Positions 1 through 64,000 of a stretch of DNA of 64,000 nt are shown piece after piece (positions within the stretch are counted from its first letter, which is position 1; each line of letters opens with the position of its first letter). The notes below the pieces were generated by a model. That model was not told where the DNA came from, searched no databases, and saw nothing but the letters and a program-made list of their open reading frames with translations. The DNA comes from Bryopsis sp. KO-2023 (Eukaryota > Chlorophyta > Ulvophyceae > Bryopsidales > Bryopsidaceae), in NCBI GenBank assembly GCA_030272585.1, contig BSYQ01000012.1, positions 3,100,001-3,164,000 on the forward strand, in the 5' to 3' direction. Position numbers and translations under genes: made by a program.

Positions 1-196
1 TGAGTGGATGTGGATGAAAGAACGAAATGGTACACTGCTCTGGTGGAGGATATCGAGTTTTCAGGAAGCAGTATTGGGATCAGGATCAGGACTCAGTGGA
101 TCAGTGACTCAGTGGATGATGATGAACGGTTTCCGGACTCAGTGAAATGTAAAACCGTTTGTGGATGATGTTCACCCCGAGGGAGACTACGGAAAA

Positions 197-410
197 CTGG
201 AACAGATCCAGGTTGCATGTTGAAAAACTGCTTGTTAAAAAAAGGAAAAACCAAGACTGACCCCTCCACAAAAACCCCTGCCAAACCATGGAATCTGGAA
301 CAGATCCAGGTTGCATGTTAAAAAACTGCCTGTTAAAAAACGGAAAAACCAAGACTGAACCCTCCACAAAAACCCCTGCCAAACCATGGAATCTGGAACA
401 GATCCAATTT
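197..410. repeat. 98-bp tandem repeat, about 2.2 copies
   Basis: Units begin CTGGAACAGATCCA at 197, 295 and 393, a period of 98 bp. The third unit breaks off after about 15 bases. It lies just downstream of the hAT transposase stop codon, so it is probably a subterminal repeat of that transposon. Nothing else recognisable was found in 1-462. Confidence 0.85.
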
Positions 411-462
411 GCATCAGAAACAGATTCAGATCCAGGTTGCAGAAAAAAAGAAGGGAACCACA

Positions 463-3400
463 CTAAATCATATCCAGATTGTCCCGTATCAGTGTCAGAT
501 CCCGCACCTTGGAAACCTGAATCCGCCTCCTGCGCTTATTCAACTGATGCCCGTTAATACTGAACATCCGTTCCACAGATGCACTGGACGCTGGTATGCA
601 CAAATACTCGGCTGCCAGAACTGCTACAGCTGGGTACAGAGCCTGATTTAACCGCCACCACTCCAGACCTGAAGTCAGTACAGATGTGAGGGGGGTTGCC
701 CTCACTGCACAGTACCGTTCCCACTCATCTGTTCCTGAATCGGTTGGATCCCCTGATGGATGGACAACTGTGAGCCAGTCATACGTGGAATGCACCGGGC
801 TTTTTTCTGGTCCTCTGAAGGTGCCGCATGCATCTGCTCCTGCCTCCTGATCCGGTCTCTCTTTGATGCACATTATGAGCTTGTTGCACTCCTCTAGCAC
901 ATCATTCACCCACAGATCGCACCGAGACCACCGAGATTTGAATTCATGGAACTGGTCCGATCCCCACAGATACCGAGTGATAACAGGATCATCCAATCGC
1001 AAACGTGACGGATCCAGTTGTTGCATGCATCCGACGGCCAGGAGCCAGTTTGGATCATCGAATTCCTCATCCATATTGCTTCTGAGCTGCTTTCTGAACT
1101 GATCCAAGTCCTGACAGGGTAAATCCATTTTGTCGATGATGTCACTGACCCGGGCCATGACCATCAGAACCAGCGAACAGGTGACCGTTTTTTCAGCCTC
1201 CATGCGCTTGGTAGCTTCCTTGTATGGCTGTAAGATCGAATGCAGGTGCCGGAGTTGTATCCATTCCAATTCTGTCAACCGATCCTCTTCAGACATGGTC
1301 TGCAGCATTTTACGCATATCCTCCTTCAGGATCAGGAACCGATGCAGCATGTACCACACAGAGTGTTATAGGCCCTTAGGCCGTCGAAACACAGACGCTT
1401 CCCCTTTGGGGAAGCACAGGTTCACTAGGAAGATAATTTTGACAGGAGGGCCCCCTGCCCTATAAACCCTGTCGTACATCCTACATCGTACTACAAACCC
1501 GAGTGATTTTTGGAATCTTCGCCACCACTTTCGCCAGGACGACGAACGACGACGCGACAACGTCGTTCGCGTTTGCTATGGGGTGCTCGCCCTTGTCGTT
1601 ACCCCTCCCAAGCGTCGCCTTAGCGATCGCTTTCGTTTTCGATTTCTGTAGGTTACCCTAATTAGGGATTAACCTCGCCTGGGGGGTCGACCTCCTTTGT
1701 GGTCGCGCCTGGTTTCGCCCTGCTCCGAAACCAAATGTTATAGGCCCTTAGGCCGTCGAAACACAGACGCTTCCCCTTTGGGGAAGCACAGGTTCACTAG
1801 GAAGATAATTTTGACAGGAGGGCCCCCTGCCCTATAAACCCTGTCGTACATCCTACATCGTACTACAAACCCGAGTGACACTAACACAGAGTTCCACCTG
1901 GTTTCAACGGGCAGGGTCAATCTCAGGATCCGCTGCGATCTCCTGACTGGTCCAGGGCAGTCTTCTGTTTCCTCCATCAACCAGTCATCATCAGGACATT
2001 CCTCCTCATCAGAGGAGTACATGGGGAAGGGCCCCTCCTCCTCAGCCTGGTTCTGATCCTGATTCTGGTCGGAGGTGCCAGCCTGACTTCGATTCTGACT
2101 CTGGTTCTGACTGCCAACCTGGTTCCGGCTGGCCTGGCTCTGCATATCCGCATCCGCTGCAGCCCGGTCCCGGTCATAATCTTCCTTGTATATGCGCGCT
2201 TCTTGGATTGTCTTGAAACTTTCCCACAGGTTGGCAGATCCCATGACACGGACACAGATCTGACGGACCTTCTTGATCAGGAATTCCAACGGCTCAGGTG
2301 CCTGGTTCAGGGCTTTTCTGACTCCGAGATTGATCCGGTGAGTGCAGCATCCGTGCCAGTCGTATTCACCTTTGCGTTCACAGGCCGCACCCATTCTTGA
2401 TTCATGATCTGTGACAATGCTTGCCCGGTAATCGCCCAGGTTGTACCGATCCCGAATTTCTGCCATTTTTTTTTTGATGTCCTCAGCATCACAATTTCCC
2501 TTCAGGTCCCAGGTTCCCAAGCTGATCCGCTTCAGTTCAAACAGATCCTGTTCAGCGTCCCGGTGGATATAAACAGCTCCCATGGCAAACCAGTGCTTCG
2601 GTTCCTGCGACCAGCCATCTGCAACGAAGCAGGGTCTGAATTTTCCGAGGTCCTCTTCTCGGATCCTTTTGCTGAGCCGTTTCGCTGAAAGCCCAACGTT
2701 GGTGGAGATGGTCTTTGCACTCAGACAAGGTGCAGATGCATTAAGGGAGGAGCACATGGCTCTGAAATGTTTGTCCTCCACACACCTGAAAGCTGCACCG
2801 GTGCTGACCACGAATTTCATGACATGATCCCGGAAGTTTTTGTACTCTTTGGTCAGGCAGCCCCATCTAGACACGAAAGGCAACGTTCTCTGGTTTCCGA
2901 ACGAAACGATCCGTTCCCCCCCCTGCTCCTGATGATGTCCCACAAATCCGTTGTGGACAGCGATCTGCATCTGCTCCGGGGTGGTGAGACCATGCCTCTT
3001 AGCATGGGTCAACAACGAGGTGCGGCCTCCCTTGCTGTAGACCAACTGACTCCTGCATATCCTACAGGTCACTACTTTCCTGTTCCATTCATCCACAAAT
3101 CGCTCCATTTCTCCTGCACTGTTCTGTACATACATGGAGTCCACCCAAGTGTGGATTCCGGTCCGTTTCTGGTTCTGTGCCTGCGTCCGAGCTGATGTTT
3201 GGAATGTGAGATCCACTACAAGACAACCAGCATGAGGCCCAAGGCCATATCTTCTGAAGCATATCAAAGCCCACAGGTGACATGTCCCTACCTGGAGGCA
3301 GATGCAAGGAAACACCAACACCCCAAGAGTGCCCCACCAAGACAATCACATCTGATGAGTTCACTGCACAGCAAATTTGCCACACTCACCGGTTTCTGTT

Positions 3401-3636
3401 CCAGATCGTGTTCCTGCTCCTCCTGTTTCCGTTCCAGTTCCAGATCCTCTTCCCCCTCCGCGTGCAACCCCCTTTGGGTTCACAGAATCAGAGCTCCAGC
3501 GGTGTGGCGTCGGCTGAACTGCGTTCGGTTCGCCTCGCAAGTCATCCCCGGACAGCTCGACGGGAGGTAAGATACGGTGCAGCGCTCGCGGTTGCGCTCG
3601 CGGTTTCGTCTTTCTCCTGTTGCCTCTCATGTTCAC
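463..3636 (-). pseudogene. hAT transposase, split by a TRIM insertion
   Basis: Exon 1 (3,636-3,390) encodes a basic Gly/Thr-rich N-terminus and ends at a strong donor (G|GTGAGT). Exon 2 resumes at 3,191 (after CATCAG) or 3,215 (after TTGTAG), both in frame. Exon 2 carries a BED-type finger (CxxC at VTCRICRSQL, then HAKRH), DGWS, a TDHES region and a CTHRINLG motif, and reaches TRWNSV. There the 523-bp TRIM intervenes. The rest (1,358-463) begins WYMLHRF and ends with the hAT dimerisation domain (SSASVERMFS). The frame is continuous across the TRIM if one copy of the 5-bp duplication is kept, so the gene was probably intact until that insertion. No other stop or frameshift was noticed. Its normal role would be cut-and-paste transposition. 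Confidence 0.85.
1364..1886 (-). mobile_element. TRIM (terminal-repeat retrotransposon in miniature)
   Basis: Two direct repeats, 1,364-1,506 and 1,736-1,878, are identical over 143 bp. They flank about 230 bp without coding capacity. Outer ends are TGTTA (1,364) and TAACA (1,882-1,886), and a 5-bp duplication CAGAG flanks both sides (1,359-1,363; 1,887-1,891). Two bases inside the right repeat, on the minus strand, is TGGTTTCGGAGC (1,722-1,733), the same primer-binding site used by larger elements here. This makes the right repeat the 5' LTR. The internal copy of the left repeat lacks the last 8 bases seen in the right one (1,879-1,886). Size and layout match TRIM elements, which are mobilised by other retrotransposons. 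Confidence 0.88.
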
Positions 3637-3660
3637 GGAAACACGGATAATCCGACGCCA

Positions 3661-4023
3661 CGGGCTTTGATGTGGTGCCGATCAGGGGAATCGGTAGCCG
3701 GACCAGCGATTTGATCGTTGTCGAGTGATAATGCGTCGCCGATCATGATCGGCGACGCGCCGATCAGATCGGTCAATTTCCGATCTGATCGGAAACCGCC
3801 GATCCCGATCCCGATCCGATCTGGTTTCCGAGGCAGAACTGGGTGATCGGCCGATTTTGATCGGAAAAGTCGGACCGTTTTTTTTTGATCGGTCCGATTT
3901 TGATCGGCGATCGGTCTGATCGGACCGATCTTATCGGTGATCGGCTTGATCGGAAACTGCAGGGACCGATCTTGATCGGAGATCGGTTTGATCGATGACC
4001 GACATGTCGGCATCGGATCCCTA
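3661..4023. repeat. GATCGG-rich hAT subterminal region
   Basis: I counted about 23 copies of GATCGG or its complement CCGATC in roughly 360 bp, in both orientations and irregularly spaced. The region lies between the transposase start and the terminal TAGGGATCC. Clustered short motifs next to the terminal repeat are typical transposase binding sites of Ac-like hAT elements; binding here is inferred. The A1 pol reading frame runs accidentally through this tract to 3,633. Confidence 0.75.
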
Positions 4024-6035
4024 GTATGGTCCCTGATGATCTGCACTTTGTTCTGCAACACCTGTATACCTGCAGCACTCACTTCATGTCCCAAAAACTC
4101 CACCTGCATCTTGCAGATGTCACATTTAGTAGCTGAAGCATACAGTTTCTGTTCCCTCAGTCTCTGCAGCACTTTCTGCAAGTGAACCTTGTGTTCAGCC
4201 CAATTCCTGCTGTAAACCAAAATGTCATCCAGATAAACTATGCAGAAAATATCCAAGAAATCATGAAGAACATGGTTCATGGTGTTCATAAAGGTGGCAG
4301 GGGCATTTGTCAGCCCAAAAGGAAGAACCACATATTCAAAAAGCCCATATCTAGTGCGGAAGGCCGCCTTTTCTGAATCTGCAGGGTCCAACCGCACTTG
4401 ATGATAACCTGAGCAGAGATCTATTTTACTGAAACAACGAGCTCCCTGAATCTGATCTAGCAACTCCTCAATCCTTGGAATAGGATACCTGTTTTTCACT
4501 GTCAGTTTATTCAGTGCCCTGAAATCGACACACATTCTCAACTTCCCATTTTTCTTTGGAACGAATAAAACTGGTGATCCCCAGGGTGACTTGCTAGGTC
4601 TGATAAAACCCTGTTTCAGCAACTCTGCCAACTGCTTTTTCAGTTCTTCTCTTTCTGCAAAACTAGCCCTGTAAAGTCCCTTCTTTACCGGCTCTGCCCC
4701 GTCCACAAGTTCTATCTTGTGGTTAACACCTCTGTCAGGAGGTAACTCCTGAGGCAGTTCTTCTTTGAACAAATCCTGAAACTCTTTTCTGATTTCTTTT
4801 TCCAACTGCAAAGCTTCTCTTTCTTCCTCTGAGACTGTATCTGCAAAACTTCCTTTTACTGCTTCAGTACTTTCTAACCCATTTATTGCATGCTCAACAT
4901 CCACTTCTTTCAAATGAAGTAAATATATAGGTCTGCCCTTGCGAGCAACCTGTGCGAACTCTGTTGCAGACATCAGATCCAATTCTGCTGTACTGCAATC
5001 TTCTACTCTACCAGTCTGCATTCTAAGATTGACTGCTCCCTGAGGTGTCTGCAAAACCAACAACTTCTTTTGCCAATCTATGACAGGGTTGTGTTTGCTT
5101 AACCAAGACATTCCTAACACCAGGTCGTACCTCCCTAGTGTTATGGCATACATCTTTTCCTCTGACACAAACTTGCCCATTTTGACACTGGCCTGCAGTT
5201 CTTTTTCTACCTTTTCTGAGGTTTTACCATCTGCTAACTGCACCTCAGTCAGAACCTCAGCAGCTTCTGTCTGAATGCCATTTTCAAGCAACCAATCTTT
5301 TGAAACAAAATTGTCAGTTGCTCCACTATCTATCAATATTCGAGAAAAACAACCTGCCACAAAACCTGTGGTCTTCAACATTCCCTGAGTCCCCCCATGG
5401 ACTCCTCTCAACTTCAAAAGTGGGGGTTCATCTAAGCTATGTCCTTGAAAGCAAACTTCATTAGGTCTGCCCAGCCCAGATTCCTCTCTCACTGAAAACG
5501 AGTCTGCAGTGTCTGCCCTCAGATCACTGTCAGCACTCACATGCACAGAAAACTCATGCAGGTCAGGTGTGGCCCCGCCTGGCCCTGCACCTCCTGCCTC
5601 TGGGACCTGAGAGGTGGTGGTTCCACTCGACCGACCAGCCTCCTCATTCCCGGAAACCTCCTTCAAAATTCCTGCAGATGCTACTGCCCCTGCAGCAGCA
5701 CCCACTAATTCATCCACTGACCTACTCGCAGGAGACTCTGCCTCCAGCAGAGTACCCGCCAATTCATCCACTGACCTACTTGCAGGAGACTCTGCCTCCA
5801 ACAGAGTACCCGCCAATTCATCCACTGACCTACTTGCAGGAGACTCTGCCTCCAGCAGAGTACCCGCCAATTCAACGTTTTCCAAACGACCGACCTTCCC
5901 TTTCGGTGTGGCTTCACAAGGCACACCACCTGCCGGGTTCTGCTTCCCTGAAACAGATGCTACCCTCCCCATGGTAGCCTCCTTGTGTGGGTGGCTACGC
6001 CGGCCCTCCCACACTCCTCTTCTGTCCTCCTTCAC
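4024..6035 (-). pseudogene. A1 pol, 5' part (protease and RT), truncated by the hAT
   Basis: The ORF begins at M 6,035. It holds a Thr/Ser/Ala/Gly-rich spacer with an 18-residue tandem repeat, an aspartic protease (LIDSGATDNF, about residue 234) and a reverse transcriptase (FVPKKNGKLRM; catalytic YLDD near residue 602; WGSPVLFVPKK). Homology to A2 pol ends at VQIIRD, exactly where hAT sequence starts. The open frame beyond that, to 3,633, is an accident of the GATCGG repeats and not gypsy protein. RNase H, integrase and chromodomain are missing from the window. The start lies 41 bp after the gag stop in another frame, so how it is translated is unclear. Confidence 0.85.
5706..5880 (-). repeat. 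54-bp in-frame tandem repeat in A1 pol spacer
   Basis: Three near-identical 54-bp units each encode 18 residues (LAGTLLEAESPASRSVDE), ahead of the protease domain. The A2 copy of this family lacks the repeat and has unrelated spacer sequence there, so the spacer evolves fast. Confidence 0.85.
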
Positions 6036-6076
6036 CTTTTCATTCCGGCCAAGGGACTCTCCAGCCCTTGACCTCT

Positions 6077-7270
6077 TTAGTTTTCCGAGCAGTCAGCAGC
6101 GAAGTGGCCTTTCTTGCCACATCTGTAACAATCAACATGTGCTGCTGATCTGCCCATATCCATTCTGCTCCTCCTGTCTGAGGAACCCTCTCCAGTTCCT
6201 GCTCGTCTCTGCCTCTGGTGTCTGCGAGGACTGCCACTGCGTCCTCTGCTTTTACTGCGACTGAAACTGCGATCACCACCGCGACTGCCGCTGCGACCTC
6301 TACTGCCGCTGCGACCTTCCCTGACATCAAACCCCACGCGGTTACGCTGGAGGCCATCAACCTCCATGCGATCACCTAAGTGTGGTGCCTGACGCTGCGG
6401 GTGGTACCTGTCGCGTTCGGTGTTATACCTTCCTCGACTGCTACTGCGACCTCTGCTCTGGGATCTGCCTCTGCTGAACGACCTGCCACGACTCTTCGAT
6501 CTGTCCCTGCGCGACCTTGCACGTCTGCTGCTGGGACTGCGATCTCTGTGGTAGTTATCAAGAGGACCTTCCCAAGTAGCCGCCAGCGCAATCGCTCTTT
6601 CGAGGGTGTTGGGATCTTCCATCTCAACCTTCGTCCGCAGACGCTCATGCAGTCCCTCCATGAACCTGAAGAGCTTTTCCCCAGGATTGCTGTCATGAAT
6701 CTGCAGTGTGAGCCTGCGAAACTTGTGTACATACTCAGCAACCGAAAGTCGCCCCTGACGCAACCGAGACCATTCTCTCCTGAAGTCACGGTTCTCGTTC
6801 ACCTTGCCAAACTCCTGTCTCAGCTGTTCAACCAAAACAACAAGTGTCTGAGGCAGTTCTTGGTGGCCTGCAAGAGCAGCCTCATATCTGCCTCTCCACC
6901 AAGTTCCTGCAGCTCCCCTGAGTGATCCTGCAGCCACTAGAACCTGCTGCTCTACATCCCTTGTGCCTGTCACATCAAAATATGTCTGTAACTGCACCTG
7001 CCACTCATTCAGTGGGATATCACCAGGGTCACCATACCAAGCATCTGGTGTCTTTGCTCTGGCCTTGCCCAGTGCTGCTGGAGCCTGTGGCTGAGGCAAC
7101 CTTTCTGCCACAGCCTGCTGCACAACATCATTCATCTGATGGTTGACATTTGCAGCAACATTCCTCAGGTGAAGGACTTCATTCTGCAGATCTGTTATCA
7201 TCTGCCTCATTGCCTGCAGATCGAAAGGATCTGGGGCTGGTACCCCCATCTGCTCCTCCCCGCCTGACAT
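6077..7270 (-). CDS. A1 gag polyprotein
   Basis: 397 residues. Residues 15-60 are probably helical. A retrotransposon gag domain spans roughly 85-240 (WWRGRYEAAL; FRREWSRLRQGRLSVAEYVHKFRRL). It is followed by a long Arg/Ser region with RS and SRGR repeats, and a CCHC knuckle near the C-terminus (CYRCGKKGHFAADC). Gag packages the element's RNA into virus-like particles; the RS-rich stretch and knuckle are the likely RNA-binding parts. The start at 7,270 overlaps the preceding small ORF by about 90 bp in another frame. Pol starts 41 bp downstream. The ORF is intact although the element around it is broken. Confidence 0.88.
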   Translation of the reverse strand: MSGGEEQMGVPAPDPFDLQAMRQMITDLQNEVLHLRNVAANVNHQMNDVVQQAVAERLPQPQAPAALGKARAKTPDAWYGDPGDIPLNEWQVQLQTYFDVTGTRDVEQQVLVAAGSLRGAAGTWWRGRYEAALAGHQELPQTLVVLVEQLRQEFGKVNENRDFRREWSRLRQGRLSVAEYVHKFRRLTLQIHDSNPGEKLFRFMEGLHERLRTKVEMEDPNTLERAIALAATWEGPLDNYHRDRSPSSRRARSRRDRSKSRGRSFSRGRSQSRGRSSSRGRYNTERDRYHPQRQAPHLGDRMEVDGLQRNRVGFDVREGRSGSRGRSGSRGGDRSFSRSKSRGRSGSPRRHQRQRRAGTGEGSSDRRSRMDMGRSAAHVDCYRCGKKGHFAADCSEN

Positions 7271-7724
7271 TCCTTCTGCGTCTCAGCTCGTTCTGCTCAC
7301 GCCTCTGCTCGTTCTGCTCACGCCTCTCCTGCGTTGCCCTCTGCAATCTGTAGATAGGACACTGAGGATCAGAACAGTCGTAGTATCTGATGACGTTACC
7401 ACTGCGTTCTGCCTTTCTGTGGCCGTGAGGAGGCGCTCTGAGAGGAGGTGGTGGCACCACTGCCAACGGGTGTCTCACTGGACCCAGAACCTCCACCGGT
7501 CTGGGTAACCTGTAAGGAGCTGGAACCCAGTCCCCTGCGAAAGTAAACAGATCAGGTGGCAGGTTTCCCTGAAACTCTGCCTCACCCTGAATCACAGTTT
7601 CCTCGTCTGTTTCTGCCTCACTTTCACTACTCCTCACTGCTACAGGTCTACCAAAACTCATACAACAACCAGAGTCAGAAGATCTCTTTTTACAGGTTGC
7701 TAGTTCTGATCCTTTCCTTCTCAA
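7179..7724 (-). CDS. A1 extra ORF 0b, upstream of gag (unknown function)
   Basis: 181 residues with no family I recognise. Near residue 110 it has VIRYYDCSDPQCPIYRLQ, with two cysteines four residues apart, followed by an Arg/Glu/Gln-rich stretch (RREQNE repeats) that is probably helical, and a basic tail. The C-x4-C segment resembles one in ORF 0a just upstream (IYSVTCRNPNC), suggesting a duplicated small domain. It overlaps both ORF 0a and gag in different frames. It may be the second half of one protein with ORF 0a after a frameshift, or a separate accessory protein. Many Ty3 elements have nothing here. Confidence 0.5.
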   Translation of the reverse strand: MRRKGSELATCKKRSSDSGCCMSFGRPVAVRSSESEAETDEETVIQGEAEFQGNLPPDLFTFAGDWVPAPYRLPRPVEVLGPVRHPLAVVPPPPLRAPPHGHRKAERSGNVIRYYDCSDPQCPIYRLQRATQERREQNEQRREQNELRRRRNVRRGGADGGTSPRSFRSAGNEADDNRSAE

Positions 7725-8013
7725 GCCACTCTAACAACAGAAGACAGTTCGGATTCCTACAAGTAACAGAGTATATCCAAGTACCCTGCCGAAACACCCA
7801 ATAATGATCGTGCGAAGGAGCCAAAACTGAACTCCCCTCCACCTGACTCAGTGGTTCCTGCACCCTGTTTTCCCTGATAGGTCCTGCTCTGAAAACAAAG
7901 GCAGGTAAAGTCCGAGTCTGATCTGGCTGGTTCTCACTAGGAAACCCGTCAGACGACACTTCCTCTTCGTCGGAACTAACAACTGTAAAACCTGAGCCCA
8001 CACTGCTCATCAA
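7690..8013 (-). CDS. A1 extra ORF 0a, upstream of gag (unknown function)
   Basis: 107 residues, first ORF after the leader. The N-terminus is acidic and Ser-rich (SSDEEEVSSDG); the C-terminal third has YWVFRQGTWIYSVTCRNPNC with a C-x4-C pair, followed by Leu-rich sequence. The following ORF overlaps it by 35 bp in another frame and repeats a similar C-x4-C segment. No known family recognised. It could be fused with ORF 0b in an intact copy. Confidence 0.45.
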   Translation of the reverse strand: MMSSVGSGFTVVSSDEEEVSSDGFPSENQPDQTRTLPAFVFRAGPIRENRVQEPLSQVEGSSVLAPSHDHYWVFRQGTWIYSVTCRNPNCLLLLEWLEKERIRTSNL

Positions 8014-8448
8014 CTGCCAACCCTAGTTTCGCTACGCAAACTCTAACACTTCAGGCCGCGCAAATCTGCGTCTGTGCCCCCTTGCTGCTGCGCAAAACCT
8101 GCGCCTGCAAAACTCTACCACTCAAGGCTGCGCAAATCTGCGTCTGTGCCCGCACTGAACTGTGCCCCTTACTGCTGCGCAAAACCTGCGCCTGACAACG
8201 TTCTGTGCTAGGCAACGCCTGCAAACTCTACTATAACCTTGCGTACAAAACGACCTCTGTGCAGCACTGCGCCTACACAAAACTGTGCGAAAACTGCGCC
8301 AACTATGCCTGCACTCAGCGCTACCCTGCGCCCTGATCGATTCTGCAAAAACCTTGCGCCTGAAAACTCTGCGCCTGCTGCTTCACCAGAACTCTCTACC
8401 TCTCCCAAGATCACTTGTGATCTTGCCACAAGAATGCTCCGAAACCAA
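8014..8448 (-). other. A1 leader with primer-binding site and TGCGC repeats
   Basis: The minus strand holds the primer-binding site TGGTTTCGGAGC (8,436-8,447), one base inside the LTR. The rest is a noncoding leader with imperfect direct repeats of CTGCGCAAATCTGCGTCTGTGC (near 8,054 and 8,130) and of CTGCGCAAAACCTGCGCCTG (near 8,088 and 8,175). A packaging signal would be expected here, but none can be named. Confidence 0.6.
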
Positions 8449-8798
8449 TGCAACGGCTGCGACTCTGCAAGTCTGCCAGCCAAGCTGAAGGTGAAACAAA
8501 GGAAGACCAAGGTGCAAAGCACTCCAAACAAGGTTAAAAGCTAGGTTAAAACCAAGTGTATCAATACCCTAGAGGCGCTGCCCAAATACCCTGCTGCAGC
8601 ACCTCTGACAAGACCTGATCCCCTGATCAGACAACTACTGAGCTGACACAGTGAACCCATCACTGTATCAGGTCAGATCACAGAATGTTCTGAGCTGCCA
8701 GTTCAGCAGGGACACCTGCTGAGCTGCCAGCTCGCCAACCTACAGTCAGATCTCCTGATTCAGGGCCCAGCAGGCTCTGAATCAGGCGATTCACTACA
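8449..8798 (-). repeat. A1 5' LTR
   Basis: On the minus strand it begins TGTAGTGAATC at 8,798 and ends GTTGCA at 8,449, directly before the primer-binding site. It shares an ordered stretch (GAGGTGC, GGGTATTTGGGCAGC) and its 3' end (GGCTGGCAGACT, GAGTCGCAG) with the A2 3' LTR at 34,163-34,611, confirming family membership. The partner 3' LTR is off-window. Confidence 0.75.
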
Positions 8799-11700
8799 CC
8801 TATGGGCGTGGAGTCCATTCTAAGGTTGATGAGCCGTGTGTAGCCGTAACCGAGGAGAAGTGTGTAAGATTCATGGATGGAATTTCTGCAGGTGGTGGTC
8901 CAGGCAGGGACACCGGTGCAGGGAATTCTGGAGGCCTTAGGGAGAAGGTGAGCAGTACTGCAAGTGGTCTGCCGAAGTTGGGGAGGCTTGCAGTTTGTTT
9001 GAAGAGAGCAATGGTAGATGCTGGGCGCGGAGTCGCAGCATCTGCAGATGTTTCAGAGAAGGATTCTGAAGGTGTAGTGCAGGAGGCACTGACACCTGCA
9101 GGGTCATGGAGTGAGATTGAGGGGGTTGATGTGCCTACGGTAGCCACAACTACTCAATTCTCAGAGGCAGTAGGTGCAGGGCCAGGCGGGGCCACACCTG
9201 ACCTGCATGATTTTTCAGTGCATGTTGGTGCTGCTGGTGATCTGAGGGCAGACACCGCAGACCTGTTTTCAGTGAGAGAGGAATCTGGGCTGGGCAGACC
9301 TAATGAAGTTTGCTTTAAAGGATATAGCTTGGATGAACCCCCACTTTTGAAGTTGAGAGGAGTCCATGGGGGGACTCAGGGAATGTTGAAGACCACAGGG
9401 TTTGTGGCAGATTGTTTTGCTAGAATTTTGATAGATAGTGGTGCAACCGACAATTTTGTTTCGAAAGATTGGTTGCAGGAAAACAGCATACAGACACAAC
9501 ACTCTGAGGCAGTTTCTGAAGTTCAGTTGGCAGATGGCAGGACTTCGGAAAAGGTAGAAAAAGAACTGCAGGCCAGTGTCAAGATGGGGAGGTTTGTGTC
9601 TGAAGAAAAGATGTATGCAGTAACACTGGGCAGATATGACCTGGTGCTGGGTATGTCTTGGTTGATCAAACATAACCCCACCATAGATTGGCAGGAAAAG
9701 ATAGTGGCTTTGCAGGGGCCTCAGGGTAGAGTCGTTAAACTTAGAATGCAAACAGGCAGATTGGAAGATTGCAGTACAGCAGATTTGGACCTCATGTCTG
9801 CACATGAGGTAGCTCAGGCAGCTCGCAAGGGCCTGCCGATGTACCTATTGAATTTACGGGAAGTAAATAATGAATGTTCAATAAATGGTTTGGAAAGTAC
9901 TGATGCAGTGAGAGGCAGTGAACCAGAAACCTTGTCAGAGGAACAGAAAGAGGCAGTCGAGCTAGAAAAACAAATCAGAAAGGAGTTTCAGGATTTGTTT
10001 AAAGAGGAACTGCCGCAGGAATTGCCCCCTGACAGGGGTGTGAACCACAAGATTGAATTGGTAGAAGGGGCAGAACCAGTGAAAAAGGGGCTTTATAGAG
10101 CCAGTTTTGCAGAAAGAGAAGAATTGAAGAAGCAGTTGGCAGAGTTACTGAAGCAGGGTTTTATCAGACCTAGCAAGTCACCCTGGGGTTCACCAATTTT
10201 GTTTGTTCCTAAGAAGAACGGAAAGCTTAGGATGTGCGTAGACTTTCGGGCACTTAACAAACTAACGGTGAAGAACAGGTACCCTATCCCAAGGATAGAG
10301 GAATTGCTGGATCAGATTCAGGGAGCTCGCTGCTTCAGCAAAATTGATCTCTGCGCAGGCTACCATCAGGTGCGGTTGGACCCTGCAGACTGTGAGAAAA
10401 CGGCCTTCCGCACCAGGTATGGCCTCTACGAGTACATTGTTCTTCCTTTTGGGCTGACAAATGCTCCTGCCACCTTCATGAACACAATGAATCATGTGTT
10501 ACATGATTTTCTGGATGCCTTCTGCATCGTTTACTTAGATGACATCTTGATTTTTAGCAAGAGTTGGGCAGAACACAAGGTTCACTTGAAAAAGGTGATG
10601 CAGAGATTGAGGGAGCAAAAATTATATGCTTCAGCTTCCAAATGTGAAATCTGCAAGGAGCAAGTTGAGTTTCTGGGGCATGAGTTGAGTGCTGCAGGAG
10701 TACAGGTGTTGCAGAGTAAGGTGCAGGTCATCAGGGACTGGCCACCTTTGACTTCAGTGAAGGATCTCAGGTCATTTCTGGGATTGGCAAACTATTACAG
10801 AAGATTCATCAAGGATTTTTCTGCAAGAGCCAAACCACTCACTGCTCTATTGAAAAAGGAGGCAGTGTGGAAATGGACTGAGGCAGAAGCTGCAGCAATG
10901 CAGGATGTCAAGGAGGCGTTAATGTCTGCACCAGTGCTTTTGGTGCCTGACCCAAGTCTGAGATTCGAGGTGATCACGGATGCCTCAGACTATGCTATTG
11001 GAGCAGTCCTAACACAGGACCAGGGGCAGGGTCAGCAACCAGTGGCATATGAAAGCAGGAAACTGCAACCGGCAGAGCTCAACTATGCGACTCATGAAAA
11101 GGAGCTGTTGGCTGTGGTGCATGCTCTGAAAGTGTGGAGGCACTACTTGGATGCTCAGGAGTTCACCGTGCACACCGATCATGCACCTCTAAAATTTTTG
11201 CACACCCAGCCTCATCTGTCACAGAGGCAGGCAAGATGGATGGAAACTCTGCAATCCTTCAAGTTCGAGATCAAGTACCGGCCAGGCAGAGACAATGTGG
11301 TGGCAGATGCGTTGAGCAGGGCCACACATCAGATAGAGGAACATGGTCCTCAGCTGAATGCAAGGATAAGGTTGACAGCAGATCGGGAATTTCAGCAGGC
11401 AGTGCTGGCAGCTTACAAGAAGGATCCATTATGTTGGCAGCTGATTGGAGCACCTTCCAGACCTCCACATGTGAAATGGGATGGTCTGAAACTTTGGAGA
11501 CATGTTGGTCATTCCTGGAAATGGTGGATACCTGAAGCAGATGGGCTCAGGGAAAAGATACTGCATGCTTGCCATGAGTCTGCATTGGCAGGACATCTGG
11601 GCAGGAGGAAGACCCTGCACAGGGTTCAGCAGTATTACTTCTGGCCCCTTATTTCAGGATCTGTGCAGAAGTATGTAAGGAATTGCATTCCCTGCCAACG

Positions 11701-12516
11701 AAACAAGGCCTCTACTCAGAAGCCTTTGGGTAAGCTGCAGCCCTTGCCAATTCCAGATGGCAGGTGGACTAGTGTTTCATTGGACTTTGTTGGACCTTTG
11801 CCAAGGACTCAGAAAGGGTCAGATTATTTGCTGGTGGTTGTGGATCGATTCACAAAAATGATCAGACTCATTCCAACAAAGCAGACAGTTACTGCTGCAG
11901 GGGTAGCAGATTTGTTTTTCCAACATGTGGTTCGTTTCTTTGGATTGCCTCAAGAAATTGTTTCTGATCGGGATAGTCGTTTCACTAGCAATTTTTGGAG
12001 GGCTCTTTGGAAGAAGGCAGGCACTCGGTTAGCAATGTCTAGCAGTTATCATCCTGAGACAGATGGTCAGACTGAGCGAGCTAACAGAACAGTGCAGGAA
12101 ATTCTGCGCAGTTATGTGGAACCTGCAGGCACAGACTGGGATATGCATTTGGATGCTGCAGAATTTGCATACAATTCCAGCATAAATGCTACAACTGGGT
12201 TTTCTCCCTTCTATTTGATGAATGGACAACAACCCAGAACTCCTGCAAGTGCTGTAGCTGCTACAGCTTGCCCTGCAGTGGATGATTGGTGGTCTACTTG
12301 GCAGACTGCATTGCAAACCTGCAGAAGGAACATTGCTTCTGCTCAGGCACGTCAACGCCAGGGGGCGGACGAAAACAGAAGGGGAGGGGGCTTTCAGCCG
12401 GGCGACAAAGTTTTTCTCGCCACGAAGGACTTACCCCTACCACAGGTGTTGAGCAGGAAATTGACTGCAAAATACTGTGGACCTTTTGTAGTTCTGAAGA
12501 GGTTATCTGAAGTTGC

Positions 12517-12746
12517 TGATACGAGGTGACGAGGTTAGTGTCTAGATGTCCCATCGGTGAGTGGGTGTGTCACTGTAGAGTAAGGGGTTAGTGTGTTGTG
12601 GACGGTACTTAAAGGGTTGTATTTTTGACATTGTGTAACCTTTGGGGCTGGGTTTGCTATTGTGTTGTGTTCCCACGTTCTACCCTCCTCCACTTGGAGG
12701 AGGGCCCCTATCTACCCTTCCCCCTCTGGGGGAAGGGCCCCTATCA
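12517..12746 (+). repeat. Element B 5' LTR
   Basis: 230 bp, TGATA...TATCA. Includes CCTCCTCCACTTGGAGGAGGG and CCTTCCCCCTCTGGGGGAAGG, two adjacent hairpin-forming segments near the 3' end that could act in termination or polyadenylation. Followed by TTT and the primer-binding site. Confidence 0.92.
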
Positions 12747-15700
12747 TTTTGGTTTCGGAGCTTGGGCGTCCCTAGACGACGAGGACGGACGACCCTGTAG
12801 GAGGAGCCACCTGACGACGAAAAGTCAGTGGCTAGGTTAAGTGCCTATCAAGAGGGGATGGGCAAGGAGTGATGGCACCAAAGGGGGTGGTGCTAGGTGG
12901 GATCGAAGGAGCGCGAGTGCGAGCGACGAGTTCGTAAGCACTGGAAAGGTCGGGGTAGAGGCGAGGAGAAGGAAACGAAAAGGAACCCGTCGCAGGAAGA
13001 GATCTAAGGGTCAGATCTACAGAAATCTGCAGGTGACCTTGTGACTGTTAACCTAAAGGACAGCACAGTGGTCGAAAAGAGTTCGAAACAGGTCGAAAGA
13101 GGTCGAAAAGCAGTGGAAAGGAAAGCTGAGAGCTTAAGTTTCCCTAAGACAGAGTTTCGACAGAACCTGTAAATTTCTGGAAGAAGATCTACAGCAGATC
13201 TGCAAAGATCTCCTATAAACGAACCACCTATGGACGAACCAAGTTCGAGTCAACGTTTGTGAGGGAAGTTTGACACACGGACGGCCAACGCGTGGTGGCG
13301 GATAGTTGCTGCGCAAGAAGTCGACGACTGCGCCTGTGACAGCTGCCAGAAATTCCGTTGTCGGACATACAGTCATGTCACACTATGTTACAGCGGAATT
13401 TGGCAGAGCGGAATCCGCGGAGCGGAAGTGTTACATCGGAAGCCGCAGAGCGGAAATGGCGAGCCGGAAGTGCAGCGGACGAGCCAAAGTCAGACAGCGA
13501 ATGGAAAAGGCCAGAGTCTGACAGCGGACAAAATGGCGCAGCGGACAAAATAGGTGGCGGAAAAAGGGAGCGGACAGAACTCCGAGGTAGTTCGCCAGAG
13601 CCGGAAAAACGAAGTCCACCAAAGCGGTTAAACAGAAACGGCGGAGAGTGAGAGCGGACAGAGGCAGAAGGCGGGCAAAGTGGCCCAGTGACCCGCTGCC
13701 CTTACACTCTGCTGGGCGGACAATGATATTCCAACGAGAAGGAAGAATAGGCGGTGTTGTTGTGAGCTGAAGCGGTTGAGCTTGGAGGAGCACCAGCGGA
13801 CACACAACACGGAATATCAGCGGACTATCGAGGCTAGAACTACGGTAGTTTCACGATCGCGTTGGAGGCGGATTTTAATACATCAAGAGTTGGAGGCGGT
13901 CATGAAACAGAAGCTGGAGGTTGTGTTACACGGCAGGAGCAGAAACGAGTCTGTATCAACGCACAAACCGCCTGGGCTGATCACCCAGCGGATTAACAAC
14001 CGCAAAAGAGCGGATTTTCAGTGCGAAGAGAAGAAGACGAAGATCTTAAGACTTTATACTGCCAAGAGTTGGACCATAGCGGAAGAATGTAAGCACAACT
14101 AGCGGCAAGAAGACAAAGAGAGAAAAGAAGTCGCCAGGCTAATAGAGAGCGGAAGAGCGGCCTGCCAGTTACCTACAAACCGAGTTCAAGCGATAGTGGA
14201 GTTCAACGCACCCAAGAGGGAGATTAAACCGCCTGCAAAGCTGCTAAGTACGCAGGGCGGAAGAGAAGGAATCATCTGCTAAGCTATTAAGTATGCAGAA
14301 TGATTTGTTGCAGAAGGAGCTGTTGGAGAGTATAGTTCGTTTGGAATGGACTTTCAATAGGCCAAGACCTCACACAAGCGGATATAAGACGAGCGGATTA
14401 AATGTAGCTTGCCGCGAGCTATCGAGCATTCTCGAGAGCTTGAATCTGATTAAGGAGCACGCAATAGCAGTGCCACATTGGATGTTTGTGACTTAATGTT
14501 ATGAACGGGCAAGTGAAGCATTGTTGAAGCTCTGAGCGGATATCTTGTGGGTAAACTTTGAGGTCTAATGGATGTGGTAGCGGATTGTGATATTCCGGGC
14601 TGAGTGAAGAAGAAGAATTAGAGGTTATTGCCGTGGAAGTGTATGGTGGTATTCTTTGGAACTAACCGAGTTTCCATGGAACCAACCGAGGATCACGAGC
14701 GGAAAAATTCATTCTCTTTTCAACAGCGGAATAGCAGAGGCGGACTAAATGAGGTCGTCAAGGCGGACTAAATTATACCGTCAGGCGGATTAAATTAGAC
14801 CGTCAAGAACCTGAGCCAGAGCGGAAATAAAAGAGCCAACCTGGATGATCAGGTCCAAGGACTATTGGCTGAAAGACTAAGCAGAATCATACGTCTGGTC
14901 AGGGCGGACACTACCACAAACCATTGAGCGGATATGGCTCACAATACTAGCCATACATGGAAGTCTAGCGCCAAGAACAACACCCAAAAGTCTAAGGAGT
15001 ATTCATCGACCAAATTACAGCCGTCAGACTATTGCACTAAGCGGATTAAAAGCTAAGGCAAAGGCGGACTGTCAGCGCGGACTGCTGAGGCAGAATGCAA
15101 AGGCGATGAGGGGGTGTGTCTTGAGCGGAAATTCCAATGCAGCAAAGGTGCAAGCGGACTAAGTGACAGACAATATATCATATGGAGCATTCAAATTGAT
15201 CACCGACAAGCGTGTTCTGTCAAATGGAGCGTGAGCAAAGAGTCAGCGGATTTTTGTCAGAAGCAAGAGAACAAGCGGATTATCAAGTGGATTGGAAGTA
15301 AGGGCGGATTATACTCGTATTAGCCAGTGTAAGGCATTGAGTTAACCGAACCTGAAGAGCGGAAAAAGCTACCAAGCGGATAAGGAGTGCTACTGACAAA
15401 ATAATTTAAAGGAAAAGCGCAAACTCAAGGATCAGCGGAAAAAGCTATGTGTCTGGGAGAGTTGAGCGCTGAAGAATGGATTCTACTGCTGACAAGCGGA
15501 CAAAATTATGGAAGATCCTGCAAATGACAAAGCATGCGGAAAAAGATGCATAAGAGCATGTCGGAGTGGAGGAAACTTGTCAGAGAAGCGGATTATTTAG
15601 TGCCAGGGAGATGAGTCCTACCACAGAAGACACATTTGGATGAAGGAGCGGAATTGCATCATCACCAAGACATCAAGAGTTGCTGGAGGCGGAATACTAC

Positions 15701-18700
15701 TGTCAGTTGGGGATTAAAGCGGAAATTTTGAACAAGTAGGCCGACCTAAGAAGGGCGCCACTAAATAGAGATTTCCAGGAGCTTAATCCAAAGCTTGAAG
15801 GACCAGCAAGCGAAAGATTGACTGGAATTGGAATTGGAAAGAAGCTAACGACAGATATCCACGACATGAGCGGATATTGCTTCAGATGGCGGAACACTAA
15901 AGTGTATAGGCGGATTACTAGCTTGAGCAGCCTATGGCGCCAGCAGATTCGACCTAAACCGGACAATACTGAAGCAGGCATGGAATGGATGGATCCAGCA
16001 ATGATGATGGGGAGAATGGACTCCAAAGCTGACTCCAAAGCGGACTATAAGGTTCCAAACTATCCTAGACACCGAGAAGCGAGTAAATGGAAGTTTTGAA
16101 GCTTTGTGGTCGGGACAAGGAGTGCTTTGATTCCGTATACTGAAGAAGTTGTCCAACATTGAGAGGGTGGAAGAACCACGATCAAAGAAGCGGAATACAG
16201 CTCTTATTTGAAGCTTAAAGCGGATAAATCTTGACTGAGCATTGCTCAAGAGCGGATTCCAGCGAATAGTGGTCACCAAGAGCGGAAATACTACGTCTTG
16301 GTAACAAGCCTGGAAGGATGAATTAGACTACAAGACAGGCGGCTAGTGCCTGATCAATGGAGGGCAAGTGGCGGAATTTAAGTGCCACTACACTTTGTGT
16401 GATATATAGTTTCCTGGGCAGATAAGAAATGCTTGAGAAATAAGAGACCATTACCAGAAAAACCCAAAACGCGGACAAAGGAAGCAGCGAATCAATCGGA
16501 CAATCGCAAGGAAGCGGGTCTGATAACGCCCACCTCAAAGAGAGTTGGGGCGGATTTCCTGAGCGGATATTTTAAAAGAGATTTGGCTGGCTACTTGTCA
16601 AGCGGAAACAGGGGATGGGGACTTCCTGGAATGGCGAAAAGCATAGCTGAACGCGGATTGGCTGGAGAGGAGGCAGATAAAGATTGAGCGTGGAAGCGGC
16701 GGTTATGCGTGGAGCATAATCAACAAAGAGGCGGAAATCCAGGTGTGCACGATGGATGGATGCCAGAAGGCCGGACAAATCCCAAAGACCAGGGATGGCG
16801 CAATCCACGCCGAGGCCTAACTTTGTGGAGCAACCAGAGCAGCCTAAAACGCCATACCAAGCAATGAGCACCACGTGGACAAAAAGGCTTGGGAGACTAT
16901 TGAGGTGCGGTAGTTTCAATCAGTCTGGCAAGACTGTTATGGTGTATACTGAGAGACCCAAGCTAGGAGAGCTTGAACCAGGCGAAGCAATCTGGTTGAA
17001 GGTTGACAAACAAACAAATCGCGCTAGAGGTCCAAACTAGCGACCGCGGAGCATCCACTGACAGGTGGTCAGGGCGGAAAACAGAGTTTCCTTGGATGCT
17101 ACACTTAAAGGCGAGTGAGCGGGCAGATTTGTTGAAGTGGAGAAATATACCAGTCGAGAGAGAAGTGGTGAACCTCTTCAAAAGGCGGACTAAGAGGGAA
17201 ACCAAGTACCTTGGAGCTAAGAACGAAGCGTTGGAACGCACACCAGAACTCCTTAGAGTCATCTGAGTGTGGCGGATTGTTGAAGATGTTAATAAGTTCG
17301 ACAAAAAGAAGATGCTTCAAGCTCTGTCAGCGGACTGCAAAGATGGGTGGATGAAGAATTTAATTCGAGTATTGTGCATTGACAGCCCATTCAGTGAAAT
17401 GTGCAGAACCGGGTAATCCGTCGGCACCCTTGTCCATAGGGAGAACGGTCTATTCCTGGTTGTTTTGAACGCCTGTGTTAAGGTGTGTGCCTTTACTCGA
17501 CATTAAACTTCCGAAGGATTCCTTATATCAGCAAAGCAAAGTTCAACTTGGACAAGAAGGAACACGATAATTTGAAGTAGGAAGTCCAAGACCGCAACCT
17601 TGAGGAAGGCGGACCTGAGAAGCGGACCTGGAGAGCAGACTAAAGAGGACGAAAGAGGACTAAGCCCTCAAGCGGATTAAACACCTGGAGGGCGGACTAA
17701 AAGTTTAGCCTTCGGGCGGATTAAAGCTTCATCAGGCGGACTATGAAAGGCTCAAGGGCGGACTTCAAAACAAATTCCAAAGGCGGATGAAATCAGACAG
17801 CCAGAGCGGGTTACATACGACCGCTAGAGCCGGATTTTGAAGGTGAACTTGCGTGGAACTACAAGAAGGGACGACTATGCTGATTTGGAATGCGGATTAA
17901 CAGGCTTTCGTTCAATACAAGACCAAGGGCGAAAGTGCCACATATTGTGCAGAAACCAGCGGACAGAAGAGGATATGAAGAGCTCAAGATTTCGGGCGAA
18001 ATACCAACAGTTGAGAGGGGACTGTTTGGGCGACAAAGCGGGAACTCTGACGGGGATGTCTTGCAGCAGGAAAACGGGGGCAAGCTCCTCAACCAGTGTT
18101 CTGGACAGCCGTGGTACGAACACTGGCCCGCTAGTCGGTTGAGCTGGAGATTATCGTTCAGGGTACTAAAGAGAAGACGAAGGTCTTCCTCCAGAGGCAA
18201 GTCAAGCGTGAAGGAAAAGGAGGAGGACTTCCGACACTTGATGAGGCTCAAGCCGGAGCCAAAATCAAGATGTGCTAACCCGCTAAGCGGATTAGTTACG
18301 TCGGGAAGTCGCTTGTCAAGGGGCGAGCAGGGATGCACAGTTCCCCTCAGGCGGAACTGCTGTTCGAACAAGGGGTAACCCAACGGGGGTTACCTGGATA
18401 CTTTCTTCTCGGGAAGGCGTGCATTGACTTCCAGCAAACTAAACCTCGCTGAAAATAGGATCAAGAGCGGATTTGCCAAGCCACAAGCGCGCAGAAGGAG
18501 GACCAAGGGGATTATCCAAAGGCGATTTAACTTTGGACGTGCAAGGTAAAAGAGAGACAAAAACTATCGGGGAAGGTGAACACTGCCAAGTGGTACCCGA
18601 GTTATTTGTCTGAGGAGCGGAAGTCGACGGACTGACATTCCTTTAACTCTTTCTTGCGGAACTTTCTATTTAGTGGTATCTGAATGGATAGTGCGGACAA

Positions 18701-20142
18701 GACCGTCTTGTTGCTGGCGGACTATTTCCAAGGTTCTTTGGAAGGCGGGGGTTAAAAGGTAATCTCTGTGGCGGAAGGTATATGGAGTGTATTTCGCGTG
18801 GAAGTCAACAAGTTTGAAGTGGCGGAACTTGGGGACTAACCGAGCATTGATGAGAGCGGACTATCTGCGGTGAAAAGAATCGACTCGTGTTTGGATCTAG
18901 ACAGTATCGAAGAGATAGCGGGCTCGAAAAATGAGCACACATTGCGATTCTATAGGGATGGAGTAAGCGGAAATACTCAGTTGGTGATTTACTACCTATA
19001 GACGCAACCGTGAAACTTTGGGAAGTTTACATACAAAGCGATGCCGTGAGAAGGATCCAAAGACGACGGAGGTGGCGGCTCATGCAATGGAAAACAAAAG
19101 AAGGAATGTGCGGACATTCAAAAATTACTCTTCTCCAACGAAGGAACCTCGAGCGGACGTGGAACTGACCGAAGGGCGGATTATCACAGAAGCCGAGCAA
19201 AGAAAGAAACCGAAATAAATCCTGAACTATGACCCGTGCAGACGGAAGACACATACAGCTGAGTGACTGAATTCGTTCGGGCGGATTAATTGTACATCAG
19301 TTGGCGGAAACAGCAACTGAAGCGGATAATGCACTTGTCAGGAAAAAAGCAACTTCGACTACGGCGGAAGAAGCGAAGTTCTGAAGAGAACTTGAAGGGT
19401 ATTCGACTGGCGGATTGTGACCAGCGGATTAAGCCTGTTGGGATATGACTGGCGGGTTAATCTTGGCGGAATCACATTGCTAGCGAATACGAAGACAAGA
19501 AGCATTTGGGCGGACAAAATCCAGTACTTAAGGCGGATATCGTGCCTGCAGAAGCGGAAATTGTGCTGCAGAAGCAGAATTGTGCCTGTGGAAGCGGATA
19601 TTGTGCCTGAAGAAGCGACACAATTCCAGTGAGCGGAATATGAAGGCGGAATTGATGATCTCAAAGAGCCAAAGCGGGAAAAAATCAGTCAAGGCGGAAA
19701 ATATCAGCCACGGCGGAATTTGAGGATCACGGTCGCACGTACAATTAGGAACGAATGAAAGGGCGTCAAAGCGAACGTTGGAGCGACCTAGCGGACAACA
19801 CTAAGCGGAAGTTCTGATCAACAACCGACTTGGAGGCGTGAGGGTAGCTATGCAACGATTGACTCAGTCACGAGCGGATTATGGATGTTCTGAAGCTGAG
19901 GATGTATTGGAGACTTATGGGGGTTTACCAAAGCATCAGAGGATTGGCCGAAGACAACAAAGAATCGCCAGGGTGGATTAAATTGGACCACCAGGGCGGA
20001 TTAATTCAAACCGCCGAAGAAGGAGCGGACATTATTTGAAGACCCAAACTCGGAAAAACATTGGAGCGGACCACTGAAGACAATAGCACTGGAGCAGAAA
20101 GGACGAAGAGGTCAGGGAATGGCCGGACGCTCTGCTGCATAT

Positions 20143-20474
20143 ACTGGCTCTCGCTGCTACGTAGGGACTCTAGTAGCCAACCAGCGGATTGTGATTCGAT
20201 GAGATCCTGGGGGAAATGTAGGCCTCAGACAAATCTCTATAGCAGTGGCCATACATGTTATGGATATGCTCGAGCGGCTATTGTTCTGAGGTGTTGCGGC
20301 GGAGAAACTCATGGGAGATTCGTAGGGACGTTGAAGAGAGAAGAAGCTGAGAGATCAGCCGGACTTCTCATCGGTGTACTGGCTCTCGCTGCTAAGTGGG
20401 GACTCTAGCAGTCAACCAGCTTAGTGAGATCCTGGGGGTATCCGCATAGGATTTGGCCTCGGACAAATCTCTAC
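20143..20474 (+). repeat. Two imperfect direct repeats inside element B
   Basis: CTGGCTCTCGCTGCTA...GGACTCTAG...CAACCAGC...GAGATCCTGGGGG...ACAAATCTCTA occurs at about 20,143-20,244 and again at about 20,381-20,474, offset by about 238 bp. An internal duplication with later divergence is the simplest reading. Confidence 0.75.
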
Positions 20475-20492
20475 ACAAATCTCACTAATAGA

Positions 20493-20560
20493 GGTTAGTG
20501 TCTAGATGTCCCATCGGTGAGTGGGTGTGTCACTGTAGAGTAAGGGGTTAGTGTGTTGTG
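20493..20560 (+). repeat. Internal fragment of the element B LTR
   Basis: About 68 bp starting GGTTAGTGTCTAGATGTCCC and ending GGGGTTAGTGTGTTGTG match LTR positions about 16 to 83. It lies about 770 bp before the real 3' LTR, so the element carries a third, partial LTR copy. Confidence 0.85.
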
Positions 20561-21334
20561 CCTAAGTGATATCCGACCAAGCGTTTTACCGAGCGAAGAA
20601 CGAAGATGTACCGTGGAAGGAAGGAAAAATATCAGTTGTAAATGAAGAAAACGGAAGTGGGGGTCTGACCAAGGAATTGCAGCGGCATTGGAATTGACCA
20701 AAACTGCAATGGATGAAAAGCCGCAGCGGATATCAACAGCAGCGGACTACAGGAGAGTGTCTGACAAGAGCGAAGCTTATGGTTTCCGACTAAGTGAAAC
20801 TGCGAAGCGAGGTAGCGAGCGGAAGTTATAATCTAAGCTTGCGCGGACTTGGAGTCTTGAACGGATAAAGCATAGCGGGCATTTCTTCATGTTCGTGTGC
20901 TGAATCACGAGCAAGAAGACATTGCAAGCAATGCTTATGCCATGTTTAACCTTCTCCTTGGCGGTACTCGTGGGCGGAATCCACATCCGCACCATAGAAC
21001 CACGAGTTAGGAGAGGCTTGAGCGGGCTATTACTAAATGCCCTGATGAAGCAAGCAGACGAAGAAGCGGGCATCCGTCCAAGCAAGAGACACAAGGTTTT
21101 TGGATTTCACAGAGTATGGGATTTGTTATGCCGTTTGAAAATCATCTTGTTTGCATGATTGTGAGGTTTGTTTTCTATTTTTCTATTTTTCTTCGTGTTT
21201 TGTTCAGTGGATGGCCCTGTTTCTCTTTTTAGCGGCCAATCAAACTACTTATTCTTTATTTCTTTCGGGTTTTTCTTTCGCGATTAACTTTCTTGAGTGC
21301 TGAGGACACCACTCGGGGGGGGGGGGGGAGTAGT

Positions 21335-21564
21335 TGATACGAGGTGACGAGGTTAGTGTCTAGATGTCCCATCGGTGAGTGGGTGTGTCACTGTAGAGTA
21401 AGGGGTTAGTGTGTTGTGGACGGTACTTAAAGGGTTGTATTTTTGACATTGTGTAACCTTTGGGGCTGGGTTTGCTATTGTGTTGTGTTCCCACGTTCTA
21501 CCCTCCTCCACTTGGAGGAGGGCCCCTATCTACCCTTCCCCCTCTGGGGGAAAGGCCCCTATCA
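21335..21564 (+). repeat. Element B 3' LTR
   Basis: 230 bp, nearly identical to 12,517-12,746, preceded by a long G-run and AGTAGT that serve as polypurine tract. Near-identity of the two LTRs points to recent insertion. Confidence 0.92.
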
Positions 21565-22407
21565 GTTGCAGTCAGGCTGAGGCTGCCAGGTCATTGGAAA
21601 ATTCATAACACCTTCCATGTGTCCAAGCTGAAACCTGCTTTCGAAGATCAGGAGGGCAGCTTTCCTGACAGGGAGGCACCCAGGTGGCAACCTGAGCCTG
21701 AAATGGTGGCAGGCCAAGAGGAGTATCTGGTTGACAGGATTCTGGCAGATAGGACTGTCAGGGGCAAGAAGCAGTACCTTGTCAGGTGGCAGGGTTATGA
21801 TCAATCGGAGGACACCTGGGAACCTGCCAGAAACTTGCGAAACGCACCGGACAAGTTACGTGAGTTTGAGATAAGAAGCTGAAAGGACTAGATCAAGCAG
21901 AGGTGACAGGTTGATGTCTCTGACAGACTGAAGCAACCTCTGACAGAAACGGAAATAGGTGTGCAGTATACTGGAGTTGGAAACTGTCTAGCAAGGTACG
22001 TGCGCAGAGCAAGAAGAGAGAAAGAGGAGCCTATCGTTCGGAAAGGGAAAAAAAAAAAAAAAAGGAATCAACATGGATCAGCAACCAGCAAACCAGGCCG
22101 CCCTTATCGTCTCAACCCCCGCCAGCAGCAGTGAACCAGCAGAGGCTGCCCCTGTGGTTATCCCTGCGGCAGCGGTGGAGAAAGCCGACGTGATCAAGGG
22201 GGCAGATGAGGTTGTGGCGTTTGAGGAGGCTGTGCAGGTCCTGCGGAAGAGGGCAGTCGACGTTGCGGAGTTGGAAAGGCTGAGGAGCAAGTGTCAAAAG
22301 GTGGAGCAGGAAAAGTGGAAGCTGCAAGGGTCTCTGAGTGCTGCCGAGAGTGAGCTGAAAGCGTGGCGAGAGTGGGCGAAGAAAATGCCGGTAACGCGGT
22401 TGGATTC

Positions 22408-22581
22408 TGATACGTTGATCGCACTCATTTTGCAGTACGAGTGTGTAGTACGGGTTAGTACGGGTTCTAGGGGGTTAAGTTCAGAGAGAACACTTGTAAA
22501 ATTAATTCTCTGGTTTGTGAAAGTGTGTGACCCCAGTCTCAACTCCAGCAACGACTCACTAAAACCTACAGGGACCTAACA
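22408..22581 (+). repeat. Element C 5' LTR
   Basis: 174 bp, starts TGATACGTTGATCGC and ends GGGACCTAACA; only AAC separates it from the primer-binding site. Contains the short tandem GTACGGGTTA/GTACGGGTTC. Confidence 0.93.
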
Positions 22582-22596
22582 AACTGGTTTCGGAGC

Positions 22597-23084
22597 CGAA
22601 GCACCCTTCCTGCAAGTCGAGTCTACTTAGTGGAAGAGATCGACAGGAGATTTTGCAGTCGAGGTGCAAAAGATCAGGGTCGGCTAGGTCGAAGAAGGTT
22701 TCCCCTCGTGTCTGGAACCTACTTTGTGTTGCTGCGCACCAACCAAACGCTGGACGAAAGAGAACGCACGTTGCTGCGCTCGATCATCCCTCTCAAGATC
22801 ACAGGATCTATAGATCCTTGGACGCTACGACCACAGCACGGCGTAGTAGTACTTCCGTTTGTCGGAGAGTTGTCGACACTGAACGCGGTTACCGCAGAGC
22901 GGACAAAACGAGTCTGCCAGCGGACGTTTCTGCGGACGAATACGTTTCCGCCAGAAATTACGTGCCAGAAACCGCTGCCAGAAACCGCTGACAAAGAGTG
23001 ACCAATTAGTCACGTGGATTACCCGCCAACGGAATCCACCAAACGGACACGTGATTCTACCGCCGACGAATCAAGACATCCACC
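22597..23084 (+). other. Element C leader
   Basis: Noncoding stretch between the primer-binding site and the gag start. Several short ORFs but none convincing. It carries a few GCGGA/CCGC motifs near its end, as in the coding part. A packaging signal would be expected here; none identified. Confidence 0.5.
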
Positions 23085-26051
23085 ATGAGCGGACACGACG
23101 AGCAGCTATACCTGGAATACGGTATCGAAGACAATCAGCAAGAGCGCGACGCCCCAGATGGCCCGCCGCTATATCCGCTGATCGTCGCCCAGGAATTACC
23201 TGCTGTCGGACTGCCGATACAGGCAGAAATGGACCAGCCTTTACAGGCATACGGTGTCCCCGCGCACCCGGACATGGTGGAGGAGGCAGGCGATGAGGAA
23301 GCGGACATTGGCCCGGAGTTTGATGAGGAGATGGAAGAAGAGCCAGGAGTCTTCATCAATCAACAAACGCAGCACCTGCAACAGAGCCAAGTAAACGTGC
23401 ATAACCAGACCCTGCACGTGCACAACGATGGCCTGCAGGAGCGCGACCTCCATGAATCGCAAGAGCGGTTATACAGCCAATTGTCCGAGGAGGCTGCCCA
23501 GCGGACAGCCCAGGTCGCCGAGCACCTTGCTAGTCGGATGGAGGGAGCTTGTTCAAGCATGGCTTCCCAAGTACATGATGTGTTGGACTCTACTCTACAG
23601 TCCCGCCATCACCAGATCGAAGGACAGCTCAGTGAGAGGTTGGATGAGCGGATACAAGATCTGGATGCTGCAGCCAAGGGGAGGCTCAGCCAAATGGAAG
23701 CTGGCTTGGCGAATATCCGTGATGTCGCCCAGAAAGAGGTGGACGAAGCCAAAGAGGCTCAGCGGATATTGGCTGAACAAGTGGCTGACACGGACGAAAA
23801 AAGGAAGAAACTCGAAGAAGAGTATGACCGGCAATATAACGACGCCCTTTGGGGGTTGGATACGGTTCAACAAGAACTGAGAGAGACCCAGGCAGAAATG
23901 GATGCGGGTCAAGATAAACAGTTCAAGGAAATCGTTCGTGTTAAGTATGATCTCAAAGAGACGCAAGAAAAAGCGGAAAGTTTTCAGATACAGCATCATG
24001 CGGAAGTAGCCTATTTGTTAAAGGAGGCAGCGGCTGCGAAAGAAGCGGCGGCTAGATTACAAGCGGAAATGGAGGAGTTGAAAAGAAGTCAAAGTCGGTC
24101 GTCAAGGAGAAGCAGATCGAGAAGCTCAACAAGGAGCAGAGAACCGCGGGAAATGTTACAAGAAATGCTACAAGATCCGGAAACAGCGCAAGAGCTAAAG
24201 AAGGTGTTTGAGGATGTAGCGGACACAAAGTTCACGTCGAATTTTGAGTTTTGGCGGAAGAAAGATGCGGCAGCAGTTGCCACACAAATGGCATCCGCTG
24301 CTCAACAAACCCCTCTTGTGGCTGCTATGGCGGGAGCGGGAACCAGAACGGTGGCACAACCACCAAGCTTGGCCGAAGTACAAGTTCCATTCGGTCAACC
24401 GCCCCAAACCTCATCCGGCTTTGCCCCGGATTCGGTAGGTTTCCCGCCAATACCACCAGTATTCCCGCGGGCAAATAGACCGATTACCCGACCTGCATCA
24501 CCCCCAGTCATTATTCCTGGAGTGGGGCGAGGCAGTGCAATCAGCGGACAGGGAAATGTACCTAGGCCGATCGTGAGGCCTAGCGCTGTGTTTGGACAAA
24601 CACCAAATACAAGACCACCAGCGGTATTACAGCCAGTACAACCGCCACAGCGTACGCAGGCTTCTCCCGTGGTACAAACTGTTCCGCTGACAACTCCAAC
24701 AACCACGTCACCCGAGCCACCTAGAACATTACCCATGCCACCACCAGTTTCTCAGCCAGTGTTATCACATCCATCAATGATTTCACCACCCGGCTATTAT
24801 GCCATGGGAGCATCATACATTCGGCCTTCTATCTTAGGTCACTCCGTGAATGTATACGGAGCTCCATCATCCGGAAACCCCTATGTTGGATGGGGATCCT
24901 ATCCGCGTATTCCTCAACGCGCAGGCGGAGGAGGCGGAGGAGGCGGAGGTGGAGATGATGATGGTTCCGGTGATGGAAGTGGCGGAGGCCCATCGGACAG
25001 AAGTGGCCGTGGGTCTGCACCTGGACCACATATTGGTGGAGGAAGAGAAGGACCATCTAGGAACCCAGGAGGCGGTCCTGGAGATGGTGGTGGTGGAGGT
25101 GGCGGAGGAGGCGAACCTCCTGGTCCCCCAGGTGGGGTCCCAGATTTTATGGGCTATGCACGTCCAGAAAATCGTTTGCTTCACATTCCCAATGCGGTCA
25201 AATTCCCGATGCCGAAACCGTATACTGGCGCTGGAGATCGCTGGATTCGGGATTGGCAGGCAGAACTCACCAACTTCTGTAAAGTTTATGATTTGGATGA
25301 GTCTGTTTGGCTTAAAGTATTCCGCACAAATCTCTCTGGTTCAGCCGCCACATGGCGGAATATGCAAGAGATGCGGATTCGGGAAGGAGTTCGTCCGATG
25401 TTCCAGGACTGGGTACAACTTGTGGAAGAGTTAGCTATTGCTTTTGAACCTACAAGAATGTCCGATGTTTCGCGTAGGAAGCTGCGGAAACTTCAACAAA
25501 CGGGGACTGTTCGTTCCTACATTAACGCATTTCGGGATCTCATACTCAGAATTCCGAATATGACGGAGGAGGAGCAGTACTTGACGTTTGTTGACGGACT
25601 ACGGCCCCAGATCCGACATCAAGTTGTTACAATGGTGACAGAAGGAGTGGAAGCGGCGATAGTCACTGCCGAAAGAATCGATTCGTTGGGTAGCCAATCT
25701 CAAAACAACCGCGGACGTAGTCGCGGACGAGGGCGATGGAACTGGAATTGGAAAAACAAGCCCAAAGCTGATCAGAACCAGCAAATGCAAGGTCAGCAAC
25801 CGCAACCACCACCTCCACCCCAAGATCAAAATCAGCAAATGGGAGGAGGCAACAGAGGTGGCGGCGGCCGTGGCCGCGGAAGAGGCGGAAGACGAGGTGG
25901 CGGACGAAATCGAGGTGGTGGCGGAAGGCAGCAACAAGGCGGAGCTAGAGGCGGAGGCGCATGTTACATCTGCGGTGAAGTGGGTCATGGCTTTGGAAAA
26001 TGTCCTAAAGGCCCAACTTTTCAAAAATGGCTAAAAGATCACGCCGCATAG
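23085..26051 (+). CDS. Element C gag polyprotein (long coiled-coil N-terminus)
   Basis: 988 residues, much longer than the 300-450 usual for Ty3 gag. Residues 105-332 are heptad-rich and probably a long coiled coil. A short Arg/Ser tract follows (about 335-355), then a Pro-rich region (about 400-610) and a Gly-rich linker (about 612-682). The gag domain is at about 705-860 (PKPYTGAGDRWIRDWQAEL; WLKVFRTNLSGSAATW), then an RG/Gln-rich basic region, and a CCHC knuckle CYICGEVGHGFGKC at 960-973. It forms particles and binds the element RNA. The last 25 bp overlap the pol ORF in the -1 frame. The start is the first Met after the leader (ACCATGAGC, good context). Confidence 0.9.
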   Translation: MSGHDEQLYLEYGIEDNQQERDAPDGPPLYPLIVAQELPAVGLPIQAEMDQPLQAYGVPAHPDMVEEAGDEEADIGPEFDEEMEEEPGVFINQQTQHLQQSQVNVHNQTLHVHNDGLQERDLHESQERLYSQLSEEAAQRTAQVAEHLASRMEGACSSMASQVHDVLDSTLQSRHHQIEGQLSERLDERIQDLDAAAKGRLSQMEAGLANIRDVAQKEVDEAKEAQRILAEQVADTDEKRKKLEEEYDRQYNDALWGLDTVQQELRETQAEMDAGQDKQFKEIVRVKYDLKETQEKAESFQIQHHAEVAYLLKEAAAAKEAAARLQAEMEELKRSQSRSSRRSRSRSSTRSREPREMLQEMLQDPETAQELKKVFEDVADTKFTSNFEFWRKKDAAAVATQMASAAQQTPLVAAMAGAGTRTVAQPPSLAEVQVPFGQPPQTSSGFAPDSVGFPPIPPVFPRANRPITRPASPPVIIPGVGRGSAISGQGNVPRPIVRPSAVFGQTPNTRPPAVLQPVQPPQRTQASPVVQTVPLTTPTTTSPEPPRTLPMPPPVSQPVLSHPSMISPPGYYAMGASYIRPSILGHSVNVYGAPSSGNPYVGWGSYPRIPQRAGGGGGGGGGGDDDGSGDGSGGGPSDRSGRGSAPGPHIGGGREGPSRNPGGGPGDGGGGGGGGGEPPGPPGGVPDFMGYARPENRLLHIPNAVKFPMPKPYTGAGDRWIRDWQAELTNFCKVYDLDESVWLKVFRTNLSGSAATWRNMQEMRIREGVRPMFQDWVQLVEELAIAFEPTRMSDVSRRKLRKLQQTGTVRSYINAFRDLILRIPNMTEEEQYLTFVDGLRPQIRHQVVTMVTEGVEAAIVTAERIDSLGSQSQNNRGRSRGRGRWNWNWKNKPKADQNQQMQGQQPQPPPPPQDQNQQMGGGNRGGGGRGRGRGGRRGGGRNRGGGGRQQQGGARGGGACYICGEVGHGFGKCPKGPTFQKWLKDHAA

Positions 26052-29000
26052 AGGAGACTTCACTCCATGCGGCCAGAAGAAAAAGAGCCAGACGCCGAAG
26101 ATATAGACATCGCAGACGTCAGAAGCTCCGGGAGTCACGAGCAAGAGAACGAGAGGGGAATAAAAAGACCGAGAAAGAGTCAAAAAGAAATCCCGCCCAG
26201 AGGGCTGAAAATCCGCTGATGAGTACAAAACTTGGTGACAAAGAGCGGATGGATGATTCAAGTACGGTCATCCTAAGCACTTCCGGCAGAGAGTTGGCGG
26301 AAAGTGTTGGTTCAGTACATGAAGACTCTGGAAGTTCCTCCGGAGATAGCAACCTGGAATCTATCCCGCCTTGTGGAGAGAAACAGGCTTCGGAAGGAAG
26401 TGTAAAAAGTTTAGACCGGACCAGCCCAAGGGTTCCGTCTGACGCCGATGCAAGGGGGGCATCGGACAGAAAGAAACAACCAGGGGTTGAAGGTGGGGAT
26501 TACCTTCAAGACAGTTTTAACCCGCTGGTAAATAATCACCACCTTAAGTTCATGGGATATGAGCTTAAGGGGCGGATAGGGGGAGTTTCAATCTCCGCTT
26601 ATTTGGACTGTGGAGCTACGGAAAATTATGTAGCGCAGAAACTTGTGGATCGTTTGGGGTTAGAGTTCTCCTCGTGTAATAAGACCGTTTCATTAGCCAA
26701 CGGGTCTGTTTGCAATGTGGACAAACGATGCGGAAACATCAACATGCAGTTGGGCGGATACAAAACCCAGTTTTCTGCGGATGTTTTTCCTCATCTCACA
26801 TATGACATCGTGTTAGGGTTACCGTGGCTCATCGCCAATAACCCGTCCATAGACTTTGCACAGGGAACTATCAACATTCGCCAAGGTCAAGGTTGGATAA
26901 CAGTACCGGTAAAGGAAAGACCGACTGATTATCTTCAACTTGCGAATGAAACCACACCTCTCATCACCCACAAGAAGATATTCCGCTACATCAAGAAGCA
27001 AACTGAAGCCACAGATAGTTTGGCTGACTTGGTGGTGGTGCGTGAATCTGACCCCACGGATAGCAATCACTTGATGCAATATCCGTATGAAGGGGTAACC
27101 GTTGATAGCCTTCAAACTTCAGCGGGCACCAACACACCACAAGAGACGGAGGTACCGAAGTTGCTGCATGATCAGATGCATCCGGATATCCGCTCTGTGG
27201 TGGAGGAATATAGCCACATTTTTCCAAAAGATCTCCCACCTGGCATACCTCCCGTCCGCAAGGGTCATGAATTTAAGATCGACCTTGAGGATGAGAGTAT
27301 GAGCCCAATCCACCGTCCCCTGTACAAACTTTCTCCGGCTGAATTGGATGAAGTTCGGACACAAGTGGATTATCTCCTCGAGCAACGGAAGATTAGGCCG
27401 TCAGAGAGTCCCTGGGGAGCCCCCATACTCTTTGTCCCTAAGAAAGACGGCGGACTGCGGATGTGTGTTGATTACAGATGGATCAACCACTACACCATCA
27501 AAAACCGCTATCCACTTCCGCTCCCCGAAGAGTTAATGGACCGGCTCGCTAAAGCGAAGATCTACACCAAGATCGACCTCCGCTCGGGCTACTGGCAATT
27601 TCCAGTCCGGCCAAAGGATACCCCAAAAACTGCATTCCGCACACGATACGGGCATTTCGAGTTCCTCGTTTGTCCCTTCGGAATGTCCAACTGTCCGGCC
27701 CAGTTTCAAACTATGGTGCAGGATTTGTTGGGGGAGTTTTTGGACCACTTTGTGGTTGTGTTCATTGACGACATTCTGGTGTTTTCCAATTCAGTGGAAG
27801 AACATGTCGATCATTTGAAACAGGTATTCGAGCGGTTACACAAACACAAGCTCTACGCGAAAGCGAGCAAGTGTGAAGTGGGGGTCAGCGAGACCGATTA
27901 TCTGGGATATCATTTGTCAGGGAAAGGCCTGCAACCAATGAGTGATAAAGTGCGGGCTATTCAAGAATGGAAGGAGTTGAGCTCAGTTGGGGATGTGCGA
28001 AGTTTTCTGGGCATGGTATCTTACTATCGTAAGTTTATACCAGAGTTTGCGCGGATTGCAGGACCCTTACATGATCTGATCAAAAAGAATCATGTGTGGA
28101 CATGGGGGCCTATTCAGCGCGAAGCCTTCAGCAAACTCAAGCAAAAGATCACCCGCACCCCCATACTTCTCCTACCCGATCCGCTTCTTAGGTACACCGT
28201 AATAACGGACGCATCAGGAACTGCATATGGAGCAGTTCTGTGTCAGGACCATGGAAAGGGGCTACAGCCAATAGCCTACCTTTCAAGACGATTAAAACCA
28301 GCTGAGACACGATATTCCGCATATGAGCGGGAGCTGGGGGCTGTAGCATATGCGCTCAGCCAATGGCGGCATTACCTCGAAGGAGCGCCTGGGGAGGTTA
28401 CGGTTATGACAGACCATCAGCCGATAACCCACTTCATGACCCAAGCTAAAATGTCGCGGACACAATCCCGATGGTATACGTCAGGGTATTTTGATTCCAT
28501 CGATCCAAAAATCGTCTATGTGCCTGGTAAAGCCAATGTACTGGCGGATGCGTTATCCCGAAGCCTTCCTGATTCACAGGATCAAATTCATGCTTTGTCC
28601 GCCTGGGTGGTGGATGAAGCGGATGCATGGAAGACCGCTATTGCAGCAGATCAAAAACTGCAGGCGGAAGTCACGAAAATTCAAGCGGGTAAACCCACGA
28701 AACTTTCGTTCGAGGATGGCTGGTTGTACTATCAAGCAACTCCCACCTCAGACAAAGTACTAGTGGTTCCAAATGGATACCGGAAAAAGGTTATGGGGGA
28801 GTTCCATGATGTTCCGAGCGCTGGTCACGCAGGTGCCGCCCGGACATTGGATGTGCTACAGCGATACTACTGGTGGAAAGGAGTTGGAAAGGATGTCCAA
28901 GCATACGTGCGGACATGCCCTGTCTGTCAGCGGACAAAAGCTGATACGACGAAGCAGAAAGGGCTTCTGCATCCACTCCCAATACCGACAACAAAGTGGG

Positions 29001-30136
29001 AACAGATCACCACTGACCTCGTGACTGATTTACCAAAGTCACGTGGGTTCACCGCCATCGCGGTATTTGTTGATCGGTTAACCAAGTACGTTCGCTTCGC
29101 ACCCTGCACTAAGGAAATAACCGCCCCGGAATATGCTAAGTTGTTTGTGGACAAAATATACAAACACTATGGCCTCCCCAAAGTGATAATTTCCGATCGA
29201 GACCCCAGATTCACAAGTTCCTTCTGGCGGTCTTTATTTTCACTTCTGGGAACCCAACTCCGAATGAGCACAGCCTACCACCCACAAACAGATGGGCAGT
29301 CAGAGGTTACTATTCGGGTGTTGGAAGACTTTTTGCGGCCTTATGTGGAGCGGTATCCAGACCGCTGGGTTGATTTCTTGGCGACAGCGGAATTTGCTGC
29401 CAACAACTCCCGCAATGTGTCAACCGGCTATGCCCCAGCACACTTGTTGTATGGGCAGCATATGGGACAAATTACCGTGCAGAAAAAGTTAACGGCGAAA
29501 GAAGAGTCCGAAATGGCAACCGAAATGGTGAAACGAATGGACGAGCAACTGCAGCAGGCAAAGCAGCAGTATGCAACCGCACAAGAGCGGATGTGTGTCC
29601 AAGCGAACAAACGGCGGCGGGAAGTAATCTTCAAAGAAGGGGATGAAGTTTTGGTGCGGAGTACATTTATTCCGCTGCAATCCTTGCAAAAGATCCCACC
29701 AAAAATCCGCCGGAGGTTTGTCGGGCCATTCAAAGTGGACAAAGCGATATCCACAGTCGCTTATCGCCTGCAACTACCACCCCATTGGACTATTCATTCT
29801 ACCTTCCATGTCTCCAAGCTGAAGGCATACAACCGCTTGTCAGAAGATGATGAGCGGGAGGTGGAACCTCCCGAAGGGGAGTTGGTGGATGGCGCCATTG
29901 AATATGAGGTCGAGCGTATTCTGCGGGATCGAGGCACACCCAACCGTCGGGAGTACTTGATTCTGTGGAAGGGCTATGATTTGATGGAAGCCACCTGGGA
30001 GCCAGAAGCCCACCTGGCCAATGCCAGCGATATCTTGGCAGAGTATCTCAAAAACCGCACGCGCTTGCCGACCAAAGAGGAAATCCGCTCTAAGCGGGAA
30101 GGAAGGCGGACAAGGCGGCGGAAACAACCTCTTTAG
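26027..30136 (+). CDS. Element C pol polyprotein (protease, RT, RNase H, integrase, chromodomain)
   Basis: 1,369 residues. After a basic Arg/Lys-rich N-terminus: protease with YLDCGATENYV near 191 (Cys where Ser or Thr is usual), RT (FVPKKDGGLRMCVDYR near 469; FIDD near 579), RNase H (VITDASGTAYGAVL near 727) and integrase. Integrase has an HHCC finger (about 925-968) and catalytic residues in TTDLV, SDRDPRF and TDGQSEVT. A chromodomain sits at about 1,293-1,341 (YEVERILRDR; YLILWKGYD; TWEPEAHL). All catalytic motifs except the altered protease triplet are canonical. ATG 26,027 sits 22 bp upstream of the gag stop (AAAAATGG), so termination-reinitiation or -1 frameshifting could yield Pol. Confidence 0.93.
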   Translation: MAKRSRRIEETSLHAARRKRARRRRYRHRRRQKLRESRAREREGNKKTEKESKRNPAQRAENPLMSTKLGDKERMDDSSTVILSTSGRELAESVGSVHEDSGSSSGDSNLESIPPCGEKQASEGSVKSLDRTSPRVPSDADARGASDRKKQPGVEGGDYLQDSFNPLVNNHHLKFMGYELKGRIGGVSISAYLDCGATENYVAQKLVDRLGLEFSSCNKTVSLANGSVCNVDKRCGNINMQLGGYKTQFSADVFPHLTYDIVLGLPWLIANNPSIDFAQGTINIRQGQGWITVPVKERPTDYLQLANETTPLITHKKIFRYIKKQTEATDSLADLVVVRESDPTDSNHLMQYPYEGVTVDSLQTSAGTNTPQETEVPKLLHDQMHPDIRSVVEEYSHIFPKDLPPGIPPVRKGHEFKIDLEDESMSPIHRPLYKLSPAELDEVRTQVDYLLEQRKIRPSESPWGAPILFVPKKDGGLRMCVDYRWINHYTIKNRYPLPLPEELMDRLAKAKIYTKIDLRSGYWQFPVRPKDTPKTAFRTRYGHFEFLVCPFGMSNCPAQFQTMVQDLLGEFLDHFVVVFIDDILVFSNSVEEHVDHLKQVFERLHKHKLYAKASKCEVGVSETDYLGYHLSGKGLQPMSDKVRAIQEWKELSSVGDVRSFLGMVSYYRKFIPEFARIAGPLHDLIKKNHVWTWGPIQREAFSKLKQKITRTPILLLPDPLLRYTVITDASGTAYGAVLCQDHGKGLQPIAYLSRRLKPAETRYSAYERELGAVAYALSQWRHYLEGAPGEVTVMTDHQPITHFMTQAKMSRTQSRWYTSGYFDSIDPKIVYVPGKANVLADALSRSLPDSQDQIHALSAWVVDEADAWKTAIAADQKLQAEVTKIQAGKPTKLSFEDGWLYYQATPTSDKVLVVPNGYRKKVMGEFHDVPSAGHAGAARTLDVLQRYYWWKGVGKDVQAYVRTCPVCQRTKADTTKQKGLLHPLPIPTTKWEQITTDLVTDLPKSRGFTAIAVFVDRLTKYVRFAPCTKEITAPEYAKLFVDKIYKHYGLPKVIISDRDPRFTSSFWRSLFSLLGTQLRMSTAYHPQTDGQSEVTIRVLEDFLRPYVERYPDRWVDFLATAEFAANNSRNVSTGYAPAHLLYGQHMGQITVQKKLTAKEESEMATEMVKRMDEQLQQAKQQYATAQERMCVQANKRRREVIFKEGDEVLVRSTFIPLQSLQKIPPKIRRRFVGPFKVDKAISTVAYRLQLPPHWTIHSTFHVSKLKAYNRLSEDDEREVEPPEGELVDGAIEYEVERILRDRGTPNRREYLILWKGYDLMEATWEPEAHLANASDILAEYLKNRTRLPTKEEIRSKREGRRTRRRKQPL

Positions 30137-30459
30137 ATGATACAGGTTGATATGGGGAAGGGAACGATGGTTGATGTGTTGGTATCAGTTCACCCATAAT
30201 CAAATACATCTAAGAGCGAGCTACAGAGAGCTGAGTCAAGATAGCGAGGGTAATATCAAAGCGGAGCTAGAACCTTGGATGAGACGACACTCAATAGAGG
30301 AAGTCTTCCATCAGTGACAAGTGAGTGACTCTATCACTTGTATAAACTAGCTAGGCTGCAACCCTCCAGCCCTATTTCGTCAAAAGTTTACGCCGAGCGC
30401 ACTGAACCTTCAGAAGCAACCGCCACCAGAGCAAAACATTAAAAAGCATTTGCATAAAA
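30137..30459 (+). other. Element C spacer between pol and ORF 3a
   Basis: 323 bp without ORF or recognisable signal. If the accessory ORFs are made from a subgenomic or spliced RNA, an acceptor or promoter would be expected here; several AG acceptor-like sites exist but none stands out. Confidence 0.4.
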
Positions 30460-31305
30460 ATGTCTGGAACATCCGAGCATTTGGAGCGACTCCGTCAGCA
30501 AAGGGATGAGTGGAAAGCAAAGGCAGAGGCCTTGGAAACGGAGCTCGCGGAAGCCTTAGAATCTGGAACTGAGGCGGTGGAATCACATGCAAATGTGGCG
30601 GCGGATTACGAAAAGTTACACAAGAAGCTTCAGGAGGGTGTGACAAAAAGAGATGAGCAGGAGGCGGAAATCTGTGAGCTGGCGGCGGAACTCCGGGAAA
30701 CAAAAGAGGAAAGGGCGGCGGAAAAAACTAAGCTGGAGGCGGATTGGACAAATCGATACCGGGCTCTTCAACAGCAGTTGAGTGATGCTCAAGTGAAAGC
30801 CCGCGGTGCGGAAGCGGAACTCAAGACCATCAAAAGAGAGTTATCCGCGAAAGAGGAAGAAAATTCCGCAAAGGATCAAACCATTTCCGCGCGGAATCAA
30901 GAAATTTCCGCGAAAGCAAAGGAAATCACCCAGCTGACCACCGATCTGGCCCTCTCCCGGAAAACAGCCACCAAAGCTCAGGCGGATACCGAATGGTATC
31001 ACAAGGAAAACAAGCAGCTCATCAGCGAGGCGGAGAAACGCTACAAGCACCTCGCCACGGTCCAAAAAGAGCTGGCGGCCACAAAAGCAGCTCTCGCCAA
31101 GGCGGAAAAAGGAGACAATTTCTGCAGCAGCACGACTGCCCGCGTGTTAATGTCCGAGTTGGTGGCGTCCAAGGTTGAGGTCAGCCGGCTTCGGGCCAGC
31201 CTCATGGACATTCCGCAGTCACTCGCGAGTTTCTCACACGGACTCGTGGGAGTACGTCTGGACACCGCGAAAACACAGGCGCAGTTGGTGAGGGATGGCG
31301 GATAA
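30460..31305 (+). CDS. Element C ORF 3a: coiled-coil protein
   Basis: 281 residues, almost entirely Ala/Glu/Lys/Gln-rich heptads (residues 5-220; LRQQRDEWKAKAEALETEL, SAKEEENSAKDQTISARNQE). This predicts a long parallel coiled coil. The last 60 residues are less charged (VSRLRASLMDIPQSLASFSHG). No membrane span, signal peptide or Cys cluster. It lies after pol and 14 bp before ORF 3b, in another frame; the two may be translated together. Function unknown. The same type of sequence precedes the RING-like cluster in A2 ORF 3, where both parts are in one protein. Confidence 0.7.
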   Translation: MSGTSEHLERLRQQRDEWKAKAEALETELAEALESGTEAVESHANVAADYEKLHKKLQEGVTKRDEQEAEICELAAELRETKEERAAEKTKLEADWTNRYRALQQQLSDAQVKARGAEAELKTIKRELSAKEEENSAKDQTISARNQEISAKAKEITQLTTDLALSRKTATKAQADTEWYHKENKQLISEAEKRYKHLATVQKELAATKAALAKAEKGDNFCSSTTARVLMSELVASKVEVSRLRASLMDIPQSLASFSHGLVGVRLDTAKTQAQLVRDGG

Positions 31306-31319
31306 AAGATCAGGTCGAT

Positions 31320-32327
31320 ATGCATAAGGTCAAAGAGATAACCATCACAAACGTAGACCTTACGAAGGCGCACAATTTGGACCAAGTGAACGACTGGTTG
31401 AGCCGGATAGACGGGGCAGCGGAAAATATCTCACAGCAGTTGGCGAAACCACCCCAGAGTTCCCTTGACGATGACGACAACGAAGACGTCATAGCGGAAG
31501 AACCGACAGGTTCAAAACCACCGCTGAGCGCGGAGGACGCACAAACAAAAGCACTCGTCAAAGCAGCAATGCTCAAAGCACTTGCGGAGAAAAAGAAAGC
31601 AGCCGCGGAGAAAAAGGCGGCCGCGGAAAAACAACAGGCGGACGCGGAGAAAACACATGCGGAGAAAAAGGCGGCTGCGGAAAAACAAAAGGCGGACGCG
31701 GAGAAAACACATGCGGACGCGGGAAAACAAAAGAAGGCGGACGCGGAGAAAAAGACAACCGCTGAAACCAAGAAAGGGGAGCCGTCGACTCAGGCGGATG
31801 CGGAAAAAGTGAAGGAAGCGGACAAAAAGGGCGCGGAGAAAAGCACCAAGCGGGGGAAGAAACGCACACGCGCGAAGGACGCGAAAGAGTTGCGTGCAGC
31901 GCTCAAGAAGATCAAAGGCACGCACGATCCAGCACTCGCGGGAACGAAGTGCTATTACTGCGCGGGAACGCAACATGGTGTCGGGGTAAAAACCAGTTGT
32001 GGGGCACACTACGTTTGCCCTACACACTGGCCCCATCATCATGTAATGGATCGGGTCATCAATCGGTGGCTCGCGGATAAAAGTATCCGGCCGCTCGATA
32101 TGACCGCGGAGCATCTTCGCCTCGGGAAACGTGCGGAGGATTTCCTTCCGCTCCCATCGCTTCCATCCCCGGACACCACTGATCAGCTCACCTTACCATG
32201 TCAGGTGTGTCGGGTCAAATCCGCAGCCTTCCCCTCGAAAACCGGTGTCAAGGAGCTTGGATCCCGGCTGACATACATCCTACGAACGATGTGGGATCTC
32301 GAGGGCTTGGACTCAGAGACAGAGTGA
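31320..32327 (+). CDS. Element C ORF 3b: Lys/Ala-rich helix plus RING-like Cys/His cluster
   Basis: 335 residues. Residues 1-70 are mixed. About 80-185 consist of repeats of AEKKAAAEKQKADAEKTHA, strongly charged and helical, then a basic stretch (KRGKKRTRAKDAKEL). From about 207 comes CYYCAGTQHGVGVKTSCGAH then YVCPTHW, i.e. C-x2-C-x12-C-x2-H-x2-C-x2-H. A further CQVC pair follows about 57 residues later. The CG-x-H-x-VC core is shared with A2 ORF 3 (CGKHRVC). Spacing resembles a RING finger, with the last pair further away than usual. Possible roles: ubiquitin ligase, or a structural zinc domain. These are inferences. Confidence 0.7.
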   Translation: MHKVKEITITNVDLTKAHNLDQVNDWLSRIDGAAENISQQLAKPPQSSLDDDDNEDVIAEEPTGSKPPLSAEDAQTKALVKAAMLKALAEKKKAAAEKKAAAEKQQADAEKTHAEKKAAAEKQKADAEKTHADAGKQKKADAEKKTTAETKKGEPSTQADAEKVKEADKKGAEKSTKRGKKRTRAKDAKELRAALKKIKGTHDPALAGTKCYYCAGTQHGVGVKTSCGAHYVCPTHWPHHHVMDRVINRWLADKSIRPLDMTAEHLRLGKRAEDFLPLPSLPSPDTTDQLTLPCQVCRVKSAAFPSKTGVKELGSRLTYILRTMWDLEGLDSETE

Positions 32328-32472
32328 GAGAGCGCGGAGCCAGAGCCAGAGCGTCAGAGCCGGACAGAGACAGTTTTTCCTTGGGGGTTTTCTTTTCTTT
32401 TCTTTTCTTTTTCTTTCTTTTTGGGTTCTTCTACGGGTGTGGACACCCTTTGGGGGGGGGGGGGGGAGTAGT

Positions 32473-32646
32473 TGATACGTTGATCGCACTCATTTTGCAG
32501 TACGAGTGTGTAGTACGGGTTAGTACGGGTTCTAGGGGGTTAAGTTCAGAGAGAACACTTGTAAAATTAATTCTCTGGTTTGTGAAAGTGTGTGACCCCA
32601 GTCTCAACTCCAGCAACGACTCACTAAAACCTACAGGGACCTAACA
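32473..32646 (+). repeat. Element C 3' LTR
   Basis: 174 bp, identical by eye to 22,408-22,581. Preceded by a pyrimidine tract (32,390-32,430) and a G-run with AGTAGT (polypurine tract). Confidence 0.93.
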
Positions 32647-33183
32647 GATTCCGAAGAGGAGGTGTCCTTTGGCTTCCTGGACACAGGGCTCCCTGAACCA
32701 GAAAAACCTGCAGCAAGCCAAAAGAGTGAGATGGAGACGGCGCTGAAAGAAACGGGACGCGGCTGTTCGCTCTGCTTCAAGACGGCGCGATCTCTTGGGG
32801 CACCAGTGCGGGAGCTTCCATGTGGGAAGCACCGGGTATGCTGCAGAGACCTCTGTGTCCAGAGACTCTGGTACGCGCCAGACGTAACGGTGGAGAGAAC
32901 GAACCCAGACGGGAGCTTGGAGGTGGTTGGACGACTCAGCGAAACGCGAAAGGGGGTCTCGGTGGATGCGACGAAAGAGTGCGGGCTGTGCAAGCTGCGG
33001 GAGCACACGGTCATGGCGCCGAGGGTGCTGACGTCCTTGCGGATTGCGGTCATCAGTCCACCCCTGCCAACGCAGCCAGCCTCCCCGGGACGAACCAATT
33101 GTGACTGCGTGCCGCTTCGAGAGGTCCGCTGGAGTGTGCCCGCGCTTGCGCCAAAGAGGGGCTTGAAACGTCCGGCGACCTGA

Positions 33184-34162
33184 GGCAGGAATCGACAGGA
33201 GGTGTGACCATGGGACTTGAGGATTGAATGTGGTTTGCTCAGTGGGTGCAGTGAAAGAGTTGGTGATTTGGGGCTGTCCAGTTTCTGGTGATCAGTGTGT
33301 TGGAAGTGGAATTTTTCAAGGGCTGTCCAGTTTCTGGTGATCAGTGTGTTGGAAGTGGAACTTTTCAGGCAGGGTTAAACCCTTAGGGCTGTCCAGTTTC
33401 TGGTGATCAATGTGTTGGAGGTGGACAAGGATCTTTTTTGCAGTTTCTGGTCAGGTTGAGATGAAAACTCTGAAGTTCTTCTGCAACCTGTTTTGGTTAT
33501 GAAAATGGTTCACCTGTTGATACATTGCAAGTCCAGCAGGGGTAAAATGTTATTGCTAGAGAATTCCATATTTGCAATCTGAAATAAGAGTTACTGAATT
33601 AGCAAAAGGGAGAGTAAGGAATTGCATGGTGACCTTTGAGGGAAGTCCAGTCAAATGGGTTTTTATTATACAGAGTTTGCAATGGATTGGGTAATCAGAT
33701 GACTCAGGTATTCTGCAGGAAAAGGGGGTTTTTGTTTGCCAAGAAGTTTTGGTGTCTCAGCTGACCTTGTGGGCTGTATGAAAATCTTCTAGGGAAGGCA
33801 GAATTAAACTGACTATGATTTCCTTGTTGCTTTGAACTTTTTATAAGGTAGTTTTTCTGGATTTTCTGGGTAGTGCAAGATGGTGACAGAAACAAACACT
33901 TCAGGTTGTAATTTTCCAGCAAGGGTGTTACCAATTGATTTTTCAGGGTATTTTGGGTTTCTATTGCATTAGGACAATTTCCTGACACAGTGTTTTTGAA
34001 GAACTGTTTTGACTTCCTTATATTAACATAATCACTTTTGAAACCCATTTTCTGTGGAAGAAAAGTAAAAAAAAAAAAAAGTTGACATCCAAAAAGGGGC
34101 AAAGGTTGTTATTATAATCTCTTGGGGCAGTAAGGGACTACTGCCAACTAGATGGGGAGGAA
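33184..34162 (+). other. A2 3' noncoding region with 40-bp repeats
   Basis: About 980 bp from the ORF 3 stop to the LTR, no convincing ORF. A 40-bp motif starting GGGCTGTCCAGTTTCTGGTG recurs at 33,271, 33,320 and 33,386. An A-run follows at 34,067, and the polypurine tract GATGGGGAGGAA ends at 34,162. Confidence 0.7.
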
Positions 34163-34611
34163 TGTAAGGATTCTACAGTTCAGGGGAACTGTCAGATCCT
34201 CAGTTCAGAGAACTGGCAGACCTGCAGTTCAGGGGAACTGACAGGCCTGCAGTTCTAGGGAACCAGCAATGCTGCAGCCGGTTTGCTGTAGCAGGGCGGA
34301 ACCCTTAGATCTGTGAATGGGGGCTGACAGCTCAGCAGACGCTTTTCTGCAGGGCTGGAAGCTCAGAAGGTTTCAGACAGGGGACCTGACACTGAGGCAG
34401 ACTGTCAGGTCATGTTGATGGATAGGACCTTGAACGATCAGTTTGGATCAGAGGTGCAGCCTAGGGTATTTGGGCAGCACCTCAGGGTATTCTTGTAACT
34501 CGATTTTGGGGTTGAACACTCTCTCTCTCCCGCTCTCTCGTGTCAGAACTTGTTGTAGCCTTCTAGGCTGTTGTTTCAGGCTGGCAGACTGCTTCAGAGT
34601 CGCAGTCTACA
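34163..34611 (+). repeat. A2 3' LTR
   Basis: Begins TGTAAGGATTC right after the polypurine tract and ends CAGTCTACA (TGTA...TACA ends). It shares ordered blocks with the A1 5' LTR (minus strand of 8,449-8,798). The first 120 bp contain three to four imperfect copies of CAGTTCAGGGGAACTG-type repeats. The right edge is set by similarity to A1, since the other LTR is not in the window. Confidence 0.75.
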
Positions 34612-34882
34612 GCGCAGTCTTTACACTAAGAAAGGTCAAATCCGGTCCAGAAAGTGGTTGCCGGTCCTGTCCGGTCCGGTCCAACGGGTCGGCGCCCAGG
34701 TCTGATTATGAATCCTTGCAGGCACTGAGAAGGGGCTCCGTAGGGTTGGGACCTTTTCTGGCACTGTCTTTACCGCCTTCCCTAGGGCTTCACACGAACC
34801 CGCCAATCGAAATCCTCACACGCAATCACAGGAATCTAGCAAGGCTGGGACGTCTCCTGACACATTCACCACCTCCCCCAGG
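34612..34882. other. Remnant of a GACCGG-rich foldback element and flanking DNA
   Basis: Positions 34,612-34,704 contain AAGGTCAAATCCGGTCC and end GGCGCCCAGGTCTG, matching the right end of the 34,891-37,460 element. No matching left end is present, so A2 probably inserted into an older copy. 34,705-34,882 shows nothing recognisable. Confidence 0.55.
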
Positions 34883-35727
34883 GCCATGAGCAGACGTGGG
34901 CGCCGGCAAGTTTTAAAGGACCGGACCGGACCGGAAAACCTGTCTTGGACCGGATTTGACCTTTCTTAGACAGGTCAAACCGGTCTGGAAAGGTCAAATC
35001 CGGTCTAAGAAAGGTCAAATCCGGTCTAGTAAAGAACACCTTTCTTAGACCGGATTTGACCTTTCCAGACCGGTCTGACCTGTCCAGACAGGTTGTCGCC
35101 TGTCTGGACAGGTCATACTCGTGTGACCTGTTTTAGACCGGTGTGACCCTGTTTTAGACCGGTGTGAGGCCTAGTGTGACCTGTTTTAGACCGGCTCCAG
35201 GTCGGTCTGGACAGGTGGGCTGCCTGTCCAGCAGACCTGGGCCCGACCGGACCGGCAGCGAAAAACCGGTCCGGTCCGGTCCAACCTGTCCATGGACCGG
35301 CTGACCTGTCCGGTCCTGTCCGGTCCAACGAAAAAACGCCGGTCCTTGCAAGACCGGACAGGTTGTGACCTGTCCGGTCCTGTCCACTCCGGTCCAGTCA
35401 ACCTCGGAAATCTGCAGAAATCTGGACCGGTTTTCTGACAGATTTTCCGTTTTTAGACAGGTCACACCCACATTTCGCCTTTATTAGACCGGCGATGTGA
35501 CCTGTCTAAAACCGGAACGACCCTGTCTTGACAGGGTTGTTCTCCTGTTTTAGACCGGCTCCAGGTCGGTCTGGACAGGTGGGCTGCCTGTCCAGACCGA
35601 CCTGGCGCCTGTCTAGAACAGGTCACACAATTAAGCACTTTTAGCGTGCCAATTGTGTATCAATTGACTGGGAACTGAGTTAATTAATTAAACAACAAAT
35701 AATATTGTTACATGTATTTTCATTGCA

Positions 35728-36072
35728 TGAATGACGTGAGCCAAGCTCACCAGCCACCGACTGGAGGGAGTCGGTCGACTCTGGGAGGACTCGAACTCGG
35801 GTTGGCTAAGTCCGAGTCGAGAGCACTACAAGGTAGCGGACCCCACCATAGGGACGCTCATAAGGGGTCCGCTACCTTTAAGTACCTACTTTTTGTAATG
35901 GAAAATAACGGGTACTTAAAGGTAGCGGACCCAATTTGAGCGTCCCTATGGTGGGGTCCGCTACCTTGTAGTGCTCTCGACTCGGACTTAGCCAACCCGA
36001 GTTCGAGTCCTCCTAGAGTCGACCGACTCCCTCCAGTCGGTGGCTGGTGAGCTTGGCTCACGTTATTCATCC
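35728..36072. repeat. Inner hairpin with GGTAGCGGACCC core (first copy)
   Basis: About 130-bp arms (35,730-35,860 and 35,938-36,068) surround a loop that is itself a hairpin (GGTAGCGGACCC...GGGTCCGCTACC). Each arm contains GAGTTCGAGTCC on one strand, like a Pol III B box. A second inverted copy of the whole unit lies at about 36,660-37,010. Confidence 0.75.
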
Positions 36073-36659
36073 ACTAAAAATATATATAATAGTATTACTT
36101 GGTGCTTTAATTAATTCAATCACTTCCCAACTGATTGATTCCCAGTTATGTGCTTAATTGTGCGACCTGTTCTAGACAGGCTCCAGGTCGGTCTGGACAG
36201 GCAGCCCACCTGTCCAGACCGACCTGGAGCCGGTCTAAAACAGGTCACACTAGGCCTCACACCGGTCTAAAACAGGGTCACACCGGTCTAAAACAGGTCA
36301 CACGAGTATGACCTGTCCAGACAGGCGACAACCTGTCTGGACAGGTCAGACCGGTCTGGAAAGGTCAAATCCGGTCTAAGAAAGGTGTTCTTTACTAGAC
36401 CGGATTTGACCTTTCTTAGACCGGATTTGACCTTTCCAGACCGGTTTGACCTGTCTAAGAAAGGTCAAATCCGGTCCAAGACAGGTTTTCCGGTCCGGTC
36501 CGGTCCTTTAAAACTTGCCGGCGCCCACGTCTGCTGTCCAGACCGACCTGGAGCCTGTCTAGAACAGGTCGCACAATTAAGCACATAACTGGGAATCAAT
36601 CAGTTGGGAAGTGATTGAATTAATTAAAGCACCAAGTAATACTATTATATATATTTTTA

Positions 36660-37010
36660 GTGGATGAATAACGTGAGCCAAGCTCACCAGCCACCGACTG
36701 GAGGGAGTCGGTCGACTTTGGGAGGACTCGAACTCGGGTTGGCTAAGTCCGAGTCGAGAGCACTACAAGGTAGCGGACCCCACCATAGGGACGCTCAAAT
36801 TGGGTCCGCTACCTTTAAGTATCCGTTATTTTCCATTACAAAAAGTAGGTACTTAAAGGTAGCGGACCCCTTATGAGCGTCCCTATGGTGGGGTCCGCTA
36901 CCTTGTAGTGCTCTCGACTCGGACTTAGCCAACCCGAGTTCGAGTCCTCCCAGAGTCGACCGACTCCCTCCAGTCGGTGGCTGGTGAGCTTGGCTCACGT
37001 CATTCATGCA
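36660..37010. repeat. Inner hairpin with GGTAGCGGACCC core (second copy)
   Basis: Reverse-complement copy of 35,728-36,072 with a few base differences (for example GACTTTGGG against GACTCTAGG). Same arm and loop layout. Confidence 0.75.
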
Positions 37011-37689
37011 ATGAAAATACATGTAACAATATTATTTGTTGTTTAATTAATTAACTCAGTTCCCAGTCAATTGATACACAATTGGCACGCTAAAAGTGCT
37101 TAATTGTGTGACCTGTTCTAGACAGGCGCCAGGTCGGTCTAAAACAGGAGAACAACCCTGTCAAGACAGGGTCGTTCCGGTTTTAGACAGGTCACATCGC
37201 CGGTCTAATAAAGGCGAAATGTGGGTGTGACCTGTCTAAAAACGGAAAATCTGTCAGAAAACCGGTCCAGATTTCTGCAGATTTCCGAGGTTGACTGGAC
37301 CGGAGTGGACAGGACCGGACAGGTCACAACCTGTCCGGTCTTGCAAGGACCGGCGTTTTTTCGTTGGACCGGACAGGACCGGACAGGTCAGCCGGTCCAT
37401 GGACAGGTTGGACCGGACCGGACCGGTTTTTCGCTGCCGGTCCGGTCGGGCCCAGGTCTGGCCATGAGGGCAGCAAAACGAGCCCAAGGGCTCTAACAAG
37501 GATGGGAAATTGGCAGCCACAGCTCGCGAGCCCTGGAGTTCAGCAGTGAGCAGCATCAGAAGCTCTAAACCATAGGCTGTGTACATATATCGATCAATAA
37601 AAAAAATAAAAATAAGAACAAATTGTCATTGTTATTTTTTTAAAGTCCTTTTTGATATCATATCCTACCACAAAACACGCGTAGGATTC

Positions 37690-37936
37690 CTCCGCCATCA
37701 ACTGCCCTGTTGTCCCTAAATTCCGAATTTGAGTTTCCGACGAGGCTCCCATCCAGCTCCGAAGGGCCACTGACGGTCAAATCGGCATTATTAGTAAGCA
37801 AAATGCCCCCTCCCACGTCAGCCTGGCAATTAACAACGTGGGAGTTCGCCCAATTCACTATGGTGTTCCTCAGCACCAAACCCCCACCGGCTTTGGAGGC
37901 CTCGTTGCTCTCGAATGTGCAAGATTCTACTTTTGC
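37690..37936 (-). pseudogene. Orphan exon of a beta-helix (PMP-like repeat) protein
   Basis: The minus strand reads from an acceptor (CTGCAG|GCAAAA, exon start 37,936) through about 80 residues. Repeats of the type CTFESNEASKAGGG, VNCQADVGGGI and FRDNRAVDGGG are typical of right-handed parallel beta-helix or polymorphic outer-membrane-protein repeats. Candidate donors lie near 37,696 (CTACGC|GTGTTT) and 37,686 (TTTGTG|GTAGGA). No neighbouring exons were found on either side. The next sequence to the right is a plus-strand IMPACT exon, and to the left is transposon. It may be a gene fragment or an exon of a gene disrupted by the insertions. Confidence 0.5.
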
Positions 37937-38170
37937 CTGCAGCGGTGCAAACACAAAAATGAAATTCTAATCAATATATTAAAGAAGGTTAGTCATATTT
38001 GGTGTGTTTAGTTTTCCCTGACCTGCAACCAGTTCTTTTTGCATCGCACAACCACAGCAAGGATACATTATCATAGTCAGGATTTTTTTTTCCTTTTCTT
38101 TATTATGGAAAAATAAAACTGAAATAAAGAAAACTAAAACAAATCTAGGGGGGGTTGAATATTTGTGCAG

Positions 38171-40082
38171 GCGATGGGGTTGGTGAAATCTGAGGGTGAC
38201 CCTTCTGCAAGCCACAACTGCTTTGCTCATTGCATAGGTCAGAACTACCGTTCAACAGACGATGGGGAGCCCGGAGGTGATATTCAAAACGATTAATCAA
38301 AGAATTTATTATGTATTTATTTATTTATTCACTTATTATTTTCATAGGTATCGAGGGTGAAAGCCATTTTTTACTGAATGCTTGCAAGGGGTAATGTCTC
38401 ATCGCAACAAATTCTGTTTCAATTTTTTTTTTCTTCTTCTTCAAATTTATTGCAGTGTGGCTGAAAGCCCCCTATCCAAATGAGTGATACAGAAAGTCGA
38501 TCGTGAAAATTTCCGGTGTTTTTTTTTCTTTCTAGGAACGGCTGGGCAGCCGATGCTGAATGCAATCGAAAGCGAAGGCCTGGATCACGTCTGTGTTATG
38601 GTGACCAGGTGAAAGAGGAGGCCTTCGTCTGCTGTTCGAGGTTCGCTGATTGACCCTTCGACTGTATAGACCTCATCCATTATCTATTAATACAAATCTA
38701 TAGAAATGGAAATTGATCGATTGGGTAACCCAAGCGCTCGTTTGTTCAAATCCCAGCCACCGAAACATCACCATCGCCTTACCATTTGTTGCTGCTTTAT
38801 TGGGGGGGGGTCCTCTGCTGCCCGAATGACTGTCTCAAAAACACACAAACTGTGGGGAGGGTTTCTTCTTCGCATTTGTTCGCTGCATGAAATCGAGTAT
38901 TTGCGACATACATATATATATATCGAGAGATATTTCGATGCTCGTATGGACATTGTGCTGATACGCATGGTTTATTTCTGAGTCAGACTATAACACATTT
39001 TCGTGACCGGGCTGCACTCGCCCTTTTGGCCTTGTGTAAAACAATTCCAATTCAAAAAGAAAAAGCATATATTTCGAAGCTATATTTGCTGTTTTTGGGG
39101 GAGGAGGGTGTTTTTTGGAGTGGACTGCATAATTGAAATTGGTGACATGAATCATGTCACATGATGATGGCCTCAGGTATTTCGGCGGCACCAAGCTAGG
39201 AACTGGGGGCCTGGTGCGTGCATATGGCGGCTGTGCTAGAACATGTCTCAAAGAAGCCAAGAGGATTTTCGTAAAGCCAAAGGTCAGCTACCCTCTCTTC
39301 ACTTAAGTTCAACATATCAACAATCGCTGCCTTTTTTTTTCCTTCCTAAAAACTGTTTTTGCACTCATTTTTTTTCTTTTCATGTTGCGATGGTTGTGGG
39401 GGGGTTTTCCCTCTCTCTCTGTCTCCTAAAGCATTTTCAGAATTTGTTGGTGCCACAATCAACCAGCCATTTCTCTCATTTAAAAATACATTAAATTAAT
39501 AAGTAACAGTAACAATAATAATAAAAGAAAAAAAAATAGGGAGGATTTTTGTTCTCTGTTTGGAAAAGCGTCTGCAGCAGCCACAACAGTGTGCATATAT
39601 ATATATATATTGTTGGAACCGGGATAGTTGATCAGTTCGGATTTATAGGGTTAGACGGAGGAGGGTGGTTGGCTGTACAGTTGTTGCAGCACAACGAGGT
39701 ACACTTGGTCGGAGTATAAGAGGACAAGAGATTGTTTTGTTGGTGTCCCTTCTTGTGGATTGTAAATTTCTTGTCTTTTCAAACAGCGTGTTGAAACGCT
39801 GTATTCAACAATATATATTTAATAGGAAATTCTGTGGCTTATCACCGTTTCGACCAGATCCACATCGAGATGTCAATGACCTTCAATTTGGTTGGCCAAA
39901 TCTACCCTCTTTTGGAAAAAGTCGGAGCTCGACGATTCAAAGAAGACTACGGGAAGGATGGCCTGGTCACCCTCGAAGCGACCGTCGAATCCGGAAAACT
40001 GGAAAAATTAACACAGCTTGTGAAAAGTGCCTCTTCAGGGTCGATAAACCTCAAAAAAGTCCCCACCCCCGAAGCAGAGTAA
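38171..40082 (+). pseudogene. IMPACT/YigZ-family protein, 3' exons only
   Basis: Exons seen: 38,171-38,276 (SHNCFAHCIG, TDDGEPGG), 38,536-38,608 (TAGQPMLNAIESEGLDHVCVMVTR), 39,177-39,282 ([19 protein letters not shown]) and about 39,826-40,082 (C-terminal DUF1949-like domain, ending TPEAE). The family signature SDDGEP-GTAG...YFGGxxLGxGGLVRAY is complete. In other organisms these proteins relate to GCN2/translation control (IMPACT) or are conserved YigZ proteins. The first three junctions are in phase. The last is out by one base with the only good acceptor (TTTAATAG), so a micro-exon is missed or the gene is damaged. The N-terminal exons are absent within 37,470-38,170; the gene is truncated by repeats or starts far upstream. 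A poly(A) signal AATAAA is at 40,343. Confidence 0.75.
39611..39810. repeat. Candidate solo LTR in an IMPACT intron
   Basis: 200 bp begin TGTTGGAACC and end TATTCAACA (TGTTG...CAACA inverted ends). The segment contains a TATA-like GTATAAGAGG. It sits in an AT microsatellite, so the target duplication cannot be read unambiguously. No internal element sequence accompanies it. Inferred from terminal structure only. Confidence 0.5.
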
Positions 40083-40722
40083 CAACCTGGATAGGGCTTC
40101 TCAATTCTTTGCTGACCATCTATTTTTTCGGGCTGGATTCTGCCGGGGAGGGGGGGGGGGGGGTAGGTTTTCCGATTGTTCGCAATTTCTTTTTCTTTTT
40201 TTTCAACTCTCTTTGGGGACGTACTAGTGATGTTGATGGTGAATCGTTGTGATGGTCAGTCGGCTTGCGTTGGAAGTTTTTCATTTTGGATGTTTTCTTG
40301 ACTGTTCTGGAGTGCCCCCCAACAAGATACCACTGCTCAAACAATAAAAAACCGACTTCGTAGCAAATTTGGTGGTGGTGGGAATCTGGAACCGGTTTGC
40401 ACTTTAGTAAGGTCTGGGGCCTGTGGTCGTGGGTTTTGCTTCCCCTGCAACGATTGCTGAAAACGGATCAGTGGACCTTGCCCAATCCCCATGTTGCTGA
40501 TTTTGTTCGACACCTACCTCCCATTTCCTCCCACATCGTTGCGATCGTTGTAAAACTTGCACTTGTTGTGTCAGACCCAGTTGGATGAGGTTATTTATAG
40601 TACAAATCGATTCTTGGTCGCAAGGATATAATTCTGTTTTCGGTTGTATCCAGGGTTTTCAGTAAGGTTCGATATGCTCTTCGTTGTTTGGCCGAAGTAA
40701 CACACTTCGATCGAAAGCATAC
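40083..40722. other. IMPACT 3' UTR and intergenic region
   Basis: Contains a G-run (40,150), a T-rich tract and AATAAA at 40,343-40,348. No further gene recognised up to element D. Confidence 0.5.
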
Positions 40723-40872
40723 TGTCAGAATTGATGGGAAGGTAGCTCGTGATTGATTAGAAGGAGTCATTTCATAGAATTAGAACATGGGATAGATCGA
40801 ACATGGTTGTGGTTAAAAGAACGGAGGTACCTTGATTCGATGTAAGCAGCTGTTTACTTCACGTTCTTGACA
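40723..40872 (+). repeat. Element D 5' LTR
   Basis: 150 bp, TGTCAGAATT...GTTCTTGACA. Its last base is the A of the gag start codon. Confidence 0.93.
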
Positions 40873-42119
40873 TGGTTTCGGAGCTTGGGAAAACGAAGTT
40901 TTCAACCTGGACAAGGGAAGTAGCTGAATGGGCTATTCCGTATGCTGGGTGTGGAGGGATTTCTTTTGAGGAGAAATCGTATGCGTTACTGCGATTAGCG
41001 GTCCCAGGAAGCCCAGCATGTCGGCTGTTTGCGAACAGAATCGAAAGGGTCCAAACGCAAGGACTGGAATTGAATTTTATTAACGGGAAATATGCGGGAG
41101 AAGATGCCACGGAGTTTACGGTGTTCGCTAATCCTTTGAGTGCGGTTGGAGCCGCTGAAGCATGGATTATTTTGGTCGCTGAGTTACGGGCGGCGCTTCC
41201 TACAGACCTGGCGTCAGATGAGCAAAAGCTGCGCAGGGAGAAAATGCGACCTAAGGAGAAACTGGAGCATTTCACGACTCGTTTTTGTCAGGCAGCAGAT
41301 CAAATGGACAAACTCGCAGAAACGGTGAAGTGCAGTATTTTATATTCGCATCTCCCGAAGTCAGCACAGGAACTCGTGCGTTCATTGCCTAAGTCTTCGA
41401 CTACTCTTAAGGCAATGCTGGAGCGTTTGCATGAGAGCCTTGCGTGGGATTCTGGAGGAGGAGCTGTTGGTTCCGCCGCGGACCCGATGGAAATTGATAC
41501 AGTTAATGTGCAGAGTGTTATCCAGGGCGAACGGGTCGAGTTTTCCGCTATTAAAACGATGCAGGATTTTCGTATGGCTTCACGCCATTTGGCCCGTAGG
41601 AATCAGGGCTATCGCAATTTTTTACAGGATGTGTTACGTGACGGAGCTCGTGGGACTCAGCGCCAGGGTCGTTTTCAGAATCGGCCATGGCAGAGGCCTA
41701 AGAATTATCGCCAAGGTCAACCAGAAAGGGAGAAAATTTTTAATATCGATGTTCCAGTTTTCGAAGATGCTTTGTTTGGAGGAGATGTTGAGACGAATCA
41801 GGGGGACACCGAGGAGCAAGCCCAGGGGGTTGACACTGTAAAAATGACCAGTTCGGGTTCGCTATTGTTTTGCCCTGCCGTGGTTAACGCACAGGTCACG
41901 TGCAATGGGCTTATTGATACAGGTGCTGGAGTTTCTTTGATTTCGGCGAAGATTGCGAAGTTGGCCGGTGCTGTCCCTCAACCTACGGAGCGCGTTTTGC
42001 GCTGCGCTAATCAGTCGGCGTTGACTTGTTTGGGTACCGCTCAGGTGACGCTCACTATTGGACAAACATCTCTTCAGCAATGGGTTTTTGTTTGTCCCGA
42101 CTTGGGTTACGAGTCGTAA
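40872..42119 (+). CDS. Element D gag-protease ORF
   Basis: 415 residues. Start ATG (40,872) uses the last LTR base plus TG of the primer-binding site, giving MVSELGK. A gag-like helical domain occupies about 40-230 (DEQKLRREKMRPKEKLEHFTTRFCQAADQMDKL). A basic Arg/Gln region is near 255-295 (RQGRFQNRPWQRPKNYRQG), but no CCHC knuckle is present. From about 335 comes an aspartic protease (LIDTGAGVSLISAK). The ORF ends within the protease; its missing end (TYDMILGNDVLSEL) is found in the pol ORF, in the -1 frame. So Gag-Pro-Pol probably needs a -1 frameshift in the 42,026-42,119 overlap. Confidence 0.88.
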   Translation: MVSELGKTKFSTWTREVAEWAIPYAGCGGISFEEKSYALLRLAVPGSPACRLFANRIERVQTQGLELNFINGKYAGEDATEFTVFANPLSAVGAAEAWIILVAELRAALPTDLASDEQKLRREKMRPKEKLEHFTTRFCQAADQMDKLAETVKCSILYSHLPKSAQELVRSLPKSSTTLKAMLERLHESLAWDSGGGAVGSAADPMEIDTVNVQSVIQGERVEFSAIKTMQDFRMASRHLARRNQGYRNFLQDVLRDGARGTQRQGRFQNRPWQRPKNYRQGQPEREKIFNIDVPVFEDALFGGDVETNQGDTEEQAQGVDTVKMTSSGSLLFCPAVVNAQVTCNGLIDTGAGVSLISAKIAKLAGAVPQPTERVLRCANQSALTCLGTAQVTLTIGQTSLQQWVFVCPDLGYES

Positions 42120-45100
42120 CTTACGACATGATTTTGGGGAACGACGTTCTTAGTGAGCTCAAGGCCAAGCCCAATCCCGCGCATCGGGTTTTAGAACTTC
42201 CTCGTCAACCAGCCGTTCAATGTTTGGCCGTCGCTCCTGATTCGGTTGATGATCAAGGGGTTGTTTGGCGTTTAACGGCTGCTGAACCCTTGCCAGTGCA
42301 GCCAGTGGTTAAGGATGGGGTGTTGTTCTGTGCCTTGGGGTCCTCTCGGGTTATTGCTGCCCAATCCACCCTTACTGTGGTACTCCCTATTGTACCCTCG
42401 ACCTCGGTGGCATTTTTTGATTCTGGACGTTTGCCAGCGGGTGTATCGGCATCTTCGGCCATTTGGATGCGCGGCCACTCTCTGCGAGTTACTCTTACTA
42501 ATGCCACAGCTACGCCGGTTATGTTGGGAAGTCGGACAGCGATTGCTGGGGTTTTGTTGGCGGCAACGACAGTGGAGTTGAAGCAAGCGGATGGGATTGT
42601 TCGTACTCTCGCCACTTATTCCCCTCCCACCACTCCCGCTACTATGGTTGCTAATGTTCGGCCCTGTGCTGCGGATTTACCCTCACAATTTCCGGCCTTG
42701 TTTGCGTCGACAGTGGGCTCGTTCAAACCTGAGGTCATCGAGGAATTGCCTTTTGTTTCGACTCCTAGCACGCTTGCACCCCCCCAACCTCCCCTGGTGG
42801 GTCAGGAGTTTCTTGCTGCTCAGCAACAGATCACTACCTGGACCAAGCAAGGCGTTCTGCGGCCGGTTTCCTGGACCCCTCGGGTAATGGCCCCTTTTTT
42901 TATGGTTCCCAAACCTCATTCCTCTGCGTTGCGTATGGTCGTGGATTTTCGTTTGCTTAACGCCTCAGTGCGTCAAGTATTTTCTCCAGGCTTGCATCGC
43001 CATGCCTTGGTTCGTACCTTAGGGCAAAAGAAATTTTTTTCTACTCTGGATGTGTCGTCGGCGTTCACTTGTATTCGCCTGCATCCGTCGTTGCATAAGT
43101 TTTTTGGGATTTGTTTCTACCACCAATTTTTCGTTTTTACTCGGTTGCCCTTTGGGTTTCATAATTCAATGCATTGGTTTTTGCGGGCAATTCAATATTC
43201 TCTCAGCCGTGTTCGTTCTCGGTTACGAAAAGAGGTCCCGGATGCGGAATTATCGGGGTATGTTGATGATCTTTGTTTGGGGTCGGATTCTATTGAGTCC
43301 CACCGTCGCGCGTTGCTTATTCTTTGTGAAGAGCTTCAGCGCGATGGTTGGGTGCTTAATTTTGCGAAGTGTTCGTTTTTTCAGAATGAGGTCTGTTTCG
43401 TGGGGGTTCGTTTTTCCGCCCAGGGTGTTTGTTTGGATCCTTCGGTGATTACTAAGGTCGCTCAATTTCAGCGCCCGGTTTCCCGCTTGCAGTTGCGGAG
43501 TTTTTTCGGTTTATGTTTGGGGCTGATTCCTTTCAACCCCAATGTGTCGGCGGTTCTTGCTCGCCTGCGTGCTTATTGTCAGGCCCCTCCAGATCGGTTC
43601 TCTACGCCGGAGTTTTGTCGAGATTGGGATACCGTGGTCACTCGACTTACGTCTGCCCTTTGGCGATTGCATTATTGGCAGCCACATTCCGACGAGCCCT
43701 TGCGTCTGTACGTTGACAGTTCGTCTTTGGCTCATGGTGCTCTTTTGGTGCAAGGTCAGCGACTGGTGGCTATGTGGAGTGCCTATAATACTCAGCCCTT
43801 TCGCTCCTCCAATTTTTCGGAACTGCGAGGGTTTTGCAGAGCGGTAACGGCCCTTCGCGCCTTTTTGATTAACCAGAAATTCGATATCTATACTGATAAT
43901 CGAACGGTGGTGGCGATGTTTTCGGCTACGTCTTCCACCGATTTTATACGTCGCCAATTGGCTCAGGTGCAAGATCTTTTTGTGTACCCTTTGCGTGTGC
44001 ACCATATTGCCGGCCAGGAGAATTTTTTGGCCGACTTATTATCTCGTCAACGTTATCTCGTTGAGCGTTCGGAGGTTTGCCCTGTGGAAGCTGGAAATCA
44101 GGAGTTGTGCTTGAAAAAGGAATTGGAAAAGGAAGAGCAATGGAAAGGGTTTTTGCAGGCAGCTCAGTTGTGCTACAAGCATCAGCTGGTTTGGAAAAAT
44201 GGAATGTTGCAGAAATGGATGGATTCAGATTATAAGGTGGTGATTCCGCGCAGTATGGTCAAGACGGTTTTGGAGACGTGTCACGATAAAGCTGGGCACT
44301 TTGGTGTCGAGAAAACCTTGGAGAGGATGCGTCGATCTTTTTTTTGGACAGATATGCGAAAGGATGCAGAGGCACACTGCCGTACTTGTGACACGTGCCA
44401 GCGGTTTGGAAAACTGAGGAAGACTGCCTCCAGCTTGTCGATTCCTACAGATCGTCCTATGCAAGTGGTGGCGGTGGATTTTGTGGGACCCCTGGATATT
44501 AGTGGCGTGCACAAATACATTTTGGTAGGTGTAAACTTCTTTTCGCGCTGGGTTGAAGCGAAACCAGTGTCCAGTGCGACCAGCGATCAGCTCGTTCATT
44601 TTGTGGAAGCTTGGAGACATAAGTGGGGCCGTATTGAGTCGCTGATGGGCGATAATGGAGGAGCGTTTGGCAGTTCGTATTTCGCCAAATATCTGGCCGA
44701 GAAAAAAATTGAAAAGGTAGAGATCAGTTCGTACTCGCCAAAATCAAATGGTAGAGTAGAAAGAGCGAATCAGACGCTCGTGCATCGACTGCAGCGCATG
44801 TGTTGGAAAGATAAATCGAGGTGGTCGGAATTCGTAACTGAGGCAGTTGAGCTGATGAGAGATTCGCGTTCAAGTGTTTTGGGGTTTTCGCCCCGAGAAA
44901 TTTTATTGGGTCAAAATGCACAGGGAAAGAAAGTGGATATTTTGGAAATTAGGAGAAAGGTTCGTGACCTTGAAAAGCAAATAGGAGAAAAGCAAGTTGC
45001 AGAATTGGATCCCCAGAAGTTTTTGGAAAAGGAAATTGTGATTGGGGGTTTGGTTTTGGTTAGAAATAACTTTGGCGATGGTGTGCATGGTCAGAAGTTT

Positions 45101-45235
45101 GAACCGAAATGGAAGGGCCCTTATCGAGTTCAGAAAAAGAAAGGGAACCGTTTGTTTGAATTGGAAACCATTGAAGGGGTTAAGATAAAGGGAGTGTTTC
45201 ATCATGATAGGTTACGTCGATATTTTAAGCGCTAG
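42026..45235 (+). CDS. Element D pol ORF (RT, RNase H, integrase)
   Basis: 1,069 residues. It starts with the protease end (YDMILGNDVL), then a 200-residue spacer. RT follows (MVPKPHSSALRMVVDFRLLN) with catalytic YVDD near 411 instead of the Y/F-L/I-DD of A and C. RNase H shows YVDSSS (561), NFSELRG, TDNRTV and ADLLSR. Integrase has an HHCC finger (HDKAGH to CDTCQ, 752-792) and catalytic residues in AVDFVGP, GDNGGAFG and NGRVERAN. It ends GPYRVQKKKG...HHDRLRRYF with no chromodomain. All catalytic positions are kept. A divergent Ty3 lineage relative to the other copies here. Confidence 0.9.
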   Translation: MFGYRSGDAHYWTNISSAMGFCLSRLGLRVVTYDMILGNDVLSELKAKPNPAHRVLELPRQPAVQCLAVAPDSVDDQGVVWRLTAAEPLPVQPVVKDGVLFCALGSSRVIAAQSTLTVVLPIVPSTSVAFFDSGRLPAGVSASSAIWMRGHSLRVTLTNATATPVMLGSRTAIAGVLLAATTVELKQADGIVRTLATYSPPTTPATMVANVRPCAADLPSQFPALFASTVGSFKPEVIEELPFVSTPSTLAPPQPPLVGQEFLAAQQQITTWTKQGVLRPVSWTPRVMAPFFMVPKPHSSALRMVVDFRLLNASVRQVFSPGLHRHALVRTLGQKKFFSTLDVSSAFTCIRLHPSLHKFFGICFYHQFFVFTRLPFGFHNSMHWFLRAIQYSLSRVRSRLRKEVPDAELSGYVDDLCLGSDSIESHRRALLILCEELQRDGWVLNFAKCSFFQNEVCFVGVRFSAQGVCLDPSVITKVAQFQRPVSRLQLRSFFGLCLGLIPFNPNVSAVLARLRAYCQAPPDRFSTPEFCRDWDTVVTRLTSALWRLHYWQPHSDEPLRLYVDSSSLAHGALLVQGQRLVAMWSAYNTQPFRSSNFSELRGFCRAVTALRAFLINQKFDIYTDNRTVVAMFSATSSTDFIRRQLAQVQDLFVYPLRVHHIAGQENFLADLLSRQRYLVERSEVCPVEAGNQELCLKKELEKEEQWKGFLQAAQLCYKHQLVWKNGMLQKWMDSDYKVVIPRSMVKTVLETCHDKAGHFGVEKTLERMRRSFFWTDMRKDAEAHCRTCDTCQRFGKLRKTASSLSIPTDRPMQVVAVDFVGPLDISGVHKYILVGVNFFSRWVEAKPVSSATSDQLVHFVEAWRHKWGRIESLMGDNGGAFGSSYFAKYLAEKKIEKVEISSYSPKSNGRVERANQTLVHRLQRMCWKDKSRWSEFVTEAVELMRDSRSSVLGFSPREILLGQNAQGKKVDILEIRRKVRDLEKQIGEKQVAELDPQKFLEKEIVIGGLVLVRNNFGDGVHGQKFEPKWKGPYRVQKKKGNRLFELETIEGVKIKGVFHHDRLRRYFKR

Positions 45236-45242
45236 GGAAGCG

Positions 45243-45392
45243 TGTCAGAATTGATGGGAAGGTAGCTCGTGATTGATTAGAAGGAGTCATTTCATAGAAT
45301 TAGAACATGGGATAGATCGAACATGGTTGTGGTTAAAAGAACGGAGGTACCTTGATTCGATGTAAGCAGCTGTTTACTTCACGTTCTTGACA
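45243..45392 (+). repeat. Element D 3' LTR
   Basis: 150 bp, matches 40,723-40,872. It begins 8 bp after the pol stop codon; AGGGAAGCG is the short polypurine tract. Confidence 0.93.
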
Positions 45393-45396
45393 ATAC

Positions 45397-45915
45397 GAGT
45401 CTTGCCCCCACCTCCCTCAAAACCATCTGAAATTCACACGTGGGACATTTTAGCCCGTAAGCACAACCCCCGTTGCTATCTACTCCACGATTGACGTGGT
45501 ACTGACAGCCACGTCGGCAACCCTGTGTCCGACCCATGATAGAGTAACATTATTTTCCTTACCTCCAGCACTCAACACCACGACGAGACGCCAGTTACAC
45601 CTTCGCACAGGTGGAACGCAGTGTGGCAGAGGAAGTTCGTGGAAAGCTCGTGATTCGCCGACAGACGCGAACGCTTTAGAACAGCCAACGCCGCCAACAA
45701 AAGAGGGTCGCTCTTGAGGACTGGAACGAGCGATGGATCCTCCTCAGGCAGGAGTGTCGCCTACTCCCAGGAAGGGAAAAAGAATATTTCACAAGAAGAA
45801 GGTGGTGTTCGGTGTGATTGCTGATGACGTAGATCAAAAAAAGGAGAAAGCTTCAGTCGCGTGGGATGGAAGACCCAAGAGCCGCAAACAGACACAAATA
45901 TCACACCTGGGTGTG
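45397..45915. other. Intergenic, no gene recognised
   Basis: A plus-strand ORF (45,733-46,053, 106 residues, MDPPQAGVSPTPRKGKR...) is present but resembles nothing and overlaps the BED-like ORF on the other strand; I do not call it. Confidence 0.4.
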
Positions 45916-46647
45916 TTACCTGTGGATACCAATGAAAACAGTTTTGCAGTACCAGGTGTTGAAGAAAGTGAACTCCAAAATATTCTCGAGTCCAAGAATA
46001 TTACCTACAATATTGGGCCGAATCTCGTGAACATTGGGCTCTATTTCAAATAGAGCCCAATTCTCTGCGACCCCTCTGTCCCTTTCTTCATACACAGGGG
46101 TGAACGCAGCCATTGCACGGTCACCCGACAGAACATCAGTTTCGTCGAATAACGTTTCCTTGACGAGCACTTCAACAACATCCTTTCGAATTGACACAAT
46201 CCGTTGGCCCCCGCTGATCTTACTGCTCCGTTCGAAAAACGATTCGATATGAGACTGCGAAAAGAACTTCTTGAACACGTCGGGTTCTGCATCCCTGTTC
46301 TGCAGCGCTACCTTGTACTCTTGATACTTCGCTGGATGCTGGTCTTCTAAGTGCCTCGTGATATTGTCGGTACGGAACTGCATATTAAAATGCTTGTTGT
46401 TCGTTGTTCTGGCGCGTCTGCGGGACCCCTTGGTCGTTCCTTCCACGTCCTTGTTTCTTTCGTGCTCCTCCTCCTCTCTGCCGAAGCTTTGGCAAAACTT
46501 GCAAATGGCTGACTCGACTTTTCCACTCTTTTCGTCCCGACTCGTAACCTTGAGGCCGTAGAGGAAGGAGTACCGTTCATTCCAAGGGTGCTCACGCTGG
46601 GGTTTCTTCCTTGGGGGCATTGTTCGACCGGTAAACGAGTAGCACAA
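45916..46647 (-). CDS. BED-finger-like protein (transposon-derived, possibly partial)
   Basis: 243 residues. Basic N-terminus (MPPRKKPQREHPW), then ICKFCQSFG and, about 60 residues later, ITRHLEDQHPAKY: C-x2-C...H-x4-H, the BED-type zinc-finger pattern used by transposases and proteins derived from them. The intervening Glu/Arg-rich loop is long. The C-terminal half has no transposase catalytic motif I can see and stops abruptly. It is probably the N-terminal part of a DNA transposon or a domesticated derivative. It reads through a perfect 29-bp palindrome at 46,033-46,061. Orientation is opposite to HISN4, with about 610 bp between the starts. Confidence 0.5.
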   Translation of the reverse strand: MCYSFTGRTMPPRKKPQREHPWNERYSFLYGLKVTSRDEKSGKVESAICKFCQSFGREEEEHERNKDVEGTTKGSRRRARTTNNKHFNMQFRTDNITRHLEDQHPAKYQEYKVALQNRDAEPDVFKKFFSQSHIESFFERSSKISGGQRIVSIRKDVVEVLVKETLFDETDVLSGDRAMAAFTPVYEERDRGVAENWALFEIEPNVHEIRPNIVGNILGLENILEFTFFNTWYCKTVFIGIHR

Positions 46648-47258
46648 ACGAAGCGAGTCCCCTATTTGAAGACTGTCGACAACATTCGTTCACTTCATTT
46701 GTGGTGGACGAATGTGGTCGACAGCCTTGAAAGGTGTTTTCGTCCACAAAAGCTCCACCTATGTCCCAGCCACAAAATGCACAGCACAGAACATTCTCCT
46801 CCACTTTCATATAACGGTCGTTTTGGTGGCTGGTGGCCCCCGACGTTCGTCTCATTTTTTCGACGCAGTATGGCGTGAGAAGTGCCCACAGAATAAAGGA
46901 ACAGTTGCGAAATCAGGCGAAACACCTTTCCTTTCCTTGTGGGTGCTCAGGGACAACAACTGTGTGAGTGGGCAGGGTCGCCTTCCCGCAAAACGGCCGT
47001 GTTTGTCTGCGGCTGACTGGATTTAACTTTGTGAAATGAGGACAGGTCGAAGACCTTAAATGAGGACAATGTCCTCACGTGTCCTCAAATAAAGTGGCCT
47101 GGTAATGGGTGTCGGACTGACGGAGTTCGGAATGACAGAGTTCGGAGTTGGAGGATTTGGCCGTCCAGTCGGACGCACGACACTCCACCGTGACTCGATT
47201 CTGTTTCTCATTCATTGCAGAAACTTTTCACAAGAAGACACTGCACTGTCGAAGCACC
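46648..47258. other. HISN4 upstream region
   Basis: No convincing ORF. Around 47,060-47,095 there are several inverted GAGGACA/TGTCCTC repeats (TGAGGACAATGTCCTCACGTGTCCTCA) including a CACGTG core, the kind of G-box found in plant promoters. A regulatory role is a guess. Confidence 0.4.
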
Positions 47259-50200
47259 ATGCATGCGTCTTCCACTTCTCGGGTTCGCTTCGCGCGTTGC
47301 GGCGCGGCACGCGTCAGATCACCTGTCACAGTTTGCAGTATGAGCGGCTCCAGCCGCGAGGTCACGCTGTTGGACTACGGGGCCGGGAACGTTCGAAGCG
47401 TGCGAAACGCGATTCGCAAGTTGGGGTTCGACGTCAAAGACGTGAGTGAGATTCTTAGCCGTTACAGTCACTGGCGTTGAACCTTGATGCTGTGGAATAT
47501 ATCGAGTTGTTAAACCCGCCCAACCTTCGACTCTTTGGCTCAGTTTTAATATTACTAAAAGCTCCAAACTGAATCCCCACCACTGGGCCATTCATTCCCT
47601 CAAATTGAATTGCTAGGATTCAGGGTTTCAAAATCCTACTTGTTTTTTCGAATGCTTGGTTGTTTTTTGGTAGGTCCAAAGTGCTGCGGATATTGCCAAT
47701 GCTGAGCGTCTTGTGTTTCCTGGAGTTGGGAGTTTTGTGACTGGGATCGATGCAATTAACGATCGAGGTTACGCCTCCGCCTTGAAGGATTATATTCAAG
47801 TGAGGTTTACCAATGAATGTGCTTGGAAATGAAAGGAAAAATCTCTTGGGAAATTTCCTCGCTATAATAAAAACTGGCAGGGATATATTTTCTGTGTCGC
47901 ACTTTTCCCAAAATTGCTTTTTGGAAAAGAGTTTGGGTATCGTTGGATTGATACTGTGGCAACATTTTGGTGGGGAAAATATGAGTAACCTTCACTCAGT
48001 GAGTCGCTGATCAAACCGAATCCCTAATTTCATTGAGAATTCCCTGGAAAGAGTGAAGAGATAAAAAGGACGAGAAAAACAGCATATGTATATGTAAAAA
48101 CCTGTATCTGTGTGGCAGAGTTCCCGTCCGTTTTTGGGCATTTGCCTGGGACTCCAGCTGCTGTTCGACGGCAGTGAAGAAAACGGGGGCTGTGAGGGGC
48201 TGGGGATCATTCCTGGCTACGTCGCAAAATTCGACACTTCCTTAGGCTTGCCAGTCCCTCACATCGGATGGAATAACTTGCACTTGAAGAAGAAATCTGA
48301 TTTGCTGGATCCTGTGGAAAACGACAGAGTCTATTTTGTGCATTCGTATCGTGCGATCCCTGATGCTAAAAACGAGGACTGGGTTTTGGCCACTTCAAAT
48401 TATGGGGGTGAATTTGTAGCAGCTGGTAGGTAGTTTGATCGATTGCTGGTGGGAGCGAGTTCTCGTTTCCTTGATATTTTTGTGTTTTTTTTTTAAATCT
48501 CAATCCTGAAAAATTGTGGTGCATGGAAAAATGTTGTCTTTTTTTTTTTTTTTGCCATGAAAGGAAGTCATTAATGTGTTTTTTTTTTCTTTTTCTACAC
48601 ACTCTGGCCAAAAAAAAGTGAAAAAATGAAATTCAAAGTTTGTAGCTTAGGTGTGAGGACCTCACGAAATTCTTCTTTGACATCGATAAATTCCAAAGAA
48701 AATTCCATAAAAATATAAGAATCTTCGTTTTCATTATTTTCAGTTGGGAAGGGGAACATGTATGCAAGCCAATTTCACCCCGAAAAATCTGGGAAAGTGG
48801 GCCTTAAAATCTTGAAGGCATTCCTCGAGCCGAATGCTGAAACGGAGCCCTCCGAAAAGATGTCAAATTCCAGCGTCGATGGATTGTCGAAAAGAGTGAT
48901 CGCTTGCCTTGACGTCAGGGCAAATGATAATGGAGACCTGGTCGTTACCAAGGTAAATTCTCACTTTCAATGCTTGGTTTTTCTTAATTCGATTATTTGA
49001 GATTTTTAATATTTTTTTGTGATATTATATTTTTGTTTTATTTTTAATGTTTGTTTATTTCGTATTAGTATTTGTTTTCTTTCCACTCCTTTTGCTTGAA
49101 TTGATGGAGTGAATCCTGCTGGAAGCATGTATTAGTAATGGAAGTGTTAGCCCCAAACAAGGTGTTCACAACTTGAAATTCTTGGCAAGCTCAGGGAGCG
49201 ATTGGAAGGGATTCAGTGCATCTGATTTTGATGTGATGATGTGACAGGGTGACCAGTACGATGTGAGGGAAGCTTCCAGTAACGGTGGAAGCGAGCGACC
49301 CGTCAGAAATCTGGGGAAACCCGTGGAATTAGCTAATCGATACTTTGAGGAGGGTGCAGACGAAGTTACCTTTTTAAACATCACCGGTGGGAATCCAATG
49401 GTGCCAAAGCTGTGAGGTTTGTCCTTCTCAAAGCACCCAGCGTTTTTCCTGTTTAAAAGAATCTTACGATTTTAAAAACGCATTGGAGGGTAATTGAGTC
49501 GATATTCTTGTTTTCTTCTGTGGCTAGGATTTCGGGATTTCCCGTTGTCTGACTTGCCAATGCTGGATGTTTTGGAGCGAACCTCGGAGGGGGTTTTTGT
49601 TCCGTTGACTGTTGGAGGTGGCATTCGTGGCTTCACTGACGGAGAGGGAAAAAGCTACACTGCATTGGAAGTCGCATCGGAATACTTCAGGCAAGGATTT
49701 AAGAAAACAAAAAACAAACATATTTGACACAAAAGAATAGGAAGAAATATCAGGAAAGTAGAAAGTCACGCTCTGTGAACAAAGTGTGTGAAATTTTACT
49801 CGGGGATTTTGTGAACAAAGAGGGCTGTTGCCTGTCTCAGGTATATTGGCTGTTGTACATTTTGAAAGTTTTTTTTTTGATGATTGTTTTCAACAATGGG
49901 TAGGTCTGGCGCCGATAAAGTATCTATCGGTAGCGATGCTGTCTACATCGTTGAGGAGTTCCTGAAAACTGGAAAGAAACCTGGGGATTCAAGCATCGAG
50001 CAAATTTCAAGAGTGTATGGAGCCCAGGCGGTCGTTGTCAGCATCGATCCGAAGAGAGTGTATGTGTCTGACCCAGAGCAATGCCCACACAGCTGCGTGA
50101 AAACTGAGAAAACTGGTAAATGCCGGAAGGGGAGGGAAAAATACATGCACGTGCGTAGAGAACTCCCCCAGAGAACTCGTGGTTTTCCTCAGTTATGAAA

Positions 50201-50842
50201 CATTCTGAGTGAGCCTGGTGGGGTTCAACCAAGGTCTTGTTTTTATTTGAGATGAGGAGTTTTGAAAATGGATATTTTGTTAAGGTGTGGATTTGCGGAT
50301 AGTGCTTTTACCAGTCGAGTGTTTTTGCTGTGTGTCCAGGTCCCAATGGAGAAGCCTTTTGCTGGTGGCAGTGCACAGTGAAGGGGGGTAGAGAGGCTCG
50401 TGAGTTGGGAGCCGTCGAATTGGCAAAAGGGGTGGAAGAGCTCGGTGCTGGGGAAATTCTTCTGAATTGTATCGACAAGGATGGAACTGGAGAGGTAAAC
50501 ACTCACTTGGCTGTTACTTTTTCTGCATCACAGAAACATATGCAACCCCTGGACTTCAGCAAGGGAAAAAAATTTACCAGATTTTGTGCTGAGTGTTGAT
50601 GTTGAGTGTTGTGTTACTGTTTGCAGGGATTCGATCTGGAGCTGGTGAATGCAGTTTCGACGGCCGTCACAATTCCTGTAATAGCCAGCAGCGGAGCTGG
50701 GGTTCCGGAGCATTTCTCAGAAGTTCTCAACAAAACCGGGGCAGCCGCCGCTTTAGCAGCTGGGATTTTTCACAGAAAGGAGGTTGAAATTTCCGCGGTC
50801 AAGGAACACATGGCAGAAGGAGGAATTCCAACTAGGTTGTGA
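47259..50842 (+). CDS. HISN4: Imidazole glycerol phosphate synthase HisHF (bifunctional), 9 exons
   Basis: Exons: 47,259-47,441; 47,674-47,799; 48,119-48,425; 48,744-48,952; 49,248-49,386; 49,528-49,690; 49,904-50,115; 50,340-50,494; 50,627-50,842. All phases match; 569 residues. Residues 1 to about 35 are Ser/Arg/Ala-rich, like a plastid transit peptide. The glutaminase half starts [10 protein letters not shown] and has catalytic Cys in FLGICLGLQ and the His/Glu pair in QFHPEKSG. The cyclase half starts RVIACLDV (catalytic Asp) and has VSIDPKR (second Asp) and phosphate-binding VGGGI and SSGAG. The fused enzyme makes imidazole glycerol phosphate and AICAR from PRFAR and glutamine in histidine synthesis. 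Intron 6 has a GC donor (CAG|GCAAGG); all others are GT-AG. An earlier in-frame Met at 47,148 is less likely. Confidence 0.96.
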
Positions 50843-51145
50843 TACCTCCTTTTTAATTCTGTGTCTGGAATGGGGGCGCTTTTATTCAACTCCTCTGCAC
50901 GGGCTCTCGTCTGGTTTTTGGCCCCTTTGACTGAATTCTTGTAAATGGAGGATCAAGTTAGCACCTTTGGGTGGTGTCGTCCCAACAATTCCTTGCTTGA
51001 TGAATTCACAACACATAGCGGAATTCAGGGGGCACCACAAACTCCCCAACACCAAGAATCTGAAACCTCCCTTTCAGCGTTGACTATTAATGCTATTTCT
51101 TGCGAGTCCTTCCTGAAGTTCAAATTCCTCCGCCACCCAATATTA
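50843..51145. other. Convergent 3' intergenic region
   Basis: About 300 bp between the stop codons of HISN4 (+) and the flavoprotein gene (-). Both 3' UTRs must lie here; no clear AATAAA was seen. Confidence 0.5.
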
Positions 51146-54100
51146 TCAGACTGCCCCCATTGCAATCCGTGCAAGGGCAGCAATCGTTTTGTAAATCGCT
51201 GTGATGATAAAAGCTACCACCATCACCCCTTCTCGTCGAAACGTTCTCAATGCTTGCACTCCGTTGAGCTCTGAGCTGAAAATTCTTCGATACACCGACT
51301 GTGGTATGAGCCAGGGGAGAAATTTGTTCCCGATTCCATGAAATTTTACGTGGAACGCAAAGAACATCCCTCCAAGTTTTTGCCATGGAGTGCTGTCGCC
51401 TTGGAAGCTGAGAATCGGGCCCATCTGGAATCAACACACCCACAAAGAGTGAGGGGGAAAAAGGAAAACCACACCACGAACTGATCGATTGATCGACTCC
51501 AATCAATCTTGGGTGTGTTTCTGGTCGGTAATCTTTGGCACAAAAAGAGCCTTCGCAAACTGAACCTACCTTCTCCAGAGTCATGATGCTGTCCACCTGG
51601 GGGTGCCATTCCTTGTTGTAGTTCTTCAGGGCTGAGTCAACGTCCCCATCACCGAAGTCCATGGCTTCGTCCAAAGCAAGGGTATCCCTGATCGCCAAAT
51701 TTGCTCCGATACCGAAGGTGGGGGTTACGGAATGGCAAGCATCCCCCAAGAGGGCAATTTTGGGTCCAACCAGCGACGAACAGCATGTGACTGGGCCGAT
51801 GACTGACTCGCTTGCAGTTTTCAATTGGTTAGCAATCGGCTCCAGCCATTCCTGTGCACCAGTGCTCTCTATTTATAGCCTGAATTATGTCTACCGCCCC
51901 CCCCCCCCCAAAAAAAAAAAGAAAATAAAAAAACTATGCCCATATATACATAATCTGGAGCACCCCCCACCAACGAAATTCTCCACTGCCAAGCAACATC
52001 CCTTGAAATGATCCATTTTGCCACGTTGTCCAGTGTGTTGGTTGGGGGAAGAGAAAACAAATTTTGATTTTGCAATTAAAAAAGAAAAACACCTTTGGGA
52101 AAACGGAAGGGACGGCTTCCGTGAGCCATTGCAGCTCGCGGCCCTCGATCGCATCCAGCGAATCGGTGGTTCCCAGAAAACTGCCTTGAAACATTCCACT
52201 GTCGTTGGTGTAAATCACAATGGCCTGGGGACCGCGGAACTGCGTTTTCTTCAAGTTGACAAACGCCAGGGTGCCCGGTTTCACTGACTCGAAAAATGGT
52301 CCTGAGCAGAAAGCAGCAACATTCCTGAGAAACCGTAGAGATGTCCGTCAAGCCAGGATTTTGATTGTTTTTCTTTTTCTAGAAATATAAACAACGCAAG
52401 CATTTTGGACCGATTTTTGTTTATCACTCTCTGGTTTTGCCTCCTCCCTGCCGAGGGCATTCAAAAACATACGAACAAAATGCTTGCGTCTTCAGCAGCA
52501 TACTTTTCTTGGCATAAAATCCTGTTCCAAGCTTTTTTAAATATCCTGCTGGAAATGAGGCTTTAAAAAAGATCTATTTTCAAAACTGCCTATTAAATAT
52601 ACAGGACCGCACCTTTGGCTTTGGCTGGTGCGGGGATGTCTCGAAAAGATTTGTACCTCGATCTGACGGCGTATTGTACTGCTTCAAAATCGGTGCGATT
52701 TTTTTCCAAGCCTTTTCGAACCACACTGTTGGTCCCATCAGCACCGACCAATAAATCATATTCTTCCAGCTGGCCTCCAACTTTTACAACATTCTGCTCG
52801 ATGTCCACACCCTATATCAAACCATACGACACCTGAAAATGATTCGCGGAAAGAAAAAGAAAAAAATGGTACGAAATTGGATGGAAAACAACACAAATAA
52901 TGAAAAAAAACAGGAAATCAGAGGAAAGAGGCTTCAATTTGGTTGTCGAAAACGCCAGACAGAGTCTGAAAAACGGCACAGCCAAGGTTGCAACATCGGT
53001 TTAGTAATGGCAAGGTGTGTGTTTTTTCCTTCAATTTTTTTAGTTTTATCACCCACCTCACAGGGCATGTCGTAAAAAAAACCCAAATTGGGCAAGTTTT
53101 GTCCCTCGGCTGCTTTGATTATGTTTGAAGCGATGGAATGCCGTTCCCCAAAAATACACTCCTCCTTCAGTCTGGACCCACCCTCTTGGATTCCTTTGTC
53201 AGAAATAAATACAGAGCCCGCTGCCCTGCATCGACATATCACAAGAAAAGTAAACTCCATTAAAAAAAAAAACGACAGAAAGCAAACTCGATTTCCTGAT
53301 GCTTTCGTTGGAACGGGAAAAATCAAAATAGATGATAATTCCCAACTAATGCACCTTGCAGGGGTGGTCTTGCCAATAAGAAACACAATGGCAATAAGAA
53401 TCAAACCAAACTCAAGTCCTTCACTGATAAGCAATTAGAAAAATCTATTATGATGTTGGCTCAGTAATATCGAAGCATCGATACATCAAAGGGAAAAAAC
53501 TAAAGAAAAAAAACAGTTGTAGTTGTACTTGCAGTTGTGGTGATATCGCCAGAGTGGAACACCACCTTTTCTATTGAAAGAACAAAAAAAAAGAGTCGAT
53601 TGATATGAACAGTTTACCAAAAACTCAAAAAATCTGGAATTAATCAAGGGCCGTTTAGCACCTGTGCATCCCGTCTTTGAATCCTTGTTTGGGAATTGTC
53701 GCCCCGATGCTTCTCACTATGGCCGATGCTTTCGGATTCAGGGTCAAAGGAATGGAGCGATGCACATTTGACGGAACGGAGCTGGGATGGGACCGCTTCT
53801 CAAATATCTGCACGAAAAAACCTCAAATATTGAGAAAAAAAAATATAACACTGATGTAAGGACTAAAAAGGTAAAGCTGAAGTAGAGAAAAAAACTGAAG
53901 CAAATGCCCCCCCCCAAAAAAAAACGAGTGCAAAACGACGTGCATGCTTTTCACGGATGTGCTACAAATCGTGCCGAAATATCCTTTTCTGAAAAAGGTG
54001 AAGACATGGTTCCAACTGCTTTTTCTAAATAACCTTTCTGTCATTTTCGACATGTGTATTGCATGCAAAATTCAATAAACAACGGACGATGCAAAAAAGA

Positions 54101-54889
54101 CGATCGATCCGTCCAGGGTATGGAAAAAAAAATCAATCTGGCTGACCTTCACATCGAATCCTCTCTTGGCCAAAAAGACAGCGGCGACCGTCCCTGCCGG
54201 TCCAGCACCAATAACGACAGCTTTTTTGCCGGTGTACTGACCAGTCGTACTGACAGAATGAAGGCACCACATATCCCACTTTTAAAACGAGCAGAAAAAA
54301 AAGCCTGAAACGAAACTGGCCATCACGGGTCAAATTTTCCCTCTAAATCGGAACATCCCTGTGGTTCGGATTTGCTCAAACAAGTGGTTGATGCGAAATT
54401 TAAGCCTCAAATTTCATTATTTGGGAGGTTTCCACTCTTCAACACTTCATTCGAGTTTAGTAAAGCATCCACAAACTTTAAACGGGCTTTTTTTTTTCTA
54501 TGCTTACGTTGCATATCATATTGGCAGACAATCCATTTTCAATTGCTGGAAAATTCACACCTTTTCGGATGGGGTTCATCTGTTGTTACGCCATCCAAGA
54601 CTGTGGCATTTGCATTTGATGAGGTTTTGGTTCTGCATAAACAAACATGGAAAAGAGCTAATCCAAAGAACCCCACTTCCCTGAAACAGTAGTGAAATTC
54701 ACACACTCCAAAAAGGAAGGAGAAAATCCTTTTTCCCAACCTTGGGTTCTCTCGAAGATCGATTCGGAAATTCGATAGCTGCCGACGGCCGCCGCTGCGT
54801 TTGTTCAATGAGAGTCCATGACGGGGTGGAGTGGCGAAAGATCTGTTGTTGCACACCCCTGCGATTTCCTGGGCCGCAACAGCTACCAT
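51146..54889 (-). CDS. Group A FAD-dependent monooxygenase (kynurenine 3-monooxygenase-like), 8 exons
   Basis: Exons on the minus strand: 54,889-54,741; 54,249-54,147; 53,807-53,662; 53,225-53,057; 52,811-52,613; 52,301-52,093; 51,851-51,570; 51,424-51,146. All junctions are GT-AG and in phase; 511 residues. Exon 1 is Arg/Ser/Asn-rich and may be an organelle targeting peptide. Exon 2 holds the FAD Rossmann motif VVIGAGPAGTVAAVFL, exon 5 the DG motif LLVGADGTNSVVR, exon 7 the GD motif ALLGDACHSVTPTFGIGANLAIRD. The last exon ends with a hydrophobic span (VMVVAFIITAIY), a likely membrane anchor as in KMO. The family hydroxylates aromatic substrates with NAD(P)H and O2; the substrate here is unknown. 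Overall pattern is KMO/zeaxanthin-epoxidase-like rather than squalene epoxidase. Confidence 0.88.
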
Positions 54890-55961
54890 GTCGAACGCTC
54901 AGCCGGGGGGAGGAGGCATGCACATGCGGACAGCATCTTTTATCGATTTTGGTGAAATTGGCTGACAGAGATTGGCGTGCGATTCCTTCACGGAGTGGGA
55001 GTTATTGGAGCGGAAAGGAAAGAAGCGTCGGCAGTTTCCCCAGCGATTCTGTGGAAAAGTGGCGGCATGTTTTGTGCTTGTGTTTCGTTTGTTGGCTTCC
55101 TTACATCTTGTGAAATGCTCATTAGAAAAACCAACCAAAGTTTTTGCAGGGGTGTCTGGCCAGCATTCAAAATGTTGAATTCAGTGGTGGGAAGGGGTTG
55201 CTTGTCTTTCTTCACATAGCTCGCATAGATGTGGAAAAAAGGAGGTACAAAAAGAAAGTGGTGTCCATCCCTCTACTGTGCTTATCAAAAAAAAGAAAAG
55301 ATATTGCACCGAAGTTCGAGGTCAAGGGGGAAATCAACATCTGTCATGAAAGGTGCATAAAACACACATACACTCGTACACGCAAAAAAAGGCGTAGAAC
55401 GGTGGCGCTTGGGTAAGAAATCTTCGTAAGGAAAAACGCTTTTCGAATCGGGACTCCGCCGTTCCGTGGCTCGTCCGTTCACCCCCCCGCCGCATGCGAT
55501 CCCCCCTTCAGGTGACGGAGGGCATTTGTGACGTTTCCTGGCGTTACTGATGCTCATAATCAAACGTAAGCGCGCCCCAGTCCGACTGACGGCGTGATTT
55601 CGTTGGAAGGTTTCGTTTTTTGGGGCGAAAAGTCGCGACTAAAGTCCGTCGTTGGTATCCTCTTTTCAAACCAACCGCGCCTTTTTCTCGATCGCAACCC
55701 TGCGACGACCGCACGGACGTCCCCACACTAGTCCCCGAGCGACGCCAGAGGTCACCGGTTGAGAGAAGAAAAAACGCGCATCCAAAAAACCTGACGGGTC
55801 GTCCCGCGTAGCGATTTATTTTTTTCTGTCCTTTCCACTTTTTTCAAAAAAGGTTCGCCCTGCGTGGCGCTGTTTTTCGCCTTCCGGGGGGGGTCGCGAA
55901 AGAAACAAAAAAAAGAACGGAGAAAAAAGAAGGTGAAGCCGATTAGAGAGGCGGTCGGGAA
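54890..55961. promoter_or_regulatory. Divergent promoter region of the flavoprotein and ARC6 genes
   Basis: About 1.07 kb between two divergent start codons, with no convincing ORF. Both 5' UTRs and promoters should be here. I did not find a clear TATA box for either gene. Confidence 0.5.
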
Positions 55962-58900
55962 ATGCCACAGCAAGTGTTGCAACATTCGGGGGGGATGATG
56001 GAGAGTCGAACTGCGCTGCGCGCGCTGGGTACCAACCCCTGTCAGCGTCGTCCTGTGGGGTTGCCCGGACTGCATCGAATCAAGGGCTTGGGGACGCTGC
56101 ACAGCGGGTTTTTTGAGGATCCCTGTGCCCACCAGCCCAGGGCCATGAGCCGTGGTGGACGTCTGACTTTGAATGCGGTGGCGGTCACCGCGCAAAGGAC
56201 GGGGGCCAACGACAACGAGAGGCGGGTGTTCGCCCTGCCGCTGGACTACTATCGGGTGCTCAAAGCTCGAAGGATCAACTCCCAGGAAATTTTGCGTAGG
56301 AACTACCAGAATCTCTCGCAGAACCCGCCCAAAGTTGGTTATTCGGAGCCGACGTTGCGATCTCGTGCCATGATTCTCAAACTCGCTTCGGACTGCTTGC
56401 TGGAGTCCGAAATGCGACGGGAGTACGACCAGAGAATCGCGTCGGGAGTTGCCCACACGATCGAAGTTCGCGTGTCCGATTTCCCGGGCGCGTTGGCGCT
56501 CCTGCAAGAATGTGGGGAGATGGCGAAAGTTGTCGAGTACGGTAGCCAGTGGTTGACGTCGAACACATCCAACCCCGCATCCAGGGATGTCGGACTCACG
56601 ATGGCCTTGGCGTATTGCGACTTGGCGAGCGAGACCCTGTCGGAGGGGGAGGGCGTCGCGAGATGTTGCGAAGAGCTGGAAACCGCGGTGGAGTTGTTGT
56701 CGCATTTCGACGTGGCGGACCATCTTTTGACCGACATCCAGGGAACCCTCAAGGTGGGGCCAAACACACGCGGACTCCATGCTCCTCGCTTAGCGTGCGA
56801 TATTTCGCGGGGTAGCTCGGAAATCCAGTAGCAAAAACGAGCGGCCCCTTTCAAGAACGCAAACGAAAGGGAATCCATGGATATTAGGAAACACAATCAT
56901 GGGGGAGCAGTGGAACAATAAAAAAAAAGATCTTATGTCTGAGGGGGAGGGGCTGGAAACCAGAAACCCTCTTGTAGCTTAGTTATTTCCCCCACCCCTC
57001 CCCCCTTTCTTGTAGAGAGTGAAAGAAAAGCAAAATGCCCTGTTTCCCTCGTCCAATCAGAAACACTACCACAAAAAGATTCCATCGTGTCATTTTTTTT
57101 CCCTTAATCGCTTAGTGTTTTTTTTTTCCTTAATCGCTTATTCGATCGGCGGCTCCCCCCTGAGCATCGATCGTCTTGTTTGCTAATTGAGAAAGACTAT
57201 CTGGAAGTTTTTTGTGGGGTCGAAAAATAAAAAAAAAAGAAATGGAGGGCGAATGTTGCTTGTATGCATTATGACAGATAAGAAAAGCCCTTTCTTTTTT
57301 TTTCTCTCTTTCCAGGAACTCAGGCCTCAGTACACCTTGGAGCAATTAGCTCTGCCAGCAGAACCAGCGAACGCCGAGAAGAAGGCGAGGGCCCTTGCAC
57401 AATTGAAAGCTTTGGTGTGGGAAGTGGACCCTGATGTGGGTCTGTCACCGTTTCTCGACGACCGAGAGGGCTTCCTCCAACAAGCTAGACCACACTTATC
57501 GGCAGTCCAACAGGTCTGAACATATTCTTTATGCCTGTAGGTTATTGAGACAATTTTTTTCTTTTTTTGTTTAATTTGGGGGGAAATCAACTTCTCGGAC
57601 CAATGCGTTGTAGATACAACAATGTTTAGGTGGTGTGCTCTTTGGTGGTGTTGTGGTGCGGAGCCTTCGGTTGTTTCGTTCCAAATGATAGCGCTGTGCA
57701 ACGCTTAAAAGAAAAAAAAGGGGGGGGGAGGGATTCTGAGAAAGGTGACAGGATTTTTTTTTTGGGGGGGGAGGTTCCATTTATTTGTGCACTGGTGGTG
57801 ACATTCTTTGATAATTGTTTTCAGATCGAGTTGTACGAATGTGCTCCCCGAGGAGTTGCCATTCCATTGGGCGAGGTCTACGATGCAGCCCTCGCTTACG
57901 TTGCGGAGGGCTACCGTGCAAAATGGCCTCAACACATTTTCAAAGCTTCCAAAGCTCTCCAAAAAATCCAGGTGGGAAAAAAAAAAACAGAAGAAAAACA
58001 CCCCTTTCTTGCTCGTCATAAGGAAAACGTGGTTTTCTTTTTCTTTCTCCAGCTCGTCTTTTTGGGAGGGGAAATATCGAAACATCAAAAGATAAAAGAA
58101 AGATAACAGTAATGAGAGTGTTGAGCAGAATGGTTTTGGGATGTGTGTGTGTTTATTTTTCATCTTTCTGTTTCATATGAATATTATTTTCTTTTTTTTC
58201 CCCTTAGCAGGTTGCTGCTATGTCTGGCGATGGAATGGAAGCCATGGATGTTTCTGTCGAAATGGGTTTGTGCGCTTTGATGATGGGCGAAACAGACAGG
58301 GCTATGAATTACTTAGGATTGGCTGATAATGCTAACAAACTTCCTGAAGAAAGCGTCCTCCTCTTTGTCAAGGTGCCATTGTCGATCAAAATTTCATGAA
58401 AAATTCGCTTTTTTTGCCATTTTTCAGTCCTTTGTTTATTTAAATATATATTTATTTTTTCTCTAGATGGAGGAGGAAATTACATCTCGGTTTTTCGGGG
58501 GGAATTTTTTGAGGGTGCCAATCCTCCCTTTTTGTTTTCCTTTTTTTTTCCCAACACACCAGAGGGGTATTTTTTTTTTCTTCTTGTCATAACAGAAATT
58601 TCATCGAAGGCCTCCCCCCCCCCCTTCCAACAGACAAAAACAAAAAAGCCTTGTTTACTTTTTACTCTTTCGACTTAATTTAAAAAACAAAGGTTGAATG
58701 GGGATGACTGACAATTCAGGAAAATTCCCCATCTGAGGATGACTTGCTGCCTGGAGTGTGTGCTCTTGCGGAGCGCTGGCTGAAGGAAACCATCATTCCA
58801 AATTATAAGGAAATGACAGTCATGCAGAGCTCGCTGGGAGAGTGGTTCCAGTCGAAAAAAGTTTCTGTTTACTTGCAGGTATTTCCCCCTAGTCTCAGAT

Positions 58901-61900
58901 CCTTTCTTTCTGGCGATTAAAAAAAAGTTTTTATTTCCCCCCCCCCCAGTTTCTGGGAAAATCCCCCCCATAAAAAAACTTATAAAATCTGAATGCAGAA
59001 TTGGTCAAATCTGGAAATCTGGAAGGGAGGGCCTCCAATCAACAAAATTGCATTTGCCCCCCTTTTCTTTTTTGTTTCCGTTTTTATTTTCCCCCATTTT
59101 GGATGAATGAAGCTTTGCGAGGCTAGCAAATGGACAGATTAAAAAGAAAAAGGGGGAAGGTAAAAAAAAAAGAAAGAAAACTAGACCACGGAAATTTCTA
59201 TGCTTTGAATGCACAACATATTATTTTATTTTAGTCAGGAAATCAGAATTCTTGTGAAATATCTGGTTTTCAATTTCTTGCTGATCTGAATTAACGTCGG
59301 GGCAAAAGTTTGCTGAGATTGAGGTGTGGTTGTGGTGGGTTGATTGGATTTGTGTAAAGGTTGCTTTTGCCAATTTCTTTATCTTCCTTTCCCCCTCATT
59401 GCTACAATTTTTGCAATTGCTTTCAGAAGGGAAATTCTAAAATTCCTGTTCGTTGAGACGTCGAGGAAAAAAAATTTAGGGAAAAAGAAATCCAATTCAT
59501 TTCCTTCTTGAAAATGAAAAAAATTGAAGAAAATGAGAGATGGTTGTTTAAAAATGCCCTGAAAAAAAAAACACAGCTTCTCTGGAAGGCGCCAAAAAGA
59601 TTATCTGGTGGATGTGGTCTCCCTTCCAGCATTTTCTTGCAGATATATTCCTGTTATTTTTTTTTCCAATTATTTCGAAAAGAATATCATGCCCGCCCCC
59701 TTTTTGCCCTCTCCTGTCCATTTCATCTCCAATTTTCCTTTTTTTAATTTTTCTTTTCCTTTTTTTTCTTATTTTTTTGCTTTTAACCCCCCCCCCAAAA
59801 AACAGGTACTGGAGCGAGGAAAGGAATTGAATCTTTTGAGTGCGACTTCCGCCACGATGAAACTCTCCAGTTCGGTCGCCAAAGGCATCACCTCTGCAGT
59901 CTCCAGGTCAGTCTCAGGCATCAAGGGGATTTTCATTCCCAGCAGATCAGAGCATGGTGCTCCAGGGGAGGAGGACCCAGCGACAAAAGCGGAGCTACAG
60001 AAAATTCCCATTCCGGATGCCCCCATTGAAGACACCATTGAGCTGGGGGATATGGAGGAACTCAGGAGGCTGAACAGCCTAAACGGTAGCGCACCCCCAA
60101 GCACTAGCAATTCAAACGGTGAGAAGCTCATTTTGTTTTCCCCAAAAACTGATATTGAAGGAATATGCCATATTACTAAAAAATAACACCAGCATATCGA
60201 AGAATTGTGGGTTGATGTTGCATTTTCACATATTTCAGTGGAGGCATAGGCTATTGGATGATGGAATCGTGGGGGTTTTTTGGGGCTTTTTTAGTTCTTT
60301 TTGGGGGGGGGGTTGAGATTGGGGCAATGTGCTAACTGTTGGGAATATATTTTTTCTATTCTCAGGTGCTGCACCACCTGTTTCTGGAAAAGGCAAGGAG
60401 GTTTTGTCGCAAGTTTCCAGAGTGCTGGAGGGAGATATGAGCGTGGGGGGCCTCAGCTGGGACGAGGAAGACAAACGAGAAGGGGAGGAAAAAAGTACCG
60501 GGGAGGAAGCTTCCGAAAGTAATGGAGAAAACCATGCCAATGCCAATGGAGTGGAAAACCATGTCAAGGACGTCGAGACAGGAAAAGGTGCGCACCCAGG
60601 TCGCAGAATAGCCTTCACCAGAAGTCCTTTTCTGTTTTGCCATAGAGAATAGAGGGGGAAAAGGAAAGAAAAAATGTTCCAGTAAATTAGACAGCAGCTT
60701 TTCTCTTTGATGTGAATGTCTGTTTGCTGTTTTGTTTTCATTTTATTTTTGTTTTTCTGTTGCTGGTAGATTTGGTGGAACCTGCTGCCCTGTCTCATGT
60801 TAATTCAAATGGAGCCGAAGACTACTGGGAAGCCCCAGGAAACGACCTGTATCCTGCAGAAGAGCAGGAACCTAGCAAAATCATGCAGGCCAAGAAAGAA
60901 CTTCCCTTCTGGAAGGCGGCGTGGTTCAAGGCGGTCGCAGCCGGAGGCCTAGTCTTGGTACAGTCATAAATCCCATTTGACAAAAAAAGGGAAAAAAATA
61001 AAACAAATAAATCCTCTAATTGAGAGCGTCACAGCATAAATGGAGAGAAACGTTGTTTTTTTTTTTGCGCCATCCTCTGTTTACATGAAAAGGTATTTTT
61101 TTCGTACTTTGTGTGCAAAAAAATGTTCTTTTTTTGTGGTTAGAAATGCAAAATAAAGCAAGTAATGTGGAATGCCTGTTCGAATTTTTTTGCAGTGTGC
61201 AGCATTGATGGGTTCGATTTGGAGCAACCAAAGGTCCTATCCACATGACAGTGGTGCACCAGGTCCAATCTCCAGAGTGGCTGATGCTGTCTCTGTAAGT
61301 GCCTTATTCAAGGGTTTTTATTTTCTTTATTCAAAGTCTTGTGTTTTGACTGTGTTTTTGGTCCCCAGTCAAAAGTTGTAGAAAGGAACGATCATTTACA
61401 AAAATACATATAGATTTGGGGAAAAAGAAAAATGTCCCTGCCCCAACGAGCTAGGAGGTTTTGACCTTTTTTGCAAAATATCAGGAAAACATAAGCTGCA
61501 AACATGAATGAGTTTGTCTGCCTCTCTTTTTCATCTTTTTTTTTCCTTTCCTGTCTTTTTGCTTCTATATCTTAAAAAAAAAATAAAAAAAAACATAAGT
61601 TTTTATTTTTCTTAAATCTTTATCGTTATCTTTTTTTTTTTGTTCCTGGTGGCTACGAACCCCCCTCAATTTTTTTTTTTCAGGTTTTTTTATTTTATTT
61701 TATTTTTTTCAGGACCTTTTCGTTGACACTCAAGGAACATTAGATGTTCCTTTGGCCGAGAATTTGGTCCAAAGGTGGCATGGTGTGAAGTCTGAGGCGC
61801 TGGGGGCCTCGCACAACACCGAACTTTTGGCCGAAATTCTGGAGGGCAGAATGCTGAGACAATGGAAGGACAGGGCGCAATATGTCAAGCAAGATGGATG

Positions 61901-62536
61901 GTGGGTTAACAGAGTTTATCGTCCGAAAACCTGGTAGGAAAACGAGAAAAGTTCTCCAACCAACACGATAAATTCTTATCACTCTCAAAAGAAATTTTCA
62001 AATAGAACAGATTGATAAAATTGAAGTTGCTTTTTTTTTCTTTTCCCTTTTTTTTTCGTCACTGTTCAAGACGAAAGAAAAATTATCAATAACGTGCCGT
62101 CCTGTATTTTACTTTTAAACTTTTTTTTTGAAAATTTTTCAATTTTCCCCTGAGTTTTGTGTTGTTTTGTTTAAAAAAAAAAGTAAAAAAAGAATTAAAC
62201 TCGTGTTCTGAATTGATTATAAGAAACGTTCATTTGATCGCTCACCCTGCTTTATTTTTGTTTCCCCTTCCCCGTTTTTTTTTTTTTTTTTCATTTTTTT
62301 TTCCTTTAAGCAGGCATTGGCAATACAAGCTTTTGAATTTATCGGTGGATAAAGTCAGCGTAGCGCGGGACGGAAAGAGGGCCACCATTGAAGCTCAAAT
62401 TCAAGAAAGAGCTGAGCTTATTGATAATGGTCGAAAAGCAGATTGGTACTCAACGTCGTACAGTGTGCAGTACGAATTAGTCATGAGAAAAAATGGTTGG
62501 AAAATTTCCTCGGCCCGAGTGATTTACGAATCTTAA
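55962..62536 (+). CDS. ARC6: ARC6-type plastid division protein, 11 exons
   Basis: Exons: 55,962-56,753; 57,316-57,513; 57,825-57,971; 58,211-58,372; 58,720-58,878; 59,806-60,118; 60,366-60,587; 60,770-60,957; 61,196-61,294; 61,713-61,933; 62,314-62,536. All phases fit; 907 residues, longer than the roughly 800 of land-plant ARC6. Order: transit-like N-terminus, J-like domain (LPLDYYRVLKARRINSQEI), helical repeats (MGLCALMMGETDRAMNYLGL; DDLLPGVCALAERWL), acidic Ser/Asn linker, one membrane span (AAWFKAVAAGGLVLV then CAALMGSIW, split by an intron) and the C-terminal IMS domain (WQYKLLNLSVDKVSV...YSTSYSVQYEL). ARC6 sits in the inner plastid envelope, binds FtsZ in the stroma and PDV2 between the membranes. 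PARC6 is the alternative; the TPR part reads more like ARC6. Confidence 0.92.
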
Positions 62537-64000
62537 GAAGAAAAACTTCGAGAAAGAGAGGAAAAAAAAAGATTGCTTTGGAATAGAAACCAAAACAAAA
62601 GAAAAGGGGGAAAATGGGGAAGGGAAAAAAAAAGAAGAAGAAAAAAAAAGAAAGCACACATCGCACGATAGCAAAAAAAAGCACAAGAAGAAAAGGGTAA
62701 AAAAAGGGAAAGAAAAAAAAAAGAAAGAGGTATGAACAAAAAAACTTGGCATTATTTCATTTATTGGTTCGGTGTTTTTGTTGTTTTTTTCTCGCGGTTG
62801 GTCGCTGGGGGTGTTTTTTTTTTTTAATCTTTTTTTTTTTTGGTATTTTTCACGTTTTTCTTTTTTCTTTTTCCCTCTTTTTTTTTCTTTTTGGAACTGC
62901 CAAGGGAATGTGTCGAGCAAGTTTTATTTTTCGCTTCTTTTTGTGTCGGCTCTTTTTCTTTCCCTTTTTTCCGAGAAGATAAAGGTGCCTCCTAGAAGAA
63001 ATGGAAAAAAGAAAAGGAAGAATCAGCATAAAAAGTAAGCAGGATTTGGGGGGGAATATATAAGAGAGAGGAAAAAAAAAACATTGCCTGATCAAAAAAA
63101 AAAAATCTAACCTTCACCCACAGGTGTTTTTTTTTTTTTTGCATGGTTTCTTTTTACGATAGAGGTGCTATTATCCTCCTGGTTGCTTCAGCTTGCTTTC
63201 ATTTATACACACCGTTTTGGAGAAGGAAAAAAAAAAACTTGGGAAGAAAAAAGAAGAAAAGAAAAAAGTTGCTCCAAAAAAAATCAAAATGAATGATTGC
63301 CATGAATAGTGTAAAAAGAGTGAAGGACAAAAAAAAAAAAAAGAGAAGTGGGTATAGAGATGGATCAAAATCGCCTCAAGGAGGCTGGGGAATTAGACAT
63401 CTTTTCAGGAAACGGATGATTTTCTTTTTTTTTTCTTGCTTTATTTTTTTTTTATTTTAGAGTGTTGTTCCTTTCTTTTGGTGCAAGGATATGTATTTTT
63501 CTTTGCTTATCCAAAAAAAAAAATCTCTATTTGCTTGCAACCCCCTCGGAAAGAAAAAAAAAGAAAGAAAGAAAGCCCCTAGAAAAATAGGGATGATGAA
63601 GAAAAAAAAATCGATTATTAATGTCGATTTTCTCCCCCGGTTTTTTTGGGGGTTTTAATCTACAGGTGAATTGGAGTGACGCTTGCTGTATATCGAAACG
63701 ATGATCAAGGCTGCATGTAGAAAGAATTATGGGTTTTTTAAAAAAAGGGGTCAACAGCACAAAAACAAAAGAAAAAGTTATAAGAGTAATATTCTTGCAA
63801 CAGGGCATGATGATAAGAAAGGAAAAAAAAATACGATGAGCAGCAAGAATTAAAAATCATGTTTTGATTTATATGAGGCGAGCTGAAATGGGGTTGAACA
63901 AATGAAAGCAGAAATTGGAAAACAAAAAAGAGAGGAAAACTCGGTGCCTGGGTTTTTTTACCCTTTTCTTTTTCTTTTTTTCGGAATATTAAATATTAAC
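62537..64000. other. ARC6 3' region and homopolymer-rich intergenic DNA
   Basis: Long A/G and T/C tracts (runs of 8-14 A or T, GAAAG and TTTC repeats). Open frames here are translations of these tracts. No gene, RNA or element seen. The ARC6 3' UTR probably covers the first few hundred bases. Confidence 0.6.

Follow-up and report, generated by a model that had tools for sequence, protein, structure and literature searches.

A third open reading frame with a predicted coiled coil and a RING-like Cys/His module in chromodomain Ty3 retrotransposons of the green alga Bryopsis

LTR retrotransposons are usually held to need gag and pol only. A third ORF has been described in Cer1, a Ty3/Gypsy element of C. 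elegans; according to the available part of that report, its product, CERV, is a nuclear, self-assembling, Cys-rich protein needed for the export of unspliced genomic RNA, with a potential leucine zipper, a possible C4 zinc finger, no envelope features, and a sequence that is divergent between species (PMC10309623). The ORF3s of bdelloid rotifer LTR retrotransposons have been sorted into env-like, GDSL, DEDDy, CC, and TM types (PMC5408684, as excerpted), and the accessible text on a Ty3/Gypsy lineage of Phalaenopsis reports an AlkB-type ORF whose product is plainly related to plant RNA demethylases and has demonstrated activity (PMC9289625).

The ORF analyzed here (ORF3), carried by Ty3 elements of Bryopsis sp. 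KO-2023, resembles CERV, as far as the latter is portrayed in the portion available, in being a third ORF after pol that is divergent, has no envelope features, and encodes a possible zinc finger (PMC10309623). It also has the CERV-type arrangement of self-association helices plus a Cys-rich finger, a likeness of layout only, with CERV taken from its description. Unlike CERV, for which a possible C4 finger is given in one described element in that portion, ORF3 encodes a module of eight Cys/His ligands that occurs in 13 sequence families. The rotifer ORF3s are likewise various third ORFs after pol, common to diverse retroelements, one type being coiled-coil (CC), but the words RING and zinc finger are absent from the excerpted text, unlike the features of the Bryopsis ORF3 (PMC5408684). 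Sense additional ORFs (aORF-3S) share position, orientation, and presence in all or most copies; in the part of the literature on them at hand they are discussed as ENV-like, with zinc fingers, RING, and algae unmentioned, whereas the Bryopsis ORF3 has no membrane segment. The Phalaenopsis ORF is similar in that a Ty3/Gypsy lineage carries an extra ORF with a conserved domain, and differs, on the text accessible, in that the Bryopsis ORF3 has no known source (PMC9289625). By analogy, the best parallels appear to be CERV together with the acquired third or additional ORFs of the rotifer and orchid elements. Among titles and abstract openings of open PMC articles, a set without subscription papers and preprints, none described a third, RING-like ORF of Ty3 elements or Bryopsis retrotransposons.

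A protein-database search that scored the 7992 candidates with the highest number of words in common gave a single relative, BSKO_12552 (P0001), from the same alga; another search used a 93-residue query, with full-length relatives outside its length range. BSKO_12552 is assembled from pieces matching the pol and ORF3 of A-type elements, and looks like a chimeric gene model, an annotation artefact over an element. Because the sole relative found comes from the same alga, the module is an orphan and may offer a new family of zinc domains.

Element C and the interrupted A-family ORF3

The window (the whole stretch of 64,000 nucleotides analyzed) contains a chromodomain Ty3 element, element C, inserted within the ORF3 of an A-family element (Table 1). 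Element C is a chromovirus by the order of its pol domains, as Pfam matches to protease, RT, RNase H, integrase, and a C-terminal chromodomain (residues 1293-1342) are all found in its pol. Its LTR termini are TG...CA, and paired LTRs with a short target duplication were checked in this copy of C. The A-family pol end (A2) matches the pol ends found upstream of ORF3 in other A-type loci. The Cys/His cluster reads C-x2-C-x12-CGAHYVC...CQVC in element C and C-x2-C-x15-CGKHRVC...CGLC in the A-family ORF; the ORF list and Pfam bear out the coordinates, the motifs, and the position after a chromodomain pol given in a preliminary description of this DNA.

Table 1. Features of element C and of the interrupted A-family element, in window positions
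Feature	Position	Strand	Basis or remark
Element C	22408-32646		Chromodomain Ty3 element, inserted in A-family ORF3
5' LTR of element C	22408..22581	+	174/174 bp identical to 3' LTR
3' LTR of element C	32473..32646	+	174 bp, identical to 5' LTR
Target-site duplication GATTC, 5 bp	Left 22403..22407, right 32647-32651	+ (left)	Read from flanks
Element C gag, 988 aa	23085..26051	+	Pfam Retrotrans_gag, E 2e-14
Element C pol, 1369 aa	26027..30136	+	Pfam RVT_1, RNase H, Integrase_H2C2, rve, Chromo
Element C ORF 3a, N-terminal coiled-coil part (predicted)	30460..31305	+	ORF list
Element C ORF 3b, Lys/Ala-rich stretch and C-terminal zinc-type module	31320..32327	+	ORF list, genome matches
C-type module core, first to eighth presumed ligand	31950..32210	+	Alignments, AlphaFold
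A2 (A-family) pol 3' end, chromodomain-like	21460..21882	+	ORF list
A-family ORF3, N-terminal coiled-coil part (predicted), cut by C insertion	22073..22407	+	Weak coiled-coil family matches
A-family ORF3, C-terminal part	32652..33183	+	ORF list, genome matches
A-type module core, first to eighth presumed ligand	32764..32991	+	Alignments, AlphaFold of a close A copy

The same description had contrasted one ORF in the A-family element with two in element C. The split into 3a and 3b is present in the ORF list of the window copy, but this copy is one of five that lack a single ORF3 among 30 C-family loci, fetched as the best genome matches of a C ORF 3b query. As the remaining 25 loci have 3a and 3b in one frame, as a single ORF of 622-627 codons, the number of ORFs is not a real difference between the two elements.

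Thirteen module families, their link to pol, and their conservation

The genome of Bryopsis sp. KO-2023 (91.1 Mb, 28 contigs) was searched with single-protein queries, and the Cys/His module was found in 13 sequence families: the five A-type families (A, A', A'', A''', A'''') and C, D, E, F, G, H, I, and J; for H, I, and J the module alone is known. The two elements to which the module had originally been assigned are both real, but that scope was too narrow. In an alignment of the 13 modules, which are 14-35% identical to its reference row, only eight columns never vary, reading C, C, C, H, C, W, C, and C: seven of the eight presumed ligands plus one Trp. The remaining ligand, the sixth, is His in C, D, and E but Cys in the ten other families, and one Pro is near-invariant. 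As the ligand pattern recurs in 13 families at such low identity with only ligands and the Trp invariant, chance is excluded for the cluster, which had been noted with a coiled coil in both ORFs of the window. The ORF counted from its first ATG has 280-630 codons in ten families. Common descent of the A-type and C-type modules is likely but not proven, because their profiles match weakly: 78 columns aligned in a register that pairs the Cys ligands (E 0.0055), at a probability of 6.6%, and the full-length profiles reached 2.3%.

Nine of the families were found downstream of a chromodomain pol. A chromodomain-type pol end lies directly upstream of ORF3 in eight of them, and pol 3' ends resembling the pol of C or A precede ORF3 in the five A-type families, D, and E; the ninth family is J, with a pol match at C4:1120796-1121383 and the module at C4:1122084-1122440 (C4 being a contig). 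When the 150 pol 3' ends that were the matches listed for one A''''-type pol query were examined, 142 had a same-strand module downstream, at 1.1-1.9 kb counted from where the pol match begins, two had one upstream, none had one on the opposite strand, and eight had no downstream module among the matches listed. ORF3 is thus a sense additional ORF (aORF-3S), lying on the same strand as pol and downstream of it in most copies, and it is an accessory gene in at least nine Ty3 families of one genome.

Most full-length matches to ORF3 are intact. Stop-free frames were found in 42/44 C-family matches that span 300 or more of 335 residues, in 62/62 A matches that span 169 or more of 173 residues with an identity of 86% or above, and in 62/62 E matches that span 179 or more of 180 residues, these counts being lower bounds from the best-scoring candidates, in which decayed relics are under-counted (relics with stops occur). 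Pooled within-family pN/pS was 0.25 for A (module 0.17), 0.32 for A', 0.17 for C, 0.16 for D, 0.18 for E, and 0.26 for A'''', a range of 0.16-0.32 over these six families, and 0.44 for F and G together (module 0.23); the pooled pairs are not independent, and came from 12 of 35 A loci, 9 of 30 C loci, all 5 A' loci, 3 loci each of D, E, and A'''', and 4 of F/G. Three loci with no ORF carrying the ligand pattern (L073, L074, L077) were omitted from the ORF survey. In the seven sets of copies with more than two variable sites, third codon positions made up 0.47-0.70 of those sites. Frames broken in most copies or a dN/dS near 1 would have spoken against a conserved gene; the full-length matches are mostly intact and pN/pS is low, in agreement with the conservation and dN/dS below 1 anticipated for these ORFs. 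ORF3 is kept under purifying selection, and it probably does a real job.

Predicted structure, divergence, and candidate roles of ORF3

As judged from its sequence, the ORF3 protein is a coiled coil joined to an eight-ligand Cys/His module. The N-terminal heptad contrast was reached by only 0-4 of 100 shuffles in 10/10 families (0/100 for ORF 3a of element C), and C, A, and E gave weak matches to coiled-coil or long-helix families. AlphaFold models of the module, built from only 10 (A) and 11 (C) sequences and with no zinc modelled, had a mean pLDDT of 79.3 and a pTM of 0.73 for a close A copy, and 82.8 and 0.79 for C. Both models place two short strands around ligands 3-5 followed by a helix, a beta-beta-alpha order that is also the order of RING fingers, whose ligands run C, C, C, H, C, C/H, C, C. 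In ligand order and in the predicted order of its core, the module resembles RINGs.

The spacing of the ligands departs from that of RINGs: in the A-type families, F, and G four residues separate ligands 5 and 6 and 40-43 precede ligand 7, while C, D, and E combine the His at ligand 6 with 53-57 residues before ligand 7, so that the interval before ligand 7 spans 40-57 residues in all. No family out of ten matched the strict pattern C-x2-C-x(9-39)-C-x(1-3)-H-x(2-3)-C-x2-C-x(4-48)-C-x2-C, nor did any match a relaxed form that accepts His at ligands 5 and 6. Among the 13 modules scanned, no Pfam RING model scored above its cut-off; RING-named matches, all sub-cut-off, were obtained for three modules (best E 0.0025, 0.053, and 2.1), the best being XB3-XBAT31 (18.2 bits, where the cut-off is 50), and no Pfam or PDB match rose above noise. 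Foldseek returned no match at E<=0.001 in PDB (both models) or in a viral library (A model), whose weak rows include a few RING proteins at E above 1, and second looks at the fold matches with VIA-align added nothing. The earlier naming of the cluster as RING-like agrees with the order of strands and helix predicted in both models, but neither strict spacing, a Pfam match above cut-off, nor a significant Foldseek match accompanies it. Here the module is termed RING-like and not a RING.

These data bear on the possibility that the ORF3 product is a true E3 ubiquitin ligase of the RING type, which would tag silencing or restriction factors of the host for degradation. In 12/13 modules the residue just before the second Cys is hydrophobic or aromatic, and the Trp, present in 13/13, is placed in the predicted helix, both being E2-contact features of RINGs; together with the RING-like order of ligands, strands, and helix, and with the weak RING matches in Pfam (3/13 modules) and in the viral fold library, they lend the ligase some plausibility. 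However, the strict spacing fails in 10/10 families, no match is above cut-off, and the Pro that RINGs have after the seventh ligand is found in 1/13 modules, so we regard a true ligase as doubtful. Equally tentative, but our leading specific guess, is a ubiquitin-pathway (RING-type) adaptor that would act on host restriction or silencing.

Next after the adaptor, and somewhat less probable, is a CERV-like role, in which ORF3 would be a nuclear, self-assembling, Cys-rich protein exporting unspliced genomic RNA. In its favor are the common layout and the NLS-like K[KR]x[KR] clusters that precede the module in C, D, and E; such clusters were found nowhere in the five A-type families, and a family-specific RNA partner would be ill-suited to a gene exchanged between elements, as argued below for ORF3.

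What is new here concerns the history of ORF3 relative to its neighbors. In the 11 of 20 D copies with a gag-end match no more than 8 kb upstream (the other nine had none among the matches listed, and at the first D locus the gag upstream belongs to another element), the last 253 residues of gag are 95-98% identical to those of the window copy of C. The pol proteins of C and D are 92% identical over 533 residues (pS 0.39, dS 0.55), whereas their ORF3s are only 40% identical (pS 0.81). When only residues that agree between C and D were counted, Met and Trp excepted, the codons differed at 132/470 in pol (28%), against 142/216 in ORF3 (66%; 43/60 in the module). C-D nucleotide identity falls from 0.79 at window positions 30201-30300 to 0.64 at 30301-30400 and 0.43 at 30401-30500, around the ORF3 start at 30460. 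The A-A' comparison is similar, with pol 83% identical (pS 0.47) and ORF3 39% (pS 0.81), and other codons at 94/310 identical pol residues vs 59/85 in ORF3. In every between-family comparison made, ORF3 diverges far beyond pol.

Because silent sites are saturated in ORF3 and not in pol, the history of ORF3 is older than that of the adjoining pol, and we infer that families have probably swapped ORF3 as a cassette. Such swaps would proceed by recombination shortly before the start codon of ORF3, for instance through template switching when two RNAs are packaged together. Alternatively, very fast adaptive evolution of ORF3 in place, with no exchange, could have produced the steep divergence of C from D and of A from A'. 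Host-conflict genes can evolve quickly, and the lead of ORF3 over pol in all comparisons is what such a process would give; but fast adaptation alone is insufficient, as it would not saturate silent sites, where another codon is used at 66-72% of identical residues in ORF3 against 25-30% in the adjacent pol, and within-family pN/pS is low. In-place evolution without exchange is accordingly unlikely. Under cassette exchange, the C-D mosaic argues against a tight fit of ORF3 to its own Gag and for an outward, host-facing role.

Our preferred reading, held with moderate confidence, is that ORF3 is a genuine accessory gene exchanged as a cassette, whose product would self-associate through its coiled coil into an oligomer and engage a host factor through the RING-like zinc module, used as a protein-docking head. 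Its part would be that of an accessory protein or an antagonist rather than that of an envelope. The more elaborate proposal of a retrotransposon-encoded superfamily of coiled-coil, RING-related ubiquitin-pathway proteins, swapped between the many chromodomain Ty3 families of this siphonous alga that carry it as a counter-defence cassette, is speculative and carries about as little weight as the CERV-like role.

A structural or assembly factor of the particle, binding Gag or genomic RNA, might be expected to have coiled coils, and a zinc-type module could bind RNA; that gag ends stay 95-98% identical between C and D while ORF3 is at 40% speaks against a tight fit to Gag and makes this role improbable. 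An envelope-like protein can be dismissed almost entirely, since no membrane-like segment was found in 10/10 families, the best 19-residue Kyte-Doolittle means being 0.66-1.39 against the usual transmembrane threshold of 1.6.

To return to ORF3 as an exchanged accessory gene, a third gene that nine or more Ty3 families keep, and apparently exchange, would be behaving as viral accessory genes do; viruses trade such genes, and the cassette swapping proposed here is similar. Element-host conflict thereby becomes directly testable in a giant-celled alga: a member of the Bryopsidales is described, in the available text, as one giant cell with millions of nuclei (PMC4487195).

Genomic arrangement of individual families

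Among the genome matches listed, family H accounted for 29 and family I for 7. Families F and G are paired at five places (C4:2016400-2032200 and similar loci on contigs C4, C7, C13, and C15), with a spacing of about 14 kb at four of them and about 24 kb at the fifth. No C or A pol match was found within 1.6 kb upstream of F and G. One F-G interval holds repeats and a coiled-coil-like ORF, with no match to the gag, pol, or ORF3 of C. Possible explanations for F and G are domestication, a non-autonomous state, or membership of another large element. Open frames of more than 2000 codons (C4:2733793, C12:2339714, C11:3291877, C14:1790369) contain gag ends with 52-55% identity to that of C, and perhaps represent families with gag and pol in one frame. 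Contig C2 carries all eight A-query matches with stops, as though decayed relics accumulated on it.

Within the window, a 239-bp stretch of A-family pol is present twice (12511-12749 and 21329-21567, 98% identical), and the A material is therefore either two broken copies or one rearranged copy. A further LTR retroelement at 40723-45392 has identical 150-bp repeats flanking gag-like and pol-like ORFs, and a nested large palindrome at 34889-37460 has arms of up to 607 bases at 100% identity. By eye, we take the ORFs at 463-3345 (- strand) to be hAT-like transposase ORFs and that at 55962-56831 (+ strand) to be a plastid-division ARC6-like ORF. Elsewhere in the genome, C elements and their LTRs cluster at 4.96-5.01 Mb on contig C1, 4.30-4.40 Mb on C5, and 4.51-4.74 Mb on C6, a clustering that is perhaps chromodomain-guided or pericentromeric.
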